Shown here: in pieces, positions 1-40,018 of the stretch
How the letters are laid out: the number at the start of each line of letters is the position of its first letter
How positions within the stretch are numbered: position 1 is the stretch's first letter
Assembly: GCF_000420345.1 (NCBI RefSeq)
Contig: NZ_ATUT01000018.1
Coordinates: 1 to 40,018 of the forward strand
Length of the DNA: 40,018 nucleotides
Reading direction: 5' to 3'
Source: Faecalicoccus pleomorphus DSM 20574
GTDB taxonomy: Bacteria; Bacillota_I; Bacilli_A; Erysipelotrichales; Erysipelotrichaceae
Notes under the pieces: model-generated
What the model was told of the DNA's origin: nothing
What the model saw: only the letters and a program-made list of their open reading frames with translations
Databases searched by the model: none
Made by a program: the position numbers and the translations under genes

Positions 1-291
1 AAGTGGAAACACAAATATCCATCAATGGTGAAAAGTCTCAGCAACAATGACTATCTGTTTACATTCTATGATTATCCAGAAAGTGTTAGGCATACGATTT
101 ATTCAACAAATCTGATTGAAGGAAACAATAAACAATTAAAACGAAGTTTCAAAAAGAAAGAACAATTTCCAACGGAAAAATCTGAAGAGAAATACCTTGT
201 GATTCAATTCAATCGTTACAACGAGAAAAACATGAATCACGTACATAGAGGTTTTGGACAAACAACTAGAGAAGATTGGTTCAAGAGCTAA
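1..291 (+). pseudogene. IS256-family (mutator type) transposase, C-terminal part, cut by the window edge
   Basis: The reading frame is open from base 1, so the gene starts outside the window; only the last 96 codons are present. The stretch S-T-N-L-I-E-G-N-N-K-Q-L-K-R is the hallmark of IS256/MULE-type transposases and contains the glutamate of the DDE catalytic triad. The protein ends shortly after the usual basic C-terminal helix, so this end looks intact. It is followed 21 bases later by a sequence that fits the element's terminal repeat. Whether the whole element is intact cannot be judged here. I label it a partial gene rather than claiming it is broken. Confidence 0.85.
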
Positions 292-311
292 TCTGCTTTA
301 CCAAGGATATA

Positions 312-341
312 CTTTTACACATAATTCTTGACGCTACCCTG
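312..341 (+). mobile_element. Probable right terminal repeat of the IS256-family element
   Basis: Read on the minus strand the sequence begins CAGGGTAGCGTCAAGAATTA and ends TGTGTAAAAG. The AATT(A)TGTGTAAAAG end matches the general form of IS256-family inverted repeats as I know them, and it lies at the expected distance past the transposase stop codon. The matching left repeat and the target duplication lie outside the window, so the exact boundary is inferred. Confidence 0.6.
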
Positions 342-344
342 TAA

Positions 345-943
345 ACTATTATTTTATTTATCTTTTATGGTCAAGTACAATGGTTGGATGTAATGATTAT
401 ATCGTTGTTTTATTGGATGGCTATGCAATTTTCTGAAAAAATTATTCTGTTAAATCGGCGGTCATTTAAACTCAGTAATTAAAAAACATTTTTTATATGT
501 TGGTTTCTTAATGAGCTATTCTTTGTTCCATACAGTACGTCTTAAAAGTAGCGAGTTAAATTCTAACTTAGTATGGATTTTCAGAACAGCTTAATATAGA
601 TGCCAATAGTTTTATACAATGGGTTCTTTGTTTATTGTTGATTCAAGAATCATGTAGTCCTATGATTTAAATTGTTTTAAAGAAGTATGAAGCCATTCAT
701 AAAGGGGATATAAATACTTTTCCTTCTACTGGTTCTTTCATTGGTAAAATGGAACGCTTGTTCATTTTGCTGATGCTTAGCTTACATCAAAATGCAGTAC
801 TAGGTTTAATCTTAACCGCAAAATCGATTACGCGATATAAAGAGATTTTAGAAGATCCACAATTCTCAGAATATTATCTTATTGGGACTTTATTAAGTAG
901 TTTATTCGTTATTATTTTGTTTTTATGCATATTTTCACAATGA
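345..943 (+). pseudogene. Decayed membrane protein resembling DUF3307-containing proteins
   Basis: The last 64-90 codons (about 676-943) encode a sequence that fits the C-terminus of DUF3307-type membrane proteins: a G-x-F-I-G-K-M-E-R segment, two hydrophobic helices, then L-T-A-K-S-I-T-R-Y-K and E-Y-Y-L-I-G-T. Upstream, hydrophobic coding fragments appear in shifting frames separated by stops. One (about 350-482) reads Y-G-Q-V-Q-W-L-D-V-M; another (about 511-592) reads M-S-Y-S-L-F-H-T-V-R-L-K. No single open frame joins them. The IS256 end abuts this gene, so the insertion may have triggered the decay. The family assignment is from memory of the C-terminal motif; the decay is seen directly. 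Confidence 0.65.
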
Positions 944-959
944 ATAACGGATGCTTAAT

Positions 960-987
960 TTGTTTAATCTATGATTTATGCTAAAAT
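960..987 (+). promoter_or_regulatory. Candidate promoter of the polysaccharide locus
   Basis: TTGTTT at 960-965, a 16-base spacer, then TAAAAT at 982-987 preceded by TGC, which makes an extended -10. It ends 28 bases before the start codon of the exporter ATPase gene and is the only reasonable promoter between the decayed gene and the locus. The -35 box is a weak match. Confidence 0.45.
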
Positions 988-1015
988 AAGACTGTTTGAC
1001 TAATGAGGTGGTCGC

Positions 1016-2146
1016 ATGGAAAATCAGAATGCAATTGAAGTTAGAAATATGTCAAAGTATTTCAAAATTGAATATGATCGAGCAAATACATTAAAAGACA
1101 AACTTCTTTTCTGGAATAGGGGAAATGTTGAAGTTCATCAAGTTTTAAAAAATATAAATCTAAATATAAAAAAAGGAGAAACGGTAGCGTTGATTGGTAC
1201 AAATGGTTCAGGAAAATCTACGTTATTGAAACTGATGACTAAAATTATTTTTCCTAATGATGGAACAATTGAAACAAATGGGAAACTCACTTCTTTATTG
1301 GAATTAGGAGCGGGATTTCATCAAGATTTTACAGGAAGAGAAAACATATACTTTAATGCTTCAATTTTTGGATTAACTCGTAAAGAAATAGACCAGCGAT
1401 TGGATAAAATTATTGAATTTTCTGAGCTGGGAGAATTTATTGATAATCCCATCCGGACATATTCTTCCGGTATGTATATGCGATTAGCATTTTCAGTTGC
1501 GATTAATGTAGATGCGGATATCTTATTGATTGATGAGATTTTGGCAGTAGGTGACCAGCATTTTCAGGATAAATGTTATGCGAAATTAGAAGAGTTAAGG
1601 GACTCAGGAAAAACGATTGTTATTGTTTCTCATAGTTTAGGCACAGTTAAGGAACTATGCCACAGAGCTATTTGGATCTATAGAGGAGAATTACGATTGG
1701 ATGGTGATCCTGTCTATGTTATTGATGAATACTTAAAACAGAGTGCTATAGATCATAAAGAAGAGATTAAGAAAGCCAAACAAAAAGGAATTTATAAAAG
1801 TAAGTCGATTATCAATATTGATTCTCCTAGAGATTTATCTATTATAAATAATACAAGAGAATCTTTTTTGTTAAGAGGATGGCTTGTTACAGATGATGAA
1901 GAAGCTAAGTTAAAAGTTATTTTGGATGGAGAAGAAGTAGAACAGATTCAAAGAGAGCCTCGTAATGATGTTTATGATGCGTACCTAGAGCAGTTTGAAG
2001 GATACCTGGATGCCGATACATTGGGGTGGAAAGCAGAACTACGGGTGCAGGACCTGAAAGAAGGGAAACACATCTTAAAAGCATGTTGTTTCGATCGAAA
2101 TGAGAAAGAAGTAACTTCAAAGGAAATAGAATTTTATAAAGAGTAG
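1016..2146 (+). CDS. Polysaccharide ABC exporter, ATP-binding subunit (Wzt/TagH/RgpD type)
   Basis: ATPase of a two-gene ABC-2 exporter that would move a lipid-linked polysaccharide across the membrane. Visible motifs are Walker A G-T-N-G-S-G-K-S-T (residues 61-69), the signature Y-S-S-G-M (149-153), Walker B plus D-loop D-I-L-L-I-D-E-I-L-A-V-G-D (168-180), and the H-loop histidine 206. The long segment before the Walker A (K-D-K-L-L-F-W...) is typical of the Wzt/TagH/RgpD branch. After about residue 245 comes an additional tail of some 130 residues, longer than a bare ATPase domain. Its last 100 residues contain G-W and R-N-D-V marks also seen at the N-terminus of the next glycosyltransferase. 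In Wzt proteins a C-terminal domain recognises the glycan, so a binding role is plausible but inferred. The ribosome site is GAGGTGG. The permease gene follows after 9 bases. Confidence 0.9.
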   Translation: MENQNAIEVRNMSKYFKIEYDRANTLKDKLLFWNRGNVEVHQVLKNINLNIKKGETVALIGTNGSGKSTLLKLMTKIIFPNDGTIETNGKLTSLLELGAGFHQDFTGRENIYFNASIFGLTRKEIDQRLDKIIEFSELGEFIDNPIRTYSSGMYMRLAFSVAINVDADILLIDEILAVGDQHFQDKCYAKLEELRDSGKTIVIVSHSLGTVKELCHRAIWIYRGELRLDGDPVYVIDEYLKQSAIDHKEEIKKAKQKGIYKSKSIINIDSPRDLSIINNTRESFLLRGWLVTDDEEAKLKVILDGEEVEQIQREPRNDVYDAYLEQFEGYLDADTLGWKAELRVQDLKEGKHILKACCFDRNEKEVTSKEIEFYKE

Positions 2147-2155
2147 AAGGGTATT

Positions 2156-2941
2156 ATGCAAATTTGGAAAGATATATACAGTTATCGTGAACTGTTGAAA
2201 ACAAATGTAAAAAAAGATATTCGAGGAAAATATAAAGGCTCTTTTTTAGGTGTGCTTTGGTCTTTTCTAAATCCTCTGTTACAGGTAGTTGTGTATTGGA
2301 TTGTTTTTCCTTTTATTATGGGAAGAGCAGGAACAGCGGATAATTATTTATGTTATCTAGTAACTGGAATTATTCCATGGACCTTTTTTACATCCGTAGT
2401 TAATGCGGGAACTGTATCTATGATTACTAATGCCGGTATTATTAAAAAGGTATATTTTCCTAGGGAAATCTTGTTGATCTCACAGGCCTTGAGTGGAATT
2501 ATCAATTTTTTTATTTCATGCATTATTGTTGTTATCTTTTGCATTGGTACGGGAGCAGGAATTTCCTATCATTTGATTTTGTTACCGGTTATTGCAGTGA
2601 TAGAGATGATTTTGAGCTTAGGCGTAATTTTCATATTGAGTGCCTTAGAAGTCTATGTACAGGATATCGAATATGTTGTTAGTTTTTTGTTAAATATGGG
2701 CTTTTATGCTGCTCCTATTCTATATCAGATGAGTGTATTGGATGGAGCAGGTTTACTGCAAAGAATCATATCTTTAAATCCTTTTACAGTATTGATTGAA
2801 GGATACAGAGATATTTTTATGTATCACCAGTGGCCAGATTTTACTAGTTTATTCATGGTATTGATATTGTCTCTAGTTATTCTTATTGTCGGATATGGTA
2901 TATTCAAAACACTAGAAAAAGGATTTGCAGAGAAACTGTAG
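2156..2941 (+). CDS. Polysaccharide ABC exporter, permease subunit (Wzm/TagG/RgpC type)
   Basis: A 261-residue ABC-2 permease with about six membrane segments. The N-terminus Y-R-E-L-L-K-T-N-V-K-K-D-I-R-G-K-Y-K-G-S followed by L-G-V-L-W-S-F-L-N-P-L is the classic opening of Wzm/TagG/RgpC proteins (cytoplasmic amphipathic region, then TM1). The length is normal for the family. It lies immediately after its ATPase partner, and the stop codon is followed by the ribosome site of the next glycosyltransferase, so the three genes are cotranscribed. Role: export of the lipid-linked polymer after its synthesis on the cytoplasmic face. Confidence 0.93.
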   Translation: MQIWKDIYSYRELLKTNVKKDIRGKYKGSFLGVLWSFLNPLLQVVVYWIVFPFIMGRAGTADNYLCYLVTGIIPWTFFTSVVNAGTVSMITNAGIIKKVYFPREILLISQALSGIINFFISCIIVVIFCIGTGAGISYHLILLPVIAVIEMILSLGVIFILSALEVYVQDIEYVVSFLLNMGFYAAPILYQMSVLDGAGLLQRIISLNPFTVLIEGYRDIFMYHQWPDFTSLFMVLILSLVILIVGYGIFKTLEKGFAEKL

Positions 2942-2951
2942 GAGGAGTTGT

Positions 2952-5447
2952 ATGTCTAAAGGAAGTTTTAGATATTATATTGATAAAATAAGCTATAAAA
3001 GCAAAGAACCATTTCAGTTTATTTATTTTACAGGTTGGTGTTTTCATTTATCTGGAAAACCAGTTAATTTTGCAGTTTATATAAATGATCAAAAGGTAAA
3101 CGCAGAGATACATAGATTTGATCGAAAAGATGTTGTAAAAAAATATAATGAGACGGATGGAAAAGATATCGGCTTTATTGTTCGTGTGAGTGATATTTTT
3201 AGGTCAGTATATGAGATTAAACTAGTTGCTCAGGTACATCAAGAGAAAATGATCTTATCATGTTTGAATCGTGACCAACTGAATCGCTTGGATGATAAGT
3301 CGATATTTGAGTATTCTATAGATTTATATCAAAAAATGGATAATAGAAAGAATGGTTATGTAATTTCTGGTTGGGCTATAGCGTTGGATAAACAGGAAAT
3401 TTCTTTTGAAGTTCTGGATTGTAATAATAAAGTTATTGAATCATCTTTGCAATTATCTGCTCGTAAAGATTTAGTAGCAAGAAAGTTTATTTCACAGGAC
3501 CAAGCTATTTGTGGATTTCAAATAGTCTTTTCTGGTATTGAAAATGAACATTATAGTTTAAAGCTTTCAACAGAGACTGATGAAAAAATAATTCCATTAA
3601 ATTCTGAAATGCAGTCTATTCTTAAATATTTACAGTTGATGAATGTTGAAAACGTGAAAAAAGCATATAAATTTTGGCAAAAGTATGGTTCAAGAAAACT
3701 GATAAAGAGAGTGTTCCAATCAAGAGATTCTTCCCAATCTACAATAGACTATAATGAGTGGGCAAAAAAAAGAGATGCTACAGAAGTAGAATTAGCAAGG
3801 CAGCGAAATCATAAATTCAGTATTAGTCCAAAAATGAGTCTTGTAGTTGCAACTTTTAATACGCCGATTCCTTATTTGAAACAAATGATCGAGACTGTAA
3901 TTAACCAAACCTATTATAATTGGGAATTATGTGTTGCCGACGGAAGTACGAATAAGGAAGTTGTAGATTATATTCAGAATAAATATTCAGATGAAAAGAG
4001 AATTAAAGTGGTTCAATTGGATAAAAATTATGGTATTGCCGGCAATATGAATGAAGCTATTAAAATTGCAACAGGAGATTTTATTGGCTTATATGACCAT
4101 GATGATGCGTTAGCTCCAAACGCGTTGTTTGAGTTTGTAAAAGCTATTAATCAGAACAATGATTTAAAAGTAATCTACTCGGATGAAGATAAGATAGATT
4201 CAGAATGGACAAGAAGATTTGAACCGCATTTTAAATCTGATTTTAATTTGGATTTATTATGTACGAATAACTATATTTGTCACCTTTTATTTGTTAAGAA
4301 AGAATTAATGGAACAGGTTGGATATCTTAAAAGTGAATTTGACGGTGCGCAAGATCATGATTTTGTTCTTCGTTGTGTGGAAAAAGTAAAAAATAATCAA
4401 ATTTACCATATTCCTAAAGTTCTTTATCATTGGAGAATACATGAGAATTCAACAGCAGGAAATCCAGAAAGTAAAATGTATGCTTTTGATGCTGGAGTAA
4501 GAGCATGTCAAGCGCATTTTGATAGGCAAAACTTACATGTAAAAGTATCTCATGGACCTACATTAGGATTTTATAGGAATAAATACATTTTAGATAATTA
4601 TCCTCTTGTATCCATTATCATTCCTAACAAAGACCATATTGATGATTTAGATAGATGTCTACGATCTATTGCAAACAAATCTACATATAAAAATTATGAA
4701 ATTATCATCGTAGAAAATAACAGTACAGAAAAGAATACATTTGACTACTACAAACAATTAGAAGAAGCAAATGCTAACATAAAGGTTGTTTACTGGGAAG
4801 ATGAATTTAACTATTCGGCTATCAATAATTATGGGGTTACTTTTGCAAAGGGTGAATACATTTTGTTGTTGAATAATGATACCGAAGTTATTAATCCAGT
4901 ATGGATAGAAGAGTTGCTTGGTTTCTGTATGCGTAAAGATGTAGGTGCAGTAGGAGCAAAATTGTATTATCCAGATGATACGATTCAGCATGCCGGCGTT
5001 ATTATTGGACTAGGAGGAGTAGCAGGCCATTGCTTTAGTGGACTTGGAAGAAATGAATATGGCTATTTTGGAAGACTTATTTGTTCACAAGATTTAAGTG
5101 CTGTAACGGCAGCTTGTCTAATGACAAAAAAGAGCATATTTGAGGAAGTGCATGGTCTAGATGAGACTTTTAAAGTTGCGTTTAATGATATTGATTATTG
5201 CCTAAAGCTTAGAGAAAAAGGATATTTAGTAGTATTTAATCCTTATGTCGAGTTATATCATTATGAATCAAAGTCAAGAGGTTTTGAAAATACTAGAAGC
5301 AAAGCTATAAGATTTCAAAATGAAATTGATGGTTTTGAAGCTAAGTGGAATCAAATACTGAAGCATGGTGATCCATACTATAATGTTAATTTTTCTAGAT
5401 GTGGAAATGGATTTACATTGAAAAAAAATATTGAAAAAGAAATCTAA
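2952..5447 (+). CDS. Tandem GT2 glycosyltransferase with two N-terminal accessory modules
   Basis: I start the protein at ATG 2952, behind GGAGGAG at 2941-2947. The frame is also open from 2925, but that start overlaps the permease gene and has no ribosome site. The product has 831 residues. Residues about 5-105 and 110-220 are two related modules with the pattern (T/S)-G-W ... V ... R-K-D-(V/L) ... G-F, also found in the exporter ATPase tail. Residues about 293-520 form a first GT-A domain (S-L-V-V-A-T-F-N-T, L-Y-D-H-D-D as metal site). Residues about 550-810 form a second (S-I-I-I-P-N-K-D-H, L-L-L-N-N-D-T-E). Tandem GT2 enzymes like this often extend rhamnan or other heteropolymers by alternating transfers. 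The sugar specificity cannot be read from the sequence. Confidence 0.88.
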   Translation: MSKGSFRYYIDKISYKSKEPFQFIYFTGWCFHLSGKPVNFAVYINDQKVNAEIHRFDRKDVVKKYNETDGKDIGFIVRVSDIFRSVYEIKLVAQVHQEKMILSCLNRDQLNRLDDKSIFEYSIDLYQKMDNRKNGYVISGWAIALDKQEISFEVLDCNNKVIESSLQLSARKDLVARKFISQDQAICGFQIVFSGIENEHYSLKLSTETDEKIIPLNSEMQSILKYLQLMNVENVKKAYKFWQKYGSRKLIKRVFQSRDSSQSTIDYNEWAKKRDATEVELARQRNHKFSISPKMSLVVATFNTPIPYLKQMIETVINQTYYNWELCVADGSTNKEVVDYIQNKYSDEKRIKVVQLDKNYGIAGNMNEAIKIATGDFIGLYDHDDALAPNALFEFVKAINQNNDLKVIYSDEDKIDSEWTRRFEPHFKSDFNLDLLCTNNYICHLLFVKKELMEQVGYLKSEFDGAQDHDFVLRCVEKVKNNQIYHIPKVLYHWRIHENSTAGNPESKMYAFDAGVRACQAHFDRQNLHVKVSHGPTLGFYRNKYILDNYPLVSIIIPNKDHIDDLDRCLRSIANKSTYKNYEIIIVENNSTEKNTFDYYKQLEEANANIKVVYWEDEFNYSAINNYGVTFAKGEYILLLNNDTEVINPVWIEELLGFCMRKDVGAVGAKLYYPDDTIQHAGVIIGLGGVAGHCFSGLGRNEYGYFGRLICSQDLSAVTAACLMTKKSIFEEVHGLDETFKVAFNDIDYCLKLREKGYLVVFNPYVELYHYESKSRGFENTRSKAIRFQNEIDGFEAKWNQILKHGDPYYNVNFSRCGNGFTLKKNIEKEI

Positions 5448-5481
5448 CTTTAATAGTATTATTTTGATTGGAGAGTATGAT

Positions 5482-6171
5482 ATGGAATTAAAGACATTGG
5501 TTATAATACCTGCATATAATGAAGCGTTAAATATAGAGAAAGTAGTTGGAGACATTCAGAAAAACGCTTCAAATATAGAATATATTATAGTAAATGATGG
5601 ATCTAAAGATAATACTCTAGAAGTATTACAGAAAAACAAATATAACTATATTGACAGTATTTGTAACCAGGGATTATTTGGTGCGGTGCAGACTGGTTTT
5701 AAATATGCTCTAGAACATGGATACGATATTGCTATTCAATTTGATGGAGATGGGCAGCATTCCGCAAAATATATATATCAATTAATCAAATCTATTGAGA
5801 ATGGAAACGATATAGCCATAGGTTCAAGATTTGTAGCAAAGAAGAAACCTTGGAGTGCCCGCATGCTAGGAAGTAGATTGATATCTTTTTGTATAAAATG
5901 TATGACTGGTAAAACAATTAATGATCCAACTAGTGGTTTTAGAGCATATAATAAAAAATGTATTTTAGATTATGCTTTAGATATGAATAACCCACCAGAG
6001 CCGGATACTTTAGTTTATATGCTAAAGAAAGGAAGAATTATTGAAGAAATTCAAGTAAGTATGAATGAGAGAGAATTTGGAGAATCTTATTTAAATTTAG
6101 CTAATACTATAAAATATATGAGTAGAATGATTATATCAATATTTCTAATTCAACCCTTTAGAAAGAGGTAG
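5482..6171 (+). CDS. DPM1-like GT2 glycosyltransferase, probable undecaprenyl-phosphate sugar synthase (GacI-like)
   Basis: The preferred start is ATG 5482 behind GGAGAG; a longer frame from 5431 overlaps the previous gene and has no site. The 229-residue protein opens with L-V-I-I-P-A-Y-N-E-A-L-N-I and has the metal site F-D-G-D-G-Q-H, then D-P-T-S-G-F-R-A-Y, which are the signatures of the dolichol-phosphate-mannose-synthase branch of GT2. It has no C-terminal membrane segments. A DUF2304 protein and a large GT-C-like membrane protein follow directly. In group A Streptococcus the same trio (GacI, GacJ, GacL) makes GlcNAc-phosphate-undecaprenol and attaches the sugar to the exported rhamnan. 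By that analogy this enzyme would load a sugar onto undecaprenyl phosphate. The sugar itself is unknown. Confidence 0.88.
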   Translation: MELKTLVIIPAYNEALNIEKVVGDIQKNASNIEYIIVNDGSKDNTLEVLQKNKYNYIDSICNQGLFGAVQTGFKYALEHGYDIAIQFDGDGQHSAKYIYQLIKSIENGNDIAIGSRFVAKKKPWSARMLGSRLISFCIKCMTGKTINDPTSGFRAYNKKCILDYALDMNNPPEPDTLVYMLKKGRIIEEIQVSMNEREFGESYLNLANTIKYMSRMIISIFLIQPFRKR

Positions 6172-6181
6172 AGGTGTAAAT

Positions 6182-6523
6182 ATGCAATTATCGATAGTTT
6201 TTTTAATAACTAGTTTCTTTACATTTATTTTTATAATTCTAAAAATCAGAAAAAATGGATTAAATATTGATGATTCTATAATCTGGATTATTTGGGGGAT
6301 ACTGTTATTGATTTTGAGCTTGTTTCCACAGATTCCAACATATATCTCAGATATTCTTGGATTTATGTCTACTAGTAATTTTATCTTTTCAATATTTATT
6401 TTCTTTTTATATATTTTATTATTTGTTCAAAGTATCCAAATCTCAAAATTAAAAGAAAAGCAGAAAGAGTTAATACAAAAACTTAGTTTAAAGGAAAAAA
6501 ACGAGAGGGATAGTAAAAAATGA
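6182..6523 (+). CDS. DUF2304 small membrane protein (GacJ-like partner)
   Basis: 113 residues with three hydrophobic segments (about 3-20, 32-50 and 64-90) and a charged, lysine/glutamate-rich C-terminal helix (K-L-K-E-K-Q-K-E-L-I-Q-K) that may form a coiled coil. Size, topology and position directly after a DPM1-like transferase match the DUF2304 family. Its characterised member GacJ binds the soluble transferase GacI at the membrane and raises its activity. The stop overlaps the next start (ATGA), indicating translational coupling. The DUF2304 assignment is from pattern recognition. Confidence 0.8.
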   Translation: MQLSIVFLITSFFTFIFIILKIRKNGLNIDDSIIWIIWGILLLILSLFPQIPTYISDILGFMSTSNFIFSIFIFFLYILLFVQSIQISKLKEKQKELIQKLSLKEKNERDSKK

Positions 6524-8505
6524 ATTGGTTATTAACTTTGATATTCTATTTTTATTTGTTTATTCAGTATTATTTATTTGGAACCTTTTGTGTCTCTTTT
6601 TCTAATTATCGTAGTACGCTCTCAAGTAAATTGATTTTTGGTTTTTTTTCAACTTATTTTTTATTGTTTTTAGTTGGCTTTCCATGTCAAATATTAGGAA
6701 CTAGTTGGATAATTTACTTTATATTAGCTACTTCAACATTATTATTGGTAGATATTATCATTTTTTTATATTTAAAAACAAATCATCGATTTGAAATTGG
6801 TAACTTAAAATTAAAAAAAGATAAATTAATTGATATTTTAAAATGTAACTGGGTGTGTATTCTTTTTATTCTAATGTTTTCGTTTTACTCAATTTCAAAT
6901 AATTTACCATTATATCAACAAAATTATGATGATTATTATTACATTGGAAAAATTGTTAATTTGATAGGTACGAATCAATTATTGAATGAAGATTATTATA
7001 ATGGAGCATTAGTTGCAAATGATACTCTTGATATCACCAGGGTTATAAATACCTTTGAATTAAGTTATGGATATTTTTTAACAGTATTTCACATCAAAGC
7101 AACTTTTTTTTGCAGAATAACAATGATGATGCATAATTATTTTTTCTTTACTTTAATTTATAGGTCGTTAGCAGAATTATTTTTAAAGAACAAATATCTT
7201 TCTCAATATGCAATAGTTCCGTTTTTTTTGTTTTTAATTCCATTAGGATATTTACAAAATGGTTTTCCAATTGAATCGTTAAGAATAGCTTCATACGATT
7301 TATGGCAATTTCAAACAGCTTCATTTTATGGAGGATCGGTTGTAAGAATGTTATCATTACCTACTTTAGCTCTCTTTTCTTTCCCTTTGATAAAAAAAAT
7401 AGAGTTAAAGAAAGTTATATTGTTAGGAATGTTATGCCTTTCTTTTCTAAGTTTTTCAACTATTTTTGTACAAATTTTTATATTGTTTTTAGTAGCCATA
7501 TTAATTTCAAAATTTACTTTTATGGTTTTTGTATCTATAAGAGAAAAGAATAAAAAATTTACTCTACTGTATTCTATATGTTTAATAACGATTATTATCC
7601 TACTTTTTTTAACAAGACTATTGGATCATATTCCTGTCATAAATAATGTATCGTTTAGGGAATGTATAGAAGGATTTCAACCATATATTTCTGTATGGTA
7701 TCAAAATGATTTTTTGATCAAATATGGTTTCGTTCCGTGTATAATTCTACTATTTATTGTTAAAAATGCTCATCTTAGGAGTTTTTTTCTTTCTTTTGTC
7801 GTTTTATATTTGATGTTTAGAACTATGTATTTTTTAGAATTATATGCTGTTTCATCTTTTAATTTTTTCTTTGTGATTAATCGTACTATTGCGTCAGTAC
7901 AATATATCGTAATGTTGAATATAGGTATAGTGATTGCCTTAATTTACAAGAAATTATTTCATAATAGATGGTTAGCAAGTTTGCTAACGTTCGTATTTTC
8001 TTTATCTTTGTTGTATTTCTTTCAAACTCATATAGATTATTTTATTGATTTTTCATATCTTGGTTCAGGTATATCAAAAGCTGGTTGGAATTTTTCGAGA
8101 ATTTTAGATTTTGATAATACAATGTCATTAGAAATTTTTTCGGACATAGGCTCATATTTTAATAACTTAGATTATGGTAATTATAGGCTATATGCTCCAC
8201 AAAGTTTTATATATAACGGAAATGAAACCTTTTCTGCAGGATTGATTACAGAGTCAAATAGAATTCAAATTCATATAGGTGGTGGATTTGAAGAATTAAC
8301 AAGTGATGATAATGCTATTCTGAATGATTTTGCATTAGGTACCGAGAGTGATATTTCTGTAGTTTTAGATGCTTTGAACAGATGTGATATTGATTACATT
8401 TTATTGTTTGATGAAAACAATACTCAACTACTTCTTCAAAATCAAGGTACTTTAGTATTCGATTCGAAAGAGTCAACTAACAAATATTATTTAGTTAAGT
8501 TATGA
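6520..8505 (+). CDS. Large polytopic membrane protein, probable GT-C glycosyltransferase (GacL-like role)
   Basis: 661 residues with more than ten hydrophobic segments and a C-terminal soluble part (about 500-661). After the third or fourth membrane segment lies the loop Q-Q-N-Y-D-D-Y-Y-Y-I-G-K. An acidic pair in an early extracytoplasmic loop is the usual catalytic mark of GT-C enzymes that take sugar from a polyprenyl-phosphate carrier. Gene order (GT2, DUF2304, this) supports a role in adding side groups outside the membrane. A Wzy-type polymerase is the main alternative. Strongly AT-rich, as expected for a membrane protein here. It overlaps both neighbours by 4 bases. Confidence 0.65.
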   Translation: MNWLLTLIFYFYLFIQYYLFGTFCVSFSNYRSTLSSKLIFGFFSTYFLLFLVGFPCQILGTSWIIYFILATSTLLLVDIIIFLYLKTNHRFEIGNLKLKKDKLIDILKCNWVCILFILMFSFYSISNNLPLYQQNYDDYYYIGKIVNLIGTNQLLNEDYYNGALVANDTLDITRVINTFELSYGYFLTVFHIKATFFCRITMMMHNYFFFTLIYRSLAELFLKNKYLSQYAIVPFFLFLIPLGYLQNGFPIESLRIASYDLWQFQTASFYGGSVVRMLSLPTLALFSFPLIKKIELKKVILLGMLCLSFLSFSTIFVQIFILFLVAILISKFTFMVFVSIREKNKKFTLLYSICLITIIILLFLTRLLDHIPVINNVSFRECIEGFQPYISVWYQNDFLIKYGFVPCIILLFIVKNAHLRSFFLSFVVLYLMFRTMYFLELYAVSSFNFFFVINRTIASVQYIVMLNIGIVIALIYKKLFHNRWLASLLTFVFSLSLLYFFQTHIDYFIDFSYLGSGISKAGWNFSRILDFDNTMSLEIFSDIGSYFNNLDYGNYRLYAPQSFIYNGNETFSAGLITESNRIQIHIGGGFEELTSDDNAILNDFALGTESDISVVLDALNRCDIDYILLFDENNTQLLLQNQGTLVFDSKESTNKYYLVKL

Positions 8506-9665
8506 TAAAACATTTTACTTATTCCACAGGTCAATTTGCAAAACTTGCAAATGTGACGGAACGTACTATTCGATATTATGACAAAATAGGGTTGTTAAAA
8601 CCCTCTTTTGTTATGGAAAATGGATATAGAAAATATACAAAGTCTGATTTATTAAAGCTTCAAAAGATATTATCTTTAAAACATATGGGCTTTTCATTAG
8701 AAGAAATTTACCCTATGGTTTCTAAGGAGCAAAATGTTAAAGAATCTTTTTCCATGCAAGTTGATCTATTGGATAGTCAAATTAAACATTTACAAGTGAT
8801 TCGAGATTCTATGGAATCTTTCGTACAAAATGTAGATGAAAAAAATATAGATTGGAATCAAATTATTTCTTTATTACAGATGTTTGATATTGAGTCTAGT
8901 ATTGTAGAGCAGTATAAAAATTCTAATAATTTGAATGTCAGAATTTCTTTACATGATCAATTTTCAACTAATAAGACAGGATGGTTTAATTGGTTATTTA
9001 ATCAGATAGATTTTTCAAAAGTGAATCGTTTATTAGAAATAGGTTGTGGTAATGGTAAACTCTGGGAAAAGAGAAACATTGATTTAAGGAATCGTGAGAT
9101 ATTTTTATCAGATATTTCTGAAGGTATGGTTCATGAGGTAAGAAAGAAACTAGGTAAAGATTACAATTGTATTGTAGCGGACTGCCAAGCGATTCCTTTT
9201 AAAGATGGTTATTTTGATTCAGTTATCGCAAATCATGTTCTATTCTATATACAAAATCTAGAAAAAGGTTTATCTGAAATATGTAGAGTTTTAAAAGATA
9301 ATGGTATTTTCTATTGTAGTACTTATGGTAAGGAACATATGAAAGAAATCACTGAACTTGTACAATATTTCGATTCTAAAGTTGAGTTATCACAAAATAG
9401 ATTATTTGATATTTTTGGAATAGAAAATGGCGAAAAAATTTTAAAAAACTATTTTAAATCTGTTCGGTTTATTCCATACGAAGATTCTTTAATAGTTGAT
9501 AAAGCTCAACCTTTAGTAGATTATATTATGAGTTGTCATGGAAATCAGAATGAGATATTAGGTCCTAAAATATCTAAATTCAAGGAATATGTAGAATCAA
9601 TTATTTCGAAAAAAAATAGTATTAAAATTTCAAAACATACTGGATTATTTATTTGTTCAAAATAA
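8502..9665 (+). CDS. MerR-family regulator fused to a class I SAM-dependent methyltransferase
   Basis: 387 residues. Residues 5-70 are a MerR winged helix (Y-S-T-G-Q-F-A-K-L-A, then V-T-E-R-T-I-R-Y-Y-D-K-I-G-L-L-K-P). Residues about 80-130 look like the dimerisation coiled coil. From about 145 there is a methyltransferase: motif I L-L-E-I-G-C-G-N-G at 177-185, acidic L-S-D-I-S-E-G-M at 202-209, motif II around A-D-C-Q-A-I-P-F, then N-H-V-L-F-Y and R-V-L-K-D-N-G. In MerR proteins the C-terminal domain senses the signal. Here the sensor is an apparent methyltransferase, so it may bind or modify a small molecule. The start overlaps the previous stop (ATGA), so the gene has no private promoter. 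A MerR-type operator lies 7 bases after its stop, in front of rmlA. Confidence 0.9.
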   Translation: MIKHFTYSTGQFAKLANVTERTIRYYDKIGLLKPSFVMENGYRKYTKSDLLKLQKILSLKHMGFSLEEIYPMVSKEQNVKESFSMQVDLLDSQIKHLQVIRDSMESFVQNVDEKNIDWNQIISLLQMFDIESSIVEQYKNSNNLNVRISLHDQFSTNKTGWFNWLFNQIDFSKVNRLLEIGCGNGKLWEKRNIDLRNREIFLSDISEGMVHEVRKKLGKDYNCIVADCQAIPFKDGYFDSVIANHVLFYIQNLEKGLSEICRVLKDNGIFYCSTYGKEHMKEITELVQYFDSKVELSQNRLFDIFGIENGEKILKNYFKSVRFIPYEDSLIVDKAQPLVDYIMSCHGNQNEILGPKISKFKEYVESIISKKNSIKISKHTGLFICSK

Positions 9666-9668
9666 TCC

Positions 9669-9699
9669 TTGACCCTTACGTTACGTAAGGGTTTATTAT
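9669..9699 (+). promoter_or_regulatory. MerR-type promoter/operator controlling rmlA and genes downstream
   Basis: TTGACC at 9669-9674, a 19-base spacer, and TATTAT at 9694-9699. A 19-20 base spacer is the mark of MerR-activated promoters. A perfect dyad fills the spacer: ACCCTTACG (9672-9680), TTA, CGTAAGGGT (9684-9692). It is 21 bases long and starts at the A of the -35 box, the same geometry as the CueR-controlled copA promoter. The core CTTACGTTACGTAAG also resembles the TipA operator. The dyad could fold as a 9-bp RNA hairpin followed by TTATTATTA, so partial termination of upstream transcripts is an alternative or additional role. The rmlA ribosome site (AGGAGG) follows. Confidence 0.8.
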
Positions 9700-9728
9700 T
9701 ATGATACAATATTATAGGAGGATATCTA

Positions 9729-10628
9729 ATGAAAGGCATTATTTTGGCTGGTGGTAGTGGTACACGTTTGTATCCATTAACAAAAGTAACCAGTAAACAG
9801 TTATTACCTATTTATGACAAACCGATGATTTATTATCCTATGTCTATTTTAATGCAAGCTGGTATTCGGGAAATTTTAATTATTTCTACACCAGATGATA
9901 CACCGAGATTTAAAGAACTATTAGGAGATGGTCATCAATTTGGTATTGAGCTTTCTTATAAAGTACAACCAAGTCCGGATGGATTGGCACAAGCTTTTAT
10001 TTTAGGCGAAGAATTTATTGGAAATGATTCGTGTGCCATGATTTTAGGGGATAATATTTTCCATGGTCATGGTTTGACAAAACGATTGCGTGCAGCTGCC
10101 AGAAAAGAAAGCGGTGCGACTGTATTTGGCTATTATGTAGAAGATCCAGAACGCTTTGGTGTTGTTGAGTTTGATGAAAATGGAAAAGCGGTTTCTTTGG
10201 AAGAAAAACCGGCTCATCCAAAATCAAATTATGCGGTTACTGGTCTATACTTCTATGATAATAAAGTTGTAGAATATGCTAAAAATTTAAAACCAAGTGC
10301 TCGTGGGGAATTAGAGATTACGGATTTAAACCGTATTTATCTTGAAAACAACGAACTTAATGTAACATTGCTTGGTGATGGATTTACATGGTTAGATACG
10401 GGAACGCATGAATCTTTAGTAGATGCGACTAATTTTGTGAAAACAATTGAAGAACATCAACATAGAAAGATTGCTTGTTTAGAGGAAATTGCTTATGACA
10501 ATGGATGGATTACGTTAAAACAGTTAGAAGAAACGTATGAAATTTATAAGAAAAACCAGTATGGCGCTTATTTAAAGAAAATCATGGATCGTAAGTATAT
10601 CAAAGGTGAGGAGGAATTTGTAGGATGA
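9729..10628 (+). CDS. rmlA: Glucose-1-phosphate thymidylyltransferase
   Basis: First enzyme of dTDP-L-rhamnose synthesis: glucose-1-phosphate plus dTTP gives dTDP-glucose. 299 residues, the standard length of the RmlA family. The nucleotide-binding signature [11 protein letters not shown] is at residues 8-18, followed by the [11 protein letters not shown] motif. E-K-P (about residue 158-160) and the metal-binding D-T-G-T-H near 225 are also present. The start is set by AGGAGG about 8 bases upstream. The stop overlaps the rmlC start (ATGA). Transcription probably begins at the MerR-type promoter just upstream. Confidence 0.97.
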
Positions 10629-11194
10629 AAGTAACAGAAACAAAAATTCCCGGTGTATTGATTATTGATACAGATGTTTTTGGAGATCATAGAGGATATT
10701 TTACAGAAACGTATTCCAAACCAAAATATGAAAAATTAGGGGTGACTGTAGATTTTGTACAGGACAATATGTCTTTTAGTGCACAACAAGGAACATTAAG
10801 AGGACTTCACTGGCAAAATCCGCCTTATGCACAATCAAAACTGGTGTCTTGTTCAAAGGGCAAAGTTATTGATGTAGCTGTAGATATTCGTAAAGGTAGT
10901 CCTACCTATGGGCAATGGGTCAGCGTAGAACTGAGTGAAGAAAATCATCGTCAATTCTTTATTCCACAGGGATTTGCACATGGATTCTTAACTTTAACAC
11001 CAGATGTAGAATTCCGTTATAAAGTTGATAATGTCTATAACAAAGAATCTGAAGGTGGGATGCGATATGACGATCCAACAGTGAATGTAGACTGGGGTCA
11101 ATTATTAAATGGTATCGAACCTGTATTAAGCGTAAAAGATCAAACAGGTCCAACACTAGAAAAATCGAATAATCAGTTTGTATATGAAGGATAA
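10625..11194 (+). CDS. rmlC: dTDP-4-dehydrorhamnose 3,5-epimerase
   Basis: Third step of the dTDP-rhamnose pathway: double epimerisation of the 4-keto-6-deoxy sugar at C3 and C5. 189 residues, normal for the cupin-fold RmlC family. The catalytic histidine 62 lies in G-T-L-R-G-L-H-W-Q, the catalytic tyrosine is about residue 132 (E-F-R-Y-K-V-D), and the F-I-P-Q-G-F-A-H-G motif is at about 112-120. It is coupled to rmlA by a 4-base overlap. A lipoprotein gene follows after 3 bases, interrupting the usual rmlA-C-B order. Confidence 0.97.
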
Positions 11195-11197
11195 AAA

Positions 11198-12259
11198 ATG
11201 AACAAGAAAAATAAACATAATAAACTTTTTAAAAGCTTATTTGTTGTAATGGTACTATCATTATCTTTAATTGGTTGTGGAAAAAGTACAGAAGCACTAG
11301 TTAAAGAAAAGTTGGAATCTTATGAAGAAGTAGCTGGTAATAAAGATAAAGAATTCAATGGGTTGGAATTTAAAGTGAATTCGGATATAGAAGCAAAATC
11401 AGATTATTACTATCCAGTAGATGAAGATACAAAGTATCCGATTGTAACTTTTGATTTAAAGGATTCTGAGACAGATTTTACAGAATCGTCAGAAAGTACT
11501 CTTGAATCTGCTATAAAAGGAAATGAAAACCAACTTTGGAATAGTGAAGATGAAGTTTCTGAATATTCTATTGATACAGAGGATTTAGAAGGAATAGAGT
11601 GCTTTGAAGCAACTTATACAGTGCAGTTGAATGATGAAGAATTACCAGAAGATGTATTAAGTCCGAATTTAAAGGTAGATGCTTTCTATATTCCAACGCA
11701 TAGTGGGTTATATAAGGCCGCAATTTATACGTATCAAGAGGATGAAAATGATTATAAATTTGATGATTTTATAGAATCATTCAAGATTAAGGATTTACAG
11801 GATTATACGAATAATCAGAAACAAGAACGATTAAAGACAGAAGAATTAGATAAATTAAAATCTCAAATCAATGCGATTACTTGTCTAGATGGTGCAAATG
11901 AACAGGAAAAACAGATATTTGATACAAGAAAGCAAGAAGCATTAAAGTTAATCGCAAATAGGGCATCTACTGATGAAATCAATGCGGCTAAAGAGCAGTT
12001 AAATACAACAAATTCAGATATACAAGCTCGCATTGACCGAGATAAAGCAGCAGAGGAAGAAGCTGCACGTATTCAACAACAGCAACAACAAGCAGCAGCT
12101 GCAAGAAATTCTCAAACGCAAAACAGTGGTGGAATCACGGGGAATACAATTGGGGGATATCTTTGTGTAGATGGAACCAATGTAGGAAATGCCGATCCAC
12201 ATGCCAAAGGTCGGGCAAATGCTTGTTATGGACATGGTGGATTTGCGATAAATCATTAA
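11198..12259 (+). CDS. Lipoprotein with coiled coil and small Cys-rich C-terminal domain, in the rml operon
   Basis: 353 residues. A basic N-terminus, hydrophobic stretch and lipobox L-I-G-C indicate a lipoprotein with the modified cysteine near residue 27. Residues about 30-205 are an acidic globular domain I do not recognise. Residues about 210-300 are charged and helical, ending in an A-A-E-E-E-A-A-R-I-Q-Q-Q linker. The last 35 residues (G-G-Y-L-C-V-D-G-T ... A-C-Y-G-H-G-G-F) have two cysteines and an H-G-G end. This is reminiscent of small modules such as DUF3761 (C-x-D-G-T ... C-x-x-H-G-G), but that is only a resemblance. It sits between rmlC and rmlB with 3-base and 16-base gaps, so it is made with the rhamnose enzymes. 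It may act in assembly or display of the polymer; no function is established. Confidence 0.85.
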   Translation: MNKKNKHNKLFKSLFVVMVLSLSLIGCGKSTEALVKEKLESYEEVAGNKDKEFNGLEFKVNSDIEAKSDYYYPVDEDTKYPIVTFDLKDSETDFTESSESTLESAIKGNENQLWNSEDEVSEYSIDTEDLEGIECFEATYTVQLNDEELPEDVLSPNLKVDAFYIPTHSGLYKAAIYTYQEDENDYKFDDFIESFKIKDLQDYTNNQKQERLKTEELDKLKSQINAITCLDGANEQEKQIFDTRKQEALKLIANRASTDEINAAKEQLNTTNSDIQARIDRDKAAEEEAARIQQQQQQAAAARNSQTQNSGGITGNTIGGYLCVDGTNVGNADPHAKGRANACYGHGGFAINH

Positions 12260-12275
12260 TAGGAGGATAAATAAC

Positions 12276-13310
12276 ATGAAATTTTTAATCACAGGAGGAG
12301 CTGGATTTATTGGTGGAAACTTTGTTCACTATATGGTGAATAAATATCCGGAAGATATGATTGTTAACTTAGATAAATTAACATATGCAGGGAACTTGGA
12401 AACTTGTAAACCAGTTGAAGATAAACCGAATTATAAGTTTATAAAAGGAGATATTGCCGATAGAGAATTTATCTTTGATTTATTTGAAAAAGAGAAATTT
12501 GATGTCGTTGTTAATTTTGCGGCAGAAAGCCATGTAGATAGAAGTATTGAAGATCCTGAAATCTTTGTAAAGACAAATGTAATGGGAACAACTACGTTAT
12601 TAGATGCTTGTGTAAAATATGGAATCAAACGTTATCATCAAGTATCTACAGATGAAGTCTATGGAGATCTTCCATTAGATAGACCTGATTTATTCTTTAC
12701 AGAAGAAACACCATTACATACTTCAAGTCCTTACTCCAGTGCTAAAGCCAGTGCTGATTTATTTGTACTTGCATATCACAGAACATATGGACTTCCAGTA
12801 ACAATTTCTCGTTGTTCTAATAACTATGGGCCTTATCATTTCCCAGAGAAATTAATTCCATTGATTATTTCTCGTGCGTTAAATGATGAAACGATTCCAG
12901 TATATGGAACAGGTGAAAATGTACGTGACTGGCTGCATGTATATGATCATTGTACAGCTATTGATTTAATTGTTCGTAAAGGCCGTGAAGGGGAAGTATA
13001 TAATGTCGGAGGACATAATGAAAGAACAAACCTTCAAGTTGTTAAAACAGTATTAAAAGCTTTGAACAAACCAGAAAGTTTAATTACTTTTGTTGAAGAT
13101 CGAAAAGGGCATGATCGCCGTTATGCGATTGATCCAACAAAGTTAGAAACAGAATTAGGATGGGAACCTAAATATACATTCGATACAGGTATTCCAATGA
13201 CTATTCAATGGTATCTTGATAACAAAGAATGGTGGGAAAACATCATCAGTGGTGAATATCAGAATTACTTTGAAAAGATGTATGTAGAAAAAGGAAGAGC
13301 AGAGAAGTAG
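12276..13310 (+). CDS. rmlB: dTDP-glucose 4,6-dehydratase
   Basis: Second step of dTDP-rhamnose synthesis, an NAD-dependent extended short-chain dehydrogenase/reductase. 344 residues. The Rossmann motif G-G-A-G-F-I-G-G is at residues 7-14. The catalytic T-D-E triad is in V-S-T-D-E-V-Y-G (about 125-132) and Y-S-S-A-K follows at about 153-157. N-F-A-A-E-S-H-V-D-R-S is the usual substrate-side motif. The ribosome site AGGAGG lies 10 bases upstream. A GT14 gene begins 1 base after its stop. Confidence 0.97.
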   Translation: MKFLITGGAGFIGGNFVHYMVNKYPEDMIVNLDKLTYAGNLETCKPVEDKPNYKFIKGDIADREFIFDLFEKEKFDVVVNFAAESHVDRSIEDPEIFVKTNVMGTTTLLDACVKYGIKRYHQVSTDEVYGDLPLDRPDLFFTEETPLHTSSPYSSAKASADLFVLAYHRTYGLPVTISRCSNNYGPYHFPEKLIPLIISRALNDETIPVYGTGENVRDWLHVYDHCTAIDLIVRKGREGEVYNVGGHNERTNLQVVKTVLKALNKPESLITFVEDRKGHDRRYAIDPTKLETELGWEPKYTFDTGIPMTIQWYLDNKEWWENIISGEYQNYFEKMYVEKGRAEK

Positions 13311-13311
13311 A

Positions 13312-14169
13312 ATGTTAAAACATGCTTTTATTATTAGCGTGCATAAAAATTTTGAGCAAATAAAACTCCTTGTTGGTTCTCTGTCATTCGGAGATGTTTT
13401 CCTTCATGTAGATTTAAAAAGTGATGAACTGTATCATAAACTATGTATGGAGTATAAAAACTCAAGTAATGTCAAAATCATTGAGAATAGAGTTAATGTA
13501 AATTGGTCAGGCTTTAGTCAGGTGGAAGCAACTTTAAATCTTTTGAAAGCTGTAAAGAAAAATCATAAGGAATATGATTATATTCATTTTATCAGTGGCC
13601 AAGATTTACTTTTGTTGTCTCCTAAAAAATTAGATAGTTTTATTGAAAATCATGGAAAAGGAAAAGAATTTATAGACATTGAAGATATTGGAAATTACAA
13701 GTGGAGAGTGAAATGCTTTAATTTTTTTAGAGAGAATCCTAAAAATAGAACACTAACTTATCGAGGAATAGATATTCTTTTAAGGCTTATTCAATTACCT
13801 TTTATACGTAGGCATAACCTTCAAAACAATAAGCTATATAAAGGTTCGTCTTGGTTTAGTATTACCTCAGATTTCTTAACGTATGTAATTAAAGTGGTCG
13901 AAGGCACGGATTATGTGCAGCAATTTCGTTACACTGCTTGCCCTGATGAGCATTTCTTTCAGATACTGGCTATGAATTCAGAATTTAAGCATTGTATAGT
14001 ATCGAATAATTTTCGATATGTTGTTTTTGAGAAGTTGAATCCTAGCCCTAAAACGCTAACCATGGAAGACTATCCTAACTTTATGAATGGGAATTACATG
14101 TTTGCTAGAAAGTTTGATTGGAATAAGGATAAGGACGTCATATATCAAGTATTGAAAGATGTTCGATAA
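13312..14169 (+). CDS. Core-2/I-branching-type beta-1,6-N-acetylglucosaminyltransferase family (GT14)
   Basis: 285 residues. The opening H-A-F-I-I-S-V-H-K, F-L-H-V-D-L-K-S-D, V-N-W-S-G-F-S-Q-V-E-A-T-L-N-L-L, F-I-S-G-Q-D-L-L-L, S-S-W-F-S-I-T and P-D-E-H-F-F-Q form the conserved series of the Branch family (GT14). Bacterial members are found in capsule and exopolysaccharide loci. The protein is soluble and probably cytoplasmic. The family name suggests a branching HexNAc or xylose transfer, but bacterial members are diverse and the sugar is not predictable. It follows rmlB almost without a gap. Confidence 0.88.
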   Translation: MLKHAFIISVHKNFEQIKLLVGSLSFGDVFLHVDLKSDELYHKLCMEYKNSSNVKIIENRVNVNWSGFSQVEATLNLLKAVKKNHKEYDYIHFISGQDLLLLSPKKLDSFIENHGKGKEFIDIEDIGNYKWRVKCFNFFRENPKNRTLTYRGIDILLRLIQLPFIRRHNLQNNKLYKGSSWFSITSDFLTYVIKVVEGTDYVQQFRYTACPDEHFFQILAMNSEFKHCIVSNNFRYVVFEKLNPSPKTLTMEDYPNFMNGNYMFARKFDWNKDKDVIYQVLKDVR

Positions 14170-14265
14170 AATCTTTTTACTGAAAGGTAATATTTCAATA
14201 TGTAAAAAAAGCTTTAATTAATATATTTGCGATATTTGATTGAGAAAAAAGGTGTATATATAAGT

Positions 14266-15552
14266 ATGTTACAAAAAGTTTTGAAATTTGCGTTAAATGC
14301 AGACGAAAAAAATATATTAAAAAGAAGTGTTTTTTGGAATATGTTAGCAAGCACTTTAACCGGATTTATAACAGCAATTATTGTTTTTTTTGTTACTAGA
14401 ATAAATGGAGTAGGAGTTGCGGGAATAATCAATATTGCGTCAGCGTACGGGTATCAATGTTTAACCTTAGGATCATTTGGAGTAAGAAATTTACAATCAT
14501 CAGATGTTAAATATCAATACCAGTATAGTGATTATTTTTACCATCGTATTATTACTTCTGTATTAATGTACTTGCTGTTAATATATTACTCTTTTTGCTC
14601 TGGATATACTTTGGAAAAAGCAATCGTAATTTTTTTATTTGGATTATTTAAAAGTGTTGATGCTATTGAAGATGTATATCATGGAGAATATCAAAGAAAC
14701 AGTAGATTAGATGTTGGCTCGATTTATATCACTCTTAGACAATTAGCTTCGTTGGTTTTATTCGTAATCACACTTATTTTAACCAAAAGCATCATCCTCT
14801 CTTTATTTTTAATGACTTTGGCATCTTTTATCTTATTTATAAGTTTGAATAAAGTAACTCTTCCTATTTTTTTTAAAGGTGAGAAAAGAGTCGATTGGTT
14901 AAAAATTAAGGAGTTGTTTATTGCAACACTTCCATTGTGCATTGCTAGTTTTATAAGTATGTACCTTAGTAACTCTCCGAAATACGCTTTGGATAATTTG
15001 CCAAATTCAGATGAACTTCAAGGATATTTTGGAATATTGTCTATGCCTGTTTTTACAATAAATTTAATTAGTAATATGATTTTTAGACCTTTAATTACAA
15101 AAATCTCAATTTATTGGAATGAGAATAAAATTAATTCCTTTATAAAGATTACTGTTATTCAATTTATTTTTACGATTGTTTTAACTTTTGTGATAACATG
15201 TTTCGGATATTTTATAGGTTTAAGATTGTTAGAAATAATTTTTGGATATCCTCTTATAGAATACATGTCTTCTTTTATTATTCTATTAATAGGTGGTGGA
15301 GCAATTACTTTAGCAAATTTACTTCTTTTATTATTAACAATAGTTCGAGCTCAAAATATAGCTTTGGTTGTCTACATTTTTGGTTTACTATTTGTTCTAT
15401 TCGGATCATCTACACTTGTAGATCAATATGGTGTTTTAGGAGCATCTATACTATATTTGATTGTTTGGATTATAGTAGGTATTGTTTCAATATTATTTTT
15501 AACTTTAATTATTATTAGAAGAAGGGATGGGAAATGCCTTGAAAAAAGTTAA
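14266..15552 (+). CDS. Wzx-like oligosaccharide flippase (MATE/MOP exporter superfamily)
   Basis: I start at ATG 14266, behind AAAGGTG; the frame is open from a TTG at 14227 that lacks a ribosome site. The 428-residue protein has 12-14 hydrophobic segments and the N-terminal pattern R-S-V-F-W-N-M-L-A-S-T-L-T-G-F typical of polysaccharide-biosynthesis flippases. It would flip an undecaprenyl-linked sugar or repeat unit. The locus also has an ABC exporter, so one attractive role is flipping the lipid-linked sugar made by the DPM1-like enzyme, as GacK does in group A Streptococcus. Its 3' end overlaps the next glycosyltransferase. Confidence 0.88.
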   Translation: MLQKVLKFALNADEKNILKRSVFWNMLASTLTGFITAIIVFFVTRINGVGVAGIINIASAYGYQCLTLGSFGVRNLQSSDVKYQYQYSDYFYHRIITSVLMYLLLIYYSFCSGYTLEKAIVIFLFGLFKSVDAIEDVYHGEYQRNSRLDVGSIYITLRQLASLVLFVITLILTKSIILSLFLMTLASFILFISLNKVTLPIFFKGEKRVDWLKIKELFIATLPLCIASFISMYLSNSPKYALDNLPNSDELQGYFGILSMPVFTINLISNMIFRPLITKISIYWNENKINSFIKITVIQFIFTIVLTFVITCFGYFIGLRLLEIIFGYPLIEYMSSFIILLIGGGAITLANLLLLLLTIVRAQNIALVVYIFGLLFVLFGSSTLVDQYGVLGASILYLIVWIIVGIVSILFLTLIIIRRRDGKCLEKS

Positions 15553-16471
15553 TGTTTTACTTTCCGTATATAATCCGAATAAAGACTTTTTAATACAGCA
15601 ATTAAAATCGATTGATAATCAAACCTATTCTAACATAGAAGTATTAGTTAATGATGATTGTTTGGAACACCGGTGCGATATTTCTATATTTAGAGATAAT
15701 CTTAAAAAGAAGCAATTTAAAATATTACCATATAGCGATAAAAATCTAAACTATCATAAATCATTTGAAAAATTAACAGCAAGTTCTGATGGTGATTATG
15801 TAGCGTATTGTGATCAGGATGACATATGGATGCCAGAAAAAATCGAAAAATGTGTAAAAGTTTTACAAACTGAAAAATCTTTGGCTGTTGCTTCGGATCG
15901 CCAAATAATTGATGAATATGGAAATGTTGTAATTTCCTCTGTAAGAAATGTGTCAAATAAGAATTATGACTCTTGGAATTCAGGGGATGATATTGCAAAA
16001 TACAATGTTTTTATTACATTTGCGGTGGGAATGAGCATCGTTGCAGATGGAACATTTGCTAGAAGCATAATTCCTTTTAATGACTATACAGGCCATGATA
16101 ATTGGATTTTATCATGCGCTTCTGTTGAAGGCAAAGTATCATTTATAAACGATACTTTAGTTCAGTACAGAAGACATGGAAAAAATGTAAGTGGAACTCT
16201 AAAAGGGATTCAGAAGAAAGAGGATTATTATAAAAATAGAGTTTTGTCTACTTCTAAAGCAATAGAGGTATTTTTGAAAAAATACCCAGATTACAAAGGA
16301 AATGATGAAATAATGTATTTTAATAATGCTAGAAAAAACAAAGATATATTAGGTCTGTGGAGATATCGTTATTTAGCTCCTGATATTGCTAGGTTTGAAA
16401 TTGTAATGAAATTAACACCATCAATTCTGTTTCCGTTATTAGTTAAAATAGCACAGAGGATGAATGGATAG
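15527..16471 (+). CDS. GT2 glycosyltransferase, probable rhamnosyltransferase (RgpB-like)
   Basis: 314 residues from ATG 15527. The in-frame TTG at 15539 has better-spaced upstream purines (GAAGGGATGGG) and is a fair alternative start. The GT-A fold opens N-V-L-L-S-V-Y-N-P-N-K-D, with Q-L-K-S-I-D-N-Q-T-Y-S-N-I-E-V and the metal site Y-C-D-Q-D-D-I-W-M-P-E-K-I, a form common in rhamnosyltransferases of the RgpB type. H-D-N-W and Y-R-R-H-G-K-N-V-S-G are usual late motifs. It overlaps the flippase gene by 26 bases and sits just before rmlD, which fits use of dTDP-rhamnose as donor. Donor and acceptor are inferred. Confidence 0.85.
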   Translation: MGNALKKVNVLLSVYNPNKDFLIQQLKSIDNQTYSNIEVLVNDDCLEHRCDISIFRDNLKKKQFKILPYSDKNLNYHKSFEKLTASSDGDYVAYCDQDDIWMPEKIEKCVKVLQTEKSLAVASDRQIIDEYGNVVISSVRNVSNKNYDSWNSGDDIAKYNVFITFAVGMSIVADGTFARSIIPFNDYTGHDNWILSCASVEGKVSFINDTLVQYRRHGKNVSGTLKGIQKKEDYYKNRVLSTSKAIEVFLKKYPDYKGNDEIMYFNNARKNKDILGLWRYRYLAPDIARFEIVMKLTPSILFPLLVKIAQRMNG

Positions 16472-16485
16472 AAAGAAGGTTAAGT

Positions 16486-17340
16486 ATGAAATTATTAGTA
16501 ACAGGTTATAAAGGGCAATTAGGATATGATGTAGTCAATGAGGCTAAATCAAGAGGAATAGTAGCTGTTGGTGTAGATATTGATGAGATGGATATTACTA
16601 ATGCTCAACAAGTAAATGATGTTATTAAAGCAGGAAATTATGATGCAATTGTACATTGTGCCGCATGGACGGCTGTTGATAAAGCTGAAGAGCCTGAATT
16701 GCTTGACAAAGTAAGAGCTGTGAATGCAACAGGAACACAAAATATAGTGAATGTATGTAAAGAATTAAATATTCCAATTATGTATTTTTCAACAGATTAT
16801 GTATTTAATGGACAAGGTACTGTACCATGGAATGAATATGATGAAAGACATCCATTAAATGTATATGGACAAACTAAATATGAAGGTGAATTAGCTGTTG
16901 AGACTTATCCAAAACACTTCATTATTCGTATTGCTTGGGTATTTGGTAAGAATGGAAATAACTTTATTAAAACAATGCTTCGATTAGGAAAAGAAAAAGG
17001 AGCCGTAAGCGTTGTAAATGATCAGATAGGGAATCCAACATATACATTTGACTTAGCTAAACTTGTAGTAGATATGATACAAACCGATAAATATGGAACA
17101 TATCATGCAACAAATTCTGGAGATTTTATCAGCTGGTATGATTTTGCTTGTGAAATATTTAGACAAGCTGGAATGAATTATGTAAAGGTAACTCCGGTAG
17201 ATAGCACTGCCTTTCCTGCAAAGGCAATACGTCCTAAAAACTCTAGAATGAATCAAACAGAACTAGATAAAAATGGATTTAAACGTTTACCTACGTGGCA
17301 AGATGCATTGGCAAGATATTTGAAAGAAATAAATTCATAA
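16486..17340 (+). CDS. rmlD: dTDP-4-dehydrorhamnose reductase
   Basis: Last step of dTDP-L-rhamnose synthesis, NAD(P)H-dependent reduction of the 4-keto group. 284 residues, normal length. The Rossmann motif is G-Y-K-G-Q-L-G-Y at residues 7-14. H-C-A-A-W-T-A-V-D-K-A-E and the catalytic Y-G-Q-T-K (about 126-130) are present, as is F-S-T-D-Y-V-F-N-G. With this gene the pathway from glucose-1-phosphate to dTDP-rhamnose is complete in the locus, although rmlD is separated from rmlB by three transferase/flippase genes. Confidence 0.97.
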   Translation: MKLLVTGYKGQLGYDVVNEAKSRGIVAVGVDIDEMDITNAQQVNDVIKAGNYDAIVHCAAWTAVDKAEEPELLDKVRAVNATGTQNIVNVCKELNIPIMYFSTDYVFNGQGTVPWNEYDERHPLNVYGQTKYEGELAVETYPKHFIIRIAWVFGKNGNNFIKTMLRLGKEKGAVSVVNDQIGNPTYTFDLAKLVVDMIQTDKYGTYHATNSGDFISWYDFACEIFRQAGMNYVKVTPVDSTAFPAKAIRPKNSRMNQTELDKNGFKRLPTWQDALARYLKEINS

Positions 17341-17360
17341 GGAAAGTTGGTTAAACTTAC

Positions 17361-18278
17361 ATGATTTCCGTAATAATGTCTACATACAAAGAGAGCGAAT
17401 TACAGTTAAGACAATCTATAGAATCTATCCTAAATCAAACTTATGAAGACTTTGAATATATAATTATTTTAGATTGTCCTGATAATCAATTGCACAAGAC
17501 TATTATTGAATCATATAAAGAGAAGGGCCCGAGAGTTAGATTTTATATAAATGAAATGAATATTGGCTTAGCAAATTCATTGAATAAGGGAATTCAACTA
17601 GCAAATGGGGAGTTTATCGCGCGAATGGACGCAGATGATATTTCATTACCAGACCGATTTAAAAATCAATTAAAATATATCCAAGATAAGAATTACGATT
17701 TAATTGGTGGTATTACTCAAATGATCGATGAAAATGGAGATTTAATATATTCTATACAAAAGGTTCCCACGAACTATGATAAAATCAAAAAAATATTAAA
17801 GTATGGGCAATGCATAGCGCATCCTACATGGTTTGGAAAGAAAGTCGTTTTTGAAACTTTAAATGGATATCGGGAAATTCCTTTATGCGAAGATTATGAC
17901 TTTACTTTAAGAGCGGTATTAAGTGGATATAGAATTTCAAATCTAAATAAAATAGTATTACAGTATCGAATGACTAATCATAGTATTTCACGGCAAAATT
18001 TATTTGAACAGTATCTGTATATGACTTATATTACTAAACAATATAAGCAAGGTAAAATTAGTGATATAGAAAAGGCCAAGAAATATGTTGAAGATAAAAA
18101 TGATTTAAAACAATCAAAAAAATATCTACAAGCTAATATCTTGTTTAATTCCATGCTACGAGAAATTTCACAAAAGAAGTTATTGAGTTTTGTAAAACAT
18201 GGATTTCAATTAGTTTTTACTTCTCGATATTATTTAGATAAAATCTTTCGTTTTGTTTTATTATCACTTAACTCATAG
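17361..18278 (+). CDS. GT2 glycosyltransferase
   Basis: 305 residues with a GT-A fold: S-V-I-M-S-T-Y-K-E at the N-terminus, S-I-L-N-Q-T-Y-E-D-F-E, N-I-G-L-A-N-S-L-N-K-G and the metal site R-M-D-A-D-D-I-S-L-P-D-R. This is the common capsular or wall-polysaccharide GT2 type. C-terminal residues about 225-305 are helical with a hydrophobic end, which may lie on the membrane. It is the last gene before a strong terminator, so it closes the polysaccharide locus. Donor sugar unknown. Confidence 0.87.
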   Translation: MISVIMSTYKESELQLRQSIESILNQTYEDFEYIIILDCPDNQLHKTIIESYKEKGPRVRFYINEMNIGLANSLNKGIQLANGEFIARMDADDISLPDRFKNQLKYIQDKNYDLIGGITQMIDENGDLIYSIQKVPTNYDKIKKILKYGQCIAHPTWFGKKVVFETLNGYREIPLCEDYDFTLRAVLSGYRISNLNKIVLQYRMTNHSISRQNLFEQYLYMTYITKQYKQGKISDIEKAKKYVEDKNDLKQSKKYLQANILFNSMLREISQKKLLSFVKHGFQLVFTSRYYLDKIFRFVLLSLNS

Positions 18279-18311
18279 CAAATCTCTATACAATATAGCG
18301 ATTTGCTTTTT
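18277..18311 (+). terminator. Intrinsic terminator of the polysaccharide locus
   Basis: AGCAAATC (18277-18284) pairs with GATTTGCT (18300-18307). The inner CTATA/TATAG stem extends it across one mismatch. Four more Ts follow. The hairpin starts inside the stop codon of the last glycosyltransferase. Confidence 0.88.
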
Positions 18312-18368
18312 ATATGATTGAATTTACTTAAATATTTCGTTAAGCTTTAGGGGAGAGGAGAGTTATAA

Positions 18369-21300
18369 ATGAAAAGTATAATAAGAAAGGGAGCAGCTTT
18401 AATGCTGTTTATGGCAATGGTAATAAACTGTTTTTCGGTTTCGCCTATTTATGCTCATGAAGACAATGTGAACAGTGGAGAAACTATGACAGAAATAGAA
18501 AATTCTGAAAATAACATGGAAGAAGGTTTTCCTAGTGAGGATGTAACATTACCTGAAGAAAATGAAAATAATATTCCTGAGAAGGATCAAATAACTCATG
18601 ATACTCAAATTCAGGATAATGGGGTTGTAGAAGATAAGGAAGAAGTATCAACTCCAATTCCTGGGGATACTTCTTTAGTTAACTATTTTTATGTAGGGTA
18701 TCCTTATTTACAAGCTCCGGCATCACAAGAGTTTGTATTATCCTTTGGTACAGGTACAGAAAATATTTCTAGAATTGTATTAAAGTATCAGAAAGATAAT
18801 GGAAATTTAATAGAGTTAGAGAGCTCAAGGCAATCAGAAGAGCTTTATGTTTTTAAGAAAGATTTTACAGAATCGGATAAAGGGACTTATAAAGTCATCG
18901 GATTCAGTTATTTTGTTGATTCTCAAGAATATACAATTAGTTTTTCTGATTTAGAAATGGATGTACGTTTTGGTGTAAATCAAGAGTATGATGGATATGG
19001 AGAAAATGAAGGATATACAATTGATGAAAACGGGAATGAAGTAGAAGAATCTGATGAAATCAATGACTCTATGGCTCAGGAAATTGAATCATCGGTTGTA
19101 TCCTTGAATGGTTCTAATGTGGCTAGTACAGAAGATTTGGTAGAATCTGTTTTAAAAGAAAATGCACAAACGCCTCAAAACAACAGTAGAAAAAAGCGTT
19201 CAATCACAACTTATTCAGAGAATAATCCTCTAGTGATCTGTATTGATCCAGGACATGGGGGTAGTGAAAGCGGTACTGTAGTAGTGGATGGTTCTTTAGA
19301 GAAGAATTTGAATTTAAAGATTGCCATGTATTTGAAAGAAGAACTAGAACAATATAACAATGTTAAGGTTGTAATGACTAGAACAAGTGATGTTTATGTT
19401 AGCTTGCAAGATAGAGCAAGAATTGCAGCAAATGCTGGCGCTAAAGCTTTAGTTAGTATCCACATTAATGCCACTGGATGGGGGACGCAAAATAAAGTAT
19501 CTGGGGCAGAGGTATATTACCCTCACGCCAATTACAATGCTTCCGTTTCTGAGACAGGTAAAAATCTAGCTCAAAATATTTTGAATGAACTGGTTGGCTT
19601 AGGTTTAAATAACTTGGGTATCAAAGTTAAATATGTATATGACTCTGAAACTGGAAAACCAGCGAATGATCCGGCTTATGATTATCCGGATGGTTCTGTA
19701 GGGGATTATTATGGAGTGATTCGTTATAGCAAAGAATTAGGTGTTGCAGGAATCATTGTTGAGCATGCAATGTCAGATAATTGGAGTGATTTTAATAATT
19801 TTTTGAGTTCGGATGCGAAACTTAAAAATTTAGGTATTGCGGATGCGACAGGAATTGCCAAAGCGTTTGGATTACAAAAGATAGATAGAAACTATCTAAA
19901 TCAACTTGCACTACAATATAAAAATACCATTAAAGATGGGACATATTCACTTTCATTAAAAGGAGATTCTAAAGTAGTATCTGTAAAGGATGCTTCAACA
20001 TCGGATAATGCCAACATCATTATGCAAAATAATGCTACTTCGGATTATCAAGGTTGGAGAATAATAAATAATGATAACGGGTATGTTTCAATTCAAAATG
20101 TGTATAGTGGAAAGGCTTTGTCAATTAATAACGGAGCTGAAAACGCAATCTGCCAAAAGAATCCAAATTTGTCATATGATAGTTTGTGGATTATTCAGCC
20201 AAGTGGTTCAGGATATAAAATTGTATCAGCCTCTAATATTGAAAATTACTTGAATGTATCTTCTGAAAGAGTGGTTTTAGGAAATGATTCAAGTCAAGTA
20301 TGGAATTTTAAATCTTATTCTCAAAATATTGCAAGTATCTTATATAGAGCACATGTGCAAGATACCGGTTGGCAATCATGGGTTCAAAATGGAGATACTG
20401 CAGGGACCACAGGTAAAAATAAGAGAATTGAAGCAATAAATTTAAAACTTTCAGAGAATATTGCAGGAGGAATTGAATACCAGGCTCATGTTGAAAATAT
20501 AGGTTGGCAAGACTGGGTATCTAACGGCCAATTGTCAGGTACGACTGGGAAAAATCTGCAGATGGAAGCTGTTCGAATAAAACTTTCTGGTGATGCTGAA
20601 AAAAAATATGATGTATATTATAGGGCTCATGCTCAGGAATTTGGCTGGTTAGACTGGGCAAAAAACGGTGAAAGTGCAGGTACACAAGGTTATAATTTTC
20701 ACTTGGAAGCTTTAGAGATACAGTTAGTAACTAAAGGCGGAAAAGCTCCGGGAAATACTTCGGTACCTTTTAAGCAAAAGGAAACGAATATAAAAAAACT
20801 GTCCTATCAAACACATGTTGAGAATATAGGTTGGCAAGATTTAAAGTATGATGGGGAAATTAGTGGAACAAGTGGTCAGTCTTTACGATTAGAGGCTATT
20901 AAGATTTCTTTAGCGAATTTGACTCATACGGGTTCTATCGAATATGCAACACATATTCAAGATATTGGCTGGCAAAATTGGAAAGCAAATGGAGATTTAA
21001 GCGGAACCACAGGCCAAAATAAACGCTTAGAAGCTATTAAGATTCGTCTTACTGGAGAAATTGCTGATTATTATGACGTTTATTATCGAGTTCATGCACA
21101 AGAGTTTGGTTGGTTAGATTGGGCAAAAGATGGTCAAGAAGCAGGAACTGCAGGTTATAGTTATCGTTTAGAGGCTATTCAGATACAACTCGTTGAAAAA
21201 GGTCTATCAGCACCGGGAAGCACTGAAACACCTTTTATTCAACGCTTGATAAGATACCAAACACATGTTGAGAATATAGGCTGGCAAGATTTTAAATATG

Positions 21301-22256
21301 ATGGTGAAACGAGTGGAACTAGTGGTGAATCATTACGATTAGAATCTATAAAAATCACACTGCCTAGTCTCAGTACACAAGGAAGTGTACAATATAGTAC
21401 TCATATACAGGATATTGGATGGCAAAATTGGGTTTCAAACGGACAACTAAGTGGAACAACTGGACAGAAGAAAAGGCTAGAAGCGATTAAAATTAAATTA
21501 ACAGGTTCATTATCTTCTAAATATGATATTTACTATAGAGTTCATGCACAAAATTTTGGTTGGTTAGATTGGGCGAAAAATGGTGACAATGCTGGAACTG
21601 AGGGATATGCATATCGCCTAGAAGCCATAGAAATTCGTATGATTCCCAAAGGAGAAAATGCACCAGGAAGTACAGAAAATCCATTTTATAAAAAACAAGA
21701 AGCAGTTACATCGGGTTATTTGATTATGGGTACTTCAAATGTTACAGATAAGGAATTAGTTTCATATTTTAACCGCTATAAAGGAAGTACCGTTTATGAC
21801 ACATATTTAGGAACAAATTCAAAATATAATGGAGTATTATCAAAAGGTGGTGCAGCTACTATTGAAGATTTTTGTAAGATTTTTTATGAAGAATGTTTAG
21901 CTGAAGGTGTAAAACCAGAAGTAGCTTTTGCACAATCCATGTTAGAGACAGGATTTTTAAGATATGGTGGAGATGTTTTACCCAATCAATATAATTTTGC
22001 TGGTCTGGGAGCAACAGGAAATGGAGTTCATGGGAATTCGTTTAAAGATGTTAGAACAGGAATAAGAGCACAAGTTCAACATCTAAAATGTTATGCATCT
22101 ATGGATCCATTGAATCAACCGTTAGTTGATCAGCGTTGGAGTGAATCCTTAAGAGGAAAAGCACCCACAGTTGAAAAACTTCAAGGAACTTGGGCAACTT
22201 CCACGACATATGCTAAGACACTTTTACAAGCAATAGATAGAATTAATAGTTTATAG
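18369..22256 (+). CDS. Secreted bifunctional autolysin: amidase, ricin-type lectin, nine ChW repeats, glucosaminidase
   Basis: 1295 residues. Signal peptide about 1-27 (ends S-P-I-Y-A). An acidic linker and an unassigned beta-rich region follow, to about 205. Amidase_3 domain about 288-500 with zinc/catalytic residues H296 (D-P-G-H-G-G), E311, H365 (S-I-H-I-N) and E465 (V-E-H-A). Ricin-type lectin about 515-650. Nine ChW repeats about 657-1107. C-terminal glucosaminidase about 1120-1295 with catalytic E1193 (S-M-L-E-T-G-F). It should cut both the sugar-peptide amide bond and the glycan chain of peptidoglycan. All key residues are present. It is a single gene after a terminator, with a very strong ribosome site GGGGAGAGGAGAG. 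Its position beside the polysaccharide locus suggests its repeats bind that polymer or the wall. Confidence 0.93.
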   Translation: MKSIIRKGAALMLFMAMVINCFSVSPIYAHEDNVNSGETMTEIENSENNMEEGFPSEDVTLPEENENNIPEKDQITHDTQIQDNGVVEDKEEVSTPIPGDTSLVNYFYVGYPYLQAPASQEFVLSFGTGTENISRIVLKYQKDNGNLIELESSRQSEELYVFKKDFTESDKGTYKVIGFSYFVDSQEYTISFSDLEMDVRFGVNQEYDGYGENEGYTIDENGNEVEESDEINDSMAQEIESSVVSLNGSNVASTEDLVESVLKENAQTPQNNSRKKRSITTYSENNPLVICIDPGHGGSESGTVVVDGSLEKNLNLKIAMYLKEELEQYNNVKVVMTRTSDVYVSLQDRARIAANAGAKALVSIHINATGWGTQNKVSGAEVYYPHANYNASVSETGKNLAQNILNELVGLGLNNLGIKVKYVYDSETGKPANDPAYDYPDGSVGDYYGVIRYSKELGVAGIIVEHAMSDNWSDFNNFLSSDAKLKNLGIADATGIAKAFGLQKIDRNYLNQLALQYKNTIKDGTYSLSLKGDSKVVSVKDASTSDNANIIMQNNATSDYQGWRIINNDNGYVSIQNVYSGKALSINNGAENAICQKNPNLSYDSLWIIQPSGSGYKIVSASNIENYLNVSSERVVLGNDSSQVWNFKSYSQNIASILYRAHVQDTGWQSWVQNGDTAGTTGKNKRIEAINLKLSENIAGGIEYQAHVENIGWQDWVSNGQLSGTTGKNLQMEAVRIKLSGDAEKKYDVYYRAHAQEFGWLDWAKNGESAGTQGYNFHLEALEIQLVTKGGKAPGNTSVPFKQKETNIKKLSYQTHVENIGWQDLKYDGEISGTSGQSLRLEAIKISLANLTHTGSIEYATHIQDIGWQNWKANGDLSGTTGQNKRLEAIKIRLTGEIADYYDVYYRVHAQEFGWLDWAKDGQEAGTAGYSYRLEAIQIQLVEKGLSAPGSTETPFIQRLIRYQTHVENIGWQDFKYDGETSGTSGESLRLESIKITLPSLSTQGSVQYSTHIQDIGWQNWVSNGQLSGTTGQKKRLEAIKIKLTGSLSSKYDIYYRVHAQNFGWLDWAKNGDNAGTEGYAYRLEAIEIRMIPKGENAPGSTENPFYKKQEAVTSGYLIMGTSNVTDKELVSYFNRYKGSTVYDTYLGTNSKYNGVLSKGGAATIEDFCKIFYEECLAEGVKPEVAFAQSMLETGFLRYGGDVLPNQYNFAGLGATGNGVHGNSFKDVRTGIRAQVQHLKCYASMDPLNQPLVDQRWSESLRGKAPTVEKLQGTWATSTTYAKTLLQAIDRINSL
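20337..21692 (+). repeat. Nine ChW repeats arranged as three triads (about 450 bp each)
   Basis: Each repeat of about 45 residues has the form Y-x-x-H-(V/A/I)-(Q/E)-x-x-G-W-x-x-W-x-x-x-G-x-x-(S/A)-G-T-x-G, then L-E-A-I-x-I-x-L. Every third copy differs in a fixed way (Y-D-(V/I)-Y-Y-R-x-H-A-Q-(E/N)-F-G-W-L-D-W-A-K) and is followed by an A-P-G-(S/N)-T spacer, so the unit is a triad. Triads start near 20337, 20790 and 21245. Triads 2 and 3 are most alike in DNA, for example ACACATGTTGAGAATATAGG near both starts, which points to recent duplication. Confidence 0.88.
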
Positions 22257-22261
22257 ATTTA

Positions 22262-22295
22262 AAAGATAAGCGAATTTATGCGCTTATCTTTTTTT
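22262..22295 (+). terminator. Intrinsic terminator after the autolysin gene
   Basis: AGATAAGCG (22264-22272) and CGCTTATCT (22281-22289) form a 9-bp stem with an 8-base loop, followed by an uninterrupted T run to 22295. Confidence 0.9.
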
Positions 22296-22353
22296 ATAGG
22301 CATGATATTGAGATATAATAAAAATAGATAAAGTTATATTAAGGAGATAATAT

Positions 22354-25242
22354 ATGCGAAAGATAACGAGTGTAATGAGTGTTGTATTGAGTCTAAGCAT
22401 CATGACAACACCAGTATATGCACAGGAAACCAGAGACTGGACGAATGAGGAAAGTTTTGTACCATCACTTTCAAAACAGGAAGAAGGAACATTAACCTTT
22501 GACTTCAGGTTTATGCAGGAGCAGCCTGTGCAGGGAGAACATGCAAGCGTAGTTTTGCCGGAAAACTATATGGTGTTTGAAAATACGGAACCAGTACCTG
22601 TCTATGCCTACACAGTGGAAACAGATCAGATTACTGACATGGTCCTGGGAACTGTGGAAGTGGAAGATGGAGAAGCAATAATTACCTTTAGTGGAGAATC
22701 GGTAGATTATTCAATTTTTAAAGGTGAATTCAATGTAACAGGGGATTTTATTGATGAACAGTATGAAACAGATGTGGTTTCATGGAATTTAAATGACAAG
22801 GTGCAGGAAAATCTTCGACTTCCAGAGAAGACGGAAGTACCAGTAAAAGAAGAGGAACAACCTGCGGAGGACGAAATAGACAATATTGAAACCGAACCAA
22901 GTGTTGAGGAAGAAGAGAAACCGGTAATGGAAGAAACGGAACCGGAAGAATCGCCAGAGATAACACCAGAGGCTGCAGTAAATAGCCTTGAAGAGGATAC
23001 AGAAGGCCTGCACTATCAGGCCCATGTACAAAACATAGGATGGATGGATGCAGTCAATGATGGAGAAGTCGCAGGAACACAAGGGCAAAATCTGAGAATG
23101 GAGGCTCTGAAAATCGATTTAGATTCAGAAGAGATCCAGTATCGTGGCCATGTACAGAATCTAGGATGGCAAAACTGGGTGACCGGTAGCCAAATGGCCG
23201 GAACAACGGGACAGGATCTTCGCATGGAGGCAGTCGAGATCAAACTGACCGGAGAGATGGCGCAGAAATATGATATTTATTACCGAGTGCATGTGTCCGA
23301 TTATGGAACGCTAGGCTGGGCAAAGAATGGTCAGACGGCTGGGACAACCGATCTGAATACATCAATGCAGTCCATTGAAATTTGTTTGTATGAAAAAGGT
23401 GATGTGAGTGCGCCACAAACGGGAGGATCCAGTTTATCACCTACGAACAAAGGAACCTTGACTTACCAGGCCCATGTACAGAATATTGGCTGGCAGGGAA
23501 GCGTGGCTGATGGAGACATTGCCGGAACGCAAAAAAAATCTCTTCGAATGGAAGCATTAAGAATCTATTTAAATAATCCGGAAGGAGTGGAAGGATCCGT
23601 AAGATATAAGGCCCATGTAGAAAATATAGGCTGGCAAGACTGGGTAGGAAATGGAGAGATAGCCGGAACGACGGGGCAGGATCTTAGAATCGAAGCGGTA
23701 CAGATAGAACTAACCGGTGCGATGGCAGAGCGCTATGATATTTATTACCGAGTGCATGTGTCCGATTATGGAACATTGGGCTGGGCCAAAAATGGAGAGG
23801 TAGCCGGAACAACGGATTACAAGAAGGCAGCACAGTCCATTGAGATCCGGTTGTATGAAAAAGGAGACAGCAGTGCACCACAGACAGGAGGCTCCTACCT
23901 AACACCGACCAATAAGGGAATGATAACTTATCAGGCTCATGTGGAGAACATAGGTTGGCAGGACAGTGTAGCTGATGGTAATATGGCAGGAACGCAGGGC
24001 CGATCCTTACGAATGGAAGCGATGAAGATATATCTGAACAATCCGGAAGGAGTGGAAGGATCTGTAAGATATAAAGCCCATGTACAGAACATAGGTTGGC
24101 AGAATTGGGTAAACAGCGGACAAGTAGCTGGTACTACGGGACAGGATCTACGGATGGAAGCGATACAGATAGAGCTGACTGGAGAGATGGCTGAAAAATA
24201 TGATATCTATTATCGGGTTCATGTATCCAACTATGGGACACTCGGCTGGGCCAAAAATGGAGACAAAGCAGGAACTGAATCCATGCAGACTGCAATACAA
24301 TCGATAGAGATTAAAATTTTGGAAAAAGGAGATCAAAGCATAGAATGTTCAGACGGTTATTTAGGTCCAGAACGTTTAGGCACTTTATCTTACAGTGTCC
24401 AAGTTGAAAACTCGTGGCAAGAAAATAAAACAAGTGGTGAAATAAGTGGAACTACTGGTCAATCAAAGATGTTAACTGGGTTAAGAATGTCGATAGAAAA
24501 TAATAGCGAAAATTGTTTTGATGGTAGCATACAATATCAGGCACATTTCTCTAACGATGGATGGACGAATACTGCAGCAGATGGAACAGATTCAGTTTCT
24601 AATGGGAATGGTATTGAGGCTATAAAAATAAGTTTAACTGGAGAACTGGCAAAATATTGTGATGTGTATTATCGAACCCATGTTGAAAACTTAGGTTGGA
24701 TGGGCTGGGCTAAAAATGGCCAAGCAGCAGGTACCACTAAGTTAGGTTATCATATGGAAGCACTAGAAGTTCGCTTAGTTCTTAAAGGGACGTATGTAGG
24801 GCCTAATGAGAACTATTATAAAGACTACCTGAATCCTACATTACAAAAGGCACATGAAATTAATAACTCTTTAGGGCGTGATTTAAGAGCAGCTTTCAAT
24901 TATGCAAAGAGTATTACTTACTCCCGCTATGAACCAGCGGACTATAATGGCTATGGAAGTGAAAACTATGCGGCTTATGGTTTTGCAACACATCGTGGGA
25001 ATTGTTATGTAATGGCTGCTGTGTTTACTTACTTAGCTAAAGATCTTGGATATGATGCTCATCAAGTAGGTGGATATCAAGGAAGCTACAATACGCCACA
25101 TTCCTGGGTTGAAATCGTAATTAATGGAACCATTTATGTATTTGACCCAGATTTTGAAAAAGAATTAGGCAGAAATGGATACATGTTTACGTATGGAACT
25201 TCGGGTACATTAATGTATCACAGTTATTCAAGAATGAATTAA
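22354..25242 (+). CDS. Secreted transglutaminase-like protein with twelve ChW repeats
   Basis: 962 residues. Signal peptide about 1-23 (ends T-P-V-Y-A). A beta-rich N-terminal domain spans about 25-155; an acidic Glu/Pro linker spans about 155-215. Twelve ChW repeats run from 218 to about 812. A transglutaminase-core domain (about 840-962) has a complete Cys-His-Asp triad: C884 (R-G-N-C-Y-V-M-A), H916 (P-H-S-W-V-E-I) and D931 (F-D-P-D). Such domains are cysteine peptidases or acyl transferases acting on wall peptides or proteins; which applies is not clear. Codons and base composition change near 24330: repeats 1-9 are visibly richer in G and C than repeats 10-12, the catalytic domain and the neighbours. 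The ribosome site is AAGGAGAT, and TATAAT at 22314-22319 is a likely -10 box. The lipoprotein gene follows after 11 bases. Confidence 0.9.
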   Translation: MRKITSVMSVVLSLSIMTTPVYAQETRDWTNEESFVPSLSKQEEGTLTFDFRFMQEQPVQGEHASVVLPENYMVFENTEPVPVYAYTVETDQITDMVLGTVEVEDGEAIITFSGESVDYSIFKGEFNVTGDFIDEQYETDVVSWNLNDKVQENLRLPEKTEVPVKEEEQPAEDEIDNIETEPSVEEEEKPVMEETEPEESPEITPEAAVNSLEEDTEGLHYQAHVQNIGWMDAVNDGEVAGTQGQNLRMEALKIDLDSEEIQYRGHVQNLGWQNWVTGSQMAGTTGQDLRMEAVEIKLTGEMAQKYDIYYRVHVSDYGTLGWAKNGQTAGTTDLNTSMQSIEICLYEKGDVSAPQTGGSSLSPTNKGTLTYQAHVQNIGWQGSVADGDIAGTQKKSLRMEALRIYLNNPEGVEGSVRYKAHVENIGWQDWVGNGEIAGTTGQDLRIEAVQIELTGAMAERYDIYYRVHVSDYGTLGWAKNGEVAGTTDYKKAAQSIEIRLYEKGDSSAPQTGGSYLTPTNKGMITYQAHVENIGWQDSVADGNMAGTQGRSLRMEAMKIYLNNPEGVEGSVRYKAHVQNIGWQNWVNSGQVAGTTGQDLRMEAIQIELTGEMAEKYDIYYRVHVSNYGTLGWAKNGDKAGTESMQTAIQSIEIKILEKGDQSIECSDGYLGPERLGTLSYSVQVENSWQENKTSGEISGTTGQSKMLTGLRMSIENNSENCFDGSIQYQAHFSNDGWTNTAADGTDSVSNGNGIEAIKISLTGELAKYCDVYYRTHVENLGWMGWAKNGQAAGTTKLGYHMEALEVRLVLKGTYVGPNENYYKDYLNPTLQKAHEINNSLGRDLRAAFNYAKSITYSRYEPADYNGYGSENYAAYGFATHRGNCYVMAAVFTYLAKDLGYDAHQVGGYQGSYNTPHSWVEIVINGTIYVFDPDFEKELGRNGYMFTYGTSGTLMYHSYSRMN
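23005..24792 (+). repeat. Twelve ChW repeats arranged as four triads
   Basis: Repeats follow the same A-B-C order as in the neighbouring autolysin. The third member reads Y-D-I-Y-Y-R-V-H-V-S-(D/N)-Y-G-T-L-G-W-A-K in triads 1-3, which shifts the first G-W, while in triad 4 it has the normal form. Triads 2 and 3 share long nearly identical DNA, including CCGGAAGGAGTGGAAGGAT in both (near 23589 and 24044). Triad 4 is the most diverged and lies in the AT-rich part of the gene. Confidence 0.88.
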
Positions 25243-25253
25243 GGAGATAAGAT

Positions 25254-25991
25254 ATGAAGAAAATTTTAAAATTACTTTTACTTAGTTTTACTTGTTTTTC
25301 ATTTATATTGTCTGGCTGTTCAGCGCAAGAAGCACCCAAAGAAGAGAAAGAAGAAATGAAGACAATTGGTGAAGAAATTCAAGGAGAAAATGTTTATAAA
25401 GTAATACTAACAAATTCTACTGGGAAATCTATTAAAGGATTTGCTATCAAAACTGGTACAATGGATGCTTTTGGTGAAAATATGTTAGGCGAAGATGATG
25501 AATTTTCAAATAAAGAGAAGAGAACTCTTTATTATGATGCTACAACCGCTATTGAAGAAAATGAAGAAGCTCAAAAAGATGCTGAAATGCAGACATCTCC
25601 AGATTATACTATACAGCTAACATTTGACGACGATTCTACTATTGAACTTCATTCTTTTCCATTTTCAGATGTAGAGAAAGCATCAATCGAATTCAATAAT
25701 GAAGAGTCTATCGCTTATATTGAATATACATCTATTGAGCAGGATACAAAGGTTTCTACAGAGGAAGCAGAAATTAGAATTAAACAAGAGCAAATAGCTG
25801 CTCAACAGGCCGCTGAAGCTGCAGCACAACAAGCTGCTCAGGAACAGGCGCAACAAGAAGCAGCACTTCAAGCGCAACAAGCTCAGCAAGCTCAACAAAT
25901 TCAACAGCAACCTGTACAACAAGCTCCAGTACAAAATACAGCACCTTCGGCAAATGAAGGCTGTTTAGGAGATTCTGTCGAAACATGGTAA
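25254..25991 (+). CDS. Lipoprotein with Gln/Ala-rich C-terminal stalk, function unknown
   Basis: 245 residues. The lipobox L-S-G-C places the lipidated cysteine at about residue 22. Residues about 35-160 form an acidic beta-rich domain starting V-Y-K-V-I-L-T-N-S-T-G-K-S-I-K-G-F. Residues about 170-235 are a low-complexity coiled-coil-like stretch dominated by Q, A and E, ending in a short G-C-L-G-D-S-V-E-T-W tail with one cysteine. It is in one transcript with the transglutaminase gene (11-base gap) and overlaps the acyltransferase start by 7 bases. A long flexible stalk on a lipoprotein suggests reaching through the wall. I recognise no family. Confidence 0.82.
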   Translation: MKKILKLLLLSFTCFSFILSGCSAQEAPKEEKEEMKTIGEEIQGENVYKVILTNSTGKSIKGFAIKTGTMDAFGENMLGEDDEFSNKEKRTLYYDATTAIEENEEAQKDAEMQTSPDYTIQLTFDDDSTIELHSFPFSDVEKASIEFNNEESIAYIEYTSIEQDTKVSTEEAEIRIKQEQIAAQQAAEAAAQQAAQEQAQQEAALQAQQAQQAQQIQQQPVQQAPVQNTAPSANEGCLGDSVETW

Positions 25992-27007
25992 AAAAACCAA
26001 TTTACAGTTTCTATAATTTACGAGTCATAGCTTGTATTGGAATTGTATTATTACATACATTAAATGGTGCTATCGGGTTATACGGTAGCACTATTAGTGT
26101 TAACGAACAAATCATATCTCTGACAGTAAAGAATTTATTGTTGTGGTGTGTTCCATGTTTTGTAATGGTAACTGGAGCTTTATTATTAAATCCTGAAAAA
26201 GAAATTTCATATGTAAAATTATTTAAAAAATATATTTTGCGGATAATCTTTGCACTATTATTTTGTTGTATAGTTTTTTCAATATTTGATTTAATTGTTC
26301 ATGGAGACACATTTACATTTCATATAATTGTTGAAATAATTCAAGATTTCTTTTTGGGAACAAGTTGGTCACATCTTTGGTATTTGTATTTGATTATCGG
26401 ACTTTACTTAATGATTCCAATATATAAAATCATTACTAAAAATGCTAAAAGTAGAGATATTAAATATATATTGATACTTTATTTAATATTTTTATCGATA
26501 ATGCCGACTCTAAATATATTTGGTCTTAATGTTTCTTTTTACATTTTAGTTTCAACTATTTATCCATTCTATGCTTTTTTTGGATATGCATATTATCAAA
26601 AGATCATCGAATTAAGGAATTACCAATCTTTATTATTGATCATTTTATCAAGTATTGGTTTAGTCTTAGTGAATATTTATCAATACAAGTTTGGATATGC
26701 ATTTTTAGAAGTTCTATTGAACTACTCATCTATTCTAGTAGTATTACAGTCAGTTGGAATATTTGCTCTATTTGTAAATTTTAAAGGAAAAAGCAATAAA
26801 GTAATAGAATCATTGGATTCTGCTTCATTCGGAATTTACTTATTACATATGATTTTTGTTAGGTTAATCCTAAAGTATTTGGAGTTTAATCCTTATAATT
26901 TCATTCCTTTAGTTTCATTTTTATGCCTTGTTATTACAGTCGTATTATGTTCTTATGTAATTGTTTTTATGCTTAAGAAAATTCCTGTATTTAATAAGTT
27001 TTTATAG
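25985..27007 (+). CDS. Membrane acyltransferase, Acyltransferase_3 (OafA/WecH/OatA-like) family
   Basis: 340 residues with about ten membrane segments and no extra extracellular domain. The N-terminal R-V-I-A-C-I-G-I-V-L-L-H-T motif fits the R-x-x-A...H signature of Acyltransferase_3, whose histidine is needed for acyl transfer. W-Y-L-Y-L-I-I-G-L-Y-L-M-I-P and the late S-F-G-I-Y-L-L-H segment are also typical. Enzymes of this family O-acylate wall glycans, capsule sugars or lipids. Position after the two ChW proteins and downstream of the polysaccharide locus suggests a wall-polysaccharide or peptidoglycan target, which is inference. It overlaps the lipoprotein gene, so the two are translated together. 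Confidence 0.88.
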   Translation: MVKKPIYSFYNLRVIACIGIVLLHTLNGAIGLYGSTISVNEQIISLTVKNLLLWCVPCFVMVTGALLLNPEKEISYVKLFKKYILRIIFALLFCCIVFSIFDLIVHGDTFTFHIIVEIIQDFFLGTSWSHLWYLYLIIGLYLMIPIYKIITKNAKSRDIKYILILYLIFLSIMPTLNIFGLNVSFYILVSTIYPFYAFFGYAYYQKIIELRNYQSLLLIILSSIGLVLVNIYQYKFGYAFLEVLLNYSSILVVLQSVGIFALFVNFKGKSNKVIESLDSASFGIYLLHMIFVRLILKYLEFNPYNFIPLVSFLCLVITVVLCSYVIVFMLKKIPVFNKFL

Positions 27008-27087
27008 AGATATATTCAAATATCATAGTTTTATTGGTGCTCTAAATTTAAACGGGGTTTTACGAAAATCGTTTTATTTTGTCGGAT

Positions 27088-27121
27088 AGGCAGAATATCC
27101 AGTGTAATTCTGCCTTTTTTC
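27088..27121 (+). terminator. Intrinsic terminator after the acyltransferase gene
   Basis: GGCAGAAT (27089-27096) and ATTCTGCC (27107-27114) form an 8-bp stem, followed by six Ts and a further T-rich run. It closes the transglutaminase-lipoprotein-acyltransferase unit. Confidence 0.88.
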
Positions 27122-27189
27122 TTTTTGGTTAAACTCTGATAAAAAAGATGGTTCTTAAGATGCAAATAACATGATTTAAGAGGAGACAA

Positions 27190-27217
27190 TTGGCATAAAA
27201 TATCTTTGTCATATAAT
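27190..27217 (+). promoter_or_regulatory. Candidate promoter for the XRE regulator
   Basis: TTGGCA (27190-27195), 16-base spacer, TATAAT (27212-27217). A second, extended -10 lies at 27238-27246. Either could drive the regulator gene at 27341. Confidence 0.6.
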
Positions 27218-27257
27218 TATCCCCTCTCCCTAATATATGTTATAATTTTCATATAAA

Positions 27258-27269
27258 GAACTATAGTTC
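27258..27269. promoter_or_regulatory. Perfect palindrome GAACTATAGTTC, possible operator
   Basis: A 12-base perfect palindrome lies 12 bases after the TATAAT at 27241-27246, at the expected transcription start, and 72 bases before the XRE regulator gene. The position suits autorepression by that regulator. A single 12-base palindrome in AT-rich DNA is weak evidence. Confidence 0.35.
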
Positions 27270-27340
27270 ATATTCTATCGAATTACTAGGGAATGTGATG
27301 CGATTAATATAAAAGTTACAATGGCTACGAGGTGACGAGC

Positions 27341-27685
27341 ATGTTCATTGATTATTCATCCACTTTCGGTAAAGCTATTAAAAAAGCACGGAAAGAAAGA
27401 CATTTGACACAACAACAGTTAGCAGATGCCACGCATGTTTCTCAGCGTTATTTGGCAAAAATTGAAAATGGAAAGACACATCCTTCCATTGATATTGTCT
27501 GTATCATTGTTAAAGCATTAAATCTTTCTATGGATAATATTCTTCATGAAGGTCAATTGGATGAATCAGAACACTTTCTCAAAGAACTGCAAGTTAGATT
27601 ACCAGGATTTACAAAAGAACAAAAAGATTATTTAAGTACAACCATTCTTGTGTTTGAAGAACAAAACCGTAATCGAGAATCATAA
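27341..27685 (+). CDS. XRE-family helix-turn-helix regulator
   Basis: I start at ATG 27341; the frame is open from a GTG at 27332, but that codon lies inside the ribosome site GAGGTGA. 114 residues. The HTH spans about 10-63: I-K-K-A-R-K-E-R-H-L-T-Q-Q-Q-L-A-D-A-T, V-S-Q-R-Y-L-A-K-I-E-N-G-K-T-H-P-S-I-D. The remaining C-terminus is short and helical. It is monocistronic, between its own promoter region and a terminator. Target genes cannot be told; the upstream palindrome suggests self-regulation. Confidence 0.9.
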   Translation: MFIDYSSTFGKAIKKARKERHLTQQQLADATHVSQRYLAKIENGKTHPSIDIVCIIVKALNLSMDNILHEGQLDESEHFLKELQVRLPGFTKEQKDYLSTTILVFEEQNRNRES

Positions 27686-27711
27686 ATTTTATACTATTTT
27701 ACGTATACAAG

Positions 27712-27752
27712 AACTCATAGAGAGCTATGATTTAGCTATTCTATGAGTTTTT
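27712..27752 (+). terminator. Intrinsic terminator after the XRE regulator
   Basis: AACTCATAGA (27712-27721) pairs with TCTATGAGTT (27740-27749), with an inner AGCT/AGCT stem, then more Ts. It could also work partly in the reverse direction, but no gene converges on it. Confidence 0.85.
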
Positions 27753-27907
27753 ACTATTGTGTGTAGAAAAGCTTGTATAGAGTAGATATAATGATTTAAA
27801 AAACTTTGAATTTTCGTATCATTCCAGCAGGCAAAAATATTTGCTTCAATAATGGTCTAACACGATGACATTAGGATATAATAGTATTACTTGTTGGAGG
27901 ACTATAT

Positions 27908-28351
27908 ATGATAAAGGTACTTTTCATCTGCCACGGCAATATCTGCCGTTCACCCATGGCAGAATTCATTATGAAAAAACTAGTCAAAGATCATGGAATA
28001 GAGGATCAGTTCATCATTGAATCGGCGGCCACCAGTACTGAAGAGATCGGACATGATATGTATCCACCCGCAAAAAGAAAGCTGACCGAAAAAGGGATTC
28101 CTTTTTCAAAACGGCATGCACGTCAGGTACGCTTTGATGAATATGAAACATGGGATTATATCTTAGGAATGGATCGATGGAACCTTCAAAATTTAAAGCG
28201 CATCTTTTATAATGATAAAGCAGAAAAAGTACATTCTTTGCTTCAGAATAAAGATGTGGCTGATCCATGGTACACCGATGATTTTGAAACGGCCTACCGG
28301 GATATTGAAAAAGGATGCAGAGAATGGCTGGAAAGGATTCTACATGATTAA
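27908..28351 (+). CDS. Low-molecular-weight protein-tyrosine phosphatase family
   Basis: 147 residues, normal length. The phosphate-binding loop C-H-G-N-I-C-R-S (C8 to R14, C-x5-R) is at the N-terminus, and the general-acid aspartate is D119 in D-V-A-D-P-W-Y. Enzymes of this family remove phosphate from tyrosine or arginine residues. A polysaccharide-linked role (Wzb/Wzh type) would need a tyrosine kinase, and none is in this window, so a general role is as likely. TATAAT at 27877-27882 is a probable -10 box, without a clear -35. The gene overlaps the PHP phosphatase gene by 8 bases. Confidence 0.93.
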   Translation: MIKVLFICHGNICRSPMAEFIMKKLVKDHGIEDQFIIESAATSTEEIGHDMYPPAKRKLTEKGIPFSKRHARQVRFDEYETWDYILGMDRWNLQNLKRIFYNDKAEKVHSLLQNKDVADPWYTDDFETAYRDIEKGCREWLERILHD

Positions 28352-29168
28352 ACAAAACTTACATACACACAGTACCTATTGCGATGGAAAAGATCGTATT
28401 GAGGAAATGGTGCAAACCGCAATCGAAAAAGGATTTACTGTACTTGGTTTTTCCGGACATGGTCCCTGTTTGGTCGATGAGGTGGCCATGAAGGAAAGTG
28501 ATCTGCCAAATTACATAAAAGACATTTTAGAAGCCAAAGAAAAATATAAAGATCAGATACAGATATTTTTAGGAATCGAAGAAGATATTTCTCAGCGTAT
28601 TCCCTCAAAAGAACCCTATGATTTTGTGATTGGAAGCAAACATTTCATGTTTATCAAAAATCAGGTCAAAAATGTAGATTACTCCAAAGAAATGGCCCAG
28701 GAAATTGTAGAACTCTATGATGGTGATTTTCTAAAGTATGCCAAAGATTATTACGAAGACCTAAAAAATATCGCAAACTATCCGGAAGTGGATATTGTCG
28801 GGCATTTAGATCTTTTGATGAAATTCAATGAGGATGAAAGTTTTCTTTCGTTTACCGATCCAACATATTTGTCATATGCCAAAGATTGCATTGATGTTTT
28901 AATCAAAGCCGGTAAGATTTTTGAAGTCAATACCGGAGCTATTTCCAGAGGCTATAGAACCAAGCCATACCCGCATCAAACATTGCTTGCATATATTCAA
29001 GAAAAAGGTGGAAAGATCTTATTAAACAGTGATTGTCATAATCGAGTTAACTTAGATTGTTACTACAAAGAATCCATGGAATTGATCAAACAATGTGGAT
29101 TTAAAACGATGATGACTTTGACAACAGAAGGATTTAAAGAGGTGCCAATTGACCGATTTACGGTCTAG
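28344..29168 (+). CDS. PHP-domain phosphatase, histidinol-phosphatase (HisK-like) family
   Basis: I start at ATG 28344, where the product begins M-I-K-Q-N-L-H-T-H-S; the frame is open further up inside the previous gene but without sense. 274 residues. Metal-binding motifs in order: H7-T-H9-S, G-F-S-G-H-G, G-I-E-E-D, G-S-K-H-F, D-I-V-G-H-L-D, N-S-D-C-H. This is the usual series of PHP histidinol phosphatases. No other histidine-biosynthesis gene is nearby, so the substrate may be a different phosphate ester. It is coupled to the upstream phosphatase by overlap, so the two hydrolases are made together. Confidence 0.9.
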   Translation: MIKQNLHTHSTYCDGKDRIEEMVQTAIEKGFTVLGFSGHGPCLVDEVAMKESDLPNYIKDILEAKEKYKDQIQIFLGIEEDISQRIPSKEPYDFVIGSKHFMFIKNQVKNVDYSKEMAQEIVELYDGDFLKYAKDYYEDLKNIANYPEVDIVGHLDLLMKFNEDESFLSFTDPTYLSYAKDCIDVLIKAGKIFEVNTGAISRGYRTKPYPHQTLLAYIQEKGGKILLNSDCHNRVNLDCYYKESMELIKQCGFKTMMTLTTEGFKEVPIDRFTV

Positions 29169-29179
29169 CACCTCTTTTT
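29137..29179 (+). terminator. Strong terminator overlapping the PHP gene stop codon
   Basis: AAGAGGTGC (29137-29145) pairs with GCACCTCTT (29168-29176), with an inner GACCG/CGGTC stem, then Ts. The left arm is in the last codons of the gene. The minus-strand gene ends 6 bases further on, so it may also stop transcripts from the other side. Confidence 0.88.
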
Positions 29180-29184
29180 ATTGG

Positions 29185-30147
29185 TTATTTACAAATTTCA
29201 GAATACGTGGTTAAACCATACAACGGTGTGGCATAGAGGCAGGCATTTTCAATGGCTTTGGCCATTGCTTTGGCTGCTAAAGCACCAACAACATCCGGCT
29301 GGGCTTCTACTTGTTGGCTGGCCATCGCAAAGATGGTGTCACCATCACTGGACGTGTGGACCGGTCGAATGGTTCGGGCATAGCCGTTATGAGCCATGCT
29401 GGCAATCTTATTGGCTTGTGCCTTGGTAAGTTTTGCATTGGTGAGGATACAACCAATGGTCGTATTCATGCCGCAGCTTTCTTCAATTGGCTGGTTTTCA
29501 AATATAATATCTAGTGTAGAAAGTCGTTTTTTATTTGGATAGTCATAGATGCCGGCAATCGGCTTTTCACTGTTTTCAAAATAGACATCCCCACATGCAT
29601 TAACGGCTACAATGGCTGCGACCATGACATCACCCACTTGAAAAGCAGCATGACCTAATCCGGTTTTCATAGCTTTATTAAAGCCTAAAAATTTACCGAC
29701 GCTGGCTCCGGTTCCGGCACCGATGCAGCCTTGTTTAGAAAGTTCATGACTGGCGTTTTGACAAGCCTGATAGCCCATTTTTTTAGTCGGATATGCTTTT
29801 GGATCGGCTACACTGCAATCAAATAAACAGGCGCCGGATACGATAGGAATATAAATACCTTTCATATCAAAGCCGATTTGATGCTCACTTAAATATGCCA
29901 TGACACCACAGCTGGCCTCTAAGCCAAAAGCACTGCCGCCGGCTAGTGTTACCGCATGGATTTGTTCGACCATATTTTTAGGATTTAAAAGATCGGTTTC
30001 TCTTGTGGCAGGGCCACCACCGCGCACATCCACGCCGGCAACAGCCCCTTTCTCACAAAGGATCACGGTACAGCCCGTACCGCCTTTTTCATCTTGTGCA
30101 TGTCCGATCTTAAAATCGGTTAGTTCATTGATCAGAATTTCCTTCAT
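29185..30147 (-). CDS. P1 family peptidase (DmpA/BapA-like N-terminal nucleophile hydrolase, MEROPS S58 type)
   Basis: 320 residues. Family marks: G-G-T-G-C-T-V-I-L-C, G-V-D-V-R-G-G-G-P-A-T-R-E-T-D-L-L, A-V-T-L-A-G-G-S-A-F-G-L, G-A-G-T-G-A-S-V-G-K, and M-N-T-T-I-G-C-I-L-T-N-A, which should contain the self-processing site and nucleophile (a Thr/Ser). Relatives release N-terminal residues from peptides or beta-peptides. Natural substrates are mostly unknown. There is no signal peptide. The ribosome site GGAGGT lies inside the end of the upstream nitrilase-like gene, and the two genes overlap by 23 bases, so they form an operon. Confidence 0.9.
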   Translation of the reverse strand: MKEILINELTDFKIGHAQDEKGGTGCTVILCEKGAVAGVDVRGGGPATRETDLLNPKNMVEQIHAVTLAGGSAFGLEASCGVMAYLSEHQIGFDMKGIYIPIVSGACLFDCSVADPKAYPTKKMGYQACQNASHELSKQGCIGAGTGASVGKFLGFNKAMKTGLGHAAFQVGDVMVAAIVAVNACGDVYFENSEKPIAGIYDYPNKKRLSTLDIIFENQPIEESCGMNTTIGCILTNAKLTKAQANKIASMAHNGYARTIRPVHTSSDGDTIFAMASQQVEAQPDVVGALAAKAMAKAIENACLYATPLYGLTTYSEICK

Positions 30148-30955
30148 TTTTATCTACCTCCATTAGTGTATATAAATCATTTCGTCGTATTTTCCAAAAA
30201 GGCATACGCTGACGAATTATATCAACTTGTTCTAAATCGATATCGGTTATCGAATAGGGTTCGTTTTCATTCATCTGATAACAGATCTTTCCAAAAGGAT
30301 CGGTGATGATGGAATGTCCATAGCTTTCAAATGTATCATATTGATAATGCGCTGGATTGACACCCACCATAAACACCTGATTTTCCATAGCCCGTACCTG
30401 AAAGAGAGGTGTCCAATGTTGCAGGGTCACGCTTTTATTAAAGGCAGCCGGGCAAAAGATAATACGCGTGCCTTTTATCGCAAGAAGTCTTGCCACTTCC
30501 GGAAATCGGATATCATAACAGACCAAAACGCCCATCTTACCCCATCGAGTATCAAACGTTTGGAGGTGATCACCGGGTGTAAAGACATCTTTTTCCTGAT
30601 AATCCTTTTTGGTATGAACTTCAAACAAATGCGTTTTCGCATAGGAAGCAATCAATTTTCCATGATCAAAAATAAGACACTCATTATAGATCTTATCTTC
30701 GATCTTATGGGCAATCGTGCCGCCAACGATCATGCATTTTAGTTTGTCTGAAAGTGTTTGAAGAAGCTCTTTACAAAGATCATAGAAAGAAACACTTTTT
30801 TTGATCTGCTCATTGATATAGGGGCAATTCCACATTTCCGGTAAGACCAGAATATCAGCGCCTTCTTTATGACTTTGTATAGCCAAGGATTGCACTTGGT
30901 TGAGGTTGTCCTTCACATCTTCTTGCACTTGTATTTGAAGCATAGCGATTTTCAT
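30125..30955 (-). CDS. Carbon-nitrogen hydrolase (nitrilase superfamily, omega-amidase-like)
   Basis: 276 residues. The catalytic triad is complete: E40 (V-L-P-E-M-W), K107 (Y-A-K-T-H-L-F) and C146 (V-L-V-C-Y-D-I-R-F-P-E). The overall sequence fits the Nit2/omega-amidase branch, which hydrolyses alpha-ketoglutaramate and related amides, though other amides are possible. The start has only a weak ribosome site; Met5 is the next in-frame start. It is divergent from manA with about 66 bases between them, and it is followed by the P1 peptidase gene. Confidence 0.9.
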   Translation of the reverse strand: MKIAMLQIQVQEDVKDNLNQVQSLAIQSHKEGADILVLPEMWNCPYINEQIKKSVSFYDLCKELLQTLSDKLKCMIVGGTIAHKIEDKIYNECLIFDHGKLIASYAKTHLFEVHTKKDYQEKDVFTPGDHLQTFDTRWGKMGVLVCYDIRFPEVARLLAIKGTRIIFCPAAFNKSVTLQHWTPLFQVRAMENQVFMVGVNPAHYQYDTFESYGHSIITDPFGKICYQMNENEPYSITDIDLEQVDIIRQRMPFWKIRRNDLYTLMEVDKNEGNSDQ

Positions 30956-31021
30956 GGCTAAATCATACCATGAAAGACGAAAATGATTTATAATAAATTT
31001 GAGAAGAATAGGAGTGAAAGT

Positions 31022-31984
31022 ATGCCAATTGTAAAATTAGCCCCTGCTTATAAAGATTATATTTGGGGTGGAACGAATTTAAAGGAAAAATACGGAAAGA
31101 AATGTGATTTAAATATCGTAGCGGAAAGCTGGGAAGTATCAACTCACCCGGATGGACCAAGTACTGTCGTATCCGGACCTTATCAAGGAAAGACTCTGAC
31201 AGAATATATTGATGCCTTAGGAAAAGATTGCTTGGGAACAAAAGGAAAAGAGTTTGAGTTTTTCCCGATGTTGATCAAATTTATCGACTCTAAACAACCT
31301 CTTTCAATTCAAGTGCATCCGGATAATGAATATGCACTTCGTGTAGAAAAGGAATACGGAAAGACAGAAATGTGGTACATCTTAGATTGCCAGCCTGATG
31401 CGACTTTGTACTTTGGTGTCAACCAGTCGATTACTAAAGAAGAATTCAGAGAACGTATCGAAAACAACACGATTCTTGAAGTGCTAAAAGAAGTACCGGT
31501 ACATAAAGGCGATGTGTTCTTTATCAAGGCAGGAACGATTCATGCGATCGGAGCCGGAATTACTTTGTGTGAGATTCAACAGAATTCCAATTCAACGTAT
31601 CGTGTTTATGATTTCGGTCGTGTAGGAAAAGATGGAAAACCAAGAGAATTGCACATCGATAAAGCTATTGATGTTTCCAATTTAAATCCAATCGAATCGG
31701 ATTTCAAACCAGCCGGCAAGCCGGTCAGTGATGAAAATGCGACAACGATGTTGTTGGCAACATGTGATTATTTCACAAGCTTTGAAACTACATTAAGAGG
31801 CAGTACAATCATTGATGTAGATGAGGAAAGCTTTGCCTCTATGGTTTTGGTAGAAGGAAATGCTACGGTTGAAAACGATGGCGAGGTCTTGGAACTGACC
31901 AAGGGGGAAACCGTATTTATGACTGCCGGCAGCGGTCCTGTAAAAGTAACAGGAGATTGCCAGTGGATCTTCAGCAGGGTTTAA
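31022..31984 (+). CDS. manA: Mannose-6-phosphate isomerase, class I
   Basis: I start at ATG 31022 (M-P-I-V-K-L-A-P), behind AGGAGTG; an in-frame ATG at 30983 is upstream of that site. 320 residues, the usual length for the short Gram-positive ManA. Zinc-site motifs: P-L-S-I-Q-V-H-P-D, Y-G-K-T-E-M-W-Y, I-K-A-G-T-I-H-A-I-G and E-I-Q-Q-N-S-N-S-T-Y-R-V-Y-D. It interconverts mannose-6-phosphate and fructose-6-phosphate. It may feed GDP-mannose or mannose use; no GDP-mannose genes are in the window, so a link to the polysaccharide is not supported. Confidence 0.95.
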   Translation: MPIVKLAPAYKDYIWGGTNLKEKYGKKCDLNIVAESWEVSTHPDGPSTVVSGPYQGKTLTEYIDALGKDCLGTKGKEFEFFPMLIKFIDSKQPLSIQVHPDNEYALRVEKEYGKTEMWYILDCQPDATLYFGVNQSITKEEFRERIENNTILEVLKEVPVHKGDVFFIKAGTIHAIGAGITLCEIQQNSNSTYRVYDFGRVGKDGKPRELHIDKAIDVSNLNPIESDFKPAGKPVSDENATTMLLATCDYFTSFETTLRGSTIIDVDEESFASMVLVEGNATVENDGEVLELTKGETVFMTAGSGPVKVTGDCQWIFSRV

Positions 31985-31995
31985 TCCTGCTTTTT
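31973..31995 (+). terminator. Intrinsic terminator overlapping the manA stop codon
   Basis: AGCAGG (31973-31978) and CCTGCT (31986-31991), then Ts to 31995. The stem is short (6 bp), so some readthrough into mutY 6 bases later is likely. No separate mutY promoter is obvious. Confidence 0.65.
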
Positions 31996-32000
31996 GCTTT

Positions 32001-33002
32001 ATGTTTCAAAAAGATTTACTAAAGTGGTATGACAAAAACGCCAGACCGCTGATCTTTCGAGAGAAAAAAGAAGCGTACTCCATCTGGATCTCTGAAATCA
32101 TGGCCCAGCAGACACGCATTGAAGCCATGTTACCTTATTATAGAAGATTTATTGAAAAATACCCGGATATCCAAAGCTTATCGCAGGCTGATGACGATGA
32201 TCTGACAAAGCTTTGGCAGGGATTAGGCTACTATAATCGTGTGCGCAATATGAAAAAATGTGCAATCGAATGTATGGATTGCTATCAGGGAAGCTTGCCA
32301 AAAACGAAAGCAGAGCTTAAAAAATTGCCGGGCATTGGCGATTATACGGCCGGTGCGATTGCTTCGATTGCTTACGATGAAAAAGTCAGTGCCGTTGATG
32401 GTAATGTGATTCGTGTGTTTTCCAGATTGTACAACATCACAGAGGATGTAAAACAAACGAAAGTAAAAAAGAAGATCGAACAATTGGTCGAAGCTTCCTT
32501 GGCCGATCCTGTCAGCAGCTATAATCAGGCTTTGATGGAATTAGGTGCTTTGGTCTGCATTCCTAAAAATCCACGATGTGCTGCTTGTCCGATTCAGAAA
32601 GACTGCAAAGCTTATCTTGAAGGAGATCCATCGAAATTGCCGATGCAGCCTAAGAAAAAGGAACGCCGTAAAGAAGATAAAATCTATTATGTATTGGTTT
32701 GCAAAGATAGAATTCATTTAGTACAGCGACCGAAAACCGGACTTTTATCCGGACTTTATGGTTTTGATGAACAAAAGCCAGAGCATATTGTGAACCAGAT
32801 GGAATTAAAAGAACACATTCATGTCTTTTCACATGTGGAATGGATCATGAAAGGGTATTTATGTGAGGTCGATTCTATGACGGAGAATTTTTATACGATC
32901 GATCAAATTCATGAACAGTTTTCCATTCCCAGTGCTTTTTTACCATTTTTAAAACAGACAGAACGATATATAAAGGAGAATAAAATATGTCAGAAGTTGT
33001 AA
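32001..33002 (+). CDS. mutY: A/G-specific adenine DNA glycosylase
   Basis: 333 residues. Removes adenine mispaired with 8-oxoguanine. Catalytic E32 lies in S-E-I-M-A-Q-Q-T-R. The helix-hairpin-helix is [12 protein letters not shown] (109-120), the catalytic aspartate is D133 (V-D-G-N-V-I-R-V), and the [4Fe-4S] cysteines are C186, C193, C196 and C202 (C-x6-C-x2-C-x5-C). A NUDIX-like C-terminal domain covers about 225-333. The usual L-P-W-R is here P-L-I-F-R, a small deviation. The start has almost no ribosome site and lies just after the manA terminator. The 3' end overlaps luxS by 16 bases. Confidence 0.95.
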
Positions 33003-33463
33003 TTGAGAGTTTTACGTTAGATCATACGAAAGTCTTAGCACCTTATGTGCGCTTGATCAGCGTAGAACAAGGTCCTAAAGGAGACAGGATCTCTAACTAT
33101 GATGTGCGTTTAACGCAGCCCAATCGACAAGAAATTCCTACCGGTGCCATGCATACGTTAGAACACTTATTAGCTCTCTATCTTCGTCCAAGAATTGAGG
33201 GCTATATCGATTGTTCACCGTTTGGTTGTCGTACAGGCTTTCATTTACTATGTTGGAATGAACATGATACAAAGGATGTGGCCATCGCCTTAAAAGAAGC
33301 ATTGGAAGATATTTTGCATACGACATGGGAACAAGTGCCGGGAACACAGGAAAAAGAATGTGGAAACTACAAAGATCATAGCCTGGTAGGTGCCAAAGAG
33401 TGGGCTAAAGAAATTTTGAAGCAGGGAATTTCCAGTGATCCGTTTGAAAGAAAAATCGTATGA
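32987..33463 (+). CDS. luxS: S-ribosylhomocysteine lyase
   Basis: 158 residues. Splits S-ribosylhomocysteine to homocysteine and DPD, the precursor of autoinducer-2. Zinc ligands H56 and H60 with catalytic E59 (M-H-T-L-E-H), C81 in P-F-G-C-R-T-G-F, and C125 (E-C-G-N-Y) as third zinc ligand. The ribosome site AAGGAG lies inside mutY. It is followed by the PfkB kinase gene with a 4-base overlap. No nucleosidase (mtn/pfs) gene is in the window. Confidence 0.97.
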
Positions 33464-34296
33464 CTAAGCTCGTTTTAGCTTCCTGTACAGCCGATTTATA
33501 TTTGTATGTGGATCATTTACCAACATCAGCACAGGATGTAAAAGTTATATCCAGACAAATGGTGCTGGGCGGTTGTGGCTATCATGTCAGTAAAGCCTGT
33601 CAGGATTCTATTTTAGTTTGTCCGATAGGTAACGGTATGTATGCCCAATTTGTCAAAGAAAAGCTGTTATCCGAAGAGATAGAGACGATCATGCCTACGG
33701 TTTTACAGGAAAATGGCGTTTGTATTTGTTTGATTGAACCCAATGGACAAAGAACTTTTCTTTCCAGTCATGGCGCTGAATATTTTTATACACCGCAGAT
33801 GCTTGTTGATTTACCGCAGGCAGATTGGATCTATATATCCGGAATTGATTTGGAAGAAAAACAGAATCAATGTTTGATCGATTATTGTGCAAAAACAAGT
33901 AGTAAAATCTTTTTTGCGCCGGGTCCGAGAATCTCTGCGATTCCAGGCGTATTAAAACAGATGTTGGATCTAAAACCGGTATTACACATGAACAAAGAAG
34001 AATGTGAAGCGTGGTGTCAATGTTCTTTTCAAGAAGGGATGGCTTCTTTATTTGAAAAGACACAAAAGCCTGTCATCGTAACAGATGCTTCTCGCGGCTC
34101 TTATGCCTATGATGGAAAAAAGTTGTATCACGAAGTGGAAGAAGCCGTTGTCACCAAAAACGCAACCGGAGCCGGCGATACCCATGCAGCCAGTTGTCTG
34201 GATAGTTTATCACAGAAAATGCCATTCGATGAAATGTTAAGAAGGGCGAATCGTGCCAGCATTCAAAAAATTACACAAGGAAAGGAAGAATTATGA
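33460..34296 (+). CDS. PfkB-family carbohydrate/nucleoside kinase
   Basis: 278 residues. The N-terminal [10 protein letters not shown] is a variant of the substrate-binding G-G motif. The C-terminal [12 protein letters not shown] is the PfkB signature with catalytic aspartate D240. [11 protein letters not shown] is the usual nucleotide-side motif. The length is short for ribokinases but within the family. The substrate is unknown. Tight coupling to luxS (4-base overlap) invites thoughts of ribose, or of DPD/AI-2 phosphorylation, but LsrK belongs to a different kinase family, so this is only a guess. Confidence 0.88.
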
Positions 34297-34655
34297 TAGA
34301 TTGTTTAGCCGTAGGTTTAGGAGGATGCATTGGCTCCATCCTTCGATATCTGATCGGGAAGATTCCTGTAGAAACAAATGGCTTTCCCATTCACACTCTA
34401 GGTATTAATGTCATTGGATGTTTTCTGATTGGTTTAATCGTTTCCTTAGCTACAAAAAATACACAGATGGATCCTCGTCTTGTTTTATTTTTTAAAACCG
34501 GAGTTTGTGGTGGATTTACGACTTTTTCAACCTTTTCTTTAGAAACCCAACAATTGATGCAGACAGGGCAATATACCATGGCCATAATCTATGTGCTATG
34601 TAGTATCTTGTTAGGTATTTTTGCGATATTTGCGGCACAGTGGATCCTAAAATAA
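34293..34655 (+). CDS. crcB: Fluoride ion channel CrcB/Fluc
   Basis: 120 residues with four membrane segments. G-C-I-G-S-I-L-R-Y at the N-terminus, G-I-N-V-I-G-C-F-L-I-G in TM2, and G-G-F-T-T-F-S-T-F-S in TM3 are the Fluc hallmarks; the phenylalanines line the pore. These proteins form dual-topology dimers that expel fluoride. Only one copy is present. No fluoride riboswitch is seen ahead of it. It is instead the last gene of the mutY-luxS-kinase run, overlapping by 4 bases. Confidence 0.95.
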   Translation: MIDCLAVGLGGCIGSILRYLIGKIPVETNGFPIHTLGINVIGCFLIGLIVSLATKNTQMDPRLVLFFKTGVCGGFTTFSTFSLETQQLMQTGQYTMAIIYVLCSILLGIFAIFAAQWILK

Positions 34656-34658
34656 AGC

Positions 34659-34681
34659 AGGCAGCTTAGGCTGTCTGTTTG
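34659..34681. terminator. Terminator between convergent crcB and the HTH gene
   Basis: CAGGCAGC, loop TTAG, GCTGTCTG (one G-U pair), followed by TTTG on the + strand and preceded by A-rich sequence that gives Ts on the minus strand. It probably serves both converging genes. The arm lies partly in the last codons of the minus-strand gene. Confidence 0.7.
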
Positions 34682-34884
34682 TCGTCTTGGTATTCTAATA
34701 TATCGCCGGGCTGACATTCCAGCACTTTGCAGATCGCATCCAAGGTAGAAAAACGAATGGCCTTGACTTTACCGGTCTTTAAATTCGATAAATTCACATT
34801 GGAAATGCCCACCTTTTCAGAAAGCTCGTTTAAAGACATTTTTCGATCGGCCATGACTCGATCTAATCGCAATATGATAGCCAT
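34666..34884 (-). CDS. Small Cro/C1-type HTH regulator (YozG-like)
   Basis: 72 residues, almost only a helix-turn-helix: L-D-R-V-M-A-D-R-K-M-S-L-N-E-L-S-E-K-V-G, N-V-N-L-S-N-L-K-T-G-K-V-K-A-I-R-F, then L-D-A-I-C-K-V-L-E-C-Q-P-G-D-I-L-E-Y. This fits the YozG/YdaS-like small regulators that usually sit beside DUF2975 membrane proteins, as here. It follows that gene after 8 bases, with ribosome site TAGGTGAA. It probably represses its own operon. Confidence 0.92.
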   Translation of the reverse strand: MAIILRLDRVMADRKMSLNELSEKVGISNVNLSNLKTGKVKAIRFSTLDAICKVLECQPGDILEYQDDKQTA

Positions 34885-34892
34885 GGATTCAC

Positions 34893-35360
34893 CTATATAG
34901 TCGCATCGACTTCATTTTGAAGACTAAAGCCGACTTCCAGAATCGAAGCTAACAGGATGAAAACGATGCCTATTAATAGAAATAGTCCATCGGCCAGTAC
35001 AAAATTTCCAAAATGGCAAATCGTAATCATGCCCGGACGATAATCCGGAATTCTCGGTATCACAAAAGCGGCAGTGATCAAAACGACTCCGATCAAATGC
35101 GTACCTTTGGAAAAGATATCGGCAAACGATCTGTGTGTCCAGTAAAGCAATAAGATTGTAAAGAAAAATAGAATGATTACACTGCAGAATACCATAGTAT
35201 AGAGATATTGTGCCCATCCTACATAACTCCAAACACCTTGTAAAGTATCTTGGACAATTTCTACTAAACATGAAACAGAACAACCTCCGGTAAATAGTAG
35301 TGAAATTAACAGAATCCGTCGCATCTTTCGCGTTAAAACTTGTTCAGCATCTTCTTTCAT
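34893..35360 (-). CDS. DUF2975-type membrane protein
   Basis: 155 residues with four hydrophobic segments (about 14-32, 50-72, 88-103 and 125-145) and a charged loop including R-S-F-A-D-I-F-S-K-G. Topology and pairing with a 72-residue HTH regulator match the DUF2975/YozG two-gene module widespread in Bacillota. Its function is unknown. The ribosome site AAGGAGG and a good promoter precede it. Confidence 0.8.
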   Translation of the reverse strand: MKEDAEQVLTRKMRRILLISLLFTGGCSVSCLVEIVQDTLQGVWSYVGWAQYLYTMVFCSVIILFFFTILLLYWTHRSFADIFSKGTHLIGVVLITAAFVIPRIPDYRPGMITICHFGNFVLADGLFLLIGIVFILLASILEVGFSLQNEVDATI

Positions 35361-35387
35361 GATGAATCCTCCTTGTTGTCTACTTAT

Positions 35388-35416
35388 TTTATATCATTTA
35401 ATTTTACTAAAATCAA
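35388..35416 (-). promoter_or_regulatory. Promoter of the DUF2975-HTH pair
   Basis: Read on the minus strand: TTGATT (35416-35411), 17-base spacer, TATAAA (35393-35388). An imperfect inverted repeat (35415-35449; arms AATAAAAATTTAATG and CATTAAAAATTTATT) overlaps the -35 box and could be the operator of the HTH protein. Confidence 0.65.
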
Positions 35417-35515
35417 TAAAAATTTAATGATAAACATTAAAAATTTATTGTTTTTATATCAAATATAAAGAGTTTGTAAGTTCCTGTGGGAATTCTAGTC
35501 TTCATTTGAAAAATA

Positions 35516-35524
35516 TGCTACAAT
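35516..35524 (+). promoter_or_regulatory. Extended -10 element ahead of secA
   Basis: TGCTACAAT at 35516-35524 is a TG-N extended -10. No good -35 is seen 17 bases upstream. It lies 47 bases before the secA start and is the best promoter candidate there. Confidence 0.5.
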
Positions 35525-35571
35525 GATATAGCGTGTAAATTTGTATAAACAGTAAGCAGGAGGGCTACTTT

Positions 35572-37965
35572 ATGGGATTATTATCAAATCTTTTCTCGGA
35601 AGAGAAGCGTGAAATCAGTACGCTGGAAAAGATTGCTGATCAAGTGTTGTCGCATGAAAATGAAATGGCGGTATTAAGCGATGATCAGTTAAAGGAGAAA
35701 ACAGAAGAATACAAGAAACGATTGGCAGAAGGTGAAACAGTAGATGATTTATTACCGGAAGCTTTCGCAACAGCTAGGGAAGCTGCCTATCGTGTCATCA
35801 ATGAAAAACCGTATCGTGTGCAGGTCATGGGGGCTGTGGCCATGCACAAAGGTGATATTGCCGAAATGAAAACCGGTGAAGGTAAAACCTTGACCGCTAC
35901 GATGGCTGTCTATCTAAACGCATTGACAGGACAAGGTGTCCATGTCATTACTGTTAACGAATACCTGGCCGGACGTGATGCAGCCTGGATGGGTGAAATC
36001 TATCGTTTTTTAGGTTTAAGCGTTGGTGTCAATAAACGAGAATTAAAGGCCAAAGAAAAAAGAGAGGCCTATGCTTGTGATATTACTTATACGACCAACT
36101 CGGAATTAGGTTTTGACTATTTGCGTGATAATATGGTGACGCGTGTAGAAGATCGTGTTATGCGTGGTTTGCACATGGCCATTATCGATGAGGTCGATTC
36201 CGTATTGATCGATGAGAGTCGTACACCATTGATTATTTCCGGGGGAAAGAAAGAAACAGCCAACTTGTATATTCAGGCGGATAAATTTGCCAAGACTTTA
36301 GTGGCTCCGGAATATGAAACCGATCGTTTTACACATGAAAAACATTTGATTTCCGGTGACTATGACATCGATGAAAAAACACGTCAGGTCATGTTGAGCG
36401 AGGATGGTGTGCATAAAGCGGAAAAGTATTTCCATATCAAAAACTTATACGATATTGAACATACACAGCTGGTACATCACATCAATCAGGCCCTAAAGGC
36501 AAACTATATTTTTACGAATGAAGTCGAATACGTGGTCAGTGATGATCAGGAAATCGTGATCGTTGACCAGTTTACCGGTCGTTTGATGCCGGGACGTGCC
36601 TACAGTGATGGTTTACATCAGGCCATCGAAGCCAAAGAAGGGGTTCCGATCAAGGAAGAAACTTCAACTCTGGCTACGATCACATATCAGAACTTCTTCC
36701 GTTTGTATGAAAAACTGGCCGGTATGACCGGTACCGCAAAAACAGAAGAGGAAGAATTCTTATCGACCTACAACATGAAGGTTGTCGTAATTCCAACAAA
36801 CCGTCCGGTTATCCGTGAAGACCAGCCGGATGAAATCTATGCCCATAAAGATCGCAAATATAAGGCATTAGTAGAAGAAGTAAAACGTCTATATACCAAG
36901 GGACAGCCGGTTTTAGTGGGTACGATTGCGGTAGAAACCAGCGAACTGATCAGCAACATGCTGAAAAAGGAAGGCATTCCGCATGAAGTTTTAAATGCCA
37001 AAAACCATGCGCGTGAAGCAGAAATCATCGCCAAGGCCGGAAGACCAAAATCGGTAACAATTGCTACCAACATGGCCGGTCGTGGTACCGATATCAAACT
37101 GACAAAAGAAACACGTGAATTAGGTGGTTTGGCCGTTTTGGGTTCGGAACGTCATGAATCACGTCGTATCGATAACCAGCTGCGTGGGCGAAGCGGACGT
37201 CAGGGGGATCCGGGATTCTCTCGTTTCTACGTATCTTTGGAAGATAACTTGATGGTGCGTTTTGGCGGGGATAAGCTGCAGAAGATGTTTGAGAAACTGG
37301 GCGATGAACAAGTACAGTCCAAAGCGGTAACTCGTTCAATTACCATGGCCCAAAAACGTGTGGAAGGCTTTAACTTTGATATGCGTAAACAGTTGCTGGA
37401 TTATGATGATGTATTACGTCGTCAGCGTGAGATCATCTATGCGCAGCGTAATCGTATCTTAGAAAGCGATGAAGTCCATGAAATGGTACATACGATCTTT
37501 GATAAGGCAATTGAAGAAACGTTGCAGGCAAACATTGTTGATGCCAAAAAACAGACAGTAGATCCTGTCAGCCTGTCTAAATCGTTTGATATCATGGGCA
37601 TGCAGGAAGAAAAACAGATCAAGCCGGATGAAATTGAAGGCAAGTCGTATAAAGAAATCGAAGATTATGCGAAAAATAAGATCTGGGGTGAATATGAAAA
37701 AGAAATCCAGCCTGTTAAAAAACAGTTCCTTCCATTTGAAAGAACCGTGGTTTTACGTAACATTGATAGAAACTGGATTGCTCATATCGACCGAATGGAT
37801 AAATTAAGAAGTGGTATTTATTTAAGAAGTTATGCGCAAAACAACCCACTACAACAATATGTACAAGAAGGATTTGACATGTTTGAAGAGATGAATCGTC
37901 GCATCGATCGTGAAATTACTTTCTTCTTGTGCAAGGTGCGCATTCGTAGGGAGACCAAAGCATAA
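35572..37965 (+). CDS. secA: Preprotein translocase ATPase SecA
   Basis: 797 residues, near the short end for SecA. Motor ATPase for Sec-dependent export, needed for the signal-peptide proteins in this window. Walker A is M-K-T-G-E-G-K-T (about 98-105). The DEVD box is at 206-209 (I-I-D-E-V-D-S-V-L-I-D-E-S-R-T-P-L). The helicase motif T-N-M-A-G-R-G-T-D-I and R-G-R-S-G-R-Q-G-D-P-G are present. The protein ends M-N-R-R-I-D-R-E-I-T-F-F-L-C-K-V without the C-terminal linker and Cys-rich zinc tail of many SecA proteins. The ribosome site is AGGAGGG. Its stop codon shares a base with the prfB start (TAATG). Confidence 0.97.
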   Translation: MGLLSNLFSEEKREISTLEKIADQVLSHENEMAVLSDDQLKEKTEEYKKRLAEGETVDDLLPEAFATAREAAYRVINEKPYRVQVMGAVAMHKGDIAEMKTGEGKTLTATMAVYLNALTGQGVHVITVNEYLAGRDAAWMGEIYRFLGLSVGVNKRELKAKEKREAYACDITYTTNSELGFDYLRDNMVTRVEDRVMRGLHMAIIDEVDSVLIDESRTPLIISGGKKETANLYIQADKFAKTLVAPEYETDRFTHEKHLISGDYDIDEKTRQVMLSEDGVHKAEKYFHIKNLYDIEHTQLVHHINQALKANYIFTNEVEYVVSDDQEIVIVDQFTGRLMPGRAYSDGLHQAIEAKEGVPIKEETSTLATITYQNFFRLYEKLAGMTGTAKTEEEEFLSTYNMKVVVIPTNRPVIREDQPDEIYAHKDRKYKALVEEVKRLYTKGQPVLVGTIAVETSELISNMLKKEGIPHEVLNAKNHAREAEIIAKAGRPKSVTIATNMAGRGTDIKLTKETRELGGLAVLGSERHESRRIDNQLRGRSGRQGDPGFSRFYVSLEDNLMVRFGGDKLQKMFEKLGDEQVQSKAVTRSITMAQKRVEGFNFDMRKQLLDYDDVLRRQREIIYAQRNRILESDEVHEMVHTIFDKAIEETLQANIVDAKKQTVDPVSLSKSFDIMGMQEEKQIKPDEIEGKSYKEIEDYAKNKIWGEYEKEIQPVKKQFLPFERTVVLRNIDRNWIAHIDRMDKLRSGIYLRSYAQNNPLQQYVQEGFDMFEEMNRRIDREITFFLCKVRIRRETKA

Positions 37966-39066
37966 TGGAACTATATGAATTAAAACAAGGAGTGAGCACT
38001 CACCTGGAGAAATTACGTTCTCTGGGTGAGTCACTTTGACTTAGCTCAGAAAAAGAAACAGATTGAAGACTATGACAAACAGACTTTAGAAGAAGGCTTC
38101 TGGTCGGATCAAAAGAAAGCACAATCCGTGATTCGTATGCGGAATTCCTTAAAAGATATCGTAGATCACTATGAAAGCTTGTTGGAGCAGTTGGAATCAC
38201 TGGATGAAACGGCGGAGGCCTTAAAAAATGATCTGGATGAAGAATTATTAGAGATGGCTTCTGATGAGTATATGGGAGCCAGTGAAAGCTTTGAAGCCTT
38301 TGAAATTCAAGTCTTACTTTCACATGAATACGATCAAAACAATGCGATTCTTGAACTGCATCCGGGTGCCGGAGGAACAGAATCGTGTGACTGGGCCAGC
38401 ATGTTGTATCGTATGTACACCCGCTATGCCGAAAAGAAAGGCTGGAAAGTCACAGTGCTTGATTATCTGGCCGGAGAAGAAGCCGGTATCAAAAGCGTGA
38501 CCTTTCTGGTAGAAGGGGATAAGGCCTATGGTTATTTAAAAGGAGAAAAAGGCGTGCATCGCTTAGTTCGTATCTCTCCTTTTGATTCTGGTGCCAGAAG
38601 ACATACCAGCTTTGCCTCTTTAGAGGTCATGCCGCAGTTTAATGATGAGATTGAAATCGAAATTAAACCGGAAGATCTAATCGTAGAAACGAAACGAGCA
38701 TCCGGAGCCGGAGGGCAACATATCAATAAAACGGACAGTGCTGTTCGTATGGTACATAAGCCTACCGGTATCGTTGCTACGTGTCAAAATGGGCGCAGTC
38801 AACATGAAAACCGTGAAGAAGCTTTACGTATCTTGAAGTCTCGTCTTTATCAATTGGAAATTGAAGAAAAAGAAAAGAAACTCAAAGAAATCAAAGGAGA
38901 ACAAAGTGCCAATGAATGGGGATCTCAGATTCGCAGTTATGTCATGCACCCTTATTCTTTAGTCAAAGATGTTCGTACCGGCTATGAAACCAGTCAGGTA
39001 CAATCTGTTTTGGATGGCGATTTAGATGAATTTATCTTTGCCTATTTAAAAAGTCAGGTACAGTAA
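37965..39066 (+). CDS. prfB: Peptide chain release factor 2, made by programmed +1 frameshift
   Basis: Translation starts at ATG 37965 and meets an in-frame TGA as codon 25 (38037-38039). The context C-T-T-T-G-A-C, preceded at the right distance by the Shine-Dalgarno-like GGGTGAG, is the well-known prfB shift site. After slipping at CTT (38034-38036), reading continues with GAC 38038, giving about 366 residues, the normal RF2 length. The S-P-F motif (R-I-S-P-F-D-S-G, UGA reading) and G-G-Q (G-A-G-G-Q-H) are intact. RF2 levels thus control their own synthesis. A simple frame call gives only the 38026 start and loses the true N-terminus. Confidence 0.97.
38024..38040 (+). promoter_or_regulatory. 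Programmed +1 frameshift site in prfB
   Basis: GGGTGAG (38024-38030), TCA, CTT, TGA, C. The internal Shine-Dalgarno-like element ends 3 bases before the slippery CTT, as in the Escherichia coli site (AGGGGG-TAT-CTT-TGA-C). Confidence 0.93.
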
Positions 39067-39147
39067 ATACGGAAAATACGGAAAGAGGAATGGGGAAATA
39101 AAAGTTGTATCCCCTTACAATTTTTTCCTAAATGTTGAAAAGAATGT

Positions 39148-39190
39148 AAGAAGGTTTGGTGAAAATCGCTTGTAAACAAACCTTCTTTTT
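39148..39190 (+). terminator. Intrinsic terminator after prfB
   Basis: AAGAAGGTTTG (39148-39158) pairs with CAAACCTTCTT (39177-39187), 11 bp, followed by Ts. A weaker GGGG/CCCC hairpin lies upstream at about 39093-39116. Confidence 0.88.
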
Positions 39191-39198
39191 CTTATACT
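39170..39198 (+). promoter_or_regulatory. Candidate promoter of the transketolase gene, inside the prfB terminator
   Basis: TTGTAA (39170-39175), 17-base spacer, TATACT (39193-39198). It overlaps the loop and right arm of the terminator, so ending one transcript and starting the next share the same 50 bases. Confidence 0.6.
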
Positions 39199-39230
39199 TA
39201 ATTTTGTAGAAGGAGGCTATAAGAAATCAT

Positions 39231-40018
39231 ATGACAGATATAGAAAAACATGCCCTGCATGTAAGACAGAACATCATCAAGATGGTGTATGCGGCACAAA
39301 GCGGGCATCCGGGCGGCTCTTTATCCGGGGCCGATCTGCTGACGGATCTGTACTTCAGAGAAATGGATATCAACAAAGATAATGTGGATACGATCGAAAG
39401 GGATCGTTTCGTACTGAGCAAGGGACATGCCTCCCCACTGCTGTATGCCGTACTGTGTGAAAAGGGATTTCTGCCGGAAGAAGAGCTGCAGGGATTCAGA
39501 CAGGTGGATTCCAAACTGCAGGGCCATCCCAACATGAACTATGTGTCCGGAGTGGATATGTCTACCGGTTCTCTGGGACAGGGGATCTCGGCAGCGGTAG
39601 GTATGGCCATCGCCAATAAACATATCGACAAGAACGAACACCGAATCTATTGCCTGCTGGGCGATGGAGAAAGCGAGGAAGGACAGGTATGGGAAGCCTG
39701 TATGGCAGCCTCCCATTACAAGCTGGACAACCTCTGTGTGATGTTAGACTACAACCATCTGCAGATCGATGGCAACATCGACGATGTAATCGGACCGGAA
39801 CCGTTCAAATCCAAGTTTGAAGCATTCGGTTTCCATACGATCGAGATCAACGGTCATAACTTTAAGGAAATCGAGGCAGCCTTTCAGGAAGCCAGAGAAA
39901 CCAAGGGACAGCCGACAGCCATCATCGCCCATACGATCAAGGGCAAGGGCGTATCGTTTATGGAAAACAACTATGCATGGCATGGAAGTGCGCCAAACAA
40001 GGAACAGTATGAAGAAGC
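39231..40018 (+). CDS. Transketolase, N-terminal subunit (partial, cut by the window end)
   Basis: 262 codons are visible and no stop is reached. The frame starts at ATG 39231 (M-T-D-I-E-K-H-A-L), 14 bases after AAGGAGG, which is a rather long spacing. Motifs: S-G-H-P-G-G-S-L-S-G-A-D, D-R-F-V-L-S-K-G-H-A-S-P-L-L-Y, G-S-L-G-Q-G-I-S, and the thiamine-diphosphate/metal motif G-D-G-E-S-E-E-G-Q-V-W-E-A ... D-Y-N-H-L-Q-I-D-G. Ending close to residue 270 with K-G-K-G-V-S-F-M-E-N is typical of the split transketolase A subunit; a B-subunit gene should follow outside the window. Base composition is clearly richer in G and C than upstream genes, with many CTG, CTGCAG and ATC codons. Confidence 0.93.
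   Translation, partial: MTDIEKHALHVRQNIIKMVYAAQSGHPGGSLSGADLLTDLYFREMDINKDNVDTIERDRFVLSKGHASPLLYAVLCEKGFLPEEELQGFRQVDSKLQGHPNMNYVSGVDMSTGSLGQGISAAVGMAIANKHIDKNEHRIYCLLGDGESEEGQVWEACMAASHYKLDNLCVMLDYNHLQIDGNIDDVIGPEPFKSKFEAFGFHTIEINGHNFKEIEAAFQEARETKGQPTAIIAHTIKGKGVSFMENNYAWHGSAPNKEQYEE

Follow-up and report, generated by a model that had tools for sequence, protein, structure and literature searches.

A single gene in the genome of Faecalicoccus pleomorphus DSM 20574 raises the question of how one reading frame can carry two styles of codon usage. The gene (22354..25242; all features given here are on the + strand) encodes a 962-residue protein, predicted to be secreted, with ChW repeats and a transglutaminase-like domain (open reading frame; Pfam ChW and Transglut_core). 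It lies in the window, the whole stretch of 40,018 nucleotides analysed here, which is contig C18 of a 1.99-Mb genome labelled G000 in the comparisons. A preliminary description of this DNA had placed a composition break near 24330, at the border between ChW triads 3 and 4, and attributed it to replacement or expansion of the repeats by recombination with a foreign or paralogous ChW gene.

The composition break is real. GC content in 300-base windows steps down at about 24300, from 0.39-0.49 over approximately 22500-24300 to 0.36-0.41 over 24300-25200, so that the sliding-window plot bears out the break first described. Third-position GC (Met and Trp codons excluded throughout) has its best single change point at nt 24253, where it drops from 0.370 to 0.219 (log-likelihood ratio 11.2; 0 of 1000 permutations as strong). 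This step exceeds that of all 84 sampled genome genes with at least 400 informative codons (maximum 9.7), and none of nine other ChW genes scanned for an internal step reaches 11.2. The support interval within 2 log units, 24178-24421, takes in both the originally proposed position and the triad 3/4 border at 24384, but the best place lies within triad 3, in its last ChW unit. By segment, third-position GC is 0.400 in triad 1, 0.412 in triad 2, and 0.376 in the 101 codons of triad 3 ahead of the break, falling to 0.209 in the 43 codons behind it, 0.190 in triad 4, and 0.220 in the catalytic part; the exception on the 3′ side is a 23-codon linker (0.391). The N-part (22354-23007) is intermediate at 0.316.

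Which side of the break is unusual is answered by the surroundings. The gene sits in an AT-rich surface-polysaccharide island (1016..27004), delimited by the third-position GC of its genes and named for function from reading by eye and Pfam matches. All 18 other island genes of at least 150 residues have third-position GC of 0.12-0.25, a range that includes the 3′ part of our gene, as the preliminary description had it. The genome median, taken over 301 ORFs in 20 stretches sampled from it (399,665 bases in all), is 0.353; as the ORF sets were called mechanically, some of their members may not be true genes. The stretch described as GC-richer, 22400-24330, is so relative to the 3′ part, but with an intermediate N-part, and the whole 5′ part is ordinary for the genome: it resembles the genome's average gene and the 3′ part resembles the AT-rich island, which is itself the oddity. 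A codon-usage score conditional on amino acids, contrasting the 301 genome ORFs with the 18 island genes, peaks at the same base, 24253. It is positive for the head and for all three regular triads, though in triad 3 only just (1.2), and negative for triad 4, the linker, and the catalytic part; in a check on the training sets, 18 of 18 island genes fell on the island side and 280 of 301 genome ORFs on the opposite one. The step is not a by-product of ChW sequence, since the three ChW triads of the adjoining amidase gene have third-position GC of only 0.15-0.22.

From its N-terminus, the predicted protein consists of a signal-like start and a head domain, followed by three regular ChW triads, a degenerate fourth one, and a transglutaminase-like end. 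A signal-peptide-like N-terminus (22354..22416, read by eye) precedes an all-beta head domain, N1, with a predicted MSCRAMM/adhesin-like fold (22417..22848; AlphaFold2 pLDDT 89.9) and an acidic linker recognized from its sequence (22849..23007; third-position GC 0.327). Triads 1 (23008..23457) and 2 (23458..23922, preceded by a KG-type linker) have genome-typical codons. The 5′ part of triad 3 (23923..24252) shares 75% DNA identity with triad 2, and its 3′ part with the connector (24253..24384) is island-like in codons, as is the degenerate triad, Dg (24385..24786), a type present also in a VanY-type paralogue of G101, a congener. The catalytic part (24856..25239) was delimited by Pfam and conserved residues. 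In the 962-residue protein, 11 stretches pass the Pfam ChW threshold (PF07538; 492 bits in total), and Transglut_core scores 32.4 bits against a cut-off of 23. A ChW profile search of the genome places 12 matches above cut-off in the gene, one of them only when in-frame neighbours are counted, and all 21 ChW matches of the genome fall in this gene and the adjoining amidase gene.

Structural comparison gave uneven results for the two ends of the protein. With VIA-align, the head domain matched ClfB (3at0) at Z 11.1 (rmsd 3.3, 126 aligned residues); Foldseek alone was weak, with a best E value of 3.8e-3, to ACE. A search for the head domain in 315 genomes of the order found matches in the gene's own genome, in G074, G101, and G091, and two very weak ones. 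For the catalytic part, the structure model has low confidence (64.7), and the first Foldseek match is a weak one, to the fold of Streptococcus pyogenes TglA (9crn, E 5.8e-4). Residues C884, H916, and D931 (or D933) are invariant in all seven aligned homologues of this part, and probably act as a Cys-His-Asp catalytic triad. No LPXTG sorting signal is present by eye, the protein ending in ...YHSYSRMN after the catalytic part. The product is likely a secreted, wall-bound enzyme in which ChW repeats join an MSCRAMM-like head to a transglutaminase-like domain.

The homogenized triads end on their 3′ side at the composition break. DNA identity between triads 3 and 2 stands at 76% as far as residue 641 and drops to 46% beyond it (0 of 500 permutations); for triad 3 against triad 1 the drop is placed later, at residue 661 (3 of 500), and triads 2 and 1 show no comparable drop between them (65 of 500). 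Tandem Repeats Finder ends the array at 24275. Spanning the break is a 20-bp exact match to triad 2 (24244..24263, matching at 23779), the proposed recombination joint, which is the longest exact repeat of 24050-24450 inside the window; the longest in the whole gene is 41 bp. Past the break the protein continues with GDKAGTE and then YLG..R.G.L.YSV, motifs common with the transglutaminase-like genes of G074 and G101. The drop between triads 3 and 2 past this position may partly reflect the different connector that leads to triad 4. An identity drop at the last regular triad is seen also in G074, G101, and P46, a paralogous gene of G101 described below, and in G101 and G001 (another genus of the same family) the repeat tract stops at or near the equivalent ChW unit. 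The main drop in G074 comes earlier, at column 64 (95% to 63%), with 85% identity before and 54% after column 110.

Comparison with relatives separates the two halves further. Against the transglutaminase-like (TG) genes of the congeners G074 and G101, the window's gene retains 39% identity in the head, 46-54% in the triads, 50-51% in the degenerate triad, and 91-92% in the catalytic part; G074 and G101 share 72%, 69-87%, 81%, and 95% with each other over the same segments. The expectation that an original last triad and catalytic domain had been left in place is therefore borne out for the catalytic domain alone, triad 4 being no conserved remnant at only 50-51% to its counterparts. Amidase (AM) genes provide a baseline, with 46% in the N-part, 54-60% in the triads, and 77-78% in the catalytic parts between the window and G074. 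Since fast ChW divergence is thus usual, the case for a joint rests on the composition step and the tract end. Between TG and amidase triads of one genome, identity is 43-57% in the window, against 69-86% in G074, G101, and G001 (a figure that leaves out the divergent first triad of AM_G001, at 38%). Fourfold sites between triads are 20-45% the same, near saturation, so that the event would be old, yet its composition has not levelled.

In a tree of 124 triads, the window's three are united (99/90) and otherwise unplaced, most forks having too few columns, and TG triads cluster with amidase triads in G074 and G101. In AU tests on 52 rows, uniting the window's triads with the congeneric TG triads was rejected (p = 0.027), also when amidase triads (p = 0.028) or P46 T2 (p = 0.016) were added. 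Joining them to AM_G000 T2-T3 (0.18), P46 T1 (0.24), or P159 T1 (0.35) was not rejected. Six such tests were run on groups picked after a tree was seen, and p values of 0.016-0.028 give moderate support. Separate searches with the two parts, suggested in the preliminary description, did not return the same closest relatives: the catalytic part is nearest the congeneric TG genes, and the triads stand at approximately 50-55% to many genes with no close relative, a difference that the moderate AU value of 0.027 does not make decisive. Among 12 genes compared, using linker patterns defined after the alignment was seen, KG-type linkers occur only in TG_G000, P46, and P159 (the P46 linker has the letters APG ahead of its KG motif). 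APG-type linkers are found in all five amidase genes, TG_G074, and TG_G101, and TG_G001 and TG_G091 have neither type. The head stands about equally far from P46 (40%) and from the congeneric TG genes (39%).

Direct evidence that ChW genes of these islands exchange sequence comes from G001, where the transglutaminase-like gene was compared with the neighbouring amidase gene, both orthologous to those of the window. The former has a single regular triad, whose DNA matches triads 2 and 3 of the latter at 95% until residue 295, within the equivalent ChW unit; from there identity is down to 37-44%. As judged from sequence, the G001 joint thus sits in the ChW unit corresponding to that of the window's gene. 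The G001 transglutaminase-like gene also carries an amidase-type head (37% identity; alignment score 252 versus 48-60 for N1-type heads); over residues 31-175 the observed score is 215, and the highest of 200 residue shuffles is 78. The amidase gene of G001 is AT-rich despite its 99% identical triads.

The genes on either side behave differently. Upstream lies the adjoining ChW gene (18369..22256), which encodes Amidase_3, a ricin-type lectin domain, three ChW triads, and a glucosaminidase and is AT-rich throughout (0.183). Downstream are a lipoprotein-like gene (25254..25991, assigned by eye, with a Gln-rich tail and an NEGCLGD..ETW end; neither it nor 11198-12256 has a Pfam match) and an Acyl_transf_3 membrane acyltransferase gene (25985..27007, Pfam), the third gene of a conserved block. 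These two follow the catalytic part in G000, G074, G101, G001, and G091; a similar pair was recognized by eye in G022 and not in G114. The upstream neighbour varies, being the amidase gene in G000, a MerR-methyltransferase in G074 and G101, and another gene in G001; in G091 it is not seen. Congeners thus keep the catalytic domain and two downstream genes and differ in head, triads, and upstream neighbour.

Searches of 195 sampled genomes of the family and 392 of the phylum turned up no donor of the 5′ part. Triads 2-3 matched in 9 of the 195 and 8 of the 392 (own genome counted in both), and the best matches by score outside the gene were the same-genome amidase gene (55%), P159 (53%), and P46 (49%). 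A recent donor was rejected: apart from the gene itself, nothing that matches most of this query is more than 55% identical, and higher values (58% over 117 residues, 67% over 42) come from short pieces. Among the best 80 of 519 relatives and the other loci, the top triad 1-3 matches listed outside the own genome stand at 50-55%. P46 is a head-plus-ChW D,D-carboxypeptidase gene (VanY, Pfam) of G101, located in DNA of typical GC content with pfkA on one side and an ABC transporter on the other (pfkA and secA are names assigned by eye). Under the window's codon model its head and triads are genome-like and its last triad and enzyme island-like, with no significant single step (93 of 300 permutations). 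P159, of G091, shares the head and KG-type linkers and is island-resident and AT-rich (0.105-0.164); its sequence is truncated where the contig stops. A remnant of a P46-type gene is absent from the pfkA-side locus of the window's genome, which is empty there and in G074 and holds other genes in G029. A VanY relative at C5:11863 was also considered as a remnant; it does not look like one, as the match of its 394-residue frame is confined to the VanY part and G029 has a 391-residue VanY frame without ChW match to P46 or the triad query.

Taken together, the coincidence of step and tract end and the exchange tract in G001 support the view that the gene arose by recombination, with its joint inside the ChW repeats. 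The recombination first proposed accordingly survives, without the "foreign" source: a foreign GC-rich donor was rejected on the genome-typical codon usage of the 5′ part. The account we favour, and to which we give an even chance of being right, is that two exchangeable modules were recombined in this gene, the 5′ one having been replaced in this lineage by import. The 3′ module, which runs from the end of triad 3 through the degenerate triad to the transglutaminase-like domain, would be part of the island, as are the acyltransferase and lipoprotein-like genes behind it. An adhesin-like head and the ChW triads make up the 5′ module, which would have brought genome-wide codon usage and a linker type that points to other head-plus-ChW genes, such as P46 and P159, rather than amidase genes. 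Homologous recombination between ChW genes may have swapped this module, with the joint in the last regular ChW unit, at its conserved GW.GWAKNG core, replacing head and wall-binding array and keeping the enzyme in frame. Its source could have been a gene of the P46 class; mechanism, direction, donor, and timing are all inferred. Several observations weigh against this account: the sampled genomes yielded no donor, synonymous sites are close to saturation although the composition still differs, the amidase gene has a like contrast between ChW and catalytic parts, the AU support is moderate, the head is not closer to P46, P46 lacks a significant step where three amidase genes have weaker ones, and the connector may account for part of the identity drop. 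The protein would be exported, bound to the wall through its ChW units, and act there on an amide or protein substrate.

The direction may instead be the reverse, with the window's gene keeping an older head and KG-type array and its relatives in G074, G101, and G001 being mosaics overwritten by amidase repeats through gene conversion within the island. The G001 tract, the clustering of TG with amidase triads in G074 and G101, and the recurrence of head and KG-type linkers in P46 and P159 all fit, but the 5′ composition then needs another cause: genome-typical codons within an AT-rich island are left unexplained, and P159, island-resident with the same linker type, is AT-rich. We consider this reading rather doubtful. 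It is unlikely that no recombination took place and that selection (for expression or repeat stability) or GC-biased repeat conversion set the 5′ codons while ChW sequence diverged at its usual pace. The amidase-gene ChW parts do diverge fast, and weaker internal steps exist in AM_G001 (9.0, 1 of 300 permutations), AM_G074 (6.4, 3 of 300), and AM_G000 (5.6, 10 of 300), with AM_G101 borderline (16 of 300) and none in TG_G074, TG_G101, TG_G001, P46, or P159 (55 to 149 of 300). Against this, the non-repeat N-part is shifted too (0.316 versus 0.183 in the amidase gene) and the step sits at the end of the repeat tract; GC-biased conversion was rejected, as amidase repeats remain AT-rich here and in G001 with its near-identical triads. 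That two ChW genes were fused during assembly is very improbable. Repeat genes invite such errors, and the 3′ joint is known from one assembly, but exact repeats near the joint and in the whole gene are short (20 and 41 bp), the 21 ChW matches of the genome are confined to two genes, and an independent bin, L048 (CASEIJ010000017.1, titled Mycoplasmatota), has this 5′ end adjoining the same amidase gene. It is 98% identical in DNA to window positions 18275-22527, including the first 58 codons; as its contig ends at codon 58, second-assembly confirmation does not extend to the joint.

The arrangement recalls the choline-binding surface proteins of pneumococci, mosaic genes in which a repeat anchor is combined with varying heads and enzymes through modular exchange, the differences here being another repeat family and a gut Erysipelotrichaceae host. 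The gene is a further case of the known ChW (clostridial hydrophobic W; PF07538) protein class rather than a new class: it shares ChW triplets on a predicted secreted wall enzyme and differs in its transglutaminase-like catalytic part and internal composition step. Membership in the transglutaminase-like superfamily (PF01841) is indicated by a score above the Pfam cut-off, the invariant Cys-His-Asp residues (7/7), and the weak TglA match, with a model confidence of only 65, no PDB sequence match at E 0.01, and cross-linking as a putative activity. The head resembles MSCRAMM adhesins (ClfB, ACE, CNA, RspB) in modelled fold (Z 8.9-11.1), differing in its 9-16% identity, the missing LPXTG signal, and the one such domain looked for.

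The library searched held little on ChW repeats, and gave no hit for TglA or for gene conversion together with autolysin and cell wall-binding repeats. According to the portions consulted of PMC5817068, PMC8051824, and PMC6700490, ChW units may act in triplets with an unknown ligand, and a phage anchor containing ChW displays proteins on Lactococcus; those portions make no mention of exchange between ChW genes.

More broadly, the core of the final regular ChW unit may be a recurrent exchange joint, at which recombination swaps an adhesin-like head and array among amidases, D,D-carboxypeptidases, and transglutaminase-like enzymes in the wall islands of Erysipelotrichaceae, independently in at least two genera, with enzyme and partner genes staying put; we advance this tentatively, as possible rather than probable. 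The case also carries a caution, as a GC-richer piece within an AT-rich island can look native. A mappable joint, together with the near-identical tract of a relative, offers a concrete place to study how the wall-binding and outward parts of a surface protein change while its enzyme is retained.

The chromosomal position of the AT-rich surface-polysaccharide island varies (window 1016-27004; loci L121, L123, L124 and L182). In the window the island lies on the same contig as secA, a gene named by eye, and the contig end next to the island (1-291) holds part of a Mutator-family transposase gene (PF00872). In the congeneric genome G074 the island adjoins a pfkA-ABC transporter region, and in the second congener, G101, it probably does likewise, as judged by contig ends. 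Parts of the island are also carried by contig L048 (CASEIJ010000017.1), with three blocks of 94-98% DNA identity to the window and a fourth of 72%. This record is titled uncultured Mycoplasmatota, a bin name that looks wrong.

A ChW and VanY fusion gene adjoins pfkA in G101 (L124:4107-6722), and its VanY relatives, frames of 394 aa in F. pleomorphus and 391 aa in G029, match it over the VanY part only. In G001, from another genus of the family, the transglutaminase-like and amidase genes (L125:6534-8381 and 10233-13940) have an exchange tract in common, and amidase triads 2 and 3 display 99% DNA identity.

Two lipoprotein-like genes were noted in the window. That at 11198-12259, without a match in a Pfam search, has a run of Gln, and its C-terminal tail (YLCVDGTNVGNADPHAKGRANACYGHGGFAINH) includes Cys. 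The other (25254-25991) adjoins the transglutaminase-like catalytic part, as do its orthologues in G074, G101, G001 and G091. Its tail is rich in Gln: of the final 100 residues, 23-24 are Gln in F. pleomorphus, G074 and G101, 11-13 in G001 and G091, and one in the G022 counterpart. The C-terminal NEGCLGD.V.TW is kept in the five genomes from F. pleomorphus to G091 named above and is not conserved in the G022 counterpart. Given the Gln-rich tail, the conserved C-terminal end and the position beside the transglutaminase-like domain, the 25254-25991 product is a candidate substrate of that domain.
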